From the NCBI GenBank assembly GCA_009885955.1, contig VFJS01000061.1, forward strand, positions 1 through 64,000: a stretch of 64,000 nucleotides of DNA, in the 5' to 3' direction. The notes beneath the pieces were generated by a model, which saw nothing but the letters and a program-made list of their open reading frames with translations, ran no database searches and was not told the DNA's origin. The DNA is from Spirochaetia bacterium (GTDB lineage: Bacteria > Spirochaetota > UBA4802 > UBA5550). The position numbers were made by a program, and so were the translations under genes. Shown here piece by piece: positions 1 to 64,000 of the stretch (within the stretch, counting starts at the first letter, position 1; each line of letters starts with the position of its first letter).

Positions 1-245
1 CAGGCTGTTTTATCATCTTCCGAGTGAAAGACCAATTACTCGTGACGGATTTCCACCGACTGGTATTTTCAGCGCCTCGTGGCGCACCGGATAAACACTG
101 ATAAAAATGAGATAAAAATGAAAATTTATTATTGAATAAAAAAAATAAACCTAAAATGAGAATAAGTTTCTGATAATGGTATTAAAAAAATCCGTGAACA
201 TCCGCGTGAAGACCTGAGCAATTATTTATAGCTGAGTAGTTACAA
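1..245. other. intergenic stretch with a small palindrome
   Basis: No coding potential is visible. A GCGCCTCGTGGCGC palindrome lies near 70-85. The segment around 190-212 (TCCGTGAACATCCGCGTGAA) looks like the short 'cacggatgttcacgg' type of dispersed intergenic motif, but only one copy was seen here. The stretch lies downstream of the minus-strand peptidase gene. Confidence 0.4.
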
Positions 246-2435
246 TCATTTAAGATGGTTTCCGGGCCGCGGCATCAGGGGCTTTCTCTTTTCAAGGGAA
301 GCCATGAGCTGTATGCCGGTTTTCATATCACCAGACGATAGATGCATTGTCAGCGGCGATCCCGCTACCGGCCACTGGCCCCTGGCTATGTTCCCGGCCT
401 GCGGCCCTTCGAAAACCAGGTAGCTGTATTTATGGTAGTGGGGGATTTTTCTCGCCATGGCCGGGAGGATTGCAGCATCCCCTGAGGCAATGAGCATGAG
501 GGGGAGGCTGTCATTCCCGGGATTGGTCCCGATGACCGCGAGGGCGCGGTTTTTCAGATCCATCTCCCCCCCTTCAATTGTAATGGAGCCGCTGTTCATC
601 GGGATATTGAATTTTGATAAGAACTTTACCATAGCTGGAATAAAGCGGTTCTCCCATCCCAGGAGAATGATGGCCCTGTCAGTTGGAAGTTCGCTTATTT
701 CAGTATCGTATATAACATCAACCTGTTCCGGCCCTGCGCCCCTGATTGATGATATGATTACCCGCAGGGCGTTCTGCATGTCGGGATGTGCATTTTTTGC
801 TATGATAACAAGGACACCGGCTGAACCCAGTACCTGCGATACTGCCGGGGGCGTCTCCCTCCTGTGGAGTCTCCGGAATATATCGAATTCGGGGTCCACG
901 TCGATGCGCACCGGCATGGAATCCAGGCTGATCGTTATTCTGTTTTTTTTACTGGTCATGTGTATTACAGACTGAAGGGCCTTATCAACCCCCTTCATTG
1001 TCACTGCCACCGGGACATCCATGTCGTAGTGCCCGCCATGGTGCACCTGCTCCAGCAAGGCCGTCAGTATGTAGCCGTTCCCCTTCTTCTCTACCGCGGG
1101 CGACGACACCTTGAGCTCAGGCCCGCCTTCCCTGTCTATCCACTGTTTAAATAACGGGGCAAGTTTTTTGCCCGAGGCCTCTTCAAAGGCAATCTTCAAG
1201 TCATCAAAGGATGCATGGCGGAACCTGTTTTTTTCATAAAAAATCCTGAGCCCCCTGACAAAAGCATCATCTCCGATGCCGAGCCTGAGCATGTGGAAAA
1301 ACATCAGCGACTTTCCGTAGCCCACGGCCTCAGACGTAGAACTGTACCTGGATGTAAAAGCCTTCAGCGGGAAATCCTTATTGCCGCTGACATAGTCGGC
1401 GTACTTCTGGAGCACATTCATCCGGTAACCGGCTCCGCCGCCCCTCTGGTCGCTGATGAGATGGTCCGACAGGTATGCAGTGAGGCCTTCTGACCAATTC
1501 CCGCCGGAAGTATCGGTGAAGACCCCGTTCCCCCACCAGTTGTGAAGTATCTCATGGGGATAGGATGAATGGAGGATAAAGGGGAACCTGATGATCTTCG
1601 GCCCAAGCAGGGTAAAGGAGGGCATGCCGTAGCCTGTTTCCCAGAAATTCTCCACCAGGGCAAATTTACCATAGGGATAAGGCCCAAGGAGTGTGTCGTA
1701 CATTGAAATGTATTCCTGCGCTGTCACCATATACTTCGCAGCAAGACTATCGTCAGGGGTGCGGAGAAAGGCCATGATCTTCACCCGGTTCAGGGAATTT
1801 ACATAGCGCCTGAACGTCCCTGCGATAAGGAAGATTTCATCCTGCATAATCATGGACGACCATTTCACGGGCGCCTTCCCGTGAGGCCCATGCATTGAGA
1901 CATCATTCCCCTGGCTCACTGCGTCCCATTTCTCAGGGAGTTCGGCTTCAAGGGTGAAGGTGACAAGCCGGTTTTCAACCAGGGGGTACCATCCCGAATT
2001 CCCTGAAAGGTATACCCCTTCGGCGGAAATAATCCCCGGGGTGCCCCTGAAGTCCCGGGCATACTCCTTCCCGATCTGTTCCATGGGATGATAGATTACC
2101 CCTTCATATTCCAGGGTGAATCCCCTTGTGCCTTCGGGAAGGGAGACAGACCAGGTTTCAAGGATTGTATTGCTTCCAGCTGATTTCACCGGGATAAGTT
2201 TTACCCCGGTATCACGGGTTCGCGGATTCATCCCGCTGTGGATGGAAAACCGGAAATCCGGTTTCATGTCCAAAGGGAGTGTTATGCGGTCCACTCCTCT
2301 CACGGTCCTCTTTTCAGGGTCGATGGAAACCCGGATGTGGTGGGCAACGGCGCCAGGTTCTTTAGATGAAATATGTTCCGGATTCATAATTATACAAAGG
2401 GCCGCGGCGGCAAATCCATAATAAAAAATTCTCAC
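246..2435 (-). CDS. secreted M1-family zinc metallopeptidase
   Basis: This 729-residue protein has a hydrophobic N-terminus that looks like a signal peptide, so it probably acts in the envelope or outside the cell. The zinc site is HEILH at residues 294-298, with the third ligand candidate Glu316 in GGNWSEG. The gap between HEXXH and Glu is 17 residues, one fewer than the textbook 18, as in the NWWGN..NW.EG subgroup. The usual GAMEN exopeptidase motif is not recognisable; a GYGMPSF segment near 268-275 sits in its place. The C-terminal 200 residues are less typical. It starts at a GTG three bases after the stop of the ankyrin gene, so the two are likely co-transcribed. The family assignment is strong; the substrate is unknown. 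Confidence 0.88.
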   Translation of the reverse strand: MRIFYYGFAAAALCIIMNPEHISSKEPGAVAHHIRVSIDPEKRTVRGVDRITLPLDMKPDFRFSIHSGMNPRTRDTGVKLIPVKSAGSNTILETWSVSLPEGTRGFTLEYEGVIYHPMEQIGKEYARDFRGTPGIISAEGVYLSGNSGWYPLVENRLVTFTLEAELPEKWDAVSQGNDVSMHGPHGKAPVKWSSMIMQDEIFLIAGTFRRYVNSLNRVKIMAFLRTPDDSLAAKYMVTAQEYISMYDTLLGPYPYGKFALVENFWETGYGMPSFTLLGPKIIRFPFILHSSYPHEILHNWWGNGVFTDTSGGNWSEGLTAYLSDHLISDQRGGGAGYRMNVLQKYADYVSGNKDFPLKAFTSRYSSTSEAVGYGKSLMFFHMLRLGIGDDAFVRGLRIFYEKNRFRHASFDDLKIAFEEASGKKLAPLFKQWIDREGGPELKVSSPAVEKKGNGYILTALLEQVHHGGHYDMDVPVAVTMKGVDKALQSVIHMTSKKNRITISLDSMPVRIDVDPEFDIFRRLHRRETPPAVSQVLGSAGVLVIIAKNAHPDMQNALRVIISSIRGAGPEQVDVIYDTEISELPTDRAIILLGWENRFIPAMVKFLSKFNIPMNSGSITIEGGEMDLKNRALAVIGTNPGNDSLPLMLIASGDAAILPAMARKIPHYHKYSYLVFEGPQAGNIARGQWPVAGSPLTMHLSSGDMKTGIQLMASLEKRKPLMPRPGNHLK

Positions 2436-2438
2436 AGG

Positions 2439-3146
2439 CTATCTGTTAACAGGAACAACGCCCTGCCCGCTGCAGAAATTGCATTCCTTCCAGCTCCCCG
2501 AGGAGCGGTTCTCGCGAACAACCGTTGATCCCTGGATATCCACCTTGGAATTCCCGTACCTGTCCCTGGAGTAGGTATTGCCGGTACCGGTGGATGAGTA
2601 GGTGGTTGTGCCTGAAATCCACTCGCCCTTGCTGCCCTTGCACTTTGCACAGGTGACCATCCTGACATTTTTATTTTTTTGCCCGGAAGAGTCCGGTGTT
2701 TTCCCGCCTGCCGATATGAGAATGTTTTTTGTCTCGGGTTTGAGGTTATAAGAGGCCCATGTGAGAGCGGTTTTCCCTTCCCGGTTTTTCGCATTCACAT
2801 CTGCCCCCTTTGCAATGAGCAGTTTTACAATGGCGGTATGGTTTTTGTTGGCGGCCATCATCAGGGGAGTGAATCCGTCATCATCTCTGGCATGTACATT
2901 TGCATACCTGCTGAGAAGGAGTTTCACAATTTCCACATGGCCATTATAGGAAGCCCCCATTAATGGGGTGTTGTTCGCATACCCTATTGCATTCACATCA
3001 GCCCCTGAATTCAGGGCAATTCTCACCCTGGCAATATCGCCGGTAAATGCCGCATCAATTAAATCCTTGTTCACCTTGGGATTTCCCGCGAGTACAGGGG
3101 AAAAACTGACTGCGGAAAGTGTTAAAAAAATCAGAATGTATTTCAT
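2439..3146 (-). CDS. secreted ankyrin-repeat protein with paired CxxCxG motifs
   Basis: The N-terminal 20 residues form a signal peptide ending in VLA. Four ankyrin repeats cover about residues 27-150, with TPLMGAS, TPLMMAA and TALTWAS signatures. The tail carries two CxxCxG motifs (Cys166/169 and Cys222/225), like half of a DnaJ-type zinc finger, separated by a Ser/Thr/Gly-rich segment. A GAGGG ribosome site precedes the ATG. It is the first gene of a two-gene unit with the metallopeptidase. Ankyrin proteins mediate protein contacts; a helper or inhibitor role toward the peptidase is only a guess from position. Confidence 0.82.
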   Translation of the reverse strand: MKYILIFLTLSAVSFSPVLAGNPKVNKDLIDAAFTGDIARVRIALNSGADVNAIGYANNTPLMGASYNGHVEIVKLLLSRYANVHARDDDGFTPLMMAANKNHTAIVKLLIAKGADVNAKNREGKTALTWASYNLKPETKNILISAGGKTPDSSGQKNKNVRMVTCAKCKGSKGEWISGTTTYSSTGTGNTYSRDRYGNSKVDIQGSTVVRENRSSGSWKECNFCSGQGVVPVNR

Positions 3147-3300
3147 GCAGCCCTCTATTATAACTGAAAATAAATTATATTTCAGCCACTTTCACTGTCA
3201 AAGGAAAATCTTGGTAAATTAATAAAAAAATAACTTACTATTTCGTGCTTTTCGTGGATGAACTCTTTGAAATTTCCCCTGCTGCTCTGAGAAAAAAAAT

Positions 3301-4134
3301 TTATCGCAGAATAGATGTATACCTATCCTTCCTGAAGCAGAGTTTCTTCGTTGCATCTCCCCACCGCTCTCCATTTCTGATCCGCGAAAGAAGGAGCCCC
3401 CCGTCGACTACATACCGCCCTCCGAGAACATGGACGCCGCGCCTGAAGAGCGGATCGGGATAGAACCCGGCAGTGGGGCCGAGGACCGTGATGTGACTTG
3501 CCCCTGCGCAATGGCCCAGCACCTCGTCCAGGGTGTTGTTCAGGAGTATCGTGCTTGTACACAGGACCTTGGTGCATCCCCTGAGAGCGGCAGGGTCCAT
3601 AGTGATGGGAAGGCCGGGGTTTTTTTTCATGAGTGCCTCGTCCTTTTCAATGATGACCAGTTCCGCTTTCACAGCGTCAAGATATTTCATGAGCGGGGCG
3701 AAATATCCCACCATCCCCACCCGGTCGCCGTCGACAATGTCCATGAGGCCCAGGGAGTCAGACGCGTGGTCAAGGGGTTCTGGGGTTGTGCGCATGACAT
3801 GCTGGCAGATTGCGTTGACTGCTGCGAGGGATACCATGGCGTTCACCGGGCCGTCGCCGGAATATTCAGAAAGCAAGTCCAGCGGCGACTTCCCGGCAAA
3901 GGAAGCATTTCGGATTGAACGGTATTCTTCCACATGGCTTTCGGGAAGGAGAAGATAGCTGATCCCGGCAGCGCCCCCTTCAAGGAGCATGACGAGAAAC
4001 TCTCCATGTCCGTGTCCGCCCGGTGCTCCTGGAACGGGTATGTAAAATTCCTCGATGACAGGGATTGGATATATGCAGCCGAGAGAAAGGGCCATCTCCC
4101 GCATCTCGGCCATGATGTTTGTATTGTGGTTCAT
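3301..4134 (-). CDS. DUF364/DUF4213-type putative heavy-metal chelation protein
   Basis: The protein has 277 residues and no signal peptide. The central GMVGYFAPLMKYL, the ITMDPAALRGCTKVLCTSTILLNNT region (split by a conserved-looking Cys pair) and the ITVLGPTAGFYPDPLF motif match the Rossmann-like fold of the DUF364 family. Members often sit near metal or cofactor genes and are annotated as putative heavy-metal chelation proteins; the biochemical activity is not established. The start is an ATG with AGGA eight bases upstream. It stands alone between a hairpin on its upstream side and the ankyrin gene, so context gives no further hint. Confidence 0.75.
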   Translation of the reverse strand: MNHNTNIMAEMREMALSLGCIYPIPVIEEFYIPVPGAPGGHGHGEFLVMLLEGGAAGISYLLLPESHVEEYRSIRNASFAGKSPLDLLSEYSGDGPVNAMVSLAAVNAICQHVMRTTPEPLDHASDSLGLMDIVDGDRVGMVGYFAPLMKYLDAVKAELVIIEKDEALMKKNPGLPITMDPAALRGCTKVLCTSTILLNNTLDEVLGHCAGASHITVLGPTAGFYPDPLFRRGVHVLGGRYVVDGGLLLSRIRNGERWGDATKKLCFRKDRYTSILR

Positions 4135-4290
4135 AATATTATTCCTGCGCTTTTCAGCTCAAAAATAAGAATGACATAGTGCCCATTATAAATCAACAAA
4201 AAAACTTGAAAAACAGCATTATTCCCGGCTCATGTTGTATGTGCCCGAAATTTTCATGTAGAGATCATCGAGGTTCTGCTTGATAAAGAG

Positions 4291-4333
4291 AATGAAATGA
4301 CATGAGGGGCACAACCCTTCATGTCATTTCATT
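4291..4333 (-). terminator. strong hairpin downstream of the secreted beta-rich protein gene
   Basis: The arms at 4291-4308 (AATGAAATGACATGAGGG) and 4315-4333 pair perfectly except for one bulged base, with a six-base loop. It begins about 20 bases after the stop codon at 4355 and precedes the DUF364-like gene, so it may end transcription of the upstream gene or protect its mRNA. No long T-run follows on the minus strand, so a classic intrinsic terminator is uncertain. Confidence 0.5.
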
Positions 4334-4354
4334 TAAACTAACATTCTGGAAAAT

Positions 4355-5161
4355 TTATTTTCCGAAGATATTGATGTTGGCATCGAGCTGGAGGGTTACC
4401 TTCCATTTGCCGTTTATATCCTTATTATTGAACCTGACGGCCCCGATGAGGAGGCCCACATCCTTGGTGAAGTAATAGAGAATGCTGCCGCCCCCGCCGC
4501 CGAAGGCGTTTTTACCCGCGGCATAATCCGCGCCGAAAAGTATTTTATCATATTCCCCGGAAGCGTCTTTAACCTTGAAAAAACCGCGGTCAAATGATAC
4601 CATATAACCTTTGTTATCCTTTTGCCCTTCAGTATCCACAAGGAGCCTGTCATTGCCGTAATAATATCCCGCAGTGACGCGCCCTATATATGGTATGCTC
4701 TTGCCGATATACCCGTAGCCGATATTGTAATTTGTTTTATCCTTTTTTGTACCTGCGTTGAAGATACCGGCGCCAATTCCTGGAGCATTTTTAAACAGGC
4801 CGTCTTCAGGAGACCCTATTTTCCCATTGAAATAAATGGGGGCATTGTTTGCATCCTGTGGATAAAATGCATCAACTCCAACTTCCATCTGAATCTTATC
4901 AAAGGGGAGGATACCTATGGCGAGCCCGGAGTCTGTGGGAAAGGATTTCACGGGGTCCTTTCCATCTTTTAAAACGGAAAAGTAGTTGTCCACACCCACA
5001 TGAAGGACCCCGAAGGACTGAATGTCCATGACGTTCGGCGTCCAACAGGTTGTGGACGGTGTTGCTGCTGAATTCACTGCAGTCAGTACTGAATATAGAA
5101 AAACTGCTGAAAAGATTATCCTGTTGATTATGGCAAGAGCAATTTTTTTTAAACGAAACAT
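4355..5161 (-). CDS. secreted beta-rich (possible outer-membrane barrel) protein
   Basis: The 268-residue product begins with a basic, hydrophobic signal peptide (about residues 1-32). The rest is made of alternating Gly/aromatic beta-strand segments (NIGYGYIGKSIPYIGRVTAGYYYGN is one such region, around residues 160-185) and ends with a strand, LQLDANINIFGK. This suggests an outer-membrane or periplasmic beta-barrel. An AGAGAGG ribosome site lies five bases before the ATG. I do not recognise a named family. It is followed by a long hairpin and appears to be a single-gene unit. Confidence 0.7.
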   Translation of the reverse strand: MFRLKKIALAIINRIIFSAVFLYSVLTAVNSAATPSTTCWTPNVMDIQSFGVLHVGVDNYFSVLKDGKDPVKSFPTDSGLAIGILPFDKIQMEVGVDAFYPQDANNAPIYFNGKIGSPEDGLFKNAPGIGAGIFNAGTKKDKTNYNIGYGYIGKSIPYIGRVTAGYYYGNDRLLVDTEGQKDNKGYMVSFDRGFFKVKDASGEYDKILFGADYAAGKNAFGGGGGSILYYFTKDVGLLIGAVRFNNKDINGKWKVTLQLDANINIFGK

Positions 5162-5604
5162 AGTTACCTCTCTTTTTTATATCGCTCCGGTAATTTTTTT
5201 CTACCGGGTTTTAATTTTATATTTTCTTTTCAATCCCTGCAGCCCTGGCCTGCCATCGGCACACAGGCCTGCAAGGTTCACATAACGCCTTGCTGTCATA
5301 ATCGTACGAAAGGGAACTTCAGTATTTTTTTCATAAGGCACCTCCAAAATAATTTATTTCGCTGACGTTATAATTATTAAGTTATCAAATGATGAACATA
5401 CGTCAATTCGATAAATGAAAAGGGAGTACTGTTTCCGGTAATTTTACGCTGGTGTAATAAAGTTGTAATATGAATGTAATAAATGAGTCAAGGAACCTCA
5501 CCCCCGTCCCCTCTCCTGGGAAGAGAGGGGCACGATGCTTTATAATTTATGATATAATCAGGAAATTAAATTATTCATGAAGATAGTGGCCATTGGTTGA
5601 TTAC
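5162..5604. other. intergenic region between the beta-rich protein and the CRISPR array
   Basis: No gene is supported. The left end holds the upstream (promoter) side of the minus-strand beta-rich protein. A dispersed CCTCACCCC/CCCCTCTC hairpin element is at about 5491-5531. The remainder is AT-rich and borders the oldest, trailer end of the CRISPR array. Confidence 0.6.
5491..5531. repeat. dispersed CCTCACCCC / CCCCTCTC palindromic element
   Basis: The sequence CCTCACCCCCGTCCCCTCTC is followed, after a seven-base loop, by GAGAGGGG, forming an eight-base-pair hairpin. The same motif family occurs in the proS-proB gap (53322-53516). Such REP-like palindromes are common in bacterial intergenic DNA; their role is unknown. 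Confidence 0.55.
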
Positions 5605-8271
5605 GTTTCAAACCACACGCCCGTGCGGAGCGCGACTCAAAAGGCATTGAAAGATATTTATGAACATTTCAGTTTCAATCCACGCGCCCGCATGGGGCGC
5701 GACCCAATTCTGTTCAGGCATTCCGTCCGTTGACACGTTTCAATCCACGCGCCCGCATGGGGCGCGACCGGACACACCGTTTGACCCGGACACACCGTTT
5801 GATGTTTCAATCCACGCGCCCGCATGGGGCGCGACATCACTCATGCACAAGGTGTGTGGGCTGACTATGGTTTCAATCCACGCGCCCGCATGGGGCGCGA
5901 CCATCCTGGATGACATCCAAGGCCCTGGAGAAGATGTTTCAATCCACGCGCCCGCATGGGGCGCGACGACAAAGGCCCCTTGCATGTTCATCGGCACTCC
6001 GTTTCAATCCACGCGCCCGCATGGGGCGCGCCTAATAATTTTTTTAACAATTTCAAAGATACTCATTGTTTCAATCCACGCGCCCGCATGGGGCGCGACG
6101 GATATAAAACGCCGCCTAAACTTTTTCTTGATGTTTCAATCCACGCGCCCGCATGGGGCGCGACAAAATATATCCGACGGGAGAAGCCAATGTTTTTGTT
6201 TCAATCCACGCGCCCGCATGGGGCGCGACCCAATCGGTCTCACATGGCAGAAACTTAAAGTTGTTTCAATCCACGCGCCCGCATGGGGCGCGACAATCAA
6301 TCACCCGGACAAAGGAGGAAGCACAGAGGTTTCAATCCACGCGCCCGCATGGGGCGCGACTCCGTCAACCAGCCGCAATTCACACTTATTAAAGTTTCAA
6401 TCCACGCGCCCGCATGGGGCGCGACATAAAGCTTGGATATTCTCCGGCACAAAGAAGAGTTTCAATCCACGCGCCCGCATGGGGCGCGACAATTGATGCG
6501 ACTCCTTTCATGACTGCGTACCTGTTTCAATCCACGCGCCCGCATGGGGCGCGACTCCCCACATTACGGTTTAATTTCCCCAAAAGACTTTGTTTCAATC
6601 CACGCGCCCGCATGGGGCGCGACCTTATATGCTATCTGTTCATTCTCGCTATTAGTGTTTCAATCCACGCGCCCGCATGGGGCGCGACTTGACAACTTCT
6701 ATACTTCTTTTCTTGCCTACCAATGTTTCAATCCACGCGCCCGCATGGGGCGCGACCCTATAAACCTTGACAATCCACAGAATTGATTTGTTTCAATCCA
6801 CGCGCCCGCATGGGGCGCGACCCCCTCGGGAGTCTTGACGCCAAGCGCAGACGATGTTTCAATCCACGCGCCCGCATGGGGCGCGACAATAACATGCTAT
6901 TGTGGTGTTAAAACAACTTTTGTTTCAATCCACGCGCCCGCATGGGGCGCGACAAAATCAATCTCTTGTTGATGATACTTATTTTCGTTTCAATCCACGC
7001 GCCCGCATGGGGCGCGACTCGGGGAAATCCGGATATATTTCAAGGGCCTTGTCGTTTCAATCCACGCGCCCGCATGGGGCGCGACTCCAGCGGCCTCTCT
7101 GAATTGACCCGCTCTTTCCCGTTTCAATCCACGCGCCCGCATGGGGCGCGACTCAACACAGAGTCCTCCTCATTATCGCATCCCTGTTTCAATCCACGCG
7201 CCCGCATGGGGCGCGACCCTGATTGATGCCGGAGAAATACTTGGTTATTCCGTTTCAATCCACGCGCCCGCATGGGGCGCGACTTTACAAAAATCCAGCG
7301 TCCCAATATATCCGATATTGTTTCAATCCACGCGCCCGCATGGGGCGCGACAAATATACGCCGATAAAGACAAACAGGAACGGATCGTTTCAATCCACGC
7401 GCCCGCATGGGGCGCGACGAAAAAGAGGGAAAAATAAACAGGGGACAGGATGTTTCAATCCACGCGCCCGCATGGGGCGCGACCGTAGAAGGAAAAGGAC
7501 TGTTTCCCGGAAGCCCGCGTTTCAATCCACGCGCCCGCATGGGGCGCGACAATATGTTAGGCCTGCAGAACTTCGGTCTTGGTGTTTCAATCCACGCGCC
7601 CGCATGGGGCGCGACAGGCCTTGCTCGGTGAGGATATGTATATGTCAGGTGTTTCAATCCACGCGCCCGCATGGGGCGCGACACATTTCAACCTATAATA
7701 TAACACGCCCTATTCGTTTCAATCCACGCGCCCGCATGGGGCGCGACCCGGCTGTATACCTGTTACCTTTGATATAATTGGTTTCAATCCACGCGCCCGC
7801 ATGGGGCGCGACAAAATATACCCGACGGGAGAGGAAAGTGTCTTTGGTTTCAATCCACGCGCCCGCATGGGGCGCGACAATAGCTCTACATGGAACGTAC
7901 GACCGTTAACGGTTTCAATCCACGCGCCCGCATGGGGCGCGACACAGATACAGCCCTAACCGCTAATAGTGACTTGTTTCAATCCACGCGCCCGCATGGG
8001 GCGCGACTGAATTAAATGCCGATACCAGATACTTTAATTCAGTTTCAATCCACGCGCCCGCATGGGGCGCGACATTTGTATGGGTGCGGGAAATCCAGGG
8101 ATGGAAAGTTTCAATCCACGCGCCCGCATGGGGCGCGACATTATCTGAGCGGAAAGGCGCGCCGTCCCTATTGTTTCAATCCACGCGCCCGCATGGGGCG
8201 CGACTCTTTTCCGTTTGTGAGTAAGTCACAAGATTTATCGTTTCAATCCACGCGCCCGCATGGGGCGCGAC
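5605..8271 (-). CRISPR. type I-C CRISPR array, 41 repeats and 40 spacers
   Basis: The repeat is 32 bases; on the plus strand it begins GTTTCAATCC and ends GGGGCGCGAC, with a seven-base-pair stem around GCATG. Its reverse complement is the typical type I-C repeat and the array is transcribed on the minus strand, like the cas genes. I count 41 units from 5605 to 8271 and 40 spacers of 32-36 bases. All repeats are identical except the last one at 5605-5636, which has six differences and marks the trailer end, and the copy at 6001-6032, which has C for A at position 31. The newest spacers should be next to the leader at 8272. Confidence 0.98.
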
Positions 8272-8458
8272 TGTATCGGAGTTAACTTCTGAATGGCTCA
8301 GCTGTTAAAAACCCCTTTACGCTAACATAATATAATTTGACAAAAAAAAGTCAAAAAGATTTCAAAAATCAAAAAAAAATTCAATATCTTCTATAAAGAT
8401 AAAGGAGGAAATAGCACCGCTAACCTCATAGGTTTTTAATGTTAACTATAGGTTAGCG
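8272..8458 (-). promoter_or_regulatory. CRISPR leader
   Basis: This AT-rich, 187-base segment lies between the first (newest) repeat and the cas2 stop codon, the normal place for a type I-C leader that carries the array promoter and adaptation signals. It contains long A-runs on the plus strand, an inverted repeat at 8418-8458 and a third CGCTAAC copy at 8320-8326. Exact promoter elements could not be assigned. Confidence 0.75.
8418..8458. promoter_or_regulatory. inverted repeat at the leader/cas2 junction
   Basis: CGCTAACCTCATAG (8418-8431) and CTATAGGTTAGCG (8446-8458) pair over 13 positions with one bulged base around a 14-base loop. It starts immediately beyond the cas2 stop. No T-run follows on the minus strand, so a protein-binding site or an mRNA 3'-end structure is as likely as a terminator. 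Confidence 0.5.
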
Positions 8459-8749
8459 TTACACTATTAATGGTTCTTCATGCTCAAAAGAGGATGACAA
8501 CCCATGGTGCTCCACGCGGCGTTGCCAGTTACTTCCAAGAAAATAAAACCGCAAGCTGTCTTTATCGGGGTTGAATATTTTCAGTAATTCCGCCTTTAAA
8601 AATTCCCATTGGGCAGGCATTACATTGCATTCGAAAACCGATTTCTGAACACGAATTCCATAATTGACGCATGTTTTTGCAATTTTCCTGAGCCTCCTGG
8701 CTCCGATATAATCAACTGTTGATACATCATAGGTTACAAGCACCAGCAT
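8459..8749 (-). CDS. cas2: Cas2, CRISPR adaptation protein
   Basis: This 96-residue ferredoxin-fold protein begins MLVLVTYDVST, with the conserved Asp after the first strand, and has the RVQKSVFEC strand typical of Cas2. With Cas1 it forms the complex that inserts new spacers at the leader end. The ATG at 8749 is preferred because GGAGG lies six bases upstream; an in-frame ATG at 8755 overlaps that ribosome site. It follows cas1 by 11 bases and is the last cas gene before the leader. Confidence 0.95.
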   Translation of the reverse strand: MLVLVTYDVSTVDYIGARRLRKIAKTCVNYGIRVQKSVFECNVMPAQWEFLKAELLKIFNPDKDSLRFYFLGSNWQRRVEHHGLSSSFEHEEPLIV

Positions 8750-8760
8750 TACCATCCTCC

Positions 8761-9792
8761 CTATCTGATATAAAATGGCGGGTAATCGGACATTTCCCCC
8801 CTGATATACCGGGCAAGAAGCATTGACTGAATATGAAATAGAAGTCCTGTCGTTGTTTTTTCGCCGAGAAAGGGATGTTCCAAAACTTCATCCTTCTTTT
8901 TCTGATACGTAACAAGCACCTCCTTCCTTCCACGGTCACTTATGCGGACTTCCCCGGTCTCCCTAATATCAAAATCGTCCCTGTTCAGCTGCCGAAGATT
9001 AATCAAATTTAAAACAACACGGTCGGCAACATACGCCCGGAATTCCTCCATAATGTCGAGTGCGAGACTCGGTCTTCCCGGACGCAGCCTGTGCAGAAAT
9101 CCGACTTGGGGATCCAGACCTGTCGTCTCAAGGGCCGAGCGGATATCGTTGACAAGAAGCATATATACAAAAGACAAAAGAGCATTTACGGCATCAAGCG
9201 GCGGCCGTTTGTTTCTCCCTTTAAAAATAAAATCATCTTTCTGGGCTGTTATCATCCTATCAAAACATCCGAAATAGATTGATGCGCACTCCCCTTCATA
9301 TCCGCGCAAAGCTTCCAGGGAATGAACATTTTCTATAAGCGGGACATGCCGCACAAGGGAATCTATCGCCCTCTGCACTCCGCTGGCGCAGTCCTCTTCA
9401 CCATGATTTCTCAGGTGCCTTTGTAAAAGGTTCCTCGAATTCGCTATTTTCGCGGCAACGATATTCCGCGCCATGCCAAGCGATCCTGTCTCGGAATCGG
9501 ACATTAAATACTGTGCCTTCCTCAGCAGCACATTCCCCCTCTGCTCCCCATAAACTCTGGCAAGAAACTTTCCATGCATAGACATGTAGCTTATGCCAAT
9601 CCCGTTTTCAGCGCAGAAAGCCATAAGCGCAGGTGTGACCGGCTTGAATCCGAAACATACAATATTTTCAATGGTCTGCACAGGCGCCTGAAAAGCCTTC
9701 TTATTATCGAGCTCAACAACAAATGTCATCCCCTCTTTCCGGATATAAGCATCGGGCGATGTGATATACAACGTGTTAAGATGTTTTTTCAT
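8761..9792 (-). CDS. cas1: Cas1, CRISPR integrase (type I-C)
   Basis: The 343-residue protein (from the ATG at 9792) starts MKKHLNTLYITSPDAYI, the usual type I-C Cas1 N-terminus, and contains the metal-site regions NALLSFVYMLL, GFLHRLRPGRPSLALDIMEEFR with conserved His and Asp. It catalyses spacer integration together with Cas2. The frame stays open upstream to 9891 inside cas4, but that extension is not conserved in character, so the internal ATG is taken; this gives a 17-base overlap with the end of cas4. Confidence 0.95.
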   Translation of the reverse strand: MKKHLNTLYITSPDAYIRKEGMTFVVELDNKKAFQAPVQTIENIVCFGFKPVTPALMAFCAENGIGISYMSMHGKFLARVYGEQRGNVLLRKAQYLMSDSETGSLGMARNIVAAKIANSRNLLQRHLRNHGEEDCASGVQRAIDSLVRHVPLIENVHSLEALRGYEGECASIYFGCFDRMITAQKDDFIFKGRNKRPPLDAVNALLSFVYMLLVNDIRSALETTGLDPQVGFLHRLRPGRPSLALDIMEEFRAYVADRVVLNLINLRQLNRDDFDIRETGEVRISDRGRKEVLVTYQKKKDEVLEHPFLGEKTTTGLLFHIQSMLLARYIRGEMSDYPPFYIR

Positions 9793-10411
9793 CTGTCTGA
9801 TACAACCCCCTGATATAATTATCAAGCCTCGTGCCGGGAATGCCCGGCATGCAGAAATCATATAGAGAACATGAATTACATTTTTTCTCATATTTCGCTG
9901 GCGGAATATATTTTTTCATAATCATTCCATGTATTGCCTGGATGATCTTTTCCGTTTCATGCCGCAGATTAACATCAAGCTCCATGGAGAGCCTTCTCCG
10001 CGGCTTTCCATAAAACACCGCGCCCTCCGTAACCGGAACCTTGAGCATTTCCTCAAGGCACAAAGCCTGGGCGCATAACTGGGCAAGGTCGCTGATATTT
10101 TTCTTAGGCTTGCCGGATTTATACTCCACGGGATAGGGCTTTACAGCAGTACCGTCTTTAATGAACTCAACAACATCGGCCCTTCCTGACAGCCCGAGCC
10201 GCCGGCTGTAGATATTCAATGAACGGACTATGTGTGTGCCATGCCTGGTCTCATCCTCCCCGGAATCGACCTTCTCATGAAGGATTCTGCCCCTGGCGGT
10301 GAATTGATTTTCTCCCCAAAGGCCATCCACATGGATGAGACCGCACTGCCTGGGGCAGAAAACGTAGTGCTGTATGGAAGAGAGTTGTATCCAGTCGTCT
10401 TCGTGGTACAT
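9776..10411 (-). CDS. cas4: Cas4, Fe-S exonuclease of spacer acquisition
   Basis: The 211-residue protein has FCPRQC near residue 18-23 and KKCNSCSLYDFC near the C-terminus, giving the four-cysteine Fe-S cluster, plus GRADVVEF and PVEYKSGK, the RecB-type nuclease core. In type I-C systems Cas4 trims prespacers and selects the PAM with Cas1-Cas2. The ATG is only three bases after the stop of the PIN-domain gene, so cas4 seems to be expressed through the toxin-antitoxin block. No strong ribosome site is seen, consistent with translational coupling. Confidence 0.95.
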   Translation of the reverse strand: MYHEDDWIQLSSIQHYVFCPRQCGLIHVDGLWGENQFTARGRILHEKVDSGEDETRHGTHIVRSLNIYSRRLGLSGRADVVEFIKDGTAVKPYPVEYKSGKPKKNISDLAQLCAQALCLEEMLKVPVTEGAVFYGKPRRRLSMELDVNLRHETEKIIQAIHGMIMKKYIPPAKYEKKCNSCSLYDFCMPGIPGTRLDNYIRGLYQTDEKTS

Positions 10412-10414
10412 GGG

Positions 10415-10834
10415 TTATATGAATACAGCCTTATCCTTTGCAAACATTTGCATCACCTGATGCATTTTTGTATCGGAGGTAATACATTTTTCAGCTCCTG
10501 AAAGTAAGGCCGAGCCTATCTGAATGGCATCTAGGGTTTTAACACTCCGGGAGGATTTGATTACCTCCAATACTTTACCTATGAGTTCAACATCAAACGA
10601 CACAATTGAATAATGTTTATAATCCTGTACAAAAAAATCAACAGCCTTAAGATATGTGTCATTATTTATGCTTGCATCTTCAACTTTTCTTTTCAGGGCT
10701 GAATTGATTTCAAAAATCGTTATCGGTGATATCCAGATGTTTATTTCAGAATTAAAATATTTATCAACATCGCAGCTTCCCTGTTCTTCAACATATCTCT
10801 TTATAAGCGAGGAAGTATCCATGTAGATTACCAT
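10415..10834 (-). CDS. PIN-domain (VapC-like) toxin inside the cas operon
   Basis: The 139-residue protein starts MVIYMDTSSLIKRY, the PIN-domain signature, with acidic active-site candidates Asp6, Glu42, Asp102 (LDAIQIGSAL) and Asp121. PIN toxins are Mg-dependent RNases. It overlaps the end of the upstream DUF2281-type antitoxin by seven bases and ends three bases before cas4. All four acidic residues are present, so it is probably active. Its presence between cas7 and cas4 is unusual for type I-C. Confidence 0.9.
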   Translation of the reverse strand: MVIYMDTSSLIKRYVEEQGSCDVDKYFNSEINIWISPITIFEINSALKRKVEDASINNDTYLKAVDFFVQDYKHYSIVSFDVELIGKVLEVIKSSRSVKTLDAIQIGSALLSGAEKCITSDTKMHQVMQMFAKDKAVFI

Positions 10835-11031
10835 TTCTCATCTCCCCGTATCCTGATTACAGTTTCACCTGCAGTTTCTCCCATTGAGCGACCTCGTCCC
10901 CGCACATCAGCCCATTTTATTTCCGTTTTCTTGTTTTTGGAATCATATTTTAGCAGCAGATACTCTGCAAAATCGAGTACCTCACGCTTTATATTTTCAG
11001 GTAGATTATTTAATTCTTCTATTCTGTTCAT
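10828..11031 (-). CDS. DUF2281-like antitoxin, partner of the PIN toxin
   Basis: This 67-residue protein begins with ELNNLPENIKREVLDFAEYLL, the helix typical of DUF2281 antitoxins, here spanning residues 5-25, and has a basic, flexible C-terminus likely to wrap the PIN toxin. Its ATG overlaps the preceding gene's TGA (ATGA), and its end overlaps the toxin start, so all three are translationally coupled. The assignment rests on the N-terminal pattern and the pairing with PIN. Confidence 0.82.
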   Translation of the reverse strand: MNRIEELNNLPENIKREVLDFAEYLLLKYDSKNKKTEIKWADVRGRGRSMGETAGETVIRIRGDEKW

Positions 11032-11258
11032 ATATTGTTGCCTCGTTCTTTAATTTTAACCTCTTCCGCGGAGACACTTTTAATATTTCCATTCCTATAC
11101 TCGGAAATCCGTCTTTCAGCTTCCTCGGCCCTCGCTTTTTTAATTTCAGAATCGATCTCAGAATCAAAGCTTTCATAAATCTTGTCCAGCAATTCCGCGC
11201 GCTCCATGGGGGATAGACGCGAAACTTCATCAAGAATGCGCTGCATCGCAATGTTCAC
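11028..11258 (-). CDS. addiction-module antitoxin component (TIGR02574-like), no adjacent RelE/ParE toxin
   Basis: The 76-residue protein contains LSPMERAELLDKIYESF (residues 15-31), the hallmark of small antitoxins that usually precede a RelE/ParE toxin. Here no such toxin follows; instead the gene runs into the DUF2281/PIN pair with a four-base overlap. The GTG start at 11258 has GAGG about seven bases upstream. Either it is an orphan from an older module, or it now controls the PIN pair. Confidence 0.75.
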   Translation of the reverse strand: MNIAMQRILDEVSRLSPMERAELLDKIYESFDSEIDSEIKKARAEEAERRISEYRNGNIKSVSAEEVKIKERGNNI

Positions 11259-11282
11259 TGTAAACCTCTTTGATGTATTTTT

Positions 11283-11480
11283 CTACCGTTCATTTAGCTC
11301 TTCTCTGGATGGAATAGTAATTTTCTTCACATGAATAGCGTTTTTTTCAGCGAATGACAATAAGGATTCAATAGGCCTCATCGATCTACGAGCTGTTGTG
11401 ATTTTCCCAGAGAAAGATTTTAAGAATTTTTCCAACTTTTTTTGTTCTTTTTCATTTTCAATTTCAAGAATTAATTTCAT
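11283..11480 (-). CDS. small charged protein, possible antitoxin
   Basis: The 65-residue product starts MKLILEIENEKEQKKLEKFLKSF, a beta strand followed by a charged helix, and ends with a basic region and SREELNER. This arrangement is common in antitoxin-like small proteins, but I do not recognise a named family. A perfect GGAGG ribosome site lies six bases before the ATG. It is in the same direction as, and 24 bases from, the TIGR02574-like gene. Confidence 0.65.
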   Translation of the reverse strand: MKLILEIENEKEQKKLEKFLKSFSGKITTARRSMRPIESLLSFAEKNAIHVKKITIPSREELNER

Positions 11481-11537
11481 GAGAAACCTCCGGTATTTAA
11501 TGGTATATTTTCTTCTGTCTTATCGTCATTTTTGAAA

Positions 11538-11663
11538 TCACCCCTCGTAACTTTGGTAAACAAAAAAATGCTCTCGATCGCAAATACCAAGTTTTGATAC
11601 CATGAACTCCTTTGCGAGATATTCCCACGAACTTCTTATTTTTTCGATTATTTTGGCGACCAT
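11538..11663 (-). CDS. very small ORF of unknown function at the head of the toxin-antitoxin block
   Basis: The 41-codon frame reads MVAKIIEKIRSSWEYLAKEF at its start and ends VYQSYEG. A GAGAGG ribosome site sits six bases before the ATG. The amino-acid pattern (amphipathic helix with Trp/Tyr) is more protein-like than the alternative longer frame on the same strand (11497-11697). It could be a genuine small gene or the start of a decayed one. It is separated from cas7 by about 150 AT-rich bases. Confidence 0.4.
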   Translation of the reverse strand: MVAKIIEKIRSSWEYLAKEFMVSKLGICDREHFFVYQSYEG

Positions 11664-11813
11664 TATAACCTCTCAAAAACGTACTATGAAACATCATACT
11701 GATAAGAATAAGATTGTCAAGTATGAATGAATGAGGGATATCGAGTCAATCTTCCCATATATCATCAAATTGATTTATTGCCTACAAATCACTTATCATT
11801 GAATAATTGAATT

Positions 11814-12734
11814 TTATTTATTCCCCAAATCTTTCACGGCTATTAATTTGTAAACCTCATTCAACTTTTGACCATCCAGCAATATCTCATAATCCGAAAA
11901 ATCCCTTGCAGGTTTATTTGTTGTTCTTTTCCATGTAACACGATCAAATAACTCATTGGCTGGCTTGCTGCCGAGAGCAGTTTCATGCTCAAAAACAACA
12001 AGTCTTCTTGTGCTCATGAGACCTCGTGCTGCAGAATGGTCATGCTCAAACATTTCTTGTAATGCTTTCCAGAAAAGATCAAGATCTTCCTGTGTAAATT
12101 TTGTTTGTTCAGCAAGATGAGCAGAAACAAACCCATGAGCACGGTAAAGGCCATAGGGAACTGTGAATTTGCGTCCCATTGTTCTTTCTTTTTCAATGTC
12201 CTTTTCATTCGTGACTGCCATTCGGGTAATGCTATGTTCGGAAGCAACAATCGGTTCGACAGAACGTGAAAAAGTTAATTGTACAGGGCCACGTACTTGT
12301 CCTGCTGTTTTCCGTAATTTTTTATCATCTTCGCTTTCTCCAGACTTTTCTTTATCACTTGTAGCCAAAACCGCTCCAAATGTTCTTATGTCATAAAAAT
12401 TTTTGCACATTAATGCCCTTGCGCTTTCCTCAGCTCCTCTTTTTTCATCAGGAGTTTTGATATTTTTCCCCTTGTTTGCTTCATCCCAGCTTTCAACTAT
12501 CTGGCGATTTAATACAGCTTTTTCTTTTATAAAAATACCATATCCTTTTTCATTACCCTTTGTTAATTGTACATAATTTCTTATCTTACGTTTTAAACAT
12601 ACATCCGTAACAAGCCCCATACCAGTTTCCGCATCAATACGGGGCAAATTTCCTGCGTCTGGATCACCATTTGGATTTCCGTCTATTACATCAAAGAACA
12701 ATACAAAATCACATCTATTATCAACTTTTTTCAT
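11814..12734 (-). CDS. cas7: Cas7 (Csd2), type I-C Cascade backbone
   Basis: The 306-residue protein begins with the Cas7/Csd2 hallmark DVIDGNPNGDPDAGNLPR (near residues 15-32). Six or seven copies line the crRNA in the type I-C complex. An AGGAG site lies seven bases before the ATG. It follows cas8c by 17 bases. Normally cas4 would follow directly, but here 1.4 kb of small genes intervene. Confidence 0.96.
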   Translation of the reverse strand: MKKVDNRCDFVLFFDVIDGNPNGDPDAGNLPRIDAETGMGLVTDVCLKRKIRNYVQLTKGNEKGYGIFIKEKAVLNRQIVESWDEANKGKNIKTPDEKRGAEESARALMCKNFYDIRTFGAVLATSDKEKSGESEDDKKLRKTAGQVRGPVQLTFSRSVEPIVASEHSITRMAVTNEKDIEKERTMGRKFTVPYGLYRAHGFVSAHLAEQTKFTQEDLDLFWKALQEMFEHDHSAARGLMSTRRLVVFEHETALGSKPANELFDRVTWKRTTNKPARDFSDYEILLDGQKLNEVYKLIAVKDLGNK

Positions 12735-12751
12735 ATTTTTTCTCCTACTTT

Positions 12752-14488
12752 TTAATTTTCATTTTTTGGTTTAAAATATTCCTGGCGCTGATGGTAATAT
12801 CCAATAGCAAAGTGTGATTGTTCTTTTAGTGTCAGATGAGAGGGGAAATCAGTTATTTCACTAAAAATTTCTCCAATCTCTTTTTCGAAATTCACTTTTC
12901 TTCCAATATTTTCCAGCTTTGCAAGATGATGATTTTTCAGTGTTAACAGACGTGAAAATACAGTTCCGGGACTGCTTGACGCAGCACTATAAAATCTTTC
13001 ACGTATAGTACCACTTCCACCTTCTTCGTCGATTTTTTCAAGCACAGCAAAAAGTCTGCCTAGTCTGTAACCGACGTTAACATTCGTCCTATCCAGACTC
13101 ATTTTTACCTCCTTTTCGGTTTTATTATAAAATCGGTTATGTCGATTAATACAAGCTTTTAGAATTGCAGCCCGTGCACGTGTAACATGTCTCTCTGCCC
13201 GAATTCGGTTAATACAGAGATTGAGAAGTGTTTCGGGATAAGGAGTTCCATCGATAATACTCTCGATAACCTTTCCCGCAAGGTTCGGTGAGACATTCTC
13301 CATTTTATAATCAAGAACAATTGATCGAAGAATACGACTAAGAGCAAGATATTCCGGATCATCTTTGCTTTTTATTATTTCAAAATCATCAAAGTGCTGC
13401 TTTATCCTTTCTCCAAATTCGGTTACCGCCCCAACCTTCCAGAAGCGTACAGATATTCGTGCCGCATTAGGTGAAAGCCCTAAAACGTAGAATCGGTTTT
13501 GTTCATCAAATGATCGCTTACCTGATTTAATAGATTCATAAAGCCCTTTAATGGCTCGAATACCCTTGTCAGGATCATCTTTTGGTGAATCATCGATAAA
13601 CCATCTAAAATTCTCTTCAAGATTATATGTTTTTTCATTTTTTTCTGCCCAAAAAATTGTAGTAATGTCTCTCAATAATAATTTATTATTAGATTCCTTA
13701 TCAAGAAGAACCTTTAACGCGGTTGAATATGCTCCTTCTGCTTTTATTGAAATTGGTGCATTGAAGGCTTGTTCTTTCCTATAAGAATCATAACCAGAAT
13801 TTTTTTGAAATGATACAAGTTTGGCAACACTTTGCGATCCAGGTATAGGTGTTGCAGTATGTTTCCGCTGAATAGGCCCTCTTGAACCTGTTATCAAACA
13901 ACACCCTTCAGTTATATTATTTTTTTCTTCATTACCATGTTCATATATAGAACTCGAAATATATTCCTTAACAAGTTGACGTTCAGATATTAATCCTTTG
14001 TCTGAATCAAGTCGAAAAGTCAAATTACATCCAGGAATAGCTGCACAATCAATCCACAATGAGTGTTGATATACTTTGGAGATTTGGCCACTACGGTAAA
14101 AGGAAAGGATAGCTTGAATTCCTTTATCATTTAATACTGGCTCAGATAAAGACTCTATTTGTTTTACAAAAGTTTCATTTTGCTTTTTTGCCATAATAAT
14201 TGATTTTTCTGAATCATCTTTTGGATATCCTAAAACATACCCATAGTGATCCCACAAAAAATATGCAACCTGCCATGAATTTGAGCCTGATCGCCCAACT
14301 GATTTAGGGAGTAAATAAAAGTGCCCTACTTTGTTTTCTCTCATATCAATAAGGTCTTTAAATATTCCAGTTGCTGAAATATTAATTATAAACTTAATTT
14401 CTTTTTTTTCCCATCCTGCTGGAGCAATATTACTTCCCGGGTCACTCGCCTTCCTCTGATAATACTCATACAATGCCTGTAAAATCAT
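12752..14488 (-). CDS. cas8c: Cas8c (Csd1), type I-C large subunit
   Basis: The 578-residue protein begins MILQALYEYYQRK, the usual Csd1 start, and contains the LGLSPNAARISVRFW segment characteristic of Cas8c. It recognises the PAM and holds the target strand in Cascade. The ATG at 14488 overlaps the cas5 stop as ATGA and has GGAGG upstream; the frame extends eight codons further to 14512, but this start fits better. Length is normal for the family. Confidence 0.95.
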   Translation of the reverse strand: MILQALYEYYQRKASDPGSNIAPAGWEKKEIKFIINISATGIFKDLIDMRENKVGHFYLLPKSVGRSGSNSWQVAYFLWDHYGYVLGYPKDDSEKSIIMAKKQNETFVKQIESLSEPVLNDKGIQAILSFYRSGQISKVYQHSLWIDCAAIPGCNLTFRLDSDKGLISERQLVKEYISSSIYEHGNEEKNNITEGCCLITGSRGPIQRKHTATPIPGSQSVAKLVSFQKNSGYDSYRKEQAFNAPISIKAEGAYSTALKVLLDKESNNKLLLRDITTIFWAEKNEKTYNLEENFRWFIDDSPKDDPDKGIRAIKGLYESIKSGKRSFDEQNRFYVLGLSPNAARISVRFWKVGAVTEFGERIKQHFDDFEIIKSKDDPEYLALSRILRSIVLDYKMENVSPNLAGKVIESIIDGTPYPETLLNLCINRIRAERHVTRARAAILKACINRHNRFYNKTEKEVKMSLDRTNVNVGYRLGRLFAVLEKIDEEGGSGTIRERFYSAASSSPGTVFSRLLTLKNHHLAKLENIGRKVNFEKEIGEIFSEITDFPSHLTLKEQSHFAIGYYHQRQEYFKPKNEN

Positions 14489-15216
14489 TTCCGTACCTCC
14501 TCGCTTTCCCAATTAGGAACTTCAATTACACCCTTTTCTATTTTTGCACGAAAAAAGGCAGGTTTTGGGTCATTTTCATCACTGAAATCCATATCGTACA
14601 ACATAAAACCGAGATCGCGTGTATCAGCTATTGGCAGTTTTGATTCTTGTTCTTTCTTTAGTTCACTTTCTTCTATTAGCCTGAAATGGGCGCTGAATTC
14701 ACGACAGCCGAGATAGGGCTGATTGAAACACTGCCCTTTTTTTGCTCGTCGCTCAAACATTCCGTTATATTTTCCAGGATTTTCATCTTTTCTTAAATCA
14801 GACATTTCTTCTTCAGAAATCAGATAATCTGGAATTTCGCGAGATGTTTTCTTTCGTTTATCTATCGGAATAAAAACAAGTTCGCCATGAAGACGATAAC
14901 AGACATCGCGCAAAAGCAAACCTGCCCGCTGTTGCCTGTTGTCTTCTATATAAATTCCGGTTGATCTATCACTCATTAAAGCGCCTACTTCGTTACGCCG
15001 AACCGATATCCATCGAATAGGGTTAAGTACTTCAATTTTCTTTATCCTCCACTCAATCGCCGGTTTCCAGAAGATTGCTTCAAATATTGCCCGTGCCGCT
15101 GAAGGAGTAATCACATCATAGCTTACACGTTCAACTTTCATTTCAGGCCGGGTGAAACAGGCGTAATCGCCCCAAACTTCAAGGCAAAATACTTTATTAA
15201 AATATTCCTTTGTCAC
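14485..15216 (-). CDS. cas5: Cas5c (Cas5d), crRNA-processing subunit
   Basis: The protein has the Cas5 N-terminal strand FCLEVWGDYACFTRPEMKVE and the YDVITPSAARAIFEAIFW motif. In type I-C, Cas5 replaces Cas6 as the endonuclease that cuts pre-crRNA at the repeat stem. The GTG at 15216 is chosen because GGGGAGG lies five bases upstream; a GTG at 15234 would overlap cas3 and has no ribosome site. The coding length is then 243 residues. The end overlaps cas8c by four bases. Confidence 0.95.
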   Translation of the reverse strand: MTKEYFNKVFCLEVWGDYACFTRPEMKVERVSYDVITPSAARAIFEAIFWKPAIEWRIKKIEVLNPIRWISVRRNEVGALMSDRSTGIYIEDNRQQRAGLLLRDVCYRLHGELVFIPIDKRKKTSREIPDYLISEEEMSDLRKDENPGKYNGMFERRAKKGQCFNQPYLGCREFSAHFRLIEESELKKEQESKLPIADTRDLGFMLYDMDFSDENDPKPAFFRAKIEKGVIEVPNWESEEVRK

Positions 15217-15227
15217 ATTAACCTCCC

Positions 15228-17555
15228 CTAACACACGAATTTTCCGGAATCCCAGTCTGCATCATAGTATAAACCTGATCCCTTTTTGTAAAGCTCATCG
15301 CTCATCTGAACAAAGTAGCCATGAGATTCCGTATCGCTGACTAATCCTTTCTCAGTAAGTTGTTTTAATACATAAAGCGGGACATTAACCGTGAACCTTT
15401 GAAGCCGCCTGAGCAGCTTTGGATTTGGTCCATACTTTTTTAAATCATCAATCAATGATTCACTGTCGAATTTCATCCCTTTGTACCAGACAAAAATCCC
15501 CTTTTGAATCGAATCATCGATCAGCTTGAAATCTTTCGCAAATGTTCTGAACTGAAATTTGAATTCTTTCGCTTCATCAATCAGCCGGTTTTTAAATTTA
15601 GGCTTATCGAAATCATTAACCGAAGCATAAAATCTTTTAAAATATTCCTCAAAAAGATCCGGAGAAAGTTCAATATCATTGTACAGCCGCAAAATTTCTT
15701 TACTCGTATCTTCTCCTTTCCGGAGAAGTCCGGGTGGAGACGATTTGGGAGGATTGAAGATATACACGTTCCCGATCATCCCTTTTTCGTTCAATTTCCC
15801 TTCACGATTACATCTCCCTGCTGCCTGTGCAATCGAATCCAATCCTGCGAGCGCTCGGTAAACTACAGGAAAATCTATATCTACCCCTGCTTCAACAAGT
15901 TGTGTGCTTATTACCCTGACCGGTTTATCCTCCCGTAGTTTTTGTTTGATATCAGATATTAATTCGCTTCGTTCCTCACCGCACATAAGAGCAGAAAGAT
16001 GAATTGTCCCCTCCGGCATTAACCGATGAAGTTCCCGGCAGTCTGTACGCCTATTTACAATGCATAAAACTTGCGTGTACAGTGAAAGTGTTTCAGCCAA
16101 TTCCTCCCACGACTGTCTTACAGTAATATCAACAGGCTTGATGATTTTTATGCGGTTAAAAGATTTTGCCAATTCTTTAGGCTTATCAATGATGGGGCGC
16201 ACATTCCCAAGTCCCTCAAAAAATGTTCCCTGTGAACCGATTTTTCCTTCAAATGCTGGCTGAGTGGCGGTACATAACACAACTGTAACTCTGAAATGCA
16301 GCACCAGTCCTTTCAGAACCGAAAGAATCGGTTTAAGATATTCAGGCGGCAGCATCTGCGCCTCATCAAGAATAATAATGCTATTACCGATATTATGAAG
16401 CTTTCGGCAATCTGACGGGCGGCTTGAAAAAAGGGATTCAAAAAGCTGAACATTTGTTGTTACAATGATAGGAGCGTCCCAGTTTTCGGCCGCAAGTTTG
16501 CTTTCTGTCATTTCATTGTCAGGGTCGATATTGCTGTGATGTTCAAGTACCGATTCTTCTCCAAAAAGCCAATCGCTTTTCGGTAGCTTTTCGATCATTT
16601 CATTATCATCAGTTCCATACTTATAAACCTTTGATGTTTGTTCAATAATGCTCGTGTAAGGTATAGCCATTATAATTCGTTGTTTGTCATATTCTAACGC
16701 ATGATTGAGTGCAAAGGCCATTGAAGAAAGTGTCTTACCTCCGCCGGTAGGTACATTCAATGAAAAAAATCCTGGTTCAAGTGATGCTTTTGCTCGGCAT
16801 GTTTCAAGTATTTCATCTCTTCTTCTATTTATTTGGACGTTCGAAGATTCTTTTTGCTTTTTCTCCATAAATACATCAAAACGTCGTTTCAAATCTTTGA
16901 TTTCAGGAAATAATCCTCTCAAAGAAGACTGATCCGGTTTCATGAATTTTTCAGTATCAAGCCAATCTGCATCAACAAGGCATGAAAAAAGCATTCGAAT
17001 CCATAAATTAAAATATTCTGACAACTCCATAGGATTTTTAGTATTCAACGGTATAGTCTGGGGGGAATCTTTATCAAGGAACTCCGATGATTCCGAAACA
17101 GTTTTAATAATATTTATTTCTTCATCGAAAAGTTTATTGTTTTTAAAAATACGGTTTTGAAGATCACCTCCGGCATCATCCGGATACCAGTCGGGTAATC
17201 CCGCATGATGACCGCTAACCATATACGCAAGTATCCTCGCAATAGCCGGGTTTTTCAATTTTTCAAAAGAATAAACTGCTCCTGATGAACTATGATTCGG
17301 CCTACCTTGTCCAGTTTCATTGTGGGCATCTGGATCAAATCCGCTTTTTCTACAAAGGTATGATTGCCAACTTGGCAAATACTTCCCTAAATCATGCCAT
17401 AAACCCGCAAGTTCAACCCAATCACCATTTCCAAACACATCTGCGAAAGATTTAGCTAGTCCCCCCACCCCTCTCAAATGCTCCTTTAATCCCTGGATTT
17501 CCCAATCTCCCGAATCATTCTTCCTAACATGAGCACATATTTTTGTTTTATTCAC
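15228..17555 (-). CDS. cas3: Cas3, HD nuclease-helicase
   Basis: The 775-residue protein fuses an HD nuclease (LWHDLGKY, His54/Asp55; SGHHAG at 114-119; LVDADW at 193-198) to a superfamily 2 helicase with Walker A PTGGGKT (269-275), DEAQ (397-400), CTATQP, and the motif VI region QAAGRCNREG. It unwinds and shreds DNA bound by Cascade. It is the first gene of the cas operon; the start is a GTG with GAGG about 12 bases upstream. All key motifs are intact. Confidence 0.97.
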   Translation of the reverse strand: MNKTKICAHVRKNDSGDWEIQGLKEHLRGVGGLAKSFADVFGNGDWVELAGLWHDLGKYLPSWQSYLCRKSGFDPDAHNETGQGRPNHSSSGAVYSFEKLKNPAIARILAYMVSGHHAGLPDWYPDDAGGDLQNRIFKNNKLFDEEINIIKTVSESSEFLDKDSPQTIPLNTKNPMELSEYFNLWIRMLFSCLVDADWLDTEKFMKPDQSSLRGLFPEIKDLKRRFDVFMEKKQKESSNVQINRRRDEILETCRAKASLEPGFFSLNVPTGGGKTLSSMAFALNHALEYDKQRIIMAIPYTSIIEQTSKVYKYGTDDNEMIEKLPKSDWLFGEESVLEHHSNIDPDNEMTESKLAAENWDAPIIVTTNVQLFESLFSSRPSDCRKLHNIGNSIIILDEAQMLPPEYLKPILSVLKGLVLHFRVTVVLCTATQPAFEGKIGSQGTFFEGLGNVRPIIDKPKELAKSFNRIKIIKPVDITVRQSWEELAETLSLYTQVLCIVNRRTDCRELHRLMPEGTIHLSALMCGEERSELISDIKQKLREDKPVRVISTQLVEAGVDIDFPVVYRALAGLDSIAQAAGRCNREGKLNEKGMIGNVYIFNPPKSSPPGLLRKGEDTSKEILRLYNDIELSPDLFEEYFKRFYASVNDFDKPKFKNRLIDEAKEFKFQFRTFAKDFKLIDDSIQKGIFVWYKGMKFDSESLIDDLKKYGPNPKLLRRLQRFTVNVPLYVLKQLTEKGLVSDTESHGYFVQMSDELYKKGSGLYYDADWDSGKFVC

Positions 17556-17576
17556 ATTTCAAATATACCTCACCAC

Positions 17577-17597
17577 ATAGGACAAATAGCGTCCTAT
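17577..17597. promoter_or_regulatory. dyad upstream of cas3, possible operator
   Basis: ATAGGAC and GTCCTAT form perfect seven-base arms around a seven-base spacer, 21 bases before the cas3 GTG. This size and spacing suit a dimeric repressor, but no regulator gene is nearby, and the function is inferred only from position and symmetry. Confidence 0.35.
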
Positions 17598-17663
17598 ACA
17601 TTCGTTGAGTATTAAAAAAATGGCGATTTACAATATTTTATACAATCCCCGGCATAAATGCAA

Positions 17664-17737
17664 CACTTTTTTTCACCCTCCCTCCTCCCCCCTCCACCCC
17701 CCCTCCGCTTCAACTCCGTTTCAACTCCGTTCCAACC
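17664..17737. other. pyrimidine-rich tract
   Basis: This stretch on the plus strand is almost entirely C and T at first (runs such as CCCTCCCTCCTCCCCCCTCC) and then has a tandem TCAACTCCGTT / TCAACTCCGTT repeat near 17708-17733. It lies in the shared upstream region of the cas operon and the divergent gene at 17850. Such tracts can adopt triplex DNA or act as C-rich unstructured leader RNA; no function is shown. Confidence 0.5.
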
Positions 17738-17849
17738 AAAAAAATAATTTTCTCGAAAAAATTTTTTATCTTCTTCAAACACCATTCGTAATTAATATTA
17801 ACATCTGCAGACATCAGATAAAATTATATTATCATCACAGGAGTACAAT

Positions 17850-18473
17850 ATGGCAAAAGTAACGTACAACACCCTGATTAAAGATGTACGCAACAGGCTG
17901 GACAATGTGGTCTTTTCGAAATGGAAGGACACAAGCTACGTACGGCCCTACACAAAGCCGTCCAATCCAAATTCACCGGAGCAGTTGAAGATCAGAAACG
18001 CCTTTTCCCGGCTCGTGAAGAACTGGAAAGAGGCCGACGGCCTGCTGCTTAAAAGCTGGAATAATTATGCAAAAGGCTTAAACATGACCGGGTACAACGC
18101 CTTCATAGGGGCCAATGCAAAGCTTCAAAAAAACGGCGAGCCTATTGAACTCTTCAAACCTATTGGCGAGCCGGGCCTAGCGTCATTTAATGCAGCCAAG
18201 GGGAACAATGCCGGAGAAATAAAATGCCTCATTCAATCACCCAATGGAGCAAATGGCAAACATCTCACAATCTTTACCCAGAAATCCATTACCGGCATTG
18301 CATCGGGCCCAATAGCAAGGCATGATATGGGCGTCATTAACGGCCATGAATATCTCCTACCAGGTCTTGAAACAGGTACAATTTATTTCATTTATGCTGT
18401 CATAACAAATAATAATTATTCTGATGCTTCCAAAATATCAGAATCAACAGGAACAATTTCCGAAGCAGCGTAG
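17850..18473 (+). CDS. repeat-family protein resembling DUF6266
   Basis: The 207-residue protein has no signal peptide. Its first half shows the pattern NVVFSKWKDTSYVRPY, NPNSPEQLKIRNAFSRL and LNMTGYNAFIGANAKL, as in DUF6266-like proteins, which have unknown function and often occur in several copies per genome. The second half looks like a fibronectin-type beta domain. AGGAG precedes the ATG. It is divergent from the cas operon and followed at once by GC-rich hairpins. Confidence 0.65.
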   Translation: MAKVTYNTLIKDVRNRLDNVVFSKWKDTSYVRPYTKPSNPNSPEQLKIRNAFSRLVKNWKEADGLLLKSWNNYAKGLNMTGYNAFIGANAKLQKNGEPIELFKPIGEPGLASFNAAKGNNAGEIKCLIQSPNGANGKHLTIFTQKSITGIASGPIARHDMGVINGHEYLLPGLETGTIYFIYAVITNNNYSDASKISESTGTISEAA

Positions 18474-18489
18474 ATGGATGACTTCACCC

Positions 18490-18534
18490 CCGGACTCTTC
18501 GGCTCCGCTCAGAGTCCGGCCGTTGAGCGGAGCC
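18490..18534. repeat. two interlocking inverted repeats (pseudoknot topology)
   Basis: CCGGACTCT (18490-18498) pairs with AGAGTCCGG (18511-18519), and GGCTCCGCTCA (18501-18511) pairs with TGAGCGGAGCC (18524-18534). The four arms alternate, so both cannot form as simple hairpins at once; in RNA they could form a pseudoknot or switch. The CTTCGGCTCCGCTCAG core resembles a second site at 31390-31405. Confidence 0.7.
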
Positions 18535-18672
18535 AAAACAACCGGACATTAATTGAGCGAGCCAGGAGGGCGAGTGAAATGCGCCGAGGACGCGCAGGAG
18601 GCGCATCCGCAGGCGATAGGAACAAATTCATGAATAGAAAAAGTCAGCCCTCTGCAAGAGCGCGCGGGGAGC

Positions 18673-18753
18673 GCCGAGGGGTGGACCGCGCAGCCACCTC
18701 TCGGCACATTTAAGTCCTGGCACCAGGACAACACATAGCTGGTGATAACCAGC
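18673..18753. repeat. three consecutive hairpins
   Basis: GCCGAGGGGTGG/CCACCTCTCGGC (18673-18684 and 18694-18705) pair over 12 positions with one mismatch. GTCCTGG/CCAGGAC (18714-18729) and GCTGGT/ACCAGC (18738-18753) follow at short distance. None has a T-run typical of an intrinsic terminator. Confidence 0.6.
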
Positions 18754-18859
18754 ACAATCCCCAGAGTCCCCGGGCACCAGTCCGAATAATTTCATAATTT
18801 TTTTTACTCGACACCCCGCAGCGGAACAAATAAATATGTCTAATATCTAAGGAGCCTTT

Positions 18860-20371
18860 ATGTTATACCATATGAATATATTCAATATTCGCAGATATAT
18901 TAAAGTAATAAAATTCCTGCCACTAATATTCTTACTCGCAATCCGCGGATTTTCAGAAGGCGAACCGCCTCTGTCGGACAGCGTTGTCTACATAAGCGTA
19001 ACTTCCCAGCAGTATGACTACTACTCCCCCTGGGAAAAGGGCCCGGTGAGGCAGGTCAATGTCTGCGGCGCGGTTCTTGAAGGCGGGCGGATCGTCACGG
19101 CATCGGCGCACCTGGCTGACCACCAGCTCATAGAGGTACAGAAACACGGGGGCATGAAAAAATTTCCTGCCAGGGTGCTGGCAAAGGATTACCGTACCGG
19201 CCTGGCCCTCCTCACCGTTGATGACAGGGAATTTTTCACAACCCTGAAACCCGTGAAGCTGGTACTTTCCCATAAAATCGTGGGCGAAGAAGCCGTAGCG
19301 GCGAGATGGGACAGCCAGGGGAATTTCAAGGAATACTCGGCGAAATGCTTCAGCACCGTGATGGAACGGCAGTCACCGGAAATATATGACGCCAACAGCC
19401 TTGCCCTTGTGCATCACATGACCACTGGGATGGACACCGGCGGCTATGGCGAGCCGGTATTCATTAAAGGAGAGCTTGCAGGCATAACCCTCCGTGTAAA
19501 TGACAAGACGAATTCACTGCAGGTCTGCTCGTCCCTTATGATAAAAAAAATGCATGATGATATATCCGACGGGAAATACGAAGGGCTTCCATTTTTCAGC
19601 ATACTCTATGCACCTGTCGAAAGCGACGTAAACCTCCGCGAATTCCTGGGCCTCACTGACGGACTGGAGGGAATGTATGTCATGGAGATATCTCCCCTGT
19701 CCAGCGGCAGCGGCATTATAAAATCCGGAGACGTGATACTGGGCATTGACGGCGAGGATCTGAATGACAGGGGGCTGATAAAGTCCGGCCGATATGTGAA
19801 CCTGGACTTCAGGGCAATCCTCTTTCTCAACCACTCGGTCGGGAGCACGATTACCATGAAGGTGATACGGAACAGGAAACCTCTTGAAATCTCTTTCAGG
19901 CTTCTCCCCTTTCCTGATAATGATTTTACCGTGCCCCAGATCTCTTCGGATACGCAGCCCTTTTACATCATCTTCGGAGGGCTCCTGTTCCAGGAACTCT
20001 CCAGGGGCTACATGCGGCCATGGGCAAGCGATACAGGAAGCCCCGGGATAACCAGGCTTCATATTTTTATCCAGAAATCGCTTGCCTCGGACCAATCGGG
20101 CACGAGGAGGATTGTAATACTCAACCGGGTAATGCCTTCATCAGCAAACAGCGGCTATGAGGATAAAAAAAATTTAATCCTGAAAGCGGTAAACGGTAAA
20201 AAAGTAAGTGGCATTTCTGATTTGAAAAAACTTATAACAGGCAGCAGGGAAGAGTTCATTAAATTCGATTTTACCGGCGGAAGCTCCATAGTGATAAAAA
20301 GGGTTGATGCGATAAAAAGCGGCCCTGACATATTAAGGAAATATAACATCGATGTGCAGTCTTATCCATAG
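18860..20371 (+). CDS. HtrA-like PDZ protein with a degenerate protease domain
   Basis: The 503-residue protein has an N-terminal signal or anchor segment (about residues 17-32), a trypsin-like domain (about 40-240), a PDZ domain (about 265-350, with SGSGIIKSGDVILGIDGEDL split here at residue 281-300) and a second PDZ-like part near the C-terminus. His84 is kept in VTASAHLA, but the usual Asp of TDLALL is Gly114 and the GNSGG serine position is Tyr196 (GGYGEP). It is therefore probably an inactive, substrate-binding relative of DegP/HtrA in the periplasm. AAGGAG lies six bases before the ATG. Confidence 0.8.
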   Translation: MLYHMNIFNIRRYIKVIKFLPLIFLLAIRGFSEGEPPLSDSVVYISVTSQQYDYYSPWEKGPVRQVNVCGAVLEGGRIVTASAHLADHQLIEVQKHGGMKKFPARVLAKDYRTGLALLTVDDREFFTTLKPVKLVLSHKIVGEEAVAARWDSQGNFKEYSAKCFSTVMERQSPEIYDANSLALVHHMTTGMDTGGYGEPVFIKGELAGITLRVNDKTNSLQVCSSLMIKKMHDDISDGKYEGLPFFSILYAPVESDVNLREFLGLTDGLEGMYVMEISPLSSGSGIIKSGDVILGIDGEDLNDRGLIKSGRYVNLDFRAILFLNHSVGSTITMKVIRNRKPLEISFRLLPFPDNDFTVPQISSDTQPFYIIFGGLLFQELSRGYMRPWASDTGSPGITRLHIFIQKSLASDQSGTRRIVILNRVMPSSANSGYEDKKNLILKAVNGKKVSGISDLKKLITGSREEFIKFDFTGGSSIVIKRVDAIKSGPDILRKYNIDVQSYP

Positions 20372-20469
20372 AAAAAAATCAGCCTGACATAATAAAATTG
20401 TTGACATGCATACGTATCATGACCTTTCCTCATCATCCAGATCAGAACAGGTGATTCCAGGGAGGTTTC

Positions 20470-20694
20470 ATGAAAAAATTGTTATTATCTTTTATTATCA
20501 TTCCCTTCATGTCAGGGTGCGTAACGTTTAAAAATAATCCAGCCTACACAGACTGCGTGAACGGATGCAGAGAGAAGAAGAACGGCTGCATGATTAACGC
20601 ATCAACAACCGAAATGGTGAACGGCTGCGACCAGTCCCAGAAAAAATGCATGGAAAAATGCAGTGCAATACCCGCCGTTATACGGGCTGAATAA
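20470..20694 (+). CDS. small cysteine-rich lipoprotein
   Basis: The 74-residue protein has a signal peptide and lipobox FMSGC, with Cys17 as the likely lipidated residue. The mature part has six cysteines in a mirror-symmetric array, C29-x3-C33-x6-C40-x12-C53-x6-C60-x3-C64, which would fit two helices clamped by disulfides. GGGAGG is five bases before the ATG. It precedes a second lipoprotein by 21 bases, so both are likely one transcript. The function is unknown. Confidence 0.78.
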   Translation: MKKLLLSFIIIPFMSGCVTFKNNPAYTDCVNGCREKKNGCMINASTTEMVNGCDQSQKKCMEKCSAIPAVIRAE

Positions 20695-20715
20695 TATTAC
20701 GAAAAAGGAGCCCCT

Positions 20716-21414
20716 ATGAAAAAATCATTAGCCTTTCCCTTATGTTTATTTCTGTTATCCCTGTCCGCCTGTGTGTCCCAGTACAAACTTCCCGGTGACA
20801 ATGAACCGGCTGCACTGGTGAAAGCCAGGATGACCATCGATGTCGATCTTGCCAGAAAATTCATACCCGGGGACAGGATAAGCGAAGGAATCGCTATCTC
20901 TGTCTCGGTCCGGGACGGGAATAAGAATTATATCGTTTTATCGAAATCTGTGCCCGGGCTGCTTTCATCAAGAGGGAATCAGACCGAAACGCAGTCATTG
21001 AGGCTGCACCCGAACCGTCCGGTTATCCTGAATATCGATATGGGAGCAGTCTGGCAGACAAGTAAAATGGAACTGGTCCATAAGACCGAACAGGTTCCAA
21101 AACAGGTCACGAAATATGTCCAGGAGTACGATTCTTACCGGAAACAGAGTGTATCTAAAATGAAGACGGTCACCGAGTATGAGACGGTGAGAAAAACAGT
21201 CAATGAAATGGTGACAAAAAACTTTGCCCTGAGCTGTACCGCTTCCATGGGATTTATTCCTGAAAAAGATGCCGTTTACCTGGCAGATTACAGCAACCTG
21301 ATGGTTGACAAGGGGTGCAGCATTCAGGTGTATCAGCAGTTACCGGAAAAGGACGGCAAATTTAAACTGGTCCCGGTGAAGGAATATAAAACGCCTGCGG
21401 GAGATTCAAAATAA
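20716..21414 (+). CDS. lipoprotein of unknown function
   Basis: The 232-residue protein carries a signal peptide with lipobox LSAC (Cys19). The central part, about residues 125-170, is a hydrophilic segment with repeated Val/Lys/Thr/Tyr units (KQVTKYVQEYDSYRK, KTVTEYETVRK). The C-terminal part has beta character and a Cys pair. AAAGGAG precedes the ATG. It is convergent with bioD, whose stop is the next base. No family is recognised. Confidence 0.7.
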   Translation: MKKSLAFPLCLFLLSLSACVSQYKLPGDNEPAALVKARMTIDVDLARKFIPGDRISEGIAISVSVRDGNKNYIVLSKSVPGLLSSRGNQTETQSLRLHPNRPVILNIDMGAVWQTSKMELVHKTEQVPKQVTKYVQEYDSYRKQSVSKMKTVTEYETVRKTVNEMVTKNFALSCTASMGFIPEKDAVYLADYSNLMVDKGCSIQVYQQLPEKDGKFKLVPVKEYKTPAGDSK

Positions 21415-22122
21415 TCACTTTTCCGCACCGAAAAAATCACCGGTAAAAATCCCTGAAAAATCCAGGTCGGGGCAGTTTTTATAATCCTGTTCCAACCCGG
21501 GTATTTTCACCAGGGGGCCCTGGATCCCCCATTGTTTCATGAAGGATGATATCACATCAGCCGAATCCTCCTCGATCTCCCGTGTAACAGCAGGATAGGT
21601 GTTATAGATCAGTCCGGCGATTTCAAGGCCGCGTCCCAGCACCGTTTTCATGGTCATGAGTGTGTGATTGATGCTCCCCAGCCTTGAAGTTGTTACGATG
21701 ATTACCGGGTATTTCATCAGGTCAACATAATCGATTATTGCCATATCGCCGTTTAACGGCACGAATATTCCGCCTGCCCCTTCAAGGAGCACTACTCCGT
21801 ACTTTGTCTCAAGACTTTTTGTTGCCCTGGAGATGACAGCCGGGTCTATGGCAATTGCTTCCATCTTTGCCGAGAGGTGGGGTGAAGCCGGAAATGATAA
21901 GTTGTAGGGCGACGTTGTACCGTCCCTGTCCTCGCCTGTAAGCTCCATCCCCATGATCTTTCTATGGATAATAATATCGCCTGAAATTCCATGTGACCCG
22001 GTCTGAACCATTTTCTGGGTTATGGCCCGGATCCCTTTTTTCAGGAGAAATCTCCCAAGAAGCCCCGTGGCAACCGTTTTTCCGATCCCGGTGTCAATCC
22101 CTGTTATGAATACTACAGCCAT
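21415..22122 (-). CDS. bioD: dethiobiotin synthetase BioD
   Basis: The 235-residue protein has the P-loop TGIDTGIGKT (residues 7-16), the VQTGS motif and LLEGAGGIFVPL, all typical of BioD, which closes the ureido ring of dethiobiotin from DAPA, CO2 and ATP. GGGAG precedes the ATG. It is the last gene of the bioA-bioF-bioD unit, 46 bases after bioF. bioB is not in the window. Confidence 0.95.
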   Translation of the reverse strand: MAVVFITGIDTGIGKTVATGLLGRFLLKKGIRAITQKMVQTGSHGISGDIIIHRKIMGMELTGEDRDGTTSPYNLSFPASPHLSAKMEAIAIDPAVISRATKSLETKYGVVLLEGAGGIFVPLNGDMAIIDYVDLMKYPVIIVTTSRLGSINHTLMTMKTVLGRGLEIAGLIYNTYPAVTREIEEDSADVISSFMKQWGIQGPLVKIPGLEQDYKNCPDLDFSGIFTGDFFGAEK

Positions 22123-22168
22123 ATCATCTCCCGGTTCCCGGTTGAACTCCCCCTTTTACGGGGCCCTG

Positions 22169-23371
22169 TCACTCAATCCCCCTGATTATCGATGGAATTT
22201 TTTCAATATCCTCCCATTCTATCCCGGCCGTGAGGGAGACCCTGATCCTCGATGTGCCTTTCGGCACAGTGGGGGGCCTGATGGGGAAAAGGAGAAAGCC
22301 CCTCTCCTGCAGTTCCGCGGAAACCCTCACTGTCCTGGAGTTGTCCCCGGTTATGATGGGGATGATATGGGTGGAACCGGTGCTCAGGAGCCCTGCTTGT
22401 ATAACGGAATCCCTGAACCTCGCTGCCAGCATCAAAAGCCTCTCCCTGAGCGGGCGGAAGGCATGCATCCTCTCGAGAACAAATTTATTCCATGAAAGGA
22501 CAACGGGCGGAAGGGCCGTGGAGAAGATGAGAGTACGCGCCCTGTTCACGAGGAAATCCTTTATAACGGGATGGGTCACGACCCATGCGCCCTGTGATCC
22601 CAGGGCCTTGCCGAAGGTGGCCATGAGTATGTCAATATCGCCAGCGGCCCCCTGCACTTCGCACATACCAAGGCCCTTTTCCCCGAAGACTCCGGCGGCA
22701 TGGGCTTCATCAACGAATAACATGACGTTGTAGGCATTCTTCAGCTCTACGAGCTTTTTCAGATCGGCCGCATCGCCGTCCATGCTGAACACCGATTCGG
22801 TGGCTATGATCACTTTATCGTACCCTCCCCTCATCTCTCTGAGGATCTCTTCAAGCCTGCCGTAGTCCAGATGGGGATAGGTCTCTCTCCGTGCCCTGGA
22901 GAGCCGTATGCCGTCGATGATGCTGGCATGGTTAAGGCTGTCCGAGAGTATGAGGTCCCCTTCGCCGGCAATGGCTGAAAAAATTCCGGCATTGGCATGG
23001 TAGCCGCTTGCAAAGACAAGGGCCTCGCGTTTTGCGCCGCCCGCGATTCCGGAGTAGAGGCTACCCAGGAGCCCCTCGAGGTCAGAATAAAGTGAATGGT
23101 TCCCGGTGAGAAGGCGGGACGAGGTGCTTCCGGGCCCGAAGGAATCCACCATATTGGATTCATCCATCGTCCCGTAAAAGCTCTTAATGAGATCCCTGTC
23201 GGTTGCAAGGCCGAGGTAGTCATTTGATGAAAGGTTAATCAGCCTCCCGCCCATGTAAGTTGCGTACTTTCCGTCACGCACCTCCAGGGTTTTCAGGAAC
23301 CGATAGGTATCATCATCCTTTATCCGCCTGATCTCATTCTCATAAAATGTATATAGGTGTTCTCCGGCCAT
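22169..23371 (-). CDS. bioF: 8-amino-7-oxononanoate synthase BioF
   Basis: The 400-residue PLP enzyme has GxGSTSSRLLTGNH near residue 80-92, DEAHAAGVFG (221-230) and the cofactor lysine Lys255 in ATFGKALGSQG. It condenses pimeloyl-ACP/CoA with alanine. Length and motifs fit BioF better than the related KBL enzyme, and the position between bioA and bioD supports this. It starts three bases after bioA ends. Confidence 0.95.
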   Translation of the reverse strand: MAGEHLYTFYENEIRRIKDDDTYRFLKTLEVRDGKYATYMGGRLINLSSNDYLGLATDRDLIKSFYGTMDESNMVDSFGPGSTSSRLLTGNHSLYSDLEGLLGSLYSGIAGGAKREALVFASGYHANAGIFSAIAGEGDLILSDSLNHASIIDGIRLSRARRETYPHLDYGRLEEILREMRGGYDKVIIATESVFSMDGDAADLKKLVELKNAYNVMLFVDEAHAAGVFGEKGLGMCEVQGAAGDIDILMATFGKALGSQGAWVVTHPVIKDFLVNRARTLIFSTALPPVVLSWNKFVLERMHAFRPLRERLLMLAARFRDSVIQAGLLSTGSTHIIPIITGDNSRTVRVSAELQERGFLLFPIRPPTVPKGTSRIRVSLTAGIEWEDIEKIPSIIRGIE

Positions 23372-23374
23372 GTA

Positions 23375-24667
23375 TCAACCCTCCTCCTCCACCGCCTCCA
23401 CCATAGATACTGCAAGCCGTTCCAGGTCGCTGCCGGCTATGACATATGGCGGCATGGTATATACCAGCCTGCCGAAGGGGCGCAGCCAAACCCCCTTGCA
23501 GGCAAGGCGCATAGTCATGGACTCCATGTCAACGGGCCGGCGGGTTTCAATGACGCCCACGCCCCCGAGCACCCTCACGTCGGCAACATTGGGCAGCCGC
23601 AAGGCCGGCGCCAGGAAGCGCCGCAGGGCTCCTTCAAGTTTTAATATGATATCCTCCATGGGATAAGTGCCGAGGAGCCGTATGCTGGCGGCGCTGATGG
23701 AGCAGGCAAGAGGATTAGCCATGAACGTAGGGCCATGCATGAAGGCCCGGGGCGCGGACTCCGAGATGGCATCGCTTATGTTCTCTGTAGTAATGGTTGC
23801 CGCAAGTGAAACATACCCGCCGGTCATGGCCTTCCCCAGGCAGAGGATGTCAGGGACAATGGTTGATTTGGGATGATGAAATGCGAAGAGTTTCCCGGTG
23901 CGCCAGAAGCCCGTAGCGATCTCATCGAATATTAATAATACCCCATGCTCATCGCAGAGCTCCCTTGCTTTTACCAGGTACTCCGGAGAGTAGAAACGCA
24001 TCCCGCCTGCGCCCTGCATTACCGGCTCCATTATGACAGCTGCGATATCGTCATGCTCTACGAGTAACTTCCTGAAGCCGGCAATATAACTGTCATCCCA
24101 GGACGCATCGAAACGGCACTGCGGCGCCTCGGCAAAGTAATTCTCCTGAACCATGTCGGAGAAAAGGCCGTGCATCCCGGTAACGGGATCGCATACCGAC
24201 ATGGCCCCGGCCGTGTCTCCGTGGTAACCGGATCGAAGGGCAAGGAACCTCTTCTTCTCAGGCTTCCCCAGGGAGTGCCAGTACTGCACCGCCAGTTTCA
24301 TGGCAACCTCAACTGCAACAGACCCGGAGTCTGAAAAAAAAATTTTGTCCAGCGGTGCCGGCACCAGTTCCAGCAGGAGTGATGCGAGCCCGGCAGCGGG
24401 GCCATGGGTCAGTCCGCCGAACATGACATGTGACATGGACTTCAACTGCTCTTCAGCTGCCAGGTTGAGCACCGGATGGTTGTACCCGTGTATCGCGGTC
24501 CACCATGAAGACATCCCGTCAATGAGCTCGCGGCCGTCCGAGAGCCTCAATCTGACGCCTGATGCCGACTCCACGGGAAAGGGGGTGACAGGGCATTTCA
24601 TGGAGGCATAGGGGTGCCAGAGGTGTTCCCTGTCGATTTTCAGAATCTCATGTCCCGATAATTTCAT
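23375..24667 (-). CDS. bioA: DAPA aminotransferase BioA
   Basis: The 430-residue class III aminotransferase has HLWHPYASMK near the N-terminus, SSWWTAIHGYNHP (residues 53-65), FDEIATGFWRTGK (247-259) and the PLP lysine Lys279 in LGKAMTGG, all characteristic of BioA. It makes 7,8-diaminopelargonate. It is the promoter-proximal gene of the bio unit; no clear BirA operator was found upstream. Confidence 0.95.
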   Translation of the reverse strand: MKLSGHEILKIDREHLWHPYASMKCPVTPFPVESASGVRLRLSDGRELIDGMSSWWTAIHGYNHPVLNLAAEEQLKSMSHVMFGGLTHGPAAGLASLLLELVPAPLDKIFFSDSGSVAVEVAMKLAVQYWHSLGKPEKKRFLALRSGYHGDTAGAMSVCDPVTGMHGLFSDMVQENYFAEAPQCRFDASWDDSYIAGFRKLLVEHDDIAAVIMEPVMQGAGGMRFYSPEYLVKARELCDEHGVLLIFDEIATGFWRTGKLFAFHHPKSTIVPDILCLGKAMTGGYVSLAATITTENISDAISESAPRAFMHGPTFMANPLACSISAASIRLLGTYPMEDIILKLEGALRRFLAPALRLPNVADVRVLGGVGVIETRRPVDMESMTMRLACKGVWLRPFGRLVYTMPPYVIAGSDLERLAVSMVEAVEEEG

Positions 24668-25207
24668 GAAAGCCAGTACATCAGAGGGATATTTATCATT
24701 ACAAGCCTATTTTTTACCCTGCTCCAGTTCCAGGGATATGACTTATACGCTCATTTGAAAAAATAAAATATATTAATGTACCTTTTTTTATATCCATATA
24801 CCCATATATTCTGCATCCCCTCAGCCCCATTCCTTACATATTTATAAGTAGAAGGTTGTAAATTTCCAGGTCTTTTAGAACATTTTATCATTTTTTAAAT
24901 TCTATTCCAGTTTATTTCATGAATTGGTTAATAAAAATATGAACAATGTAATAAAATAGTATATAATAAATGTATTAATTTTATAATATTTGAATAATTT
25001 TTGATTTATGGCATTTTTATTGAAAATAAACGTAAAATAAATAAATAAATCATTGACAAAAATTAAATATAATGTCTTATGGTTCATATTGATTAAGCGA
25101 AAAAAATCTTCTAAAATCTTACCCCAATTTATCAAGGTATCATCATAGTAGTATTTAGCTGATCGACAAAGGGATTTATCCCGGAAAAAATTTACAGGAG
25201 TTTCACA
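24668..25207. other. AT-rich intergenic region and cspA leader
   Basis: This 540-base AT-rich region separates the divergent bioA and cold-shock genes. No credible gene was found; a minus-strand frame running through it overlaps cspA antisense. The right part (about 25050-25207) is likely the cspA promoter and long 5' leader, a usual feature of cold-shock genes. Confidence 0.6.
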
Positions 25208-25408
25208 ATGGTACAAGGTACAGTTAAATGGTTCAACGAGCAGAAAGGTTTTGGTTTTATAACCACAGAAAGCAAAGGTGATTTTTTTGTTCATCACACA
25301 AGCATCGAAGGCAGCGGATTCAAAACCCTTCCCGAAGGAGCAGAAGTGCAATTTGAAATTGAAAAAGGTGATAAAGGGCCCAAAGCGGTTCAAGTATCTG
25401 TCATATAA
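25208..25408 (+). CDS. cspA: cold-shock protein, CspA family
   Basis: The 66-residue OB-fold protein has both RNA-binding motifs, KGFGFIT (RNP1) and FVHHTSI (RNP2). It acts as a single-stranded RNA/DNA binder and RNA chaperone. AGGAG lies seven bases before the ATG, and a textbook terminator follows at 25436. The second His in FVHHTSI is a common variation. Confidence 0.97.
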
Positions 25409-25435
25409 ATTCATTTCACATTAACATTTAAAAAA

Positions 25436-25464
25436 GCCGGTTAAAATTTAACCGGCTTTTTTTT
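25436..25464 (+). terminator. intrinsic terminator after cspA
   Basis: GCCGGTTAAA and TTTAACCGGC pair around a single central base and are followed by eight T residues; an A-run precedes the stem, so it could also serve the convergent phosphatase gene that ends at 25515. Confidence 0.9.
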
Positions 25465-25514
25465 ATCCCATTTTAAATCATATCTATTAACCTGCTGAAG
25501 CGGCATGTGCCGTT

Positions 25515-26372
25515 TCACTCTTCTAAGAAATGAACTTTTTTTTCAGACAGGAGTTTCAGAACGGCCTCACTCCATCCCGATGGCCCGGCATTCGATGTCC
25601 TGGCAAGCCCGGGTATGTCAACATCTCCGTCATAGGTGCCGTCCTCTTTTCTGATTAACACAGGATAGTCTGCCTCCAGGAGCATGGGAACATCATTGAG
25701 GGCATCGCCAATGCCGATGGTAAAAATTTCACCATATTCCCTTTTATAATAATCCTTGAGTATCCTGACGGCAGCCCCCTTGTCGTATGTTCCCATGACA
25801 TGGTAAAAACGCCCCCGTGTCCAGCGGAGGCCATGTGATTCTATGGCTTTGAGAAAATTGTCATCAGTGCCGCCGGTGAAAAAAAAGGGTTCGTCAAAAT
25901 CACGTTCCTTTGCAAAACTTGCATCCGCCAGGCCCATGCCGGTGACCGCGGCAACCTCTTCAACACTCAGATCCCCGAAACCTTTTACACCTGCATTGAA
26001 AGCATCCCGGAGCCCGGTAAAAATCTTCCGTATCTCACTGTACGGTGTACCCGCTGCAATCACCCGGTATCCATCCAGCAGATCCCCCTCTACCGGAAAG
26101 GAAAAATATCCCTCGGGGATAAAAATCCCCCCGCCGTTTTCCGTGATAAAGGGGTGGTGATTGCTCATCCCTTCACGGTACCTTTCGATCTCAGCCCTGG
26201 TCTTGCTTGAGGAGAAAATAACGGGGATACTGAGCATGTGTGCCAGCTCAATGCCCTCCTTTGATTCTTCAAAGGAATAGGTCCCGGGATGAAGAAGCGA
26301 GCCGTCAAGGTCGGTGAATATGATGACCTGCGCAGAGATACTCTTCCCCGATATTCTTTTTACAATGTTCAA
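25515..26372 (-). CDS. mpgP: mannosyl-3-phosphoglycerate phosphatase-type HAD enzyme
   Basis: The 285-residue protein shows the HAD motifs FTDLDGSLL (residues 19-27), SSSKTRAEIE and GIGDALNDVPML, and the MPGP-type ENGGGIFIPEGYF. This family removes phosphate from mannosyl- or glucosyl-3-phosphoglycerate to give a compatible solute. The start is TTG overlapping the stop of the methyltransferase gene. No MPG synthase gene is in the window, so the precise substrate is uncertain. Confidence 0.8.
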   Translation of the reverse strand: MNIVKRISGKSISAQVIIFTDLDGSLLHPGTYSFEESKEGIELAHMLSIPVIFSSSKTRAEIERYREGMSNHHPFITENGGGIFIPEGYFSFPVEGDLLDGYRVIAAGTPYSEIRKIFTGLRDAFNAGVKGFGDLSVEEVAAVTGMGLADASFAKERDFDEPFFFTGGTDDNFLKAIESHGLRWTRGRFYHVMGTYDKGAAVRILKDYYKREYGEIFTIGIGDALNDVPMLLEADYPVLIRKEDGTYDGDVDIPGLARTSNAGPSGWSEAVLKLLSEKKVHFLEE

Positions 26373-27310
26373 AAAGGCTGCCTGGTGAATAGCAATACTT
26401 CATTGCTGTTTTCAACCGGCAGAATAAGCAAGGAAAGGCCATTGGCGGAAGCCATTGAAAAAAATTTCTGTTCCCCGTAAACCCTGCGGTTCCCCGAGGC
26501 AAAGGCATGCCTGCTTCCTATGGCGATGTATAGCTGCACCGACCTTTTTTCAAAAATCCGGCTTTCAAACCTGTTTCCCGGAGGCGGCCATGAGCAGATG
26601 ACAACTTCAGGGCCATACTTTTCCAGTGCTTTCCCTGCATCAAGCCTTTCCACGTGAGTTCCATAGTCAATGGATTTCTCCCAGCTGTAGTCATCGGTGG
26701 CAGTAATATCAACCCCCCTTTCTTTAAGGAACAATGAAAGTGAGCCGTCCCCTGCCCCCACTTCAAGGCACGGCCTTTCTCCAATCATCCCTGCAAGGTG
26801 GGTAACAAACCTCTTTGTATAAAAACAGTAAATTCCCTTCCTGGACACCAGGGGCATGAGTATTTTTTTCTGGGTGATAAAGGGCCAGACCACTTTGAAG
26901 ATACCATGGTTCACCGGTTTCCTCACAAGACCATGGGCAAAGAGCAGCTTGTTCAGGATATATCCGTTCAGGAAACCGAATTTGATCTTCCCCGATGTCT
27001 CACCGGTGGACATTGAAAGATAGAGCTTGTCAAGGGCAAACTTTGTCATTTTGAATTTAATAAGGGCCGGTACAGCTCTGCCGATGAGCCCCGGATCATT
27101 TCTGCTGCGGGATATCTTTAATTCCCACAACTTCCAGGATGAATCCAGGGAATGCATGTATGCAACAAGATTATCAGTAACGCCGGTTTTGAGAACATCG
27201 CTAATCCCGTCATTCACATCCTCCCACAGGGCGGGATATTCTCTTATTAACTCTTCAACATTTTCCGACGACGCAATGGCATTGTATTTCTTATGTATAA
27301 CTGAATCCAT
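26369..27310 (-). CDS. SAM-dependent methyltransferase-like protein
   Basis: The 313-residue protein has a helical N-terminal half and a Rossmann methyltransferase core with motif I CLEVGAGDGSLSLFL (around residue 180) followed by ITATDDYSW and VVICSWPPPGN. The ATG at 27310 is preferred because GGAG lies six bases upstream; the frame extends to a TTG at 27322. It overlaps the phosphatase by four bases. The methylated substrate is unknown; coupling to the MPGP-type gene hints at solute or sugar chemistry, but this is inference. Confidence 0.7.
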   Translation of the reverse strand: MDSVIHKKYNAIASSENVEELIREYPALWEDVNDGISDVLKTGVTDNLVAYMHSLDSSWKLWELKISRSRNDPGLIGRAVPALIKFKMTKFALDKLYLSMSTGETSGKIKFGFLNGYILNKLLFAHGLVRKPVNHGIFKVVWPFITQKKILMPLVSRKGIYCFYTKRFVTHLAGMIGERPCLEVGAGDGSLSLFLKERGVDITATDDYSWEKSIDYGTHVERLDAGKALEKYGPEVVICSWPPPGNRFESRIFEKRSVQLYIAIGSRHAFASGNRRVYGEQKFFSMASANGLSLLILPVENSNEVLLFTRQPF

Positions 27311-27548
27311 GCGGTTCTCCAAAATTAGAATGAATAATCCTAATCAGCCAGAGCTACATCGTTATCAGGAATAAGGATTTTGTCAACTAAGATAAAAAAT
27401 TGCCACACTCCCTGTCATAAGGCAGCAGACTCCTGGACATTCATCGCAGTCGTCTGGCTGCATAACACTAAATTAATATTTGACACGGGAATCCTGTTTA
27501 TCATTATCCTTTCATCATTATAGGGACAGTTGAAAATAATGGAGGCAC

Positions 27549-28145
27549 ATGAGCGGCATAGAAATCGCAGGAGTTATTTTCGGGCTCATATCAATATATT
27601 ATACCATCAAAGAAAATATTTGGTGCTGGCCCTCGGGGATCATAAATATAGGGCTCTTCTTTGCCCTCTTTTACCGGTCAAAGCTCTATGCGGACATGGG
27701 ACTTCAGGTTGTCTTCTTCATTCTGAGCATATACGGCTGGTATGAATGGCTCCGCGGCGGTGAAAAAAAAAGCGAGCTCCCCATATCCCGGATTTCGAAA
27801 CGCGGGTGGCAGATCATCATCCCGCTCATTATCTTCGGCACCGCAGGGCTCGGATATTTTCTCTCCTCCAGCACCGATGCTTCGCTCCCCTGGTGGGACT
27901 CCGCAGCAACGGTTCTCAGCCTCATTGCCCAGTACCTCCTTGCAGAAAAAAAACTTGAAAACTACCTCATCTGGATTGTGGTTGACATTCTGAGCATCGG
28001 CATATATTTCGTTAAGGAGCTCTATCTCACCGGCGCGCTCTTCTGTGTCTACCTGGTCTTTGCTTCAATAGGATATTATACATGGAGAAAAAGATATCGT
28101 GAAAACAAGCGGGTTGATACTGGGGAAATTCTATCCCCCTCATAA
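27549..28145 (+). CDS. pnuC: PnuC nicotinamide riboside transporter
   Basis: The 198-residue membrane protein begins with GLISIYYTIKENIWCWPSG and GLFFALFYRSKLYADMGLQ, the conserved PnuC core, and has about seven hydrophobic segments. It takes up nicotinamide riboside or a related NAD precursor. GGAGG lies just before the ATG. Its end overlaps nadR by 47 bases, so uptake and the first salvage step are coupled. Confidence 0.95.
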   Translation: MSGIEIAGVIFGLISIYYTIKENIWCWPSGIINIGLFFALFYRSKLYADMGLQVVFFILSIYGWYEWLRGGEKKSELPISRISKRGWQIIIPLIIFGTAGLGYFLSSSTDASLPWWDSAATVLSLIAQYLLAEKKLENYLIWIVVDILSIGIYFVKELYLTGALFCVYLVFASIGYYTWRKRYRENKRVDTGEILSPS

Positions 28146-29076
28146 GGGCCACCAGCACCTCATAGAATATGCAAGGGAGAGGGTTGATAGTCTCACGATC
28201 ATCGTGGGCTCCCTCTGCAGGGAGGCCATTCCCGGCGAATTGCGGTGCCGGTGGCTGAAAGAGCTCTATGACGATGTTGAAATCCTCCACCTCACCGATG
28301 AAAATCCCCAGGAGCCCCATGAACACCCCGATTTCTGGAACATCTGGACCGCGAGCCTCAGGAGGATCTATTCTTCGGGACCTGATTATCTGTTCTCCTC
28401 GGAAACCTACGGCGACAGGCTGGCCCGGTGCCTTGGCGCCGAACATGTACTGGTGGACCTTTCCCGCATAACAGTACCTGTATCGGGCACAGCGGTACGC
28501 GAGAGGCCCTATGAGAACTGGGAGTTTCTCCCGCCGCCGGTAAAGGCGTATTATGTAAAAAGGGTTGTGATCGTGGGCGCCGAGTCCACGGGCAAAACTA
28601 CCCTGGCGGAGAAACTGGCCGCCCGCTTCAACACCCTCTGGGTCCCGGAATTTGCCCGCGGCTACATCGATGATCACTACGGCAGTCTCGGCGGGATTAA
28701 GGATGATGATTTTTCTGTCTTTGCATTCGGGCAGGTTGCGAGCGAAGACAGAATGGCCAGGGAGGCAAACCGGATTCTCATCTGCGACACCGACGCCAGA
28801 ACGACATCCTACTTCAGCGACATATTCACCGGGAGATGCGACAGCTCCATATTAAGGCTTGCAGAAGAGAGGAAGTACCACCTTTATCTGCTCACGGGAA
28901 ACGACTTCCCCTGGGTCGAGGACTCCCAGAGAATAGACGAGAAACTGAGAGAGGCCTTCTTTCAGAGATGGGTGAAGGATCTTGAGAGGATGAAGGCAAA
29001 TTACGTTATTCTTAACGGAAGTTTTGAAGAGAGGTTCCATAAAGCCGAAAGCGCCATCAACGCCCTGTTCCGGTAA
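28099..29076 (+). CDS. nadR: NadR-type NMN adenylyltransferase / nicotinamide riboside kinase
   Basis: The 325-residue protein has an adenylyltransferase domain with GKFYPPHKGH (residues 9-18) and ISGT-like VSGTAVRERP, followed by a kinase domain with P-loop GAESTGKTTL (from about residue 160). It lacks the N-terminal helix-turn-helix of enterobacterial NadR, so it is enzymatic, not a repressor. It makes NMN and NAD from imported nicotinamide riboside. Start is a GTG inside the pnuC end. Confidence 0.93.
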   Translation: MKTSGLILGKFYPPHKGHQHLIEYARERVDSLTIIVGSLCREAIPGELRCRWLKELYDDVEILHLTDENPQEPHEHPDFWNIWTASLRRIYSSGPDYLFSSETYGDRLARCLGAEHVLVDLSRITVPVSGTAVRERPYENWEFLPPPVKAYYVKRVVIVGAESTGKTTLAEKLAARFNTLWVPEFARGYIDDHYGSLGGIKDDDFSVFAFGQVASEDRMAREANRILICDTDARTTSYFSDIFTGRCDSSILRLAEERKYHLYLLTGNDFPWVEDSQRIDEKLREAFFQRWVKDLERMKANYVILNGSFEERFHKAESAINALFR

Positions 29077-29112
29077 GGAGGCATGCGATATCATTCGCCC
29101 CCCGGCAGATTA

Positions 29113-29298
29113 TCAGTTTTCCGTCATGAACCATTCGGTGATCTGGAGGTCATCCATGGTGGATTGATGGCCGCACTTTTTACAGAGCAAAGTTGTGAAT
29201 TCAAAGACCGCCTGGGTGCAGGTTATTTCAGCCGAGCCGCACCGGGGACAGCGGTAGCCAAAAGGGTCTCCTTCATCGGGAAAGTAGCGTGACGGCAA
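29113..29298 (-). CDS. small zinc-ribbon protein
   Basis: The 61-residue protein has a CPRCG...CKKCG zinc ribbon spanning about residues 17-43 and a short acidic tail. A TTG start at 29298 has AGAGAGG seven bases upstream. Such proteins bind zinc and often nucleic acid or another protein; no specific role is known. It is convergent with nadR. Confidence 0.65.
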   Translation of the reverse strand: MPSRYFPDEGDPFGYRCPRCGSAEITCTQAVFEFTTLLCKKCGHQSTMDDLQITEWFMTEN

Positions 29299-29391
29299 GG
29301 GATACCTCTCTTTTCAAATTTTTCTATGAAAATGAAATGAATCCATGCACACAATTATACTTCAGTTTCGCTGATTGCCGATAATACCTGT

Positions 29392-29616
29392 TTAAGCAAT
29401 AGCAACCTCAATATTTGTAGTCAATATTTCTTTACTGAGGACCTCCTGTTTTTCTTCAGGGGTCAAAGTAGATATATATGCATCAACCGCTTCTTTAATA
29501 TTCACAAGTACTTCATCCATGGTATCCCCCTGTGATTGACATCCTATCAATTCAGGGCTATATGCATAATATCCAAACTCATCTTTTTCGATTACAACAG
29601 AAACTTTCTGACTCAT
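29392..29616 (-). CDS. HicB-like antitoxin without a visible HicA partner
   Basis: The 74-residue protein has the HicB fold: VVIEKDEFGYYAYSPELIGCQSQGDTMDEVL (here covering residues 7-37 in separate motifs), then NIKEAVDAYI. It lacks a C-terminal DNA-binding helix-turn-helix. AGGAG is six bases before the ATG. No HicA toxin (about 60 residues with a conserved His) is found on either side, so it is an orphan or a metabolic relative. Confidence 0.8.
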   Translation of the reverse strand: MSQKVSVVIEKDEFGYYAYSPELIGCQSQGDTMDEVLVNIKEAVDAYISTLTPEEKQEVLSKEILTTNIEVAIA

Positions 29617-29910
29617 AGGAATCTCCTATATTCCTCAGCATCATTGAACATTGATTTTAATACATTTTAGTCTTTTCGGAATATTTTGTCAATTGATTCG
29701 CTGACTATTTATCAATTATTCAACAATTTTCACATATCTAGAAATCCCAGAAAATATAATAATTCTTATTTTTTCAATCACGAGCCTTCACCTGGGATGA
29801 ATTTCATAGATCCCCAGGAGTGCAGGATATTTCACTGCTTCCTGCCCTGGTATTAAATGATTATCAACAATAATTCAATTTCCTCATAATTGTTATTAAG
29901 CAAGTGAGAT
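29617..29910. other. AT-rich intergenic region
   Basis: This 294-base segment has no credible coding frame. It holds the upstream side of the HicB-like gene and the end of the YARHG lipoprotein. Nothing structured was noticed. Confidence 0.5.
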
Positions 29911-30741
<831 letters not shown>

Positions 30742-30809
30742 TTGTTATCCTCCAATAGTACTAATCATTTTTGTTAAATAAAATTACATTTTATTTTTCC
30801 AGGGAATTT

Positions 30810-31431
<622 letters not shown>

Positions 31432-32853
31432 TCATAACTCGCTGACAAAGGGGATAACCTTCCCGCCGCGGCTGTCCATCCCCAGGCCTTCATCAAACAT
31501 GACCGTGAGCGGCAGGCCGCCCAGCACATTCTCCAGCGCAGATATCACCAGTTTTTCATCGGGCTTTGAATCCATGGATACCGGCCTTAGTATCAGCTCG
31601 CATGACAGGTCTCTCCTCTGGATGAACCTGTGCTGAACATAGGAGAACCTCTTCAGCGACTGTGAGATGTCCACGGGGTTGATAAGGCTGCCGTCACCCT
31701 TTCGGAGGAGCACGGGTATCCTCCCCTCCAGGCCCCTGATCCTGGGCATGGGATCTCCGCAGCTGCAGGGCGAAATGTCAATGTATCCGAAATCTCCCAT
31801 CCTGTACCTGAGCAGAGGAAGGAAGGGGTTCCTCCCCCCGGTAATTACAATCTCCCCCCTTTCTCCATGGGGAAGGGGATTGCCGTCCGGGCCTGCAATC
31901 TCAATATATATGTCGTGGGGAAGTATATGAAACCCGTCGTCTTCCGGGCAGGTATAGGCTATGGGCCCGGTCTCGTTGGACGAGTACCAGTCAATGACCG
32001 GGCACCGGTAAAATTCCCGGAGCTCCTTTTTCAGTCCCGCGGCCATGGCAACGGCCGTGGATATGATGGCCTTCGGCCTGTATGATATTCCCTGCTTCAG
32101 CATTTCGGCAAAGGATATGGGGTCGCCGTTCAGGAAAAAGGGGTTCATGGCATGAGAGTATTCATCCGCGGCGCCGGCATGGGGCCATTCGGAGGATTTC
32201 AGGTTTATCTTGATAAAACCGGCCCCGCCCCATGAGGTCACAACAGTGGCGCATGTCACGGTATGGTTCTGCGCTCCAACGAGTATGGTGGCAACCATGC
32301 TATCGTTCCATTCCGGAGAGAGGCCGTGGCGTCGGAGCACGAAATCAACCATGGGCTCATAGCTGCACGCGCCAACGGGGTGCTGGACAACCTTGATGGC
32401 ATGCCCCGTGGTCCCGGCAGTATTAAAAATTACGATCCGTTTAATATCAGCGCCATCAGGGATAAACATCCCGGGCCTTCGCGCAAGGTCCTCCCTGGAC
32501 ATGAAGGGTACCTCTGTCCATCCCTTTTCCAGGTCATATTCCGCACCGGGTCGTGTCCTGAATGCCGGAACTTCAGGAAGCAGCAATTTCATCTTTTCCA
32601 TAATGGCCGGTGAAGGGATGCCGGCGGCCCACTGCCCGGGTGACCTTTTTTTCCAGAGGCTGTCCCCGAAAGAATTCACTACACTGAGATCTTCAATTGT
32701 GAGCCTGTCGCCGTAATGGGAATTCCAGATGGGGGCCGAGGGGTGGTCCTTCATTTTGCTGATTAAAGCGGCCCACGAGGGCTTTATGAGCGGGGTGTGC
32801 TCTGCAAGCCTGTATTTGTTTCCTTTAATATCTATATTTTCCATATGTGTCAT
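31432..32853 (-). CDS. PaaK-like adenylate-forming enzyme
   Basis: The 473-residue protein has the AMP-binding loop NTAGTTGHAIKV (around residue 145), YSSNETGPIAYTC and LRYRMGDFGYID, typical of the phenylacetate-CoA ligase/CapK-F390 synthetase branch, and CSCGDPMPRIRGLEGR, a cysteine-containing segment of that branch. It should activate a carboxylate with ATP. It is the last of five coupled genes with the AAA ATPase and the VWA protein, which is an unexpected neighbour for a metabolic ligase. It starts two bases after the preceding stop, with AGGGA upstream. Confidence 0.85.
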   Translation of the reverse strand: MTHMENIDIKGNKYRLAEHTPLIKPSWAALISKMKDHPSAPIWNSHYGDRLTIEDLSVVNSFGDSLWKKRSPGQWAAGIPSPAIMEKMKLLLPEVPAFRTRPGAEYDLEKGWTEVPFMSREDLARRPGMFIPDGADIKRIVIFNTAGTTGHAIKVVQHPVGACSYEPMVDFVLRRHGLSPEWNDSMVATILVGAQNHTVTCATVVTSWGGAGFIKINLKSSEWPHAGAADEYSHAMNPFFLNGDPISFAEMLKQGISYRPKAIISTAVAMAAGLKKELREFYRCPVIDWYSSNETGPIAYTCPEDDGFHILPHDIYIEIAGPDGNPLPHGERGEIVITGGRNPFLPLLRYRMGDFGYIDISPCSCGDPMPRIRGLEGRIPVLLRKGDGSLINPVDISQSLKRFSYVQHRFIQRRDLSCELILRPVSMDSKPDEKLVISALENVLGGLPLTVMFDEGLGMDSRGGKVIPFVSEL

Positions 32854-32855
32854 TG

Positions 32856-33515
32856 CTAATCCCTGGTGACCTTACTCGATTCATTCTCCCTGTCGATCTC
32901 CTCCTGTATCTTCCTCTGGCGCTCGGCCTCCTCGAGCCTCCGCTTCTTCTCCTCGGTCCGCTTTTTCTCCAGCATAATCTGGTGCTCTCTCGATTTTTCA
33001 ACTATCCGCTTCTGCTCTGCGCTGTCAATAATGTTGAACCTGTCCCTGGCCTGGCTCTCGTCCTCCCCATCAGGCCTGTAACCGAGAAATGCCAGGACGT
33101 AACGCACGAGTTCCTCCCTCCTGTCCGGTTCGGAAACAAAAAGCCCTGCCCGTACAAGAGATGCATGCTCCCTGAGCCCGGAGATGAGGAGTTCCATCAT
33201 TTTTTCCCTGAATCCAGGGATGGCCTTTGCGTTGTCCCTGAACCATGCATGGAACAGAAGCCATGCCGCAACCTGGACAACGAGGAGGAAATTCCTGTTC
33301 CCGGGATTATTATTGAGCTCAAATATCCCTTCACCTTTTTTGCTTAAACCAATGCCCCCGGTGATCCTGGATAGATCGGAAACCACCGCCGAGGTACTGA
33401 TAGTCCCTTCATGCATGTTTTCAGCATTCAGGAGCATGGGCTCCATGAGAAAATATTCCGGGCATTCGGCCAGGTGTGAGGTTAACAGTTCAAGTACCGG
33501 GCCTTCCTTATTCAT
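32856..33515 (-). CDS. protein of unknown function with charged helical tail
   Basis: The 219-residue protein has a mixed N-terminal domain (about 1-130) and a strongly charged helical or coiled-coil tail from about 160, with repeated KKRTEEKKRRLEEAERQRK-type heptads. GGAG is five bases before the ATG, which overlaps the VWA gene stop by eight bases. It may bridge the operon proteins. No family is recognised. Confidence 0.65.
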   Translation of the reverse strand: MNKEGPVLELLTSHLAECPEYFLMEPMLLNAENMHEGTISTSAVVSDLSRITGGIGLSKKGEGIFELNNNPGNRNFLLVVQVAAWLLFHAWFRDNAKAIPGFREKMMELLISGLREHASLVRAGLFVSEPDRREELVRYVLAFLGYRPDGEDESQARDRFNIIDSAEQKRIVEKSREHQIMLEKKRTEEKKRRLEEAERQRKIQEEIDRENESSKVTRD

Positions 33516-35289
33516 AATTTCTCCTGCTGAACTCCGAAGCGAATATAATGATATCCTCCCATGTACTTATGGTATACACATTCCATCCTTCATCATTCAT
33601 CCTCTTCATATTTTTAGAATCCGTTGAATAGGGTGAATGGAGCACATAGGTCCCGCCGCCTGCGGCATTGGCAAGGGAGATCCTTGCCACGTCCCAGCCG
33701 TCGTTGGTCTTATAGGTGTCGCTCCGGATATCATCGGACTTCTCCTCGAGCATTGAAAAGATATCGGAATCGGTGATAACGATTATATGTACGGGGTTGT
33801 CGCCTTTCCTTCTTTTGAAAAATGTCTTTGCCAGGCGGCGGATACCGAAGGCATAGCCGGTGCCCAGGTAGCCGGTGAGCACCTTTAAAATTTCATACTC
33901 GCTCCTTTCAAAACCCTCAGTGGACATGGAGCTCCCGGGCTCGCCTGAAAGCACAACCATGACCCTTGCCCCTGCCCTGAGGGCCGAGAGGGCCATGATG
34001 ACACCTGCAAGCACCGGGTAGGACAGGGTGTACTGGGGATTGGGCATGGACCCGGAACAATCGATGCCGATGTAGAGATCGAGGGGAACCCTGGACGGCG
34101 TTGAGCCGGGGCTATCGCCGTAGACCCTCTGAACCGTGGTTATGCCCGGCACGGGCCTGGGGCTCACCATGATGGAATCAAACCAGCTCACATCCTCCAT
34201 GGGCATGCCGATGTCCCATGTCTCCAGGCCTTCGGGCAGGGGGTCGCTCTTTTCGCCGATCTTCTTCTCGGGAAACCGTACAAGATACGGCAGGGCCCTC
34301 TCCTTGTAATAGCGCAGGGCAATGTCATGGTCGGTGAGGTCTTTCCTCATGGCCCTTAACAGCGTCCCGTATTCCGAAACTCCCCTGAAGTTCTTCCGGC
34401 TTTTTATACCCCCCTTCTCAGCCTTGCCACCTCTCCTGCTGCCGGCTTTTTCATCTTCACCCTTCTCTCCCGGATCCATGTCATCCATTCCGGCAAGATT
34501 TCTGTCCATGGAGGGATGGACCGGCGCCTCCATTTCTCCGTCGTCCATCCCGGTGAGCCCCGAGGGTTCACCCCCCTCCCCTGCATTTCCTGTGTCCAAC
34601 CACCCCTTCGTCTGAACCGGTGATCCGGCACCCTGGCCGTCGGGTAGATAGATGTAGCAGAGAGCGGCAAAGGAGCCGGCTCCGTCGATCCAGTCCCTGG
34701 CATAAAACCTCACGAGCCTGGCCCCGAGCCTGGCATCTGCCTCCATCACCTGATCCACATCTGAATCCGTAAGCGTCCCTGAATGAAGGGACCAGAGTAT
34801 TTCATATATGCGCATGTAAAAATTCCAGAGAGGCCCCCCGTCCTTATCTTTTAACGCCTGGTAGACGCCGGCTATGTTAACGCAGAACCTCCTCTGCAGC
34901 CTGTCGTTGATGAGCAGGTCGGAGTATAGATTGGAGACAAGGGATGCATGATCCTCCTTTTCAGGGAGGCCCTGCCGTATCCTGGCAATCATGAATCCCA
35001 GGTCGGTGAGGTCCGACGGGCAGTATATGTGGTGGCCGATTTCGTGTGCCATGATCTCAACGGCAAAATTTTCAAGGTGCCGTTTAACCACATCGCTGAG
35101 GCTGATGACAACGGAATGATCAATAAGGCGAATCATTGCAAAGTTGCCGCCCATTCCCTCTTTTTCACTTTCCCTGCTGTCTATGCACCACCGGGGCTCC
35201 GAGAGCCTGGCAAAACCGCTCCAGACCCCCAGGGCATCGGGCCATAACCGGAGCCATGCCTCCCTGAGTTCACGCAAATTACCGGGCAT
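33508..35289 (-). CDS. zincin-like HEXXH protein fused to a VWA domain
   Basis: Residues 78-90 contain HEIGHH with the zinc-peptidase HEXXH motif (His82, Glu83, His86), followed by NLYSDLLINDRL as a likely third-ligand helix. A low-complexity, acidic Gly/Lys linker runs from about 220 to 300. Residues 405-560 form a VWA domain with an intact MIDAS motif DCSGS (410-414) and a ITDSDIF loop. This is the DUF2201-like architecture found next to MoxR ATPases. Such pairs may remodel protein complexes; the target is unknown. The start overlaps the previous gene by 11 bases and lacks a strong ribosome site. Confidence 0.8.
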   Translation of the reverse strand: MPGNLRELREAWLRLWPDALGVWSGFARLSEPRWCIDSRESEKEGMGGNFAMIRLIDHSVVISLSDVVKRHLENFAVEIMAHEIGHHIYCPSDLTDLGFMIARIRQGLPEKEDHASLVSNLYSDLLINDRLQRRFCVNIAGVYQALKDKDGGPLWNFYMRIYEILWSLHSGTLTDSDVDQVMEADARLGARLVRFYARDWIDGAGSFAALCYIYLPDGQGAGSPVQTKGWLDTGNAGEGGEPSGLTGMDDGEMEAPVHPSMDRNLAGMDDMDPGEKGEDEKAGSRRGGKAEKGGIKSRKNFRGVSEYGTLLRAMRKDLTDHDIALRYYKERALPYLVRFPEKKIGEKSDPLPEGLETWDIGMPMEDVSWFDSIMVSPRPVPGITTVQRVYGDSPGSTPSRVPLDLYIGIDCSGSMPNPQYTLSYPVLAGVIMALSALRAGARVMVVLSGEPGSSMSTEGFERSEYEILKVLTGYLGTGYAFGIRRLAKTFFKRRKGDNPVHIIVITDSDIFSMLEEKSDDIRSDTYKTNDGWDVARISLANAAGGGTYVLHSPYSTDSKNMKRMNDEGWNVYTISTWEDIIIFASEFSRRNYE

Positions 35290-36313
35290 GGCTGCGTACC
35301 GCGATGAGGAAAAGGTGGTGGGATTCCGGAATAGTCACCGCCATGGTAAAGGTGCTGCAGGCAAAGCTCGATGCACCGGCAAGTTCATGGAAATCCCCCT
35401 TAAGGCCGCCAAACTCCGCGGCCCCGGCGGAATTGATTGTACCTCTGCATACCGGTCCGCCGCCCGCGAGAAGGGACGGGTCAACCTTCGTCAGGGTGGT
35501 CCCGTAAATATCTGCGGATATAATGAATGACAATTTCCCGTCATAGGCAACAATCCTCCCCTCAACCGTTTCAACAAGGGGCGGTGAAATGAAAGGGCCG
35601 CCAAAGCCGCGGAATCCGCCGGCCGATGAAACCATTTCCAGGTGTCTTGCGGCCCCACCGGCCGGCAGGGGATGGTCCTGGGGATGGAACCAGGGGTCAC
35701 CCTCCAGGGAATTCAGAACTGAAGCAAGCTCATTGCCGGCAACAATTTCCGGAATGCCGAGGATTATCCTCTGAACAGGGGGCTGAAATTTTTTTATAAG
35801 GTCAAGGGCACTGTCCCGGTAATGGGCCAGGCCGCACCTCCAGGCAAGGGCCTTGCCGTAATCAAGCAGCTCTTCTTTATTCCCTGCATGGCCCGCCAGG
35901 GAGACAAGGGTTTTCTCCCAGGCCGCTGCGGAATTGTAGGATGTCAATGAAAGGTTATAGATGGCATTGGCCGCGATTCTCGGAAAGGAGACCGGGTCCA
36001 CAATAAAATAGCGGATATAGGAGAGCATGATATTTCTCCACAGACCCCTCAGGCCGGCTGCGGCGCTGAACATCCTACTCCCCAGGGCCTCGATCCCGAA
36101 ATCGTAGAGGGCTTCGCATATTTCTCGCGGCGTCCTGCCCCCATGCATTGACGCGGCATCGGCAACGGGCTGTGCGTCTTCTGCAAGGAAGAAGGAAAAC
36201 TCCGCTGCATGAAGGCCCGGGTAGACCCTGCGCATGGCATGGAACCTGCTGTTGTATTCACCCTGCCGCGCGCTCAACTCCAGTGCCAGGACGCCTTTTA
36301 TCAATCCTTCCAT
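35279..36313 (-). CDS. unrecognised protein of the AAA-VWA operon
   Basis: The 344-residue protein has an alpha-helical first half (about 1-190) and a second half rich in Gly, Ser and beta strands (about 200-330). No signal peptide, catalytic motif or known domain is evident. It overlaps the AAA gene stop by 13 bases and the VWA gene start by 11, so it is translationally coupled to both and is likely a dedicated component of the same complex. Confidence 0.7.
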   Translation of the reverse strand: MEGLIKGVLALELSARQGEYNSRFHAMRRVYPGLHAAEFSFFLAEDAQPVADAASMHGGRTPREICEALYDFGIEALGSRMFSAAAGLRGLWRNIMLSYIRYFIVDPVSFPRIAANAIYNLSLTSYNSAAAWEKTLVSLAGHAGNKEELLDYGKALAWRCGLAHYRDSALDLIKKFQPPVQRIILGIPEIVAGNELASVLNSLEGDPWFHPQDHPLPAGGAARHLEMVSSAGGFRGFGGPFISPPLVETVEGRIVAYDGKLSFIISADIYGTTLTKVDPSLLAGGGPVCRGTINSAGAAEFGGLKGDFHELAGASSFACSTFTMAVTIPESHHLFLIAVRSHAR

Positions 36314-37875
36314 TTCAGCCAGCGCAGATAGTTTGTATACCGCTGATGCAGATACTTCAGTTTAATGACATTGTCATAGATATGGCCGTAGATCTTCCTC
36401 TCCTCACTTATCTTTTTCAAAATCTTTTCGATCTTTGCAAGCTCCTTCCTCACGTCTTCTTCGCCCACGCCGTCAAGCCCCCTGTCAAACGTTTCTTCAA
36501 GGTCTCTCAGGGGATCATTTTTATCAAGGTCCAGCTTGTCATACTCCGCGCAGGACATGTCGAAGAGCTGCCGTATCCAGCCTATCCTGTCGCTCCGGTA
36601 CACGTTGTTCCTGTCCTGGGAAAAAAAAGGGGAATCCTGGTTGGGGACAAGCTTGTCGTGAAGGACAAAGGGGATCACCTGCCTGGTGTCCTCCAGGGAT
36701 ACCGTGGAATCGCCCCTGAAATAAGCAATGGCCTTTACAAAGGTCAGGATGGTCATGAGGGCCCTCACTGAAAGGCCGTTGTTTGTCTGGCTGCCGAGGT
36801 CCTTTATTTTGTCCTTCCCCGTATCCATGGAGGAGAGGATATGAAAATCCAGGCCCGAAAGCTTCACCGTGTCCTTGGTCTTATACTCGAGCTGGTGCGC
36901 GGCATATTCAAAAAATTCGAACTGGCTCGCAAAAAACTCAATTCTACGGAGGAGCTCAGCGGGTACCGATACGGACAGGAGCTCCCTGTTCATCCTGCTG
37001 ATCTCCTCATCATTGAATATAATCTGCTTCGGAACGATCTCCTCGGGCTTAATGTTGTCCTCGATCCGGGACAATAACTCGCCCAGGAACCTGGTGTTGA
37101 AATGGAGCGCCTTCACGACGATATCGATCCTGTCCCTGAGGGCCTCAATGACCTGGTAGGTGCCTCCGCCTGCTTCATCATTGGCAGTGAGGTACCAGGC
37201 CGCTTCAGGGCACTCATAGATCTGGTCAAGGATCTCGGCATAGTTGTCTGCCATGACCGTGAGGAGGCAGGACTGGGTCCTTGTCGGTATCCTGTTATAC
37301 TCATCAATGATCTTCACCCTCATCCCCAGCCATTTCCTCCAGGCAATGCGGATATCCGACATGTTCTGTGCGTTTACCAGGTCAGCAGGGAGCGGGTTTC
37401 CCAGGAGATCGGTAATGGTCATCTGTGGCTGGCCGTGCTGGATAGCACGCTTGAGCTCCTTTATGGGATACCCGGCAAGGATCCCCATGAGTATAGCACT
37501 GGCGGTCTTCCCCCTGCCCGGGCCGCCGACAAGAAGGCACCTTTTTCTCGTTGCCAGGTTAAGGAGGGGAAAAAGAATAAAGCTCGAGTAGCTCTGCCCT
37601 GAAGGGAGGAGCATCCTGCTCTTCATATCCCCCAGTGGAAAGGAGAGGGACGGCCCATCCTGGTACTCAATGTCGTAATAGGGGCTGATAATGGCATTGT
37701 TCACCATCCAGAAATAGGCCTGCCTCAGCTTTTCATCAAGGCCGGAACTCTCCTCTGACACCCCGGCTTCACCTGCCAGGGGGCCCTGGTAGAGATCTGC
37801 CACATCGAACTTTTTGATCTTTTTTGCCTTAATGGGGTTAGTGGGGGATTGGGAAATTTTTTCTGTCTTGTTCAT
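36301..37875 (-). CDS. MoxR-type AAA ATPase
   Basis: The 524-residue protein has Walker A GGPGRGKT (117-124), Walker B KIIDEYNRI (188-196), a sensor-1 TANDEAGGGTYQ segment and an arginine-containing ALRDRID stretch, as in MoxR/CbbQ ATPases. These work with VWA proteins to insert cofactors or remodel complexes. AGGGA precedes the ATG. It is the first gene of a five-gene unit with overlaps at each junction but the last. Confidence 0.88.
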   Translation of the reverse strand: MNKTEKISQSPTNPIKAKKIKKFDVADLYQGPLAGEAGVSEESSGLDEKLRQAYFWMVNNAIISPYYDIEYQDGPSLSFPLGDMKSRMLLPSGQSYSSFILFPLLNLATRKRCLLVGGPGRGKTASAILMGILAGYPIKELKRAIQHGQPQMTITDLLGNPLPADLVNAQNMSDIRIAWRKWLGMRVKIIDEYNRIPTRTQSCLLTVMADNYAEILDQIYECPEAAWYLTANDEAGGGTYQVIEALRDRIDIVVKALHFNTRFLGELLSRIEDNIKPEEIVPKQIIFNDEEISRMNRELLSVSVPAELLRRIEFFASQFEFFEYAAHQLEYKTKDTVKLSGLDFHILSSMDTGKDKIKDLGSQTNNGLSVRALMTILTFVKAIAYFRGDSTVSLEDTRQVIPFVLHDKLVPNQDSPFFSQDRNNVYRSDRIGWIRQLFDMSCAEYDKLDLDKNDPLRDLEETFDRGLDGVGEEDVRKELAKIEKILKKISEERKIYGHIYDNVIKLKYLHQRYTNYLRWLKWKD

Positions 37876-38485
37876 ATATTATTCCCTTACATTAATCTGT
37901 TTTATTCTGCAAGTACAATTAATAATAATTAAAATTGTTCATCGAATAATCCGCGCTGACCATGTTTTTTCATGATATCCCATCCAAGTATTTTTTGCTT
38001 GAATGTTTATATCATTTCATGTTTAAATGTCAATTTATATTGAGATTTGGGAAGCCCCCATAAATGATATAAAATATTTTATAATGAAAATTAAAATAGG
38101 AATAATTTTATCCTAAGAGAGAACCATGAAAAATAATATTTTATGGTTTACTTGAATTAAATATAATCCTGTTTTCTACATTTTGTATAATTAGCGAACA
38201 TTACTCCGTGTCTCAGTGCCTCTGCGGCAAAATTTTTTTATTATATTAAACCCCGCAATAAGTACCCTATTGTGACAATGAATTTTCAGGATATCCTGAA
38301 TTGCAGCTGCATGAAAACATCATGTTTGCTCTCGAACATCTCCTTATCCCCTTTTCTTACATTCTTTAAGAATATAAAATTCATTTTTTTAGTTATATGT
38401 ATAATAAAAAAGTTGAAAAAAAATAAACCTTTTCCAATATTGTCAAACTGATTACTAAAAGGAATTTTAACAAGAGGAAAATAAT
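37876..38485. other. AT-rich intergenic region with one repeat arm
   Basis: This 610-base stretch separates the divergent AAA operon and rpmB. It contains the 24-base motif at 38204-38227 described below and the upstream regions of both genes. No gene is supported; minus-strand frames are short and AT-biased. Confidence 0.55.
38204..38227. repeat. single arm of the CGGAGACAC / CTCTGCGG repeat family
   Basis: CTCCGTGTCTCAGTGCCTCT followed by GCGG matches the right arm of the miniature element at 44634-44657 in most positions. Only one arm was found here, so it may be a decayed copy. Confidence 0.55.
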
Positions 38486-38674
38486 ATGGCAAAATGTGAA
38501 GTATGCGGAAAATCTGTCCAATTCGGACATAATGTAAGCCATTCCAATAGAAAAACAAAAAAAATGTGGCATCCCAACATTAAAAAACTGAGAGTCGTTG
38601 AAAACAAAAGAGTCCTGAGAAAGAATGTCTGCACAAACTGCATCAAATCTGGTAAAATCACCAAGGCAGGATAA
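38486..38674 (+). CDS. rpmB: 50S ribosomal protein L28
   Basis: The 62-residue protein has the L28 pattern: CEVCGK...GHNVSHSNRKTKK, a basic centre and CTNCIKSGKI. Both CxxC pairs are kept, so a zinc-binding form of L28. GAGG lies eight bases before the ATG. It stands alone between two large minus-strand operons. Confidence 0.97.
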   Translation: MAKCEVCGKSVQFGHNVSHSNRKTKKMWHPNIKKLRVVENKRVLRKNVCTNCIKSGKITKAG

Positions 38675-38684
38675 ACAGCCTTCT

Positions 38685-40220
38685 TCAATAATCCGAATTT
38701 TTCCAACCCTTTAAATAATAACTATAAAGGACAGGACGGTTAAAGGAATTAATCCCGGTCTCTGATATTGATGTGTCCATGGGAAAATAAAGGGAATTGA
38801 TAAAAGCCTCCCAGGAAAAATAGGAAAATCCTTCCATCTCCCTTTTATCAGGCTTAAAACTCACTGGATTGATATTCTCATTGGAAGCAATGTTGAACCC
38901 CCAGTCGCCGAAGGATGGTATAAACACATGGTAGGGAACAACATTCCTGAAGACCCTCCCAAGGGTACGGTTGATGCACCAGAAGGCATCCCTGGCAAAC
39001 AACGGCGATGTGGACTGCGTAACAAAGATGCCTCCCGGCTTCAGGGAACGGCGCACCAGTGAGAAAAATTCCACGGAGTAAAGTTTGGAAATCGTTTCGT
39101 CGTGGGGGTCGGGAAAATCGGCAATAATGATGTCGTATGTTTCGCTGCTCTTCATCAGATACGAATAGGCCTCACCCACAATCACCCTGACCCTGCTGTT
39201 TTCCAGGGATTTTTTGTTGAGCATGGACATTGAGGAATTATACCTGGCAAGGTCGATCATGGCCCTGTCGAGCTCTACCAGGGTTACCGACTTTACATCG
39301 CCCTTCCTGAGAATCTCCCTCACTGCAAGCCCGTCGCCTCCGCCCAGGACAATAACATCCTTTGATTGGCTCCCGTTCATGAACAGCGCAGGGAATACAA
39401 GCATTTCATGATACCGGTATTCGTCCGATGCAGAAAACTGAAGCGATCCGTCGAGGTAGAGCCTGAAGTCCCTGCCGCTTCTTGTGAGGACGATCTCCTG
39501 AAAATCAGACCTCTTGGAGTAAATGATATCATCATAATAGAGCCTCCTCTGCATCACCTGGGTCAGGGCATCGGATTTATAGGCGAGTATTGAAAGCAAT
39601 ACGATAAGCAGGGCAGGCACAAGAAGATGCAACTTTCTTTTCCCCGGATATTCAATTTTTACCATGACCAGGAGAGCCACCCCCATGTTTATCAGGCCGA
39701 TGATGAAGCTCGAAAGGAGCCTGCCTGCCACAGGGAACAGGAGGAGCGGAAAGAGCAGCGAGCCTGCAAGCCCGCCCATGTAGTCCAGAGTGAGAACATT
39801 TGATATAATGTCTTTGAACGCTCCGTGCTTCTTCAAAATGCGCGTCAGGAGGGGTATCTCCAGCCCCACCATGGTTCCGATTAACACGAGAAAAAACAGG
39901 TGGAGCAGGTAGTATGACGGTGAAAAGGAGAAAACCATGGAAAGGACCAGGACCGAAAGGCCTCCCGTAAAACCCAGGGCGGTTTCAATGATGATAAAGT
40001 CCCGGAGGATATTATTCACGAGAAATCTGGAAAGGAAGGAACCGATCCCCATGGAGCTGAGAAAAACCCCGATTGTTATTGAATACTGCTGCACCGGGTT
40101 TCCCAGGAGATAGGTAGCCAGGGAACCGAGGACGAGTTCATATATAATTCCGCAGAGTGAAAGTACAAAGACAGAAAAGAGAAGTAATTTTTCCTCGGAA
40201 AAGTTTAATGTCCTCTTCAC
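38685..40220 (-). CDS. speE: membrane-anchored spermidine synthase-like protein
   Basis: The 511-residue protein joins about seven N-terminal transmembrane segments (residues 1-225) to a polyamine aminopropyltransferase domain with VLGGGDGLAVREIL (about residue 290), VTLVELD and IIADFPDPHD. The membrane-fused form is common in clusters with DUF350 and DUF4178 genes. It overlaps the DUF350 gene by four bases. No AdoMet decarboxylase is present nearby, so the aminopropyl donor must come from elsewhere. Confidence 0.88.
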   Translation of the reverse strand: MKRTLNFSEEKLLLFSVFVLSLCGIIYELVLGSLATYLLGNPVQQYSITIGVFLSSMGIGSFLSRFLVNNILRDFIIIETALGFTGGLSVLVLSMVFSFSPSYYLLHLFFLVLIGTMVGLEIPLLTRILKKHGAFKDIISNVLTLDYMGGLAGSLLFPLLLFPVAGRLLSSFIIGLINMGVALLVMVKIEYPGKRKLHLLVPALLIVLLSILAYKSDALTQVMQRRLYYDDIIYSKRSDFQEIVLTRSGRDFRLYLDGSLQFSASDEYRYHEMLVFPALFMNGSQSKDVIVLGGGDGLAVREILRKGDVKSVTLVELDRAMIDLARYNSSMSMLNKKSLENSRVRVIVGEAYSYLMKSSETYDIIIADFPDPHDETISKLYSVEFFSLVRRSLKPGGIFVTQSTSPLFARDAFWCINRTLGRVFRNVVPYHVFIPSFGDWGFNIASNENINPVSFKPDKREMEGFSYFSWEAFINSLYFPMDTSISETGINSFNRPVLYSYYLKGWKNSDY

Positions 40221-40495
40221 TGCTTGTTGATTTTCATTTCGGCCGGGGGGTTCTCAATTTTCCTTGATGCCGTGCTTGGCGACATGATGACCGACGCGAT
40301 GATTATTGAAATGCCGATGATAACAGCCCCGATAATAATCCCCAGCGATATGTTCTGGTCGTCTTCTATCTCTTTTTTCACCGAGAAGGGCGCAAAAAAA
40401 TTGATGATTAAAAAGCCCACTCCCATCAATATAATCCCCACCAGGGAATAGATTGCCGTATCGATGATGCCGGTTAAAATGTTATTCCAGTCCAT
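40217..40495 (-). CDS. DUF350 membrane protein
   Basis: The protein (92 residues from the ATG at 40495) has two transmembrane segments, IYSLVGIILMGVGFLIINFF and the GIIIGAVIIGISIIIASVI region, as in DUF350. GGAGG lies eight bases before this ATG; an ATG six codons earlier overlaps that site and is rejected. DUF350 proteins recur with polyamine and PspA-type membrane modules; their action is unknown. Confidence 0.85.
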   Translation of the reverse strand: MDWNNILTGIIDTAIYSLVGIILMGVGFLIINFFAPFSVKKEIEDDQNISLGIIIGAVIIGISIIIASVIMSPSTASRKIENPPAEMKINKQ

Positions 40496-40529
40496 GGTTA
40501 AAATCCTCCACATTTAAAATTTTCATTTA

Positions 40530-40715
40530 TCATTTGCCTCCTCTGAAACCCCTGGGACCCCCTGCGATGAAACCGCTCCCATGACGGATGGACTTCCTCA
40601 TCTCCCGGTGCTTCGAGATGTAATCATTCCCGGCCCTGGGATATCCTACAAGAAAATGGGACATGGCAAAGCCTCCTCCCAGCAATATCAGGGCAATTGC
40701 AATATATTTAGCCAT
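40530..40715 (-). CDS. small single-pass membrane protein
   Basis: The 61-residue protein has one N-terminal hydrophobic segment (about residues 4-25) and a basic Gly/Arg-rich tail (RHGSGFIAGGPRGFRGGK). It lies in the operon between DUF4178 and DUF350, with short gaps. No family is recognised. Confidence 0.65.
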   Translation of the reverse strand: MAKYIAIALILLGGGFAMSHFLVGYPRAGNDYISKHREMRKSIRHGSGFIAGGPRGFRGGK

Positions 40716-40735
40716 ATTCCCGCCCCCAAAATAAA

Positions 40736-42118
40736 TTATTTAGATGCAACATCAAAGGGGAGTTCATTATACATCCGTGCCTTTGTAATGTTGACAATGA
40801 TTAACACTATCATGAGCACGGCAGCTATGAGATAGTATCTTACGCTCCCGGCTGCCGTTAACGAATATTTCACCGAATCTATCTCCCTCTTCTTTTCACT
40901 GTAGAGCTCAAGGTAGGCGTAATATTTCCCCGGCTCGTCAATAACAAAGGATGATGAACCCCGTAAATCATTTTCATGCCACGTACCTTCGCTATCGACA
41001 CCCTTCTCATCCCAGAAATCCCCTGCCATTGTATAGGACTCAAGGGGGTCTTTCAGGGCATCTATTTCACTGAAAAGATTTTTGAGGACCGCTATGCCCG
41101 TCTGGCTGTCAGTTGCTTTTTTAAAATTGTCTTCTTTAAGCAGCATGAACCTGAAGGACTGCCATGAGAGGTTGAGGCGCTGAACTTTTTCATCAATATA
41201 AATATCAACATCATAGAGGCCGTTTTTCCTTGAAAGTTCAAAGGGCCCGTACACGACCTGGCTGAAATAGCTGCTCTGGCTGTTTTCAGACACTGGCTCG
41301 TTGCTTGTGATGACGCTCTTCCCCACCATTACATTTTTTACAGTTTCATAGGAGGCATAGCTGTAGATGGCAAGGATGAAAGATAACATGGCCCCCGCAG
41401 TGAATATGAAACTGCCTGTACGGTAGAGCCTCCTCTTACTCATCGTGTTTTCATAGGATTTCCTCACGTCCTCCCTGCCGAAGGCCTGGATATAATCCTT
41501 GTATGAAACAGTAACACCCATGGTCACGGAGACTTCATCATCCGTCTGTTCTATGGTAAAATTGCGGCCATCCTTTTTAAAATCATAGCAGGTTACGGCC
41601 TCGCCGATTTCAGGCTTCCATGTGAGCTCTCCCTCGAAAAAAACAATGCGGCCCGAGTAGGCTGTGTCCCTGTTTATTTTTTTTCCTTCGAATATAATCG
41701 ACGAGGTATCGGACTCCAGGTCTATGGATTCGGGAACATACTCCTCGTAGGAATTCAGCTCCCCGTCCTCCTCGACGAAATAGTGCTGCACCCCGTCACT
41801 CGATACGGCAAGCCATTCGTCCCATGTGGACTTCTCGTATTCGTCCTCCTCCTGCATCCTGATCCTGCCGATGATTTCATATTCCACGCCGCCCAGGATC
41901 CCCTTGAGGCCGAGTTTGAACATGGAATTTCCGACGTCCTGGGTAAAGTCATCGGCGAAATACCGGTAAAACTCCCCGGTGTACTGGTCATACTCTTTTC
42001 CGCAAGAGAGGCACCTGCCTATGGGTGCCTCTTCATCTTCGTCAACGGTGCGGTAGGTCTTGACGACATCCCCGCCGCAGCCCGTACATTTCAGCTTGCT
42101 GTTTTCACCCTTTCCCAA
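40736..42118 (-). CDS. DUF4178 membrane protein with zinc ribbon
   Basis: The 460-residue protein begins with a CxxC pair (CTGCGGD, CLSCGKEYD) forming a zinc ribbon, then a DUF4178 domain (about 70-200; EYEIIGRIRMQEE..WDEWLAVSSDG), a transmembrane segment near 237-257, a lumenal or periplasmic domain and a final transmembrane segment near 430-450. The start appears to be a TTG with GGGAGG about ten bases upstream. It ends 20 bases before the small membrane gene. Confidence 0.82.
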   Translation of the reverse strand: MGKGENSKLKCTGCGGDVVKTYRTVDEDEEAPIGRCLSCGKEYDQYTGEFYRYFADDFTQDVGNSMFKLGLKGILGGVEYEIIGRIRMQEEDEYEKSTWDEWLAVSSDGVQHYFVEEDGELNSYEEYVPESIDLESDTSSIIFEGKKINRDTAYSGRIVFFEGELTWKPEIGEAVTCYDFKKDGRNFTIEQTDDEVSVTMGVTVSYKDYIQAFGREDVRKSYENTMSKRRLYRTGSFIFTAGAMLSFILAIYSYASYETVKNVMVGKSVITSNEPVSENSQSSYFSQVVYGPFELSRKNGLYDVDIYIDEKVQRLNLSWQSFRFMLLKEDNFKKATDSQTGIAVLKNLFSEIDALKDPLESYTMAGDFWDEKGVDSEGTWHENDLRGSSSFVIDEPGKYYAYLELYSEKKREIDSVKYSLTAAGSVRYYLIAAVLMIVLIIVNITKARMYNELPFDVASK

Positions 42119-42120
42119 TG

Positions 42121-42732
42121 TTACGGGCCCTCCCCGGCAATTTCTATATCTCTTCTGAGCAAGGGCCTTCCGGTAAATATTTCCACTTCATCATCGGTCA
42201 TCTCTATTGAAACTTTTTTCCCTTCACTGATGCCGTCAAGAAAAGTGACCCTGGTTCCCGGCTCCTGGTAGTAGTAGAGCTCCCCCTCGCCGCTCTCAAT
42301 TTCCGCTATACCTTTCTCCTTTATCATGACCTTCTTTCCCCCGACAATCATGTTCTGCCCGGCCTTTATTTTCTCAGGGTCGGGTAAGTCGGCAGCTTCC
42401 AGCATCTCGAAATATATGGCATAGGTGCCGTCGTCCTCGGCAAACCATGCAGTGCCCCCGTCATATTCAAGGAACCATTCATCATAATGGGCGCCCTTGC
42501 AGGCATACCTCATCCTGCCCAGGGCCCTGAAGGGCTTCCCGAGAATCGTCCCGCTGGAACCTACGCTGAAAATTGAAGGGTATTCGGCAAGTTTCGGATA
42601 TTTTCCCGAAATATCAAGTCCGCTGTCGGTTATCCGTAAATGCGTTCCACAATAGCCGCACACCACAACCTTGCTGAACCTGTTTACAATTGCAACAGGC
42701 GCACCGCATGATGTGCAGCCGAGGGACGGCAT
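42121..42732 (-). CDS. DUF4178 protein with zinc ribbon, soluble
   Basis: The 203-residue protein has CTSCGAPV and CGYCGTHL, a four-cysteine zinc ribbon, and a DUF4178 domain with YDEWFLEYDGGTAWFAEDDG. It lacks transmembrane segments and looks like the soluble partner of the next, longer DUF4178 protein, two bases downstream; the two probably arose by duplication. Confidence 0.82.
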   Translation of the reverse strand: MPSLGCTSCGAPVAIVNRFSKVVVCGYCGTHLRITDSGLDISGKYPKLAEYPSIFSVGSSGTILGKPFRALGRMRYACKGAHYDEWFLEYDGGTAWFAEDDGTYAIYFEMLEAADLPDPEKIKAGQNMIVGGKKVMIKEKGIAEIESGEGELYYYQEPGTRVTFLDGISEGKKVSIEMTDDEVEIFTGRPLLRRDIEIAGEGP

Positions 42733-42747
42733 ATTATGTTAAAAGCC

Positions 42748-43875
42748 TTACTGCTGTTCGCCGCACTCAGGGCAGAACTTTGCCCCGGGCTTCAGCTTGG
42801 CATTGCACTTTTTGCAGTTTGAGCCCTGAAGATTGGCGCCGCATTTCGGGCAGAACTTCGCTCCCGCAGGGATGTTTTCCTTGCATGACGGACACGGCTC
42901 CGTAGCTACGACCATTTCCTTCCCGCATGAAGAACAGAATTTGGCAGCGGCCGGATTAACCGTATTGCAGTGGGGGCACTGTTTCTGGCCCTGCTGCTGC
43001 TGGCCCTGTCCGCCGCCCATCATGTTGCCCATCATGTTGCCCATCTGGTTTCCCATGCCCATGCCCATTCCGGCGCCCATCATGCCCCCGGCCATTCCAT
43101 CGCTGCCGGCGGCCTTCTCCATGGTGTCAAAGGTCCTCTTCATCTTGTAGTCATCGCCGCCCATGATGTTTATCTCGGCCTTGTCCGCCAGGGCTTTTTT
43201 CAGCCTCTTGACTGACTCGTCCTCTTCGGGAATATTTATGGATTCAACGGCAAACCGGAGAAGCTCAATGCCGAAACTGGAAAAATCCTCGAGCATCTTT
43301 GCCTTGCCCGCGGTCCCGATCTCATCATAGTATGCAACGAGTTTAAGGATTGTGATGCTCTGCTTGATCATGAACTCGGCAATGAGATCCTGGATCTTCG
43401 GCATGATAATCTGGTCACGGACCCCGGAACCAATGGCATCGGTTGTGAAGGCCTGCCATGTCCCGATGGCCGTAATAAGGAAGCTCTTTATATCCTTGAT
43501 CCTTATGGAATAGGATCCGAAGGCCCTGATGGGTACGGGAATATTATAAATGGGGTCAAGGAGCTGAATCGGCTGTTTTGTCCCCCATTTCAAATTCGGG
43601 ATTTCGGACTTATTAATAAAGTATACCTCTGCAGGGAAAGGGGTCTTTCCTCCAAAGGGAATGTTTATGAGTTTTCCAAGAAGGGGAATGTTCTGGGTAA
43701 CCAGGGTGTGCCTCCCGGGGCCGAAGGAATCCAGGGCCTGGCCGTTCTTGAAAAATATTGCCTCCTGCCCCTCCTTGACTATGAGCTGGGATCCAACGGC
43801 AATATCCCCCTCCTTGAACCTGTTTATCACCTCACCGGGAGCATTATTCCATTCAACAACATCAAGAAGCGCCAT
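42748..43875 (-). CDS. SPFH-domain protein with C-terminal zinc ribbons (YdjI-like)
   Basis: The 375-residue protein has an SPFH/band-7-like domain (about 25-240; GPGRHTLVTQNIPLLGKL), a Gly/Met/Gln-rich linker (about 255-300) and three zinc-ribbon units with CPHC, CSSCGKE, CPSC, CPKCGA, CKKC and CPECGEQ. It resembles Bacillus YdjI, which forms membrane-linked assemblies with PspA-type proteins. GGAGG is eight bases before the ATG. Confidence 0.88.
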   Translation of the reverse strand: MALLDVVEWNNAPGEVINRFKEGDIAVGSQLIVKEGQEAIFFKNGQALDSFGPGRHTLVTQNIPLLGKLINIPFGGKTPFPAEVYFINKSEIPNLKWGTKQPIQLLDPIYNIPVPIRAFGSYSIRIKDIKSFLITAIGTWQAFTTDAIGSGVRDQIIMPKIQDLIAEFMIKQSITILKLVAYYDEIGTAGKAKMLEDFSSFGIELLRFAVESINIPEEDESVKRLKKALADKAEINIMGGDDYKMKRTFDTMEKAAGSDGMAGGMMGAGMGMGMGNQMGNMMGNMMGGGQGQQQQGQKQCPHCNTVNPAAAKFCSSCGKEMVVATEPCPSCKENIPAGAKFCPKCGANLQGSNCKKCNAKLKPGAKFCPECGEQQ

Positions 43876-44415
43876 TTATATTACCTCCATAATAACATTT
43901 TTTCTCTCATCGAGCATTGTTTCAAAATTCCTGGACTTTTCCCTGACAGCCTTTACCGCGGACTTAAAATCGTCCCCCTGCGCGGTCCCGAGTTTAGACA
44001 GGGCCTCATTGAATTCATCAAGGCCCGATAGGAGCCTCCAGTCATATTCAAGGAGCCTCTCCTTATCAGCCTCGGTCACCTTCAGCTTGGAGGCCGATGC
44101 AGAAGTACCGTAATCGGCATATTTCACCTTTCTGTGGAGCTTCTCAAAGTTCATGTTCAGCGTATCGAGCTCACCGAGATATTCGAACTTACTCTCCTTG
44201 CTGTAGCCGGTGATGATATCGGAGATATCGTTCTTTATCTTCTGGATTCTGTCCGCCATAAAATCCCTTACCACCTGGTCGGCGGCATAGCTTTCGGCTG
44301 CCTCGACAAATCCCTTGAACCCCGGGATAAGGTTACCCAGCTTATTTGTGAGGTTGTCGATAAGGTCCCTGTTTTCACCTATTCTTTTTTTTACGTTTGA
44401 TAAATCTGGCTGCAT
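43876..44415 (-). CDS. helical protein, first gene of the SPFH operon
   Basis: The 179-residue protein (from the ATG at 44415, with GAGAGG nine bases upstream) is almost entirely alpha-helical and charged. It is directly adjacent to the SPFH gene, the place that PspA-like or YdjH-like helical proteins hold in related clusters, but PspA motifs were not found. A membrane-associated scaffold role is inferred from context. Confidence 0.65.
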   Translation of the reverse strand: MQPDLSNVKKRIGENRDLIDNLTNKLGNLIPGFKGFVEAAESYAADQVVRDFMADRIQKIKNDISDIITGYSKESKFEYLGELDTLNMNFEKLHRKVKYADYGTSASASKLKVTEADKERLLEYDWRLLSGLDEFNEALSKLGTAQGDDFKSAVKAVREKSRNFETMLDERKNVIMEVI

Positions 44416-44791
44416 GGTTTTCACCCTCTCAATTTAGAATCGGAAGCGGATGATATTTACATCCGCTCACCCTGGCGTTAAATTCGCCATATTTAATGGG
44501 ATATAAAAAGACTCAGCCACGGAGACACTGAGACACAGAGTATGATTAAGCTTGTAATCAATATTATTTATTTATTAAGTAATATCAATATACAATTGCT
44601 TATAGTAACATTACATATAATCAGCTAAAATTTCTCTGTGTCTCTGCGCCTCTGCGGCAGCATCTTTTTTTTGCCCCCTGTTTTTATAAAGAAATCCCAT
44701 TTACAGAAAATACAGGATTTATTCCTTTTTTTTAATTTTCATAACTACAGTCTGATTTACTCAAAATATGAATAAAAGTCAAGATAATATT
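44416..44791. other. intergenic region with a miniature inverted element
   Basis: This gap before the SPFH operon holds the 141-base element at 44517-44657. The rest is AT-rich. No gene is supported. Confidence 0.6.
44517..44657. repeat. 141-bp element with 24-bp terminal inverted repeats
   Basis: CCACGGAGACACTGAGACAC then AGAG (44517-44540) and the reverse-oriented arm (44634-44657, ending CTCTGCGG) match at 19 of 24 positions. The interior is AT-rich and noncoding. It resembles a nonautonomous MITE or a long REP-type element; one arm of the same family is at 38204-38227. No target-site duplication was identified with confidence. Confidence 0.6.
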
Positions 44792-45136
44792 TCATTCTTC
44801 CCGGATATCACCCAATGAGTCCTGTATCTTCATCAATAAAGAGGCATATTCCTTTTCTGCTTTCAGGTATTTCACAATGAGCTCATCGTCAGAAAGATTC
44901 ACCAGCATTTCTGCAAGATCAGCCCTCTCAAAAGACTCAATGATATCGCCATTAATCTCCCTTTCAGAGATGCTACGGTTAAGCTCTCTGCATTCATCAA
45001 AGAGCTTTTGTGACTCTGGATTGTTATTGAGTTCGATGAATGTATTATGAAAATTAATATAAACATCGCTTCCGGTTATCATAATGCCAAGGCTGTTGGC
45101 TTTATCAAGAATTTCCTGCATAGCTATATAATACAA
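44792..45136 (-). CDS. YlbF/YmcA-type small regulatory protein
   Basis: The protein (114 residues) begins with a helix and has the IYINFHNTFIELNNNPESQKLFDEC-type core, here around residues 19-40, that resembles the Com_YlbF family, whose Bacillus members bind RNase Y and affect RNA processing. The TTG at 45136 is preferred because GGAGG is seven bases upstream; an ATG at 45121 is the next possibility and an upstream frame to 45196 has no ribosome site. Confidence 0.6.
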   Translation of the reverse strand: MYYIAMQEILDKANSLGIMITGSDVYINFHNTFIELNNNPESQKLFDECRELNRSISEREINGDIIESFERADLAEMLVNLSDDELIVKYLKAEKEYASLLMKIQDSLGDIREE

Positions 45137-45294
45137 AAAAAATCCTCCTTTGTAACAAAATTTTTTCCAAATAACTAAAAAAACGGGAGTTTTCACCTAA
45201 AGAAACACCTCTTAATATCCTGGGAATCTCTTTTTGTTTGACATTTTAACAGCGGGTTAATTAAATTACATGGATAATATGCGGGAGAGAGATT

Positions 45295-45651
45295 ATGACA
45301 GATTTAAAGCAGCTCATAGAGGATGAAAATAAGATCGAAACGGTTGTTTCAAGCGATATTAAGTTCAAAGGAAAAATGAAGTTCAGAAGCTCCCTGAAAA
45401 TCAGGGGTACTTTTGAAGGGAAGATTGAGACAGAAGGTTTTCTCATAATCGGCAGGGAGGCGGTTGTAAGCGCGGATATTTCTGCAAAAATTGTCTCTAT
45501 AAGCGGTGAGGTCAACGGCAAGATAAAGGCCAGCCAGGGGATCCATCTCCATAAGAACAGCAGGACAAGGGGCGACATCATAACCCCGGACCTCATGATG
45601 GAACAGGGCGCCTTTTTCAACGGCACATGCATCATGGATGAAAAGAGCTGA
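45295..45651 (+). CDS. bactofilin
   Basis: The 118-residue protein has the bactofilin beta-helix pattern, with repeating Gly/Ile/Val units such as LKIRGTFEGKIETEGFL, VVSADISAKIVSISGEVNGK and the short N-terminal disordered tail. Bactofilins self-assemble into filaments that organise cell shape or wall enzymes. Start is an ATG after AGAGAG. It is followed by a secreted barrel gene 26 bases away. Confidence 0.92.
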   Translation: MTDLKQLIEDENKIETVVSSDIKFKGKMKFRSSLKIRGTFEGKIETEGFLIIGREAVVSADISAKIVSISGEVNGKIKASQGIHLHKNSRTRGDIITPDLMMEQGAFFNGTCIMDEKS

Positions 45652-45677
45652 ATTCCAGGAACCCCGGAGCATATTCA

Positions 45678-46352
45678 GTGCGCCTATCCAGAACTTTTAA
45701 AATTGCAATAGTAATTTTCCTGATTTTTGCATCGGCTGCATTTTCATGGGCTGATAATGAAAAGGCCCAGCCCAATGCCGCTATAGGATTCGGCGGCTCA
45801 TTTGGAAGATACAATATATATACCCCCTCCCGCGGCTCTGATACACTGGAATGGTCTAACGGTTACGGGATCCAGGGGGGGTTTGTATTTGAACAAATGT
45901 TCAGCAACAGGATCGGGATACAGTCCGGCCTGTGGTATGGCGAGTCGAAAATAAAAGTATATGACGGGAAAAATGCCGGAGATATATCCCTCAAAACCCT
46001 CTCAATGCCCTTTTATTTTGTATTGTCTTTTAACAGCCAGTCAGTGGGTTTCAATTTTCTGGGAGGGTTTAATTTTACCCGTATAGTAGCATCGGATTAT
46101 AATAATAATTCCATAATAAATGAAATACTTCTCTATGTTAATGAAAATCAGATTGCCATGTCCGGCGGTTTCAACATTAAATTCAGGATAACCAGTTTCA
46201 CCGATTTTTTCATAGGCATGCTTGCTGACTTCAGCCTGAACAAGTTCATCAACGATACAATTAAAACCGATGTCACGCACCTCTATAACATCAGGGGAAC
46301 CGGCGGTTTCATGTTCAGAACAAATATCTTCCCCATCAGCGAAAAACTCTGA
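45678..46352 (+). CDS. outer-membrane beta-barrel protein
   Basis: The 224-residue product has a signal peptide (residues 1-26, ending FSWA), then alternating beta strands with aromatic ends (IGFGGSFGRYNIY, IQGGFVFEQMFSNRIGIQSGLWYG, MPFYFVLSFNSQ), as in small PorT/OmpW-type barrels. The start is GTG with GGAG nine bases upstream. It is one transcript with bactofilin, suggesting an envelope role. Confidence 0.78.
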   Translation: MRLSRTFKIAIVIFLIFASAAFSWADNEKAQPNAAIGFGGSFGRYNIYTPSRGSDTLEWSNGYGIQGGFVFEQMFSNRIGIQSGLWYGESKIKVYDGKNAGDISLKTLSMPFYFVLSFNSQSVGFNFLGGFNFTRIVASDYNNNSIINEILLYVNENQIAMSGGFNIKFRITSFTDFFIGMLADFSLNKFINDTIKTDVTHLYNIRGTGGFMFRTNIFPISEKL

Positions 46353-46393
46353 GGTATAACTTTTCAGACCAAAAAATATTCCGAGGGCGGCTA

Positions 46394-48268
46394 ATGAAAA
46401 AATCCCTGTTTATAAAACTATTAATCATACTTGCCCCGGCGCTCCTGTCTGCTGCCCCTTACAATGAAAGCGCAATAAGAATAACAGACCTTGCCGACAT
46501 GGTATTATATGAAAACTACCCCGGGATCGAGGCAGAACTCAAGGGGGGAGTGAACATCAATGCCCCCACCGGAGCTCTGGGCCGGCCTACAGCCCTTATG
46601 CTGGCATCGGGAAGGGGAAATCTCAGGATGGTGGAATTCCTGGCAGGCAGAAACGCCGCAATAAATCAGAAAGACGACGATGAAAATGATGCGTTGATGT
46701 ATGCAGCGCAGAGCGGTAATGTCAAAATAATAAAATTCCTCCTGTCAAAAGGAGCGCATGTTGACAATGAAAACAACAGGGGAAAAACCGCCCTGGAGAT
46801 AGCATCGGAAAAAGGGGATGATGTTATGGTGAAGCTGCTCCTCGACAAGGGCGCCGACAGGGGGATCGGCCTGTCCCTGCCTGCAGCATCGAGATACGGA
46901 TACTCATCAATACTAAAAATGCTGTTAAAAAAAAACGCCCTGGTCACCCTGAAAGACCGCAACGGGGCGACGGCATTCTTCCACGCTGCAGAAGGGGGGC
47001 ACCGGGAGGCTGCGGAACTCCTTCTTCAGAACGGGGCCGATGTAAACATGGCCAGGAAGGACAGCGTCACTCCAGTCATGGCATCGGTAATGAACGGGGA
47101 CACAGCCATGACCGCGCTTCTCCTTTCAAAAGGCGCGGCCCTGGAGCTTAAAAACAGCGAGGGCAGGACAGTATTCATGGAGGCGATAAGGACAAATATG
47201 CCGGAAATCAACCGCCTCTTTGTGAACAGTAATATTAATATACATGACCGGGACTTCAAACTCGATACCGCGCTCCACTACCTGTGCCAGGTTCCGGAAA
47301 ATCCCGACATGAAAATGGCAGACACCCTGTTGAAAAAGGGAGCTGCCGTGAATATAAAAAACAGGGATGGAAAAACTCCTCTTATGTATGCCTCTGAGAA
47401 GGGGCATCTCGAACTGGTTAAACAGCTTCTGGGCAGCGGAGCCGATGCCCGGGCTGTTGATAAGAACAGAAAGGACGCGATGGCACTGGCCGCCCTATCG
47501 GGCCATGACGAAGTTGTGGCCCTGTTTAAAAGCACGGGCCTGCCGGATACAGGAATAAAACCTGATGCCCGGGCCACAAGGGAAGTTCTGGATAACCCGG
47601 GGACAGTAAGATTTTTCAGCGCAGTAAGGAGAGGTAATGCGGCAGTTATCATCCAGGAACTGGAAAAGGGATTTACTGTTAATACAAGAGACAGGGAGGA
47701 AAATACGCCGCTCATCGCACTGTCCAGGTCGCCGCTTCCGCAGAAGGTTAAGGTTTCAATTACCGCCATTTTAATAAATGCCGGGGCCGGAGTGAATCAT
47801 GAGAATTCAAAACCCCTTGGCGCCATTGACTATGCATTGGAATACAATGATTATGAACTGGTGAGGCTCCTCATTGAGAAAGGGGCCGGAAGAAAAGGGC
47901 TCCCTCTTCTCCTGTCAGCCTTTACAAACGGCGACATGGATACGGCGAATTACATTGTGAGTAACAAAAATATTAATGTGTCGGAAGCCCTCCTGACAGT
48001 GGATGATTACAGGATAGTCAGACTGCTTGTTGAAGCGGGAGGAGATGTAAACTTCAGGGACAGTGCCGGCAGAACGCCGCTCATGCGCAGATGTGAGCTG
48101 AATCCTGGATGGGGATTTTACCGGAACAGCCTGGCCATAGAGGAATATTTGAAAGCTGGCGCCGACATTGATGTAAAGGATTCCAAAGGGATCAGCGCTC
48201 TTGCACTATCCAGGGCCTCGGGAAACAGGAAATTGTCCGAGTTCCTTGTGAGCAAAGGGGCGAAGTGA
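46394..48268 (+). CDS. large secreted ankyrin-repeat protein
   Basis: The 624-residue protein has a signal peptide (ending LLSAAP near residue 22) and about 16 ankyrin repeats, some degenerate, visible as repeated ALMLASGRGN, ALMYAAQSGN, TALEIASEKGD, TPLMYASEKGH and TPLMRRCELN motifs. A region near 390-420 and 520-545 is divergent. No other domain was found. It follows the barrel gene by 41 bases. Ankyrin arrays mediate binding; the partner is unknown. Confidence 0.88.
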   Translation: MKKSLFIKLLIILAPALLSAAPYNESAIRITDLADMVLYENYPGIEAELKGGVNINAPTGALGRPTALMLASGRGNLRMVEFLAGRNAAINQKDDDENDALMYAAQSGNVKIIKFLLSKGAHVDNENNRGKTALEIASEKGDDVMVKLLLDKGADRGIGLSLPAASRYGYSSILKMLLKKNALVTLKDRNGATAFFHAAEGGHREAAELLLQNGADVNMARKDSVTPVMASVMNGDTAMTALLLSKGAALELKNSEGRTVFMEAIRTNMPEINRLFVNSNINIHDRDFKLDTALHYLCQVPENPDMKMADTLLKKGAAVNIKNRDGKTPLMYASEKGHLELVKQLLGSGADARAVDKNRKDAMALAALSGHDEVVALFKSTGLPDTGIKPDARATREVLDNPGTVRFFSAVRRGNAAVIIQELEKGFTVNTRDREENTPLIALSRSPLPQKVKVSITAILINAGAGVNHENSKPLGAIDYALEYNDYELVRLLIEKGAGRKGLPLLLSAFTNGDMDTANYIVSNKNINVSEALLTVDDYRIVRLLVEAGGDVNFRDSAGRTPLMRRCELNPGWGFYRNSLAIEEYLKAGADIDVKDSKGISALALSRASGNRKLSEFLVSKGAK

Positions 48269-48296
48269 ATATATTTTTGCAGACAATACCCTATTG

Positions 48297-48656
48297 TTAA
48301 TTTGACACAGCAGGCCAATTGAGTGAATCTGGGACTTTTCTCTTAATTGCGTCTTTTAATTCCACCTCTATGGGTGTAACTCCCCCGCATTCCGTAGTCT
48401 GCCGTTCCGGCTCCCTGCAGGTGAACGAGGCGGTGAATTTATAAATGGCTACCCGCCGGTTGTTGAGACAGTTCCATATATACACATCATAGCCGCCATC
48501 GCTGCCCGTCCGGTATGACTGGTCCGGAGGCTGCATGCCGGAAAATTTAGTCCAGGATTTTGAGCAGCAGCCGGAGAGGATGAATAAGAAAATGACAAGC
48601 TGCAAAGGAAGCATACTCCCTTGCACGCCCCCTTTGCAGCCTGACCTTGAAAACAT
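48297..48656 (-). CDS. small lipoprotein of unknown function
   Basis: The frame contains a signal peptide with lipobox LSGC (MLPLQLVIFLFILSGCC). It has several cysteines. The start may be the ATG at 48656 or the one at 48614 that begins directly at the signal peptide; neither has a fully convincing ribosome site. It lies 9 bases after etfA and may share its transcript. No family is recognised. Confidence 0.55.
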   Translation of the reverse strand: MFSRSGCKGGVQGSMLPLQLVIFLFILSGCCSKSWTKFSGMQPPDQSYRTGSDGGYDVYIWNCLNNRRVAIYKFTASFTCREPERQTTECGGVTPIEVELKDAIKRKVPDSLNWPAVSN

Positions 48657-48665
48657 AATAAACTT

Positions 48666-49619
48666 CTACCCCAGCTTATCCATCATGGCCGGGATCACCT
48701 CAAAGAGGTCGCCCACTATGCCGTATGTGGCTATGTTGAATATGGGAGCTTCCGGGTCTTTGTTGATGGCCACGATGCACTGTGAGCCCTTCATCCCTGC
48801 GATATGCTGTATGGACCCGGAAACGCCTGCAGCGATATAAAGATCCGGCGTCACGGTCTTGCCCGACTGGCCCACCTGCCTGGAGGGTTCAACCCATCCC
48901 GAGTCTACTACGGGCCTTGTGGCAGCGTACTCTCCGCCCAGTTTCTTTGCAAGGGGGATAATCATCTCCTTGTACTTGTCCCCGTCCTTCACTCCCCTGC
49001 CGCCGGTAACAATGACCTTTGCCTGGGTTATATCAATGGAGCCTGCCATGGTCTCAACAATCCCGATTATCTTTCTCTTGAGATCTCCCATGGATACGGC
49101 GACATTGACAACGGTTCCTGCGCTGCCTGCCGCCTCGGGGCTGTAAGCCCCCTTTTCAAAGGTTGCGACGAATTTGCCGGTCTTTACCTTTTTATCCTCC
49201 TGGATCTTTCCGTTATAGATGTTTCTCGTGAGTATCAGTACGCCTCCTTCAACATGGGCCTTGTTGCAGTTTGATACAATACCGGCGCCCAGTGCCATGG
49301 CTGCCTTTGCGGCGAAATCGATACCGTTGTAGCTGTGGGCTATGAGTACCCCCTTCACATCCTGTGCGCCTGCCAGGGCCTTTACCGCCTGTGCATACCC
49401 TTCGGGGGTGAATGATGCCAGGCCGGCATCAACAACTGAGAATACCTCGCCGATGTACTTAGATATCTCCTTTGCCATGGAATCGTCATTTGAGAATACG
49501 GCTGCTGCGGCGCCGCAGCCCATGGCAGCGCCGATCTCCTTAGCCGCCCTGCAGAGCTCAAAGGATGACTCGGTGATCGTTCCGTTTTTATGTTCTACAA
49601 TTGCTATTATCTTTCCCAT
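48666..49619 (-). CDS. etfA: electron transfer flavoprotein alpha subunit
   Basis: The 317-residue protein has the EtfA FAD-binding C-terminus with VDSGWVEPSRQVGQSGKTV, LYIAAGVSGSIQH and VAINKDPEAPIFNIATYGIVGDL (around residues 255-300). It holds FAD and passes electrons from acyl-CoA or other dehydrogenases to the quinone pool. AGGAGG is six bases before the ATG. It follows etfB by ten bases. Confidence 0.96.
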   Translation of the reverse strand: MGKIIAIVEHKNGTITESSFELCRAAKEIGAAMGCGAAAAVFSNDDSMAKEISKYIGEVFSVVDAGLASFTPEGYAQAVKALAGAQDVKGVLIAHSYNGIDFAAKAAMALGAGIVSNCNKAHVEGGVLILTRNIYNGKIQEDKKVKTGKFVATFEKGAYSPEAAGSAGTVVNVAVSMGDLKRKIIGIVETMAGSIDITQAKVIVTGGRGVKDGDKYKEMIIPLAKKLGGEYAATRPVVDSGWVEPSRQVGQSGKTVTPDLYIAAGVSGSIQHIAGMKGSQCIVAINKDPEAPIFNIATYGIVGDLFEVIPAMMDKLG

Positions 49620-49629
49620 TGTGAGCCTC

Positions 49630-50406
49630 CTATATTACCTTTGCCTGGTTCTTGAGTTTATCGATGAGCGCTGCCGCGGCAGTAGCCGGGTCGCCTGCGA
49701 TTATTTCAGCCTTGTGCTCTGAAACCGGAATGAACATCCTGATAAATTCGGTCCTTGAATCCGTGGGTGTACCCAGGTCTGCCGATGTTTTCGCTTCAAG
49801 GTTCTTCTTTTTGGCCTTCATGATTCCGGGGAGGGTGGGATACCTGGGCTCATTTATTCCAGACTGTATTGACAGCACCGACGGGACTGAAATCTCAACC
49901 ACCTCGTTCATACCGCCTTCCAGCTCCCTGTTGAGTTTGAGCCCCTTGTTGTCATTTACCAGTTCAAGCTTCACCACATTGGTGCAGTGCGGCCAGCCGA
50001 ACATGTCAGCCAGCATTACACCGGTGACGCCGGCCTGGTCGTCTTCTGCCTGCACACCGGTGAGCACAAGGTCCACTCCCCCGATCTTTTCAATGGCCTT
50101 CCATAAAGCTGATGCAACGACAAAGTTGTCGCCGGCCTCGATTACCGGATCGTTTATGTGGACCCCCCAGTCCGCGCCCATGGCAAAGGCCTGCCTGATA
50201 TCCTTACCTGCCCTATCGGGCCCGGCTGTTACAATGATTACCTCACCGCCGATCTTCTCTTTGAGCTGCAGGGCCGCCTCAACAGCATAATTGTCAAAAT
50301 CATTAATCTTGTAGGCAACCTGAGTTTCATCAACGCGTTTCTCATCAAGAATCTTAAACTTCGATTCCATGTCGGGAACCTGTTTCAAACAGACAACAAT
50401 CTTCAT
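49630..50406 (-). CDS. etfB: electron transfer flavoprotein beta subunit
   Basis: From the ATG at 50406 the protein has 258 residues and begins MKIVVCLKQVPD, the EtfB hallmark, with NDFDNYAVEAALQLKE and a AMGADWGVHI region. GGGAG is seven bases upstream; the frame runs on to 50451 but that extension is not EtfB-like. It partners with EtfA, encoded next. No acyl-CoA dehydrogenase is adjacent. Confidence 0.95.
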   Translation of the reverse strand: MKIVVCLKQVPDMESKFKILDEKRVDETQVAYKINDFDNYAVEAALQLKEKIGGEVIIVTAGPDRAGKDIRQAFAMGADWGVHINDPVIEAGDNFVVASALWKAIEKIGGVDLVLTGVQAEDDQAGVTGVMLADMFGWPHCTNVVKLELVNDNKGLKLNRELEGGMNEVVEISVPSVLSIQSGINEPRYPTLPGIMKAKKKNLEAKTSADLGTPTDSRTEFIRMFIPVSEHKAEIIAGDPATAAAALIDKLKNQAKVI

Positions 50407-50581
50407 ATTATTACTCCCAATAAAAAATTTTTGAAAAAGGACTAAGGACAAACAAAAAATTATACCCTTGCATATTTTTTTATCGAAAAGATGCCGGGTG
50501 GCGTCAATCCGATTTTATGAAATTCATAATTACATAAAATGTTAAAATGTCAATATTAATCGGAAAAAAATGGAAATTTTT

Positions 50582-51526
50582 TTACTCAGGTATGATAACA
50601 CCCTCGGGCATGACCATGACCGGCCGGGCCTCACCGGGATTAAATGGGGCCCTGAGGACTATTTTTTCCTCTTTGCCTTCAATAAATTTCTTCCTGTCGT
50701 GGTCCCTGAACCTGACAATAAGCTCGCCCTTACCTTTCTCAAAAAACAGAAAACATGACCTCACATTTCCCAAATCCCTCCTGATGCCCGATATATTCAC
50801 AAAAAGGGTATTGTTCATATCCCCGGGGCGGCTCCGCTGATACTCCCCGAAGGGAGGGAGCGTTGTATGGCCAGAGAGCCACAGGTCAACCCGGTACTTT
50901 TTCAGGACATTGACAAACCTGCCGGAATCAAGAATTTTGCTCCTGTGGATCGATGAGAAGACAAGGCCGCTCTCCGGGATCTGGGCATGGGTTATGGTTA
51001 TGACGGTCTTATCCTGATTTTTTGTGACGCACTCCTCCCAGAATCGGAAGGAGTGGTCCGATATTTCCGTTGGAGAGCTGTTAATCTCATCTGCGAGAAA
51101 TATGATAATGACATTGCCCCATATGACAGAATAGTAGAGGGGCTTTTTCATATACTTGAAGAAGTTGGCAATGTTCCTGGCGTCATGATTCCCGGTGATC
51201 TCATACCAGTATGGGACAGCGGCCATTTTTCTTGTCTCAAGGATCCACATGAAGTCATTATCGCTGTCACTGTACTGGACTATATCGCCGGCCATGATCC
51301 CCATATCCACCGGCTGGAGGTTGTCCCTTACATCGGCTGCGGCGATTTCATAGTGGGCCCGCTCTTTCAAGTTCCGCGGCTGTATGTCGGAATGGGCCCA
51401 TATGACAAGACGGTTCCCGGGATAATTTTTTTCCTGTGCAGGGGAATCGCCGCCCTTGAGGACATGAATAGGGTAAAAAACAATAATGGCGGCAATGAGT
51501 GTCACGGAAGGAATAATTTTTTTCAT
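50582..51526 (-). CDS. secreted calcineurin-like phosphoesterase
   Basis: The 314-residue protein has a signal peptide (about 1-25) and the metallophosphoesterase motifs HSDIQ, AGDIVQYSD, GNHD (in ITGNHDARN), THAQIP and SGHTTLP, which hold the two metal ions. It probably hydrolyses a phosphodiester or phosphomonoester in the periplasm. Its start overlaps the proS stop by four bases, so it is coupled to translation of proS. Confidence 0.9.
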   Translation of the reverse strand: MKKIIPSVTLIAAIIVFYPIHVLKGGDSPAQEKNYPGNRLVIWAHSDIQPRNLKERAHYEIAAADVRDNLQPVDMGIMAGDIVQYSDSDNDFMWILETRKMAAVPYWYEITGNHDARNIANFFKYMKKPLYYSVIWGNVIIIFLADEINSSPTEISDHSFRFWEECVTKNQDKTVITITHAQIPESGLVFSSIHRSKILDSGRFVNVLKKYRVDLWLSGHTTLPPFGEYQRSRPGDMNNTLFVNISGIRRDLGNVRSCFLFFEKGKGELIVRFRDHDRKKFIEGKEEKIVLRAPFNPGEARPVMVMPEGVIIPE

Positions 51527-53241
51527 TTCTTCACTTTTGCCGCGGCAAGAATGGCCCGAATCTGCTCAGCCAGAACCTCTTTTTTTGCAGTACATGGTTC
51601 GCCTCCCATTCTCGATTTTACCTCTATCTCTCCGCTGGCAAAATAGTTCTTCCCGGCAACAACCCTTACCGGTATGCCGGTAAGATCTGCATCGGCAAAT
51701 TTTACACCGGGGCTCACCCTCCTGTCGTCATACAGCACATCAAACCCCGACTCTTTCAGGAACCCGTAGATTTCATCGACAGCGGCAGTTTCAGCCTCGG
51801 TCTTCGCTATTCCAATAAAGTATATATGAAAAGGGGCAACTTCGACGGGCCATATGATCCCCCTCGCATCATTGTGCTGTTCAACAACGGCAGCCATTGT
51901 CCTGTTCACCCCGATGCCGTAGCACCCCATAATGGGCACCGTCTCCTTTCCGTCCCTGTCAAGGACCGTGACTCCCATGGAACGCGTGTACTTGTAGCCG
52001 AGCTTGAAAATATGGCCCACCTCTATCCCTTTTCTCTCATACATCGGCGTGGAGCATGACGGGCACCGGTCGCCTTCCATGGCAGAGGTGATGTCTGCCT
52101 CATCCTTTATAATGAAGTCCCTGCCGGGATTGACCCCGGTGTAATGGAGGTCCTTTTTATTGGCCCCGGTTATTGCATTTACTGTATCCTTTACAGAGAG
52201 GTCAAAAATTGTCCTCATTTTAAAATCATTTACCGGGCCGGCAAAACCTGTGGGCGCCCCGGTGAGTTTCAGAATGTCCTCATCGGTTGCAAGGCCAAGC
52301 TCCACGGCCCCGAGGATGTTCTTGAGCTTCACCTCGTTTATCTCGCGGTCGCCGGGGACAACGGCCATGGCCGGCTTCCCGTCTGCCATGTATATGATGC
52401 TCTTCAGAAACCTGCCGGCACCGCATGAAAAAAATGCGGTGAGGTCGTCGATTGTCCTGACCCCCGGTGTATCCACGGACGCAAGCCCCTCCGGCGCATC
52501 CTTCTCCCGGGGCCCGGCACCCCTGCCGTAAGCTGCCTTTTCCCTGTTGGCCCGGTACCCGCATCCGTCGCAGAGGAGCAGTACCTCTTCTCCAACGTCA
52601 GATGCCACCATGAACTCCTCGGAATTTGAACCTCCCATGGATCCGGTGTCCGCCTGGACAGGGATGGTTTCAAGGCCGCACCTCTCGAAGATCCTCCGGT
52701 AGGCCGTTCTCATCCCCTGGTAGGATTCCTCGAGCCCCTTCTCGTCAAGGTCAAAGGAGTAGGCATCCTTCATGATGAACTCCTTGCTCCTTATGACCCC
52801 GTACCTTGGCCTTACCTCGTCCCTGAACTTTGTATTTATCTGGTAGGCATTGACCGGGAGGTCCCGGTATGATGAAAGTATCTGCCGGAGCACCGCGGTA
52901 AAGGCCTCCTCGTGAGTGGGGGCCAGCGAATATTCCATGCCGTTCCTGTCCTTTATCCTGAACATCTCAGGCCCCATGGTATTCCACCTCCCCGACTCCT
53001 TCCATAAATCGGCGCTGGTGAGCTCGGGCATGAGGAACTCAAGGGCGCCTGCCCTTTCCATCTCCTCCCTGATTATCCCGATAATCTTCAAGAGCACCTT
53101 CACCCCCAGCGGAAGGTAGACATACATCCCTGCCGATTCCTTCCTGATAAGACCGGCCCTGGTCATGAGCCTGTGGCTCACAACCACGGCATCGGACGGG
53201 TCCTCTTTCATCGTGGGAAGAATATATCTCGTCATTCTCAT
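51523..53241 (-). CDS. proS: prolyl-tRNA synthetase (bacterial type, with editing domain)
   Basis: The 572-residue class II enzyme has KESAGMYVYLPLG, PE..LWKESGRW, LAPTHEE (motif 2 area), KFRDEVRPRYGVIRSKEFIMKDAYSF (residues around 140-165) and a C-terminal anticodon-binding domain. The inserted editing domain (about 225-405) is present. It charges tRNA-Pro. It precedes the phosphoesterase. Confidence 0.97.
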   Translation of the reverse strand: MRMTRYILPTMKEDPSDAVVVSHRLMTRAGLIRKESAGMYVYLPLGVKVLLKIIGIIREEMERAGALEFLMPELTSADLWKESGRWNTMGPEMFRIKDRNGMEYSLAPTHEEAFTAVLRQILSSYRDLPVNAYQINTKFRDEVRPRYGVIRSKEFIMKDAYSFDLDEKGLEESYQGMRTAYRRIFERCGLETIPVQADTGSMGGSNSEEFMVASDVGEEVLLLCDGCGYRANREKAAYGRGAGPREKDAPEGLASVDTPGVRTIDDLTAFFSCGAGRFLKSIIYMADGKPAMAVVPGDREINEVKLKNILGAVELGLATDEDILKLTGAPTGFAGPVNDFKMRTIFDLSVKDTVNAITGANKKDLHYTGVNPGRDFIIKDEADITSAMEGDRCPSCSTPMYERKGIEVGHIFKLGYKYTRSMGVTVLDRDGKETVPIMGCYGIGVNRTMAAVVEQHNDARGIIWPVEVAPFHIYFIGIAKTEAETAAVDEIYGFLKESGFDVLYDDRRVSPGVKFADADLTGIPVRVVAGKNYFASGEIEVKSRMGGEPCTAKKEVLAEQIRAILAAAKVKK

Positions 53242-53531
53242 ATACGTTCCATCCTGTAATTAATAAAATTAGCCCTATCCAAAATATTGGAAAAACATTG
53301 TTATTCATATTCCAATAACTACATGCCCTCACCGCGCTCTGCGCACCCTCTCCCGATAGGGAGAGGGTTTTTGTGTATAAAATAATTAAAAATAGAAACT
53401 GTGTTTTTCATTTTTTGTGAACTCAATTAGATATCTATCGACATGATACCTAAGGTCTGTAATTACCACAACCCCCCTCTCCCTACCCCGGGAGAGGGGC
53501 CGGGGGTGAGGGCATGAGATTTAAGCGCTTT
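53242..53531. other. gap between proS and proB with repeat element
   Basis: This region contains the 195-base element at 53322-53516 with 12-base inverted ends. No gene is supported. Confidence 0.6.
53322..53516. repeat. 195-bp element with CATGCCCTCACC terminal inverted repeats
   Basis: CATGCCCTCACC at 53322-53333 is perfectly inverted at 53505-53516. Inside, ACCCTCTCCC-GATA-GGGAGAGGGT (53345-53368) forms a ten-base-pair hairpin followed by TTTT, and a second CCCCTCTCC / GGGAGAGGGG hairpin is near 53472-53500. The same CCTCACCCC/CCCCTCTC family occurs at 5491. It looks like a MITE or composite REP element. Confidence 0.7.
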
Positions 53532-54638
53532 TCAATATAAAATAAGATCATCCCGGTTGATGACCTCGTTAAAGTACTTACTCCCGAGGATCTTCTTTAT
53601 ATCATGGGACTTTTTGCCCATTATCTTCTTTAATTCCTCTACATTATAGTTTACAATCCCCTTCCCGATGAGGGCTCCATCGGAAGTGCTTATGTCCACG
53701 GGGTCACCCATATCAAAATCGCCCTGTACATCTGTGATGCCCGAAGCAAGCAGCGATTTCTTTGCATCCCTGAGCGCTATGACTGCGCCGCCGTCAATGG
53801 TAATGAATCCGTCGGGTTTCCTGAGGGCAAGCCACTTTTTCCTGCTCCCCAGTGACCTGTCTTTGCCTATGAAGATGGTCCCTATCCTCTCTCCGTCGAG
53901 GATGCGGCCCAGTACATTCTTCTCGCTCCCCCTTGCAATGACCATCATCTCGCCGAATCTGATGATAAGCTCGGCAGCAAGGATTTTTGTGAGCATACCG
54001 CCAGTGCCATAAACCGATCCAGCCCCCCTGGCGTTCTGCATGATCTCCTCGGTAATTTCGAAAACTTCATCGGCAGGCACAGGGTCTTTCAGGTCATGGT
54101 AAAACCCGTCCACGTCGGAAAGGAGGATGAGCAGGTCGGCATCTATGAGGCTCGATACATACGCAGAGAGGGTGTCGTTGTCTCCGAATTTTATCTCCTT
54201 GACGGTGACCGAGTCATTTTCATTTACTATGGGTATAATCCCCATGTCCAGGAGAGAAGTAAAGGTGTTCCGCGCATTCAGGTAGCGCTTGCGGTTTTTT
54301 ATATCGTCCTCGGTAAGGAGGATCTGGCCGATAGTGTATCCCTTTTTTTTAAAAATGGCCCTGTATTCATTTATCATGATCGACTGGCCTACAGCGGCAA
54401 GGGCCTGCTTTTCAGGGATTGATAGAGTGTTCCTGTTCCTTCCCATGGCGCCGGCGCCGGCGGCAACAGCCCCTGACGAGACTATCACCACCTGATAGCC
54501 CCTTTTTAAAAGGGCTATCACTCCTCCGGCAATCCTGGACATCTTTTTCCTTGAGAGGTTTCCGTCTTCGGCAATGGTGGATGTGCCGACTTTAACTACT
54601 ATCTTCCTCACATCTTTAAGATGCTCTTTGCGTGGCAT
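53532..54638 (-). CDS. proB: glutamate 5-kinase with PUA domain
   Basis: The 368-residue protein has KIVVKVGTSTI, VIVSSGAVAAGAGAMG and the FGDNDTLSAYVS motif of the amino-acid kinase domain, and a C-terminal PUA domain (about 280-365). It phosphorylates glutamate for proline synthesis. The ATG at 54638, one base after the obgE stop, is favoured over a TTG at 54662 that overlaps obgE. proA is not next in the order, which instead has proS. Confidence 0.95.
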   Translation of the reverse strand: MPRKEHLKDVRKIVVKVGTSTIAEDGNLSRKKMSRIAGGVIALLKRGYQVVIVSSGAVAAGAGAMGRNRNTLSIPEKQALAAVGQSIMINEYRAIFKKKGYTIGQILLTEDDIKNRKRYLNARNTFTSLLDMGIIPIVNENDSVTVKEIKFGDNDTLSAYVSSLIDADLLILLSDVDGFYHDLKDPVPADEVFEITEEIMQNARGAGSVYGTGGMLTKILAAELIIRFGEMMVIARGSEKNVLGRILDGERIGTIFIGKDRSLGSRKKWLALRKPDGFITIDGGAVIALRDAKKSLLASGITDVQGDFDMGDPVDISTSDGALIGKGIVNYNVEELKKIMGKKSHDIKKILGSKYFNEVINRDDLILY

Positions 54639-54639
54639 G

Positions 54640-55623
54640 TCAACCGTCCATGAGATCGTCAATAATTTCGATAAGGCCGGTTATATTTTTTTTGTCAACG
54701 GCCGATATTGCAAGCAGTTTATTGCCTTCTAATATTAAAATTCTCTCATTAAGCTCCTCTTCATCAAGGAGGTCCGACTTTGTAAGGATGATATAGCCCG
54801 GCTTTTTCAGAAGTTCGCCATTGTAAAACCCCAGCTCCGATTTCAGGAGCTCAAGGTTGTAGAGGAGGTCATCGCCTGTGCATTCAATAAGGTAAAGAAT
54901 TACCTTCACCCTTTCAATATGCTGGAGAAATGAGAGGCCCAGCCCATGGCCCTTGTGGGCCCCTTCAATGATTCCTGGAATATCGGCTATCCGGTAGGGC
55001 TTCCCGCCCCGTCCCTCAATGATGCCCAGGTTGGGGATCAGTGTTGTGAAAGGGTAATTTCCAATCTTCGGCCTGGCATTGGTAAGAATAGAAAGCAATG
55101 TGGATTTTCCCGAATTGGGCAGGCCCACAAGCCCTATATCAGCAATTAATTTCAGGTTCAGGGTTATGAGGATCTCTTCTGTTTTTATCCCGGGCTGCGC
55201 GAACCTGGGAGTTTGAAAAGTCGACGACTTAAAAAAGGCGTTCCCCTTTCCTCCTATTCCCCCTTCTGCTGCAAGGTACCTGGTATTTTCATCGACCAGG
55301 TCAACAAGGATATCCCCGGACTCAGCATTGATGATCTGGGTTCCCGGAGGGATTTTTACAACAAGATCATTCCCGTCGTGGCCTGTCCTGTTTGCGCCCA
55401 TGCCGTGCATGCCGTTGCCCGCCTGGTAGATCCTGTTCTTGGAAAAATGGGAAAGGTTGTGGAGGTTCATGTTCGTTTCAAAATAGACGCCCCCCCCCTT
55501 GCCTCCGTCGCCGCCGTCGGGCCCCCCCTTGGGCATATACTTCTCCCTCATGAAGGAGACAGAGCCCGGTCCGCCGTTTCCCGCCTTCACCCGTATGGTT
55601 ATGGTATCTGTGAATTTTGCCAA
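54640..55623 (-). CDS. obgE: Obg/CgtA GTPase
   Basis: The 327-residue protein has the glycine-rich Obg domain (MREKYMPKGGPDGGDGGKGG) in residues 25-45 and the GTPase domain with P-loop GLPNSGKST (167-175), DIPGIIEGAHKGHGLG (G3) and TKSDL. It lacks the C-terminal OCT domain. It assists 50S ribosome assembly. The start is TTG with GGGAG eight bases upstream. It lies between rpmA and proB. Confidence 0.96.
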   Translation of the reverse strand: MAKFTDTITIRVKAGNGGPGSVSFMREKYMPKGGPDGGDGGKGGGVYFETNMNLHNLSHFSKNRIYQAGNGMHGMGANRTGHDGNDLVVKIPPGTQIINAESGDILVDLVDENTRYLAAEGGIGGKGNAFFKSSTFQTPRFAQPGIKTEEILITLNLKLIADIGLVGLPNSGKSTLLSILTNARPKIGNYPFTTLIPNLGIIEGRGGKPYRIADIPGIIEGAHKGHGLGLSFLQHIERVKVILYLIECTGDDLLYNLELLKSELGFYNGELLKKPGYIILTKSDLLDEEELNERILILEGNKLLAISAVDKKNITGLIEIIDDLMDG

Positions 55624-55696
55624 TATATGACTCCCAAAATAGAAGGCGAGGTCTAAGAACCTCGCCTTCGCAGATAATCAAAATATAAATAGCCTG

Positions 55697-55960
55697 TCAG
55701 ACTGCAGGTGCAGGATACACGGAAACTTTCTTTCTCCTTTTATCGAGCCTCTCAAAGGTGACAAAACCGGTTATTGTGGCAAAAAGGGTATCGTCGCTCC
55801 CCCTGCCCACATTGTTGCCGGGGTGGATCTTGGTTCCCCTCTGCCTCACGATTATTGTTCCCGCATTAATAAGCTGGCCTCCGAATCTCTTTACACCCAG
55901 CCTCTGGGAATTCGAATCCCTGCCGTTTCTTGTTGAGCCGCCGCCCTTCTTGTGTGCCAT
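55697..55960 (-). CDS. rpmA: 50S ribosomal protein L27
   Basis: The 87-residue protein begins [16 protein letters not shown] and contains the L27 signature [14 protein letters not shown]. There is no N-terminal extension for Prp cleavage: the ATG is preceded by an in-frame TAA. AGGAG is six bases upstream. It lies between prp and obgE. Confidence 0.97.
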
Positions 55961-55972
55961 TGTAATCTCCTG

Positions 55973-56347
55973 TTATACTTTGACGGCTTTATCATCAAAA
56001 TGTATTTCCATGATGCCGTCGTTGTTTTTTAATATTTCCATCAGGCCGATGAGAAGGAGCCCCGCTATTGTTTCGAGCTTAATCATCTTTTCAATCCCCA
56101 GGCCTGTTATGCTGAATTCGCTGCTTATGTATCCGTCCCTGATTGTCAGATCCTGTTCTATTTCAGCTATCCTGGATATTCCGGCCACTGCAGTCTGTGC
56201 CAGAACCGAAACCGCCGCGCAAACCAGGTCTTCACCCTTTTTCCCTGTGCCGGAATGGCCTTCAACCCGTATACCTGCAGCCTTTGACCTGTCCTTAAAT
56301 CCTATACCCCTGTCAAAATAGATATTTGAAAATTGTATCTTAATCAA
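55973..56347 (-). CDS. prp: Prp ribosomal-processing cysteine protease (YsxB/DUF464)
   Basis: The 124-residue protein has the catalytic His in the GHSG motif (VEGHSGTG) and the Cys in LVCAAVSVLAQT, with the usual order and spacing. In Firmicutes Prp removes an N-terminal extension of L27. Here L27 has no such extension, so its substrate is unclear. The start is likely a TTG at 56347, since an in-frame stop lies just upstream. Confidence 0.92.
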   Translation of the reverse strand: MIKIQFSNIYFDRGIGFKDRSKAAGIRVEGHSGTGKKGEDLVCAAVSVLAQTAVAGISRIAEIEQDLTIRDGYISSEFSITGLGIEKMIKLETIAGLLLIGLMEILKNNDGIMEIHFDDKAVKV

Positions 56348-56368
56348 GCTTCATCAATATGAAGGGTT

Positions 56369-56683
56369 TCAGCTTACCGCAACACTGCTGATCTTTATCT
56401 GCGACAGGTCCTGGCGGTGCCCCATGGTTTTCATGTAGTTCTTTCTCTTCTTGAATTTTGCCCCGAAGACCTTCTTTCCCCTGATGTCGCCGAGGACCTT
56501 CGCCTCGATCTTCACATTTGCCAGGTAGGGCTGGCCGATAAGAACCTTTTCCCCGTCTGCCAGGAGGAGCACCTTGTCAAAGGTTATATCCTGCTCCTTC
56601 TGGATATTCAATTTATCAACGCTTATTACCGCGTCGTTCTCCACCCTGTACTGTTTACCGCTTATTTCAACAATTGCATACAT
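56369..56683 (-). CDS. rplU: 50S ribosomal protein L21
   Basis: The 104-residue protein begins MYAIVEISGKQYRVE and has KVFGAKFKKRKNYMKTMGHRQ, the conserved L21 tail. AAGGATT precedes the ATG. It is the first gene of rplU-prp-rpmA-obgE-proB, followed by prp after 21 bases. Confidence 0.98.
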   Translation of the reverse strand: MYAIVEISGKQYRVENDAVISVDKLNIQKEQDITFDKVLLLADGEKVLIGQPYLANVKIEAKVLGDIRGKKVFGAKFKKRKNYMKTMGHRQDLSQIKISSVAVS

Positions 56684-56792
56684 AATCCTTATCTAAACCT
56701 CTTTAATTATAAAAAAATCATACGGCATGGCGCTATTCAGGAAACCGAGGGAGACTTACCTGAAGCTCCTATTGCTTTTCCACCCTTTCGTC

Positions 56793-56866
56793 TGGGCCCA
56801 CAAGGAATTGAACCTTGGACCCCCTGATTATGAGTCAGATGCTCTAACCAACTGAGCTATGGGCCC
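56793..56866 (-). tRNA. tRNA with CAT anticodon (Ile2 or elongator Met)
   Basis: The reverse strand folds into a 74-base tRNA: acceptor GGGCCCA/TGGGCCC, D arm with GCTCAGTTGGTTAGAGC, anticodon loop CTCATAA with CAT, a GGTTCAATTCC T arm and discriminator A; CCA is not encoded. CAT can read Met or, with lysidine, Ile. The GGGCCCA acceptor resembles many Ile2 tRNAs, but I cannot tell reliably by eye. Confidence 0.93.
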
Positions 56867-57390
56867 TGAAACCATATAGAGTGCCATCTATCATAATACA
56901 CGACTTTCTGTCAAGAAAATTTACAACATGGAGAAAATTGAGGCACTTATTTATAATGCAGAATATAAAAACACGGCTACTATAACCATTGGCACTCTGA
57001 TTTTCTTCATTATTGTTTAATCTATCAACAGATTAATTTTTTTAAGATAAAATTTATTAAAATTAATAGTTTAAAAATCGGCTGATTCAATCATTACAAC
57101 GATATCAATGTCGCTATCATCTTTCATTTATTCGCGGGCAGCAGATCCGAAAAGACCAAGACGTATTAAATGATATTTATTTCCGTATGCTATGATAAAA
57201 TTTTTAGATTGTCGAGTATTTCATTTTTTTCCATATCATTATTCCTGTATTATTCTTCATGATAGGAATCTGCACAAATAAATGATAAAAACAGATCCCG
57301 AAAATCGTTAAAAAAAATAGAAAGTATTTAATAAAACCCTATTCAAGAGACAGAATAAAAGTACTCTGCCTTAAAATTTATAAAAAAGTT
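56867..57390. other. AT-rich intergenic region with a decayed gene
   Basis: This 524-base stretch contains the remnant nucleotidyltransferase described separately (57071-57234). The rest is AT-rich without convincing coding frames. Confidence 0.6.
57071..57234 (-). pseudogene. decayed MNT-type nucleotidyltransferase fragment
   Basis: Reading the reverse strand from an ATG at 57234 gives MEKNEILDNLKIL, then a frameshift near 57205, then a frame with AYGNKYHLIRLGLFGSAARE, an in-frame TAA, and MKDDSDIDIVVMIES before a stop at 57071. GLFGSAAR...DDSDID is the MNT/nucleotidyltransferase antitoxin core. Frameshift, internal stop and truncation show a broken gene. MNT genes often pair with a HEPN toxin, which is not seen. 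Confidence 0.8.
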
Positions 57391-57942
57391 TTAAAATCCT
57401 CTAAATTCTTTTCTTTTATCTTTATTTTGATCGGCTTCTCGTCTTTTTGCAATTTCTCTATCTTCATACATTATACAATTTTTTTGATATACATTACCAA
57501 TACCAAGCAAACATTGAGATGCTTCTAATCTATATTTAATGGTATCCCATCCACACCATTCTACATTTCCCAAATTATCAAACTCACATTTAAAAGGATT
57601 ACCATATTTTTCTTTTAAATATGATAAAAATTGATCCCATTCACTTGAAGACATCTGTATCATCTCAACACGAATTGAATATAGTTCATTCTCGTAAAAA
57701 TATAATCTTATCTCATTAACCTTTTTATCATTTATTTCTATTTGAATTGAAATAAATTTATTATCAACATAAACCCTGTTTTCAAATTTTGAATAGTTTT
57801 TTTTAATTTCCCCTAATACTTTTTCTTTGGAATCCCCAATAATAAATTCTTTATATCCAAAATTACTTCTTTTGTTTTCTGATGAAAATAAAGTTATGCT
57901 GAAAAATGAAATTCCCATCAATATTAATATAATTTTTCTCAT
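57391..57942 (-). CDS. secreted protein of unknown function
   Basis: From the ATG at 57942 (GGGGG three bases upstream) the protein has 183 residues with a signal peptide (MRKIILILMGISFFSITLF) and ends in a charged tail. Two short segments suggest a repeated beta-helix-type fold, and it has two Cys. The frame is AT-rich and extends to 57999, which is a less likely start. No family is recognised. Confidence 0.65.
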   Translation of the reverse strand: MRKIILILMGISFFSITLFSSENKRSNFGYKEFIIGDSKEKVLGEIKKNYSKFENRVYVDNKFISIQIEINDKKVNEIRLYFYENELYSIRVEMIQMSSSEWDQFLSYLKEKYGNPFKCEFDNLGNVEWCGWDTIKYRLEASQCLLGIGNVYQKNCIMYEDREIAKRREADQNKDKRKEFRGF

Positions 57943-58391
57943 GTTCCCCCTATAAAAAATAATAATTGAAAATGATAGATGACCTTGCTCCCGAATCATA
58001 GACAGAAAGAATCCCCATCTGATGCTTCATTCATGCAAGATTGCATCAATAATTTCTAAAAAAATCATCATAACCATTTTTTTTAACTATTATTCTAACC
58101 GTAATATGACTTATTAGCATCCCTCACATTCATAAACTGATATTCTAATTTTAGCTCACTATATAATACCTCGACTATTCAAAATTTTCGCTGTTGGTTA
58201 TTGGTTTTTTATAATATTTGTGTATAGAATATAAATTGCCCTTTTGGATATAAGATACAAATTCCATTTTCTATCAGTTCCTGTAATTATTCTATAAAAT
58301 ATATTTTATGACAATCACAAATAATAAAATTAATGTTTTTCAATAATTCTTCGAATTATCGATTAAAATCATCACTCTCACCCAGAAAAAT
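57943..58391. other. AT-rich intergenic region
   Basis: This stretch of about 450 bases has no supported gene and no obvious palindromes. Its low GC content matches the neighbouring accessory genes. Confidence 0.55.
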
Positions 58392-59054
58392 TCACTCTAC
58401 TCCCGCAATTTTTAATATCCCTTTTCGAAAACATTGAAAACTTGGAGATCGGTTTTCCACTACATTAATGTGAGGTGTGATATTTCTTGCCCATTCATGT
58501 TTCAAGGAACCGATCACATGATATGGCTTATCTTTAAGCGAAGCGATCCCGCCATGATACACAGCATCGGCAAGCAATTCCCATGTTCTGCATATCGTAT
58601 CGTTTTTATAGGTATTTAATATGGCTGTTTTCACGGAAGGATAAGCTTTCATTATAGCATTGATATCCCCTAAAAGCCATGCTTCCATTTCTTCGACAGC
58701 TATACGAAATAAAGTATCTGGATGAGGATTACACGCATCTTTTAACTTTAGCAATTCCTTTTTAAAATCGATACAGTTATTTTTATCGTTATCGACAACA
58801 ACTACTACAGAAACATCTTTATATTTGATATATGTTTTTCCATAGGCAATTAATAAACGGGGAAGACGGTCAAGCAGGATACGTTTCCTCGGATTAGTTT
58901 TCCCCATTAAATTTCTGGGAATATACCCAATCCCTTTATAAGAAATAATACGATAGGTACATATATTTCCTGAAGGACCGATAATTTTACTTAGTATAAC
59001 CTGTAACATTTCTTTCCCGGAACTATCCTCAACAAGAATCTCGAGGTGCTTCAT
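58392..59054 (-). CDS. DUF4276-like TOPRIM-fold nuclease candidate
   Basis: The 220-residue protein has the TOPRIM features: LEILVEDSSGKEM with acidic Glu9, then VVVVVDNDK with Asp88 and Asp90, and EEMEAWLLGD (121-130). This set is typical of DUF4276, found next to AAA ATPases of defence islands. It starts two bases after the ATPase stop, with GGGAGG upstream. It could cut DNA or RNA when its partner senses infection; no assay evidence exists here. Confidence 0.78.
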   Translation of the reverse strand: MKHLEILVEDSSGKEMLQVILSKIIGPSGNICTYRIISYKGIGYIPRNLMGKTNPRKRILLDRLPRLLIAYGKTYIKYKDVSVVVVVDNDKNNCIDFKKELLKLKDACNPHPDTLFRIAVEEMEAWLLGDINAIMKAYPSVKTAILNTYKNDTICRTWELLADAVYHGGIASLKDKPYHVIGSLKHEWARNITPHINVVENRSPSFQCFRKGILKIAGVE

Positions 59055-59056
59055 TA

Positions 59057-60304
59057 TTACTTGTGACCTCCCTCAAGATAATCACTATACCACAAACTGC
59101 CTAATGGCAGCCCCTCTGACACCATATTTTTTATTAATGGATCATCGCTTGCCCTTCGAATTGTTGAAAAACCGTTATCTCCCTTTTCAAGTATCCATAC
59201 CTCATCAGGGCTCAATGCATCAACGAAGTATGGTTGATGTGTCGTAATAAATACCTGGGGGCTATTTATTTTACCGGTGGCATGTACCCGAAATTCATTC
59301 GCGAGCGTTTCTAACAGTTTATGGTAGAGACCGTTTTCCGGTTCTTCAATACATACAAATGGAGCCGGTTCCGGATCTTGTAAAAGTAAAAGATAACAAA
59401 ACATTTTCAATGTACCATCGGACATTTGCTGTTGTGTAAAAGGCTTCACGAAGCCTTTGTCCTTGAAAAGTAGATATAAATTATTGGTAACTTCATCTCT
59501 ATAAGTTAGAATTTCACCAATGCCTGGAATTTTTTCAGATATATCTTTAAGAATACGTTTAAAAATGATAGGGTGATTCCGTTCCAGATATTGAACTACA
59601 TTGCCCATATTATCGCCATGAAGATTCAGATGTTTTTGAATACCAGCCTGGGGAATGGTACGAGCCGCGTCGGGTGTAAAATAGCTGAGATACCAGCTCT
59701 GAATGAATTGTTTGAATTTAGTAATACGTGGGTGTTCTTTAATGTGCTCCGCAAGTGTCACGATTGCCAGCTTATAAGGATCTAACTCAATTTCAATTTG
59801 ATCAAGGTCATCCCCTTCCACGCTATCCGTACCGGTCCATGCGCGGCCTTTACCTCTTTCAAGCCATAAAAAAGACAAGGGTTGTCCTTTACTTTGTCCT
59901 TTCCGGCGCTGACGCAGACGTTCGCTTACAACAATGGGCAATTGTGTAATTTCGTCTTTATTTATATATACTTCATAGGTTATCGGTCTGTCATTCAATG
60001 ATTCACGATAATATATCGTTATTCCAATTGGATCCGTGACACCTAATGTAAATAGTTTATCGAGACCTCCTCTGTTTCGAGCATTACATGCCGTTTCAAT
60101 ATCAGTTTCCATGCAATCGGCTAAAAATCCAAGCACATCAAATATTGTACTTTTCCCCACGCCATTTTTGCCGATAACGGCAGTTAGAGGAGTTAATTGT
60201 TCGGCATCCTTCAGGTCTGGGTCCGTACCTATGCGTCCCAATGCAACATTTCTCAATGATCGGTAATTTTGTATTTTAAAACCCTCAATTAATGCCACAA
60301 TCAT
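59057..60304 (-). CDS. AAA_21-type ATPase paired with TOPRIM protein
   Basis: The 415-residue protein has Walker A GKNGVGKST (45-53), a signature-like MSDGTLKMFCYLLLL stretch, Walker B FVCIEEPENGLYH (about residue 320) and ITTHQPYFVD with a switch His, as in RecF/SMC-like COG4637 ATPases. GGAG is four bases before the ATG. Together with the DUF4276 gene it forms a two-gene unit like nuclease-ATPase phage-defence systems. Confidence 0.88.
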   Translation of the reverse strand: MIVALIEGFKIQNYRSLRNVALGRIGTDPDLKDAEQLTPLTAVIGKNGVGKSTIFDVLGFLADCMETDIETACNARNRGGLDKLFTLGVTDPIGITIYYRESLNDRPITYEVYINKDEITQLPIVVSERLRQRRKGQSKGQPLSFLWLERGKGRAWTGTDSVEGDDLDQIEIELDPYKLAIVTLAEHIKEHPRITKFKQFIQSWYLSYFTPDAARTIPQAGIQKHLNLHGDNMGNVVQYLERNHPIIFKRILKDISEKIPGIGEILTYRDEVTNNLYLLFKDKGFVKPFTQQQMSDGTLKMFCYLLLLQDPEPAPFVCIEEPENGLYHKLLETLANEFRVHATGKINSPQVFITTHQPYFVDALSPDEVWILEKGDNGFSTIRRASDDPLIKNMVSEGLPLGSLWYSDYLEGGHK

Positions 60305-60579
60305 TTATCTCCATTTAATAAACGTTATTCTTTCGGAAAAAGATTTATGGCTCCCTGGAAAAACTCCTTGATAAGGGAAGATATTCCGTTGGAAGGCTCC
60401 TTCTTTTTTTTATGATACGGTTGCAGTAGAATTTTTATAAGGAATAAATTTTAAATTTCATTTCTTACCACATACGGGTTTATTCTTCCGAATCAGGCAA
60501 TCCTTTCATCAGGCGAATCACGGCGAAGATGATTAATGATAATTAATTTTTCCTTTCATAAAAATTAATCCCCCATCAG

Positions 60580-61134
60580 CTACTCCACGGTAATTCCGGC
60601 CACATAGGGGTTCCCGAGGTTTCCCGAGCCCATTGAACTTTTCTTATTTATTTCCTCGGCATCGGAATAGGCTTCAACTATACCCACAACATGAATAATG
60701 GCAGTGATGAAGAAGAGGAGCCCTGAGACAATCACCTTTGACTGAAAGTCGGGACCCTTGTTCTGGACAAAAGACCGGTAAATGTAGTAACCGGTCACCG
60801 AGTACCCTGCCCCTGCTGCAAGGCAGAAGGCAATCCCTTTCAGGTCCTTCCTGAGGTATATCTGGCCGCCCCCGGGGATAATAAGTGAGAGCAGGCACGC
60901 AAGCCGTGGATCTTTTCTCTCACCCTTCCGGGAGCTATACCTGCTTTCCGCGGTCCGGCCTGAGACTTCAACATCTTCAGAGCCCCTGTCATCGCCCCTG
61001 AAGATCTTTTTACTCTCGTTTTTTTTCCTGGCTCCCTCCTCCTCAATTGTAAGGGGGTAGAGAGCCGGCATGAAATGGTAATTCATTAAAAACAGTATGG
61101 CTAATGTCATTGCTGAAACCCTGCTGAATCTCAT
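60580..61134 (-). CDS. small membrane protein with a DUF5683-like core
   Basis: The protein (184 residues from the ATG at 61134, with GAAGG upstream; a GTG at 61143 would overlap the ribosome site) has an N-terminal hydrophobic segment or signal, an acidic/basic middle and a C-terminal half with LSLIIPGGGQIYLRKDLKGI and two or three transmembrane helices, like the DUF5683/TM2-type proteins. It is followed by the diguanylate cyclase in the same direction upstream. Confidence 0.65.
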   Translation of the reverse strand: MRFSRVSAMTLAILFLMNYHFMPALYPLTIEEEGARKKNESKKIFRGDDRGSEDVEVSGRTAESRYSSRKGERKDPRLACLLSLIIPGGGQIYLRKDLKGIAFCLAAGAGYSVTGYYIYRSFVQNKGPDFQSKVIVSGLLFFITAIIHVVGIVEAYSDAEEINKKSSMGSGNLGNPYVAGITVE

Positions 61135-61164
61135 GTTAACCACCTTCCGATAGAGTTGTCATTT

Positions 61165-62208
61165 TCACAGGAAGGAAACCCTGTTCCTGCCGTTTTTTTT
61201 GGAGACGTAAAGTGCCCTGTCTGTCCTTGATATCAGGTCCTCCTTTACCCTGTCCGATTCAGGGTCGAGCTGGGATATGCCGATGGATATGGTAATGCCC
61301 AGTTCATCGTCGCCGTTTTTAAGCTTTACATTTGCGATGCTCTCCCGTATCCTCTCAGCTGCTATAAGGGCCTCAGTAATTTCCGTTTTGGGCATGATTA
61401 CGGCAAACTCCTCGCCGCCATACCTTGCAGCGGTGTCCGACGGCCTGATGTTTTCCATCAGGACCTGCGCGACCATTTTCAACACGCTGTCGCCGGTTAT
61501 GTGGCCGTACCTGTCATTAAAATCCTTGAAATGATCAATATCCGCCATGATGAGTGAAAGAGGCTTTTTGGTAACAAGTGACTTCTCAAAGATCTCATTA
61601 AGTGTGGCCTGAAAAAAGTGATGTATCTTCAGTTTCGTCATCATGTCCGTTGTGGCCATGTCGTAGAGCCTGGCATTGTGAATTGCTATGCCGGCAAGTG
61701 ATGCAATCTGCAGAACATAATCCATCTCCGAGGGGCTGAATTCCACCTTTTTTATGCGCTCACCGAGAATCATGATGCCGTTGAGCTCCCCCTTGCTCAC
61801 CAGCGGCACAATAAGCCCCGGGTCGAGCATTTTCAGCAGGCTGAAAGACGAGTCGGCGAGGTTGCCCTTTATCAGATCCTCCAGGGTGAAACACCTGAAT
61901 TCCCTCGCGATGAACCTCACTGTTTCAGAGAGGGATATTATTTCATATTCCGTTGTATGGTCTATTTCAAAACCCTTGTAATTTCTGTGAAGGGTGAAAT
62001 TATCAAACCCCACCCCTTTTCTAAGAAATATACCGGCTTTTAAAAGCTGCATCTGCCCCATGAGCGTAAGCAGTATAGAATCGATAAGGGTGTTATAATC
62101 AAGCGTAGAACTCAGCCCCTTGCTGATCTCCAGGATCTGCTTCAGGTCGTAAATTTTTCTTTCATACTGCTCAATTTCCACAGGCCATGTAATATTCTGT
62201 TCGGGCAT
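61165..62208 (-). CDS. GAF-domain diguanylate cyclase
   Basis: The 347-residue protein has an N-terminal coiled-coil stretch, a GAF domain (about 35-180) and a GGDEF domain (about 185-345) with active-site GGEEF (264-268) and an RPSD inhibitory site (255-258) five residues before it. It should make c-di-GMP, controlled by a ligand or signal at the GAF domain and by product inhibition. AAGGA precedes the ATG. Confidence 0.94.
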   Translation of the reverse strand: MPEQNITWPVEIEQYERKIYDLKQILEISKGLSSTLDYNTLIDSILLTLMGQMQLLKAGIFLRKGVGFDNFTLHRNYKGFEIDHTTEYEIISLSETVRFIAREFRCFTLEDLIKGNLADSSFSLLKMLDPGLIVPLVSKGELNGIMILGERIKKVEFSPSEMDYVLQIASLAGIAIHNARLYDMATTDMMTKLKIHHFFQATLNEIFEKSLVTKKPLSLIMADIDHFKDFNDRYGHITGDSVLKMVAQVLMENIRPSDTAARYGGEEFAVIMPKTEITEALIAAERIRESIANVKLKNGDDELGITISIGISQLDPESDRVKEDLISRTDRALYVSKKNGRNRVSFL

Positions 62209-62396
62209 GATATATCCTTAGTTTATGATAGAAACTGATTAAAAAATAACAGGTTTTATGAAAAAATTTATGATCCGCTCAAAGGGTATTATAATCATAT
62301 CCTTTTTATAATATCAAACTAACAATAAAAGTTTTACCTGTCAAAAAAAAATCTTAATTTCAATAATATTTTGATAAATCATCTGAAATGCCATAC
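62209..62396. other. short intergenic region between hisA and the diguanylate cyclase
   Basis: This gap is AT-rich and holds the upstream region of the diguanylate cyclase gene and the end of the his transcript. No terminator was clear. Confidence 0.4.
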
Positions 62397-63116
62397 CTAC
62401 CCTGCAAGCGCAATGGCCTCTTTGAGATCGATCCGCCTGTCGTATATTGATTTCCCCAGGATACAGCCCTTAAGGCCCATGTTCACATATTCCTTCAGTT
62501 TTTTAATATCGGAATATGACGCAATGCCTCCCGAGGCAATGAGCTCTATTCCTTTGATCTCAGTGAGGATTTTCTCAATGGTCGGAAAATTAGGGCCGCT
62601 CAGCATGCCGTCGGTTGAGATGTCGGTGTAGATTATCTCTTTTATATCGATACTGACCAGCTCTTTTATGAACTCCAGCGCGTCCAGATGGGATATATTT
62701 TTCCATCCGTGCGTAGCCACCATGGAATTTCTGGCATCTATTCCGGCAATGATGTACTTCCGGTATTTCTCAATGATCCCGCTGAACTCCGGCCGGAGCA
62801 CCACGGTGCCCAGGATTATTCTGTTAATACCGGCATCAAGGTATTTTTCCACCGATTCCATGGACCTGATTCCGCCGCCGACTTCAATCGGGATTTTCAC
62901 TGATTTTTTAATTTCAGCAATCAGATTAAAGTTTACCGTATCTCCCAGAAAGGCGCCGTCAAGATCCACAACATGGATAAGCTCAGCGCCCATGTCCTGG
63001 AACTCCCTGGCAACATCAGCCGGGCTTGTCGAATATATTGTTTCCTTCCCCGGGTCACCCTGGAGGAGCCTTACGCAGTTTCCATTCCGTATGTCGATGG
63101 CCGGGATTATGAGCAT
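62397..63116 (-). CDS. hisA: HisA, phosphoribosylformimino-AICAR isomerase
   Basis: The 239-residue TIM barrel has MLIIPAIDIRNGNCVRLLQGD at the N-terminus (split here at 20 residues: ends ...RLLQ) and YTDISTDGMLSGPN, including the catalytic Asp residues. It isomerises ProFAR in histidine synthesis. It overlaps hisH by ten bases; hisF is not in the window. Confidence 0.96.
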   Translation of the reverse strand: MLIIPAIDIRNGNCVRLLQGDPGKETIYSTSPADVAREFQDMGAELIHVVDLDGAFLGDTVNFNLIAEIKKSVKIPIEVGGGIRSMESVEKYLDAGINRIILGTVVLRPEFSGIIEKYRKYIIAGIDARNSMVATHGWKNISHLDALEFIKELVSIDIKEIIYTDISTDGMLSGPNFPTIEKILTEIKGIELIASGGIASYSDIKKLKEYVNMGLKGCILGKSIYDRRIDLKEAIALAG

Positions 63117-63718
63117 ACAAGCCCGGTAAAGTTCTCGATTATTTTAAGCCCCCAGTTATGGCTCTTTTCCGGGTGAAACTGGGCCGCGATGAGGTTTCCC
63201 TTCCCCACGATACACGGGAACCTGACCCCGTAATCAACCTCGCCCAGCATCCATGTCCTGTCCTCGATCTCGGGATAATAGGAATGAATAAAATAAAAGT
63301 AGGGATCCCCGGGAATGCCTTCGAGAAATTTTGATTTGTCCCGTATGGCAACATTGTTCCAGCCCATGTGCGGGACTTTATATCCTGCCAGGCTGAATCT
63401 CTTCACCTTCCCTTGTATGATATCCAGGCCTCTGGAAAAACCGAACTCCTCGCTTGATGAAAAAAGGAGCTGGAATCCCAGGCAGATGCCGAGGAAAAAT
63501 CCCCCTCCATGAATGAACTCCTTCAGTGGCCCGGTCCATTTCAACTCGTCCAGGTGCTTCATGGCCATTCCGAATGCCCCGTCGCCCGGCAATATGAGGG
63601 CTTTTGAGTCTTTGATAGATGCAGGGTCGTTTGAGATCCTGACCCTGCCGGTATACTTCTCAACGGCTTTCACCACAGACCTGAGATTCCCCATCCCGTA
63701 GTCAATGACCGTTATCAA
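63107..63718 (-). CDS. hisH: HisH, glutaminase subunit of IGP synthase
   Basis: The 203-residue protein is a class I glutamine amidotransferase with GICLGFQLLF (Cys79) and AAQFHPEKSHNWG carrying the His and Glu of the triad. It supplies ammonia to HisF. The start is a TTG overlapping the hisB stop. hisH and hisA are cotranscribed. Confidence 0.95.
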   Translation of the reverse strand: MITVIDYGMGNLRSVVKAVEKYTGRVRISNDPASIKDSKALILPGDGAFGMAMKHLDELKWTGPLKEFIHGGGFFLGICLGFQLLFSSSEEFGFSRGLDIIQGKVKRFSLAGYKVPHMGWNNVAIRDKSKFLEGIPGDPYFYFIHSYYPEIEDRTWMLGEVDYGVRFPCIVGKGNLIAAQFHPEKSHNWGLKIIENFTGLVCS

Positions 63719-64000
63719 GAGAGGCTCCCCTTGAGGGACATTATTTTATCATTTAGGTAAGGGTCTATTGAACAGGCCTTGAACAATGAAAGGCCCAGCG
63801 CCTTGTATATGGATTCATGGATGTGATGCCTGTTTTCACCATGCAAAACCCTGACATGTATGCATATTCCCGCGTTGACGGCAAAGGAACGGAGAAACTC
63901 AAGTGTAAGCTCTTCACTAAATTTTTTAATGACACCGCTGAGTTCCATACCCTCATACCGGAAGTAAGGCCTGCCGGAGAGGTCAACTGCCGCAAGGGTG
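63715..64000 (-). CDS. hisB: HisB, imidazoleglycerol-phosphate dehydratase (partial)
   Basis: Only the C-terminal part is in the window; the gene runs off the right edge. The frame includes GRPYFRYEG and NAGICIHVRVLHGENRHHIHES, here as two overlapping motifs, with the metal-binding HH and Glu near the C-terminus. It removes water from IGP in histidine synthesis. It overlaps hisH by four bases. Confidence 0.92.
   Translation of the reverse strand, partial: TLAAVDLSGRPYFRYEGMELSGVIKKFSEELTLEFLRSFAVNAGICIHVRVLHGENRHHIHESIYKALGLSLFKACSIDPYLNDKIMSLKGSLS

Follow-up and report, generated by a model that had tools for sequence, protein, structure and literature searches.

Predicted protein toxin–antitoxin modules recur at the cas7–cas4 junction of type I-C CRISPR-Cas operons

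A block of small genes within a type I-C operon

The window (the whole 64,000-nucleotide stretch analysed) carries a complete type I-C operon on its minus strand, in which cas3, cas5c, cas8c and cas7 are followed by a block of small genes, then by cas4, cas1 and cas2, and finally by a CRISPR array (Table 1). The gene order cas3-cas5c-cas8c-cas7-cas4-cas1-cas2, the Csd1/Csd2 proteins and the array adjoining cas2 place the operon in type I-C, and its top PADLOC matches are Cas8c, Cas7c, Cas5c, Cas4c and Cas1c. The block lies between the cas7 stop (11814) and the cas4 start (10411), with the doubtful frame orfA, orfB, the Unstab_antitox gene (Unstab), the DUF2281 gene and the PIN gene all in the cas orientation. 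No match to the block was found among the spacers of the window's array. An initial annotation had described a toxin–antitoxin (TA) block at this place, and its coordinates and families (cas7, cas4, PIN, DUF2281 and TIGR02574-like) agree with the Pfam matches and the ORF coordinates.

Table 1. Features of the type I-C operon of the window and of the block between cas7 and cas4.
Feature	Position	Strand	Evidence
CRISPR array	5672..8271	.	at least 39 exact 32-nt repeats
cas2	8459..8755	-	98-aa ORF right behind cas1; tblastn to relatives' cas2
cas1 (type I-C)	8761..9792	-	PF01867 E 1.6e-102; PADLOC Cas1c
cas4 (type I-C), first adaptation-module gene	9776..10411	-	PF01930 E 5.3e-27; PADLOC Cas4c 1.8e-82
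PIN-domain (VapC-fold) toxin, predicted, 139 aa	10415..10834	-	PF01850 E 5.6e-9; fold; G030 homologue
DUF2281 antitoxin-like gene, 67 aa	10828..11031	-	PF10047 E 4e-10
Unstab_antitox (TIGR02574-like) antitoxin, 76 aa, GTG start	11028..11258	-	PF09720 E 8.4e-15
orfB, 65 aa, orphan antitoxin-like gene of orfB-PIN module	11283..11480	-	85% identical orfB in G009
orfA, 41-aa frame, probably no gene	11538..11663	-	without Pfam match or homologue
Promoter-like site TTGACA-16-TATGAT	11693..11720	-	11/12 consensus positions
cas7 (type I-C, Csd2), last effector-module gene	11814..12734	-	PF05107 E 4.5e-103; PADLOC Cas7c
cas8c	12752..14512	-	PADLOC Cas8c 2.7e-156
cas5c	14485..15234	-	PADLOC Cas5c 1e-76
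cas3	15228..17555	-	PADLOC Cas3c 1.1e-208

The coupling by ATGA or seven-base overlaps that had been claimed for the whole block is limited to its last three genes. Unstab and DUF2281 share an ATGA, DUF2281 and PIN overlap by 7 nt, and the PIN stop (10415) lies 3 nt ahead of the cas4 ATG (10411), as the initial annotation had stated. Gaps of 57 and 24 nt, with no overlap, separate orfA from orfB and orfB from Unstab. The strongest sigma-70-like match in the whole stretch is situated between cas7 and the block, read from 11720 to 11693; the region has 12 such sites versus 9.5 (sd 3.1) in shuffles, which is no excess over chance.

The acidic residues of the PIN protein, D6, E42, D102 and D121, are all kept in the alignment, in line with the intact acidic residues noted in the initial annotation. 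By sequence the protein has no match in the PDB, but a fold search did match: the AF2 model has a pLDDT of 95, and the top PDB matches in Foldseek are PIN/VapC proteins. A scan of genome contigs with the PIN alone gave no match. The PIN RNase fold with its four conserved acids and the small upstream antitoxin-like gene overlapping the toxin gene correspond to a type II TA module of the VapBC/PIN kind. The difference is that the presumed antitoxin here is a DUF2281 protein (plus Unstab), without a classical VapB, and that the module is built into a cas operon. The 7-nt overlap of DUF2281 and PIN is also found in G030, and a free-standing DUF2281-PIN pair is found in G031.

The first small ORF, orfA, is not supported as a gene, because it has no Pfam match and no homologue in any locus compared. 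The second small protein of the initial annotation, orfB, is a real gene. Its family is without a Pfam entry. In G009 its homologue, with saturated synonymous sites, is followed directly by a PIN toxin gene at this same junction, and an orfB-PIN pair stands free outside CRISPR in G005. Since orfB-PIN modules occur elsewhere and the PIN partner is missing in the window, orfB of the window is an orphan antitoxin-like gene. The Unstab gene likewise lacks its usual ParE partner; Unstab is paired with ParE in G013, G012, L189 and L193, and Unstab genes 50-62% identical to that of the window occupy the same junction in G013, G012, G009 and, partly, G030. Judged by these comparisons, the block is one complete predicted module (DUF2281-PIN) together with two putative antitoxins (Unstab, orfB) without their usual toxins, and we infer that successive modules have used the cas7–cas4 site of the window.

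Recurrence at the cas7–cas4 junction

The initial annotation had allowed for a random insertion in case close relatives lacked the block. However, the same layout was found in G030, a member of another family of the same order, where the genes run Unstab-DUF2281-PIN-cas4-cas1-cas2 and both the 7-nt overlap and the 3-nt gap recur. Its PIN, directly before cas4, is 48-49% identical to that of the window, and its DUF2281 protein 62% identical. A TA module lies upstream of cas4 in 8 of the 12 loci of the order: Unstab-DUF2281-PIN (G000, G030), Unstab with orfB-PIN (G009), Unstab-ParE (G012, G013), HicBA (G016), DUF4160-DUF2442 (G038) and MNT-HEPN (G029). The loci of the order without TA before cas4 carry a BRO-N gene (G020) or nothing (G024, G031, G039).

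A wider survey combined 80 loci taken by Cas7 alignment, blind to the gap, with further loci from the window's phylum and from a single second phylum, to which the Halomonas genome of L124 belongs. Gaps were counted from homology-based gene starts, and removal of four duplicate loci left 118 non-duplicate cas7-cas4 junctions from several phyla. Inserts of at least 250 nt were present in 36 of the 118 cas7-cas4 gaps and in 15 of 509 other cas junctions (Fisher p about 2e-17, a value that overstates independence because the loci are related by descent). The other junctions contributed 6/91 (cas3-cas5), 0/94 (cas5-cas8), 2/133 (cas8-cas7), 6/111 (cas4-cas1) and 1/80 (cas1-cas2). TA genes or clear remnants were recognised in at least 23 of the 118 cas7-cas4 gaps, that is, in at least 23 of the 36 inserts, versus 4 of 509 elsewhere; the window and its same-order relatives were chosen for kinship, not for their gaps, and without them the 23 drop by six. 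Weaker cases among the 23 are L077 (a remnant, known by similarity to L134), L078 (DUF2442 alone), L139 (first gene broken), L192 (two Unstab genes, no toxin seen), and L094 and L083, in which the antitoxin and HicB, respectively, are without a Pfam match.

About nine kinds of TA module were found at cas7-cas4: Unstab-ParE, HicBA, DUF2281-PIN, orfB-PIN, another antitoxin-PIN pair, DUF433-DUF5615, DUF4258-MqsA-like, MNT-HEPN (nucleotidyltransferase-HepT) and DUF4160-DUF2442. This diversity points to many independent events. One of the embedded modules belongs to a culturable host, Marinobacter sp. ELB17 (L133). The four cases away from this junction are a PIN gene in cas3-cas5 of L134, a DUF3368 gene in cas8-cas7 of L039, and PemK/RHH in cas4-cas1 of L079 and L116 (the latter recognised by near-identical ORFs). 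In these last two betaproteobacterial I-C loci, a PemK/MazF-type toxin and an RHH antitoxin lie on the opposite strand (L079, 10116-10825; L116, 9491-10227). By these comparisons, predicted protein TA modules have a recurrent insertion hotspot, across phyla, between cas7 and cas4 of type I-C operons, at the seam between the effector and adaptation modules. The finding is thus larger than the initial annotation supposed. About 70% of the I-C junctions are without an insert, and TA is therefore dispensable. A type I-B control was small: of the seven effector/adaptation junctions that were visible, three had inserts, and no recognised TA was among these. In six plasmid-borne I-C operons (L252-L256, L259) the cas7-cas4 junctions are short (up to 150 nt) and no TA module was found; chromosomal I-C loci possibly carry TA modules more often than plasmid ones.

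Within the gap the modules abut cas4. The distance from the last TA stop to the cas4 start is -22 to +12 nt in 13 of the 16 same-strand modules and 29, 48 and 216 nt in the others, so that the stop is at most 15 nt away in 12 of 16 and at most 48 nt in 15 of 16. On the other side, 1 to 264 nt separate cas7 from the module. In L083, L132 and L189 the module takes up the whole gap, with at most 3 bases spare on either side, which leaves no space for a separate promoter between cas7 and the module. The window is unlike these three, having 150 nt and the promoter-like site between cas7 and the block. Modules on the opposite strand at this junction (L079 and L134, and as remnants in L077) indicate that co-transcription is not universal.

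Exchange at the seam and constraint on the embedded genes

Pairwise identities between loci correlate at 0.71-0.82 within the set of cas5, cas8 and cas7 and at 0.63 for the pair of cas4 and cas1, versus 0.15-0.29 across the cas7/cas4 line. On such correlations the junction is a boundary of exchange between effector (cas3-5-8-7) and adaptation (cas4-1-2) modules. L018 and L144, for example, share cas4 at 87% and cas1 at 94% identity, have unrelated effectors (cas7 33%), and carry the same Unstab-ParE (72% and 52%). TA labels change 9 times on the adaptation tree and 12 times on the effector tree, with about 18 changes in shuffles; by tree count, the TA state has changed at least 9 times. These patterns suggest that TA modules go, in part, with the adaptation genes. 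The G+C content of the window block is 0.31-0.39, like that of the effector genes, and that of cas4-cas1 is 0.43-0.53, so the window block need not have come with the adaptation module. A single CRISPR-linked Unstab clade was looked for by tree and was not found, the CRISPR-linked Unstab genes being scattered among chromosomal ones.

A detached arrangement was observed in L143 (G029:C43:30000-35729), where cas4-cas1-cas2 at 4310-5730 lie upstream of and divergent from cas3. An MNT-HEPN pair is located about 200 nt upstream of cas4 in this genome despite the detachment of cas4 from cas7, which again suggests travel with the adaptation genes.

Between relatives, dN of the embedded genes is 0.08-0.64 with dS mostly saturated (RhuM 0.13; Unstab 0.13-0.22; ParE 0.33-0.64; PIN 0.41; DUF2281 0.28). 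For orfB, the comparison of the window with G009 gives a pN of 0.08 versus a pS of 0.80, and orfB is therefore not simply decaying, though its own toxin is missing in the window. The embedded genes are maintained as proteins. A low dN/dS also fits a selfish module kept for itself and does not tell benefit to CRISPR apart from self-maintenance.

Readings of the hotspot and other genes at the junction

Our best reading, at slightly less than an even chance, is that the TA hotspot heads the adaptation genes and stabilises them with operon fusion. This reading is proposed because of features seen directly in the sequences, namely the location and recurrence of the modules, their diversity, their abutment to cas4, the layout of G030, the exchange boundary, and reading frames conserved with dN far below dS, and because of their apparent travel with cas4-cas1. 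In the window, the DUF2281-PIN module at the seam, joined to cas4 and partly travelling with the adaptation module, would rely on labile antitoxins that need constant synthesis to restrain the VapC-like RNase. A deletion or recombination that removed the seam or the downstream genes would then risk freeing the toxin, and lineages keeping both the TA module and cas4-cas1-cas2 might therefore be favoured. A TA promoter under antitoxin autoregulation could also drive cas4-cas1-cas2. The toxicity, neutralisation, addiction and shared transcript of embedded modules are what we infer here; the two roles put forward in the initial annotation, guarding of the operon and antitoxin control of cas4-cas1-cas2, would both be compatible with the layout. 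More tentatively, we propose a stronger form, on balance doubtful, in which cas4-cas1-cas2 often are cassettes headed by interchangeable protein TA modules that addict the cell to its memory genes during swaps between effector modules, as a protein counterpart of CreTA at the seam. Counting against stabilisation are the roughly 70% of junctions without an insert, the reversed (L079, L134) or broken (L077, L139) modules, the effector-like G+C of the window block, the CRISPR-linked Unstab genes that do not form one clade, the fit of a low dN/dS to a selfish module, and the six plasmid-borne I-C junctions without TA.

The main rival, a serious possibility though short of an even chance, is neutral or selfish hitchhiking, in which the seam is the breakpoint where extra DNA harms least, so that mobile TA and other small genes gather there and are kept by their own addiction with no service to CRISPR. 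The site is indeed an exchange boundary, it also receives non-TA genes (BRO-N, RhuM, DUF1016 nuclease, NYN), opposite-strand and decayed modules exist, the Unstab genes at the site are intermixed with chromosomal ones in the tree, and orphan antitoxins accumulate in the window. However, TA modules account for 23 of the 36 inserts at cas7-cas4, far above the TA share of ordinary genes. Most modules also run in the direction of the cas genes and stop where cas4 begins, one and the same module recurs in place across families and genera (G030; L083/L132; L189/L192/L193), and the orphan orfB is under strong amino-acid constraint. We regard as unlikely a coupling of immunity to dormancy, in which the toxin is freed when a phage or an anti-CRISPR shuts down operon or host transcription and so gives an abortive-infection fallback or time for spacer acquisition. 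The toxin families at the junction are mostly RNases of kinds tied to growth arrest, which counts in its favour, but no trigger or sensor was seen, the kind of TA varies without constraint from locus to locus, and a module is absent from most I-C operons. Such coupling is the proposal of Makarova and Koonin, and a site beside the adaptation genes fits its 'buy time for adaptation' route (PMC3506569).

A CreTA-like RNA guard, in which a repeat-like antitoxin RNA would use Cascade to repress the toxin, is very improbable here. CreTA is an RNA-only module that needs an ectopic repeat-like creA and Cascade (PMC10097628, PMC8730458). The window shares with it the idea of a cas locus guarded from within, as a TA module among cas genes could put a price on losing the locus; it differs in that its toxin and antitoxins are proteins, without an ectopic repeat. 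A scan of the operon for ectopic CRISPR repeats gave no site above shuffles, the best matches covering 16-18 of 32 positions as they did in shuffles, and the block has no repeat-like sequence. As this defining repeat is absent, identity with CreTA is rejected and the comparison is an analogy only. The chance of a one-off random insertion peculiar to this genome is negligible: in about 70% of I-C operons cas7 and cas4 stand close together, and G031, G039 and G024 of the same order have no insert, but the layout of G030 and the TA modules in 8 of 12 same-order loci refute it.

The coupling proposal of Makarova et al. 2012 likewise concerns toxin-like genes within CRISPR-Cas loci; in the passages covered (PMC3506569) it deals with Cas2, Cas4 and toxin-like genes that lie mostly in or near type III operons, and says nothing of type II TA modules gathering between cas7 and cas4 in type I-C. 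Accounts of effector/adaptation module shuffling have the same boundary as the exchange point found here, without mention, in the passages covered, of TA genes marking it. A protein TA at cas7/cas4 is not described in the passages that a search brought up from a 2025 review of TA-CRISPR coupling (PMC12737573), a 2025 classification (PMC12669027) and PMC3506569; this covers open-access literature, and an earlier mention in a subscription journal is possible. CRISPR loci are often lost and gained, and their effector and adaptation modules recombine; a hotspot at the seam would be a concrete way to hold the adaptation module or to serve selfish modules. TA at the seam may thus help cells keep their CRISPR memory genes, or hold them hostage to these genes. 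If the stabilisation reading is true, ordinary protein modules from many families would join RNA pairs such as CreTA as guards of CRISPR.

Other genes were observed at the junction as well. RhuM-family genes, full or shortened, fill the cas7-cas4 gaps of L082, L086 and L105, with strong conservation from L082 to L086. Genes of BRO-N type also turn up repeatedly at the boundary, before cas4 in L066, L151 and L142 and between cas4 and cas1 in L105; the insert of L142 (G020) belongs to a non-I-C operon in which cas3 precedes it. A protein with NYN plus OST-HTH is located at cas7-cas4 of L138 (8919-9713), from a Neisseria MAG, and two more inserted genes are found at cas4-cas1 of the same locus.

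Follow-up and report, generated by a model that had tools for sequence, protein, structure and literature searches.

Among the closest described systems are pairs of a MoxR-type AAA+ ATPase and a VWA protein, which activate dedicated enzymes, for example NorQ-NorD (PMC13036017, PMC9976466). In NorQ-NorD, as in the locus described here, the ATPase adjoins a VWA protein with an N-terminal domain and a C-terminal VWA domain with intact DxSxS-T-D MIDAS. Our module differs in several respects: its VWA protein has a HEXXH domain, nitric oxide reductase genes are absent, and it adds co-inherited B344, D219 and a PaaK-like ligase, together with NadR/PnuC or radical-SAM enzymes. CbbQ-CbbO, RavA-ViaA and other MoxR/VWA pairs share the two-gene AAA+/VWA core and the expected ring-plus-plug remodelling, in which a finger of the VWA protein would plug the pore of the AAA hexamer, but no gene of a known MoxR/VWA client enzyme was seen in the module, including rubisco and fumarate reductase, the clients of CbbQ-CbbO and RavA-ViaA. 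To our knowledge, neither a ligase nor an orphan protein or a zincin accompanies these pairs. Rubisco activases are said to be further MoxR/VWA pairs that activate a dedicated enzyme.

Literature searches found no description of the module. It is strongly conserved and present in many phyla, including the cultured genera Massilia, Duganella, Lysobacter, Stenotrophomonas, Dyella, Microbulbifer and Chitinimonas, and it adds two protein families (B344, D219) without known fold or family.

Composition and conservation of the five-gene unit

The window is a stretch of 64,000 nucleotides from a Spirochaetia bacterium. Its five ORFs, all with ATG starts, were re-derived at the positions given in the initial annotation (Table 1), with the same overlaps of 13, 11 and 8 bp and the same 2-bp gap before the last gene.

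Table 1. Genes of the module in the window
Feature	Position	Strand	Length	Basis or description
Gene 1, AAA, MoxR-type AAA+ ATPase	36301..37875	-	524 aa	Pfam AAA_3, AAA_lid_2; invariant Walker A/B
Gene 2, B344, orphan protein	35279..36313	-	344 aa	Helical N-terminal half (1-205), beta C-terminal domain (223-341)
Gene 3, ZnVWA, zincin-VWA fusion	33508..35289	-	593 aa	Motifs conserved over 18 homologues; 21/296 phylum genomes
Gene 4, D219, orphan protein	32856..33515	-	219 aa	Helical domain and 54-residue C-terminal helix (165-218), end -KVTRD
Gene 5, LIG, PaaK-like adenylate-forming enzyme	31432..32853	-	473 aa	PDB profile match; conserved motifs
PnuC, nicotinamide-riboside transporter	27549-28145	+	198 aa	NMN_transporter PF04973, TIGR01528; convergent to gene 5
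NadR-type NMN adenylyltransferase / ribosylnicotinamide kinase	28099-29076	+	325 aa	TIGR01526, AAA_28, NadR structures

AAA matches Pfam AAA_3 (8.5e-7) and AAA_lid_2 (7.3e-7), both above gathering scores, and its closest PDB sequence is 2r44. The Walker motifs noticed at the outset (A, GGPGRGKT; B, KIIDE) are invariant among 16 homologues, with 57-69% identity. With its AAA_3-type domain, Walker A and B, sensor 1 and AAA_lid_2, the protein has the features of a MoxR AAA+ ATPase, and the complete MIDAS of the adjacent gene 3 product is that of a MoxR AAA+/VWA pair. This MIDAS consists of D410-x-S412-x-S414, T479 and D507 (invariant or at least 90% conserved in 18 homologues), and the Pfam VWA match is sub-threshold. 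The HEXXH motif, reported earlier along with the MIDAS, is HEIGHH at 82-87, likewise kept in the 18 homologues; N120-x-Y122-x-D124-x3-N128 follows. We consider the protein a putative metallopeptidase. The initial annotation had called the fusion DUF2201-like, which holds as architectural resemblance only, because none of the 18 homologues matched the Pfam DUF2201 models (DUF2201_N / DUF2201) at E<=0.1; membership in DUF2201 was rejected on this result.

The fifth protein had been described as PaaK-like with an AMP-binding loop, and this agrees with our results. A profile search of PDB returned PaaK-type ligases (9s3l, 6e-25), the Pfam AMP-binding match (E=1.3e-6) is just under cut-off, and the P-loop, YSxNExGP and LRYRxGD are conserved, as in PaaK/ANL enzymes. 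LIG was rejected as an equivalog of either DVU_1553 or PaaK, since both NCBIfam scores are below cut-off: the best match, the DVU_1553-family AMP-dependent CoA ligase (9.9e-33), reaches 113.6 bits of the 300 demanded, and TIGR02155 31.9 of 646.3. A LIG-PnuC fusion at one locus (L051), in which the ligase end is lost, is probably an annotation or assembly effect and was left out.

The 344- and 219-residue proteins, unrecognised at first reading, remain without Pfam family, and although their AlphaFold models are confident, no fold in PDB matches them. For B344 (pLDDT 94.5, pTM 0.90), Foldseek against PDB gave no fold match at E<=0.001, and none of 60 homologues belongs to a Pfam family, isolated weak matches aside. 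Its conserved positions are R17, N21, W132, R166, GGFRGFGG and D268-x-x-G271. The D219 model (pLDDT 96.4) is helical; no Pfam family was found for it, nor a useful fold match by Foldseek against PDB.

All five genes occur together in 55 of 80 loci from many phyla, and 50 of these 55 complete loci keep the same order and strand across phyla. Further, the zincin-VWA protein and D219 have an identical presence pattern in the window's phylum: both are found in one and the same set of 21 genomes out of 296. The PaaK-like gene and the two unrecognised proteins, whose linkage to the AAA-VWA genes had been noted in this one window, are thus regular members of the unit. Conservation of the neighbourhood had been named beforehand as a test of the five-component idea, and the idea came through it with joint inheritance across many phyla. 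That the five genes form a conserved, co-inherited system is in our opinion practically certain. That unrelated genes lie together by chance, or as an operon confined to one genus, has in its favour only that the first reading rested on a single window; it is refuted by the kept gene order and by the identical presence of two members, and is next to impossible.

Intergenic distances reveal a further regularity. Gaps of at most 100 bp separate AAA from B344 in 51/55 loci, B344 from ZnVWA in 54/55 and D219 from LIG in 52/53, and foreign genes are inserted mainly at the ZnVWA-D219 joint. The unit splits into two submodules, AAA-B344-zincin/VWA and D219-ligase.

NAD salvage partners and the radical-SAM alternative

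At 27549-29076 in the window, convergent to the five-gene unit, lie genes for PnuC and NadR, absent from the initial annotation because they are outside its interval; it also lacked the radical-SAM partners, the two-submodule split and the invariant C-terminal tail of D219. PnuC matches PF04973 (3.2e-59) and TIGR01528, both over cut-off. The NadR-type protein scores 275.2 bits with TIGR01526 (7.3e-82; cut-off 341, not reached), matches AAA_28 over cut-off (1.1e-35) and NadR structures (2.4e-45), and has both domains, GKFxPxHxGH and Walker A.

PnuC and/or NadR adjoin the module in 35 of 47 testable loci, in several orientations. Within the window's phylum, 20/21 genomes with the module have NadR, against 33/275 without it (Fisher 7e-16); counted by genus, the figures are 11/11 against 13/127 (4e-10). 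PnuC was found in 17/21 carrier genomes and in 1/21 chosen comparison genomes. We conclude that PnuC and NadR belong to the same module and are very probably linked in function to the five genes, which would connect a MoxR/VWA machine with the salvage of NAD precursors.

There is, however, an exception: in six genomes, all of one ligase clade, NadR was not found, and two radical-SAM genes lie beside the ligase instead. The ligases of radical-SAM loci form a single clade (support 99/97) that extends over four phyla. One locus (L055) contains two D219-ligase pairs, one of the NadR type and one of the radical-SAM type. No homologue of the paired radical SAM enzymes was found in the window's genome.

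One might object that PnuC and NadR are ordinary vitamin-salvage genes that travel with a unit unrelated to NAD. The 33 phylum genomes that have NadR without the module would fit this, as would the missing NadR where the radical-SAM pair is present. In addition, nadA was found in 21/21 carriers (one match just under cut-off), so scavenging is not needed; the carriers as NAD auxotrophs were rejected on the same ground. Mere travelling is nevertheless improbable, because several different arrangements place PnuC/NadR beside the module, most carriers without adjacent NadR have it elsewhere in the genome, and full-length high-scoring NadR occurs in 19/21 carriers versus 2/275 others.

The strong NadR/PnuC association could also indicate an NAD-linked stress or anti-phage system that senses or restores NAD, with the zincin/AAA part as conditional effector. 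The AAA-plus-protease architecture and the sporadic distribution of the module are compatible with such a role. Against it, PADLOC gave no convincing match (only one to IetA, which spans 22 residues at E=0.035), viral contigs, phages and plasmids yielded no relative, no defence neighbour is conserved, the ATPase is very highly conserved, and NadR is not found in the radical-SAM clade. We rejected a known anti-phage defence system on the negative searches, and consider the NAD-linked variant quite unlikely.

In vWA-MoxR ternary conflict systems (VMAP and FtsH types), MoxR and VWA also share one operon, and some contain radical SAM or a zincin metallopeptidase; such systems carry VMAP and effector parts (PMC7159879). 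Our module has no VMAP/effector component or diversifying parts: B344 and D219 are without convincing Pfam or PADLOC match, and a VMAP-type third component with effector domains was not found. The ATPase is unusually conserved (57-71% identity), not diversifying. A vWA-MoxR conflict system in this sense was therefore rejected. From the initial interpretation, the co-inherited five-gene unit stands, whereas the conflict-system reading is not supported.

The D219 tail and possible roles of the ligase

The last residue is exactly Glu in 59/61 D219 homologues, preceded by Arg in 53/61, and the near-invariant family end reads -K-W/Y-T/S-R-E. None of the other module families has a conserved C-terminal end. 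The window's own D219 and the copy at locus L097 end in Asp, evidence against a reaction strictly at a gamma-carboxylate like that of Pup or LysW. An overlapping ligase start was rejected as the cause of the tail conservation: the tail is encoded by varied codons (Arg six, Glu two, all three stops) and kept in 20 loci where the ligase starts without overlap. It is thus conserved at protein level.

We tentatively favour a model in which the AAA/B344/zincin-VWA machine acts on D219, a carrier or adaptor, and the PaaK-like enzyme serves the D219 C-terminus, although our confidence stays short of an even chance. The MoxR ring, B344 and zincin-VWA protein would make up a remodelling machine that is driven by ATP and contains its own putative metallopeptidase, and D219 would be its dedicated partner. 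D219, most likely a carrier or adaptor, would work with the adjacent adenylating enzyme: its C-terminus would enter the ligase and be activated or loaded there, and the machine would then remodel or release loaded D219. The substrate side would rely in most genomes on salvage of nicotinamide riboside, with PnuC for import and NadR for synthesis of NMN/NAD, and in one ligase clade on the two radical-SAM enzymes. Complex formation, protease activity, tail loading and a product are what we infer here. A more specific version is doubtful: D219 might be a new protein carrier or tag. Its Arg-Glu end, once adenylated by the ANL/PaaK-type enzyme, would be linked to a metabolite or protein, and the MoxR AAA+/VWA machine, which would have a metallopeptidase of its own, would unload or unfold the conjugate; nicotinamide-riboside salvage or radical-SAM chemistry would feed the pathway.

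The logic of C-terminal loading is already known. In LysW/ArgW, encoded beside an ATP-dependent ligase, the Glu of the C-terminal EDWGE (compare KW[TS]RE of D219) is loaded by LysX/ArgX (PMC10433800). Pearlin carrier peptides receive their load at the C-terminus, are then altered by further enzymes, in one case a radical SAM, and are released by a protease; one such cluster also holds radical SAM and a metalloprotease (PMC9303977). In contrast to both, D219 is helical, some 200 residues long and lacks the LysW zinc ribbon, the module ligase is of ANL type, not ATP-grasp or PEARL, and D219 loading is conjectural. Pup-PafA-Mpa resembles the module in a C-terminal Glu, conserved in nearly all D219 homologues though not in the window's copy, with a helical charged region, a ligase, an AAA+ ATPase and a protease, but the D219 end is -RE (Asp tolerated), not -GGE/Q, and no PafA/Dop-, proteasome- or Mpa-type gene was recognised in the module. 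Neither homology of D219 to LysW or Pup nor a LysX or PafA partner was found.

The favoured model has to be weighed against maturation of a client in the classical MoxR/VWA manner, which we regard as a real possibility, held with similar reserve. The client would then be the ligase, a CoA or AMP ligase of the usual small-molecule kind. D219 would stabilise it as an adaptor, its tail docked without a covalent bond on the AAA ring, the MIDAS of the VWA domain or the ligase, and the zincin would process or inspect the client. The motifs of LIG are those of small-molecule PaaK enzymes; small carboxylates are the usual ANL/PaaK substrates, and we know of no enzyme of this family that acts on a protein C-terminus. 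The MIDAS is intact, an acidic C-terminus is plausible as sixth ligand of its metal, and Asp is tolerated at the D219 end. By analogy with the C-terminus of NorD, which contacts NorQ (PMC13036017), the conserved tail may do no more than dock. On the other hand, a generic ligase client needs neither the near-constant D219-ligase pairing nor a D219 that never occurs without the core (296 phylum genomes), and client maturation by itself leaves the exchange of NadR for radical SAM unexplained. The client of the AAA/VWA pair may be the ligase or D219.

Because of the near-invariant tail and the exchange between NadR and radical SAM, the function can be tested directly. Loading of the tail by the ligase would be a new way to activate the C-terminus of a protein; a tail that only docks would still give MoxR/VWA machines a new client class. 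The earlier guess of an "activating enzyme" as target of the ATPase/VWA pair lives on in the ligase-as-client alternative.

Composition and spread of the five-gene module

All five ORFs reported by the initial annotation were found at their positions (Table), with overlaps of 13, 11 and 8 bp followed by a 2-bp gap, compatible with one coupled unit. Pfam and NCBIfam searches assigned gene 1 to AAA_3/AAA_lid_2 (MoxR-type ATPase), gene 3 to VWA with a sub-threshold match (zincin-VWA fusion, ZnVWA) and gene 5 to AMP-binding/PaaK-type enzymes (the ligase), and gave no family for genes 2 and 4, which encode orphan proteins of 344 and 219 residues (B344, D219). In gene 3, the HEXXH motif and every MIDAS position are kept across 18 homologues; since none of these (0/18) matches the Pfam DUF2201 models, the suggested likeness to DUF2201 stands for architecture and not for family. 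The structure prediction advised for the orphans gave confident AlphaFold models, namely a helical half plus beta domain for B344 (pLDDT 94.5) and a helical domain with a 54-residue terminal helix for D219 (pLDDT 96.4), neither with a PDB match at E<=0.001.

Positions of features in the window
Feature	Position	Strand	Remark
MoxR-type ATPase	36301-37875	-	gene 1
B344	35279-36313	-	gene 2
ZnVWA	33508-35289	-	gene 3
D219	32856-33515	-	gene 4
PaaK-like ligase	31432-32853	-	gene 5
PnuC + NadR	27549-29076	+	opposite to ligase, 2.4 kb from it
YARHG lipoprotein-like ORF	29911-30741		
CT repeats of YARHG ORF	30700-30735	-	about 13 repeats
Membrane-fused polyamine aminopropyltransferase, DUF350, two DUF4178 proteins, Band-7 zinc-ribbon protein	38685-43875	-	directly upstream, same strand as module
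AAA_26, class I/II aminotransferase, class III aminotransferase	21415-24667	-	three adjoining genes; domain matches

The proposed linkage recurs: all five genes are present in 55 of the best 80 loci, 50 of them with order and strand kept. These 80, many truncated by contig ends, are the best of at least 246 ATPase relatives found among GTDB species by scanning with the ATPase alignment. They come from Betaproteobacteria, Gammaproteobacteria, Verrucomicrobia, Planctomycetes, Acidobacteria, Chloroflexi, Myxococcota, Melainabacteria, Desulfobacteraceae, Gemmatimonas, KSB1, Nitrospinota and others. Within Spirochaetota, the window's phylum, gene 3 occurs in 21/296 genomes and D219 in exactly the same 21, even when on a separate contig; the five-gene order is repeated around the gene 3 matches. 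The window ATPase shares 71% identity with betaproteobacterial copies and 57-69% with aligned phylum homologues, which suggests horizontal transfer. No relative was met in viral contigs or plasmids searched with the ATPase, or in phages searched with ZnVWA.

Two submodules and their partner genes

Spacing is at most 100 bp for ATPase-B344 (51/55 loci), B344-ZnVWA (54/55) and D219-ligase (52/53), while the ZnVWA-D219 joint is open (>600 bp) in 22/53 loci. The module consists of two submodules, ATPase-B344-ZnVWA and D219-ligase. At least 13 loci hold a radical-SAM gene within the joint. A single such gene (about 320-340 aa, CNLxCxFC) stands there in loci L077, L080, L095, L097, L099, L103, L113, L115, L124 and L125; two of the inserted proteins were checked and come nearest to SPASM-type maturase families, with scores far under cut-offs.

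Beyond the ligase lie PnuC, a nicotinamide-riboside transporter, and NadR, separated from it in the window by a DUF2442 gene and the YARHG ORF. One or both adjoin the module in 35/47 loci with enough flank, be it downstream (same strand or convergent) or upstream (same strand or divergent). NadR is found in 20/21 genomes carrying the module versus 33/275 others (Fisher 7e-16) and in 11/11 carrier genera versus 13/127 others (Fisher 4e-10), values that ignore shared ancestry, for which the genus-level count corrects partly. For PnuC the counts are 17/21 carriers and 1/21 genomes of a hand-picked, non-random comparison set. Because nadA is kept, carriers are not simple scavengers. The CT run opening the YARHG ORF encodes Leu-Ser repeats of the signal region, which makes this ORF a candidate phase-variable gene.

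In six loci (L056, L057, L063, L090, L094, L096) two adjoining MoaA-like radical-SAM genes follow the ligase, and NadR was not found in any of the six genomes; as their completeness is unreported, a lone absence is weak evidence, 6/6 is not. Other carriers lacking an adjacent NadR mostly have it elsewhere, except L107 and L052, the latter on a truncated contig and with an ATPase resembling those of L056, L057 and L063. The ligases of the paired-radical-SAM loci group together in a single supported clade (99/97), with members from Melainabacteria, Planctomycetota, Verrucomicrobiota and Betaproteobacteria. Moreover, L055 (14409-20065) contains two D219-ligase pairs, one of this clade and one of the NadR-type group, each beside its own partner. 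Ligase type thus goes with the partner genes, and both types are served by the ATPase-B344-zincin core. The NadR relative of L055 seems to possess the adenylyltransferase half only. The window ligase and several of its clade carry, ahead of the GLEGR motif, a CxCG that is missing in NadR-type ligases of Gamma- and Betaproteobacteria.

The D219 terminus and a possible mechanism

The last residue of D219 is exactly Glu in 59/61 homologues, with an Arg-Glu end in 53/61 (consensus EEAA[SD]K[WY][TS]RE; -KVTRD in the window); conserved ends were sought in other module members and none was found. Six codons for Arg, two for Glu and three different stops are in use, and 20 loci retain the tail although it is free of overlap with the start of the ligase gene, which shows that selection acts on the protein.

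Most likely, D219 would have a dedicated remodelling machine, made up of the ATPase ring, B344 and ZnVWA, and would itself constitute the chemical half together with the PaaK-like enzyme. We tentatively favour a reading in which the D219 end is presented to the ligase and activated or loaded there. Known examples of free conserved C-termini beside ATP-dependent ligases are LysW/ArgW (EDWGE, with LysX/ArgX as the loading enzymes; PMC10433800), Pup (PMC5358908) and pearlin carrier peptides (PMC9303977), which D219 resembles in logic, not by homology. A docking role of the tail is about equally thinkable: the NorD C-terminus touches NorQ, and a target protein supplies the sixth ligand of the MIDAS metal (PMC13036017). 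The main rival, in which the ligase is a client and docking is non-covalent, is nearly as probable as the favoured reading. The link to NAD is retained under both tail-loading and docking.

We found no description of MoxR/VWA/NadR/PnuC/PaaK/zincin/radical-SAM combinations in the open-access literature; a report outside it may have escaped us. We judge the system a new version of the MoxR/VWA type; it would count as categorically new only under the tail-loading reading.

As to other genes of the window, those directly upstream of the module look like a separate operon, and the three at 21415-24667 resemble bioD/bioF/bioA.
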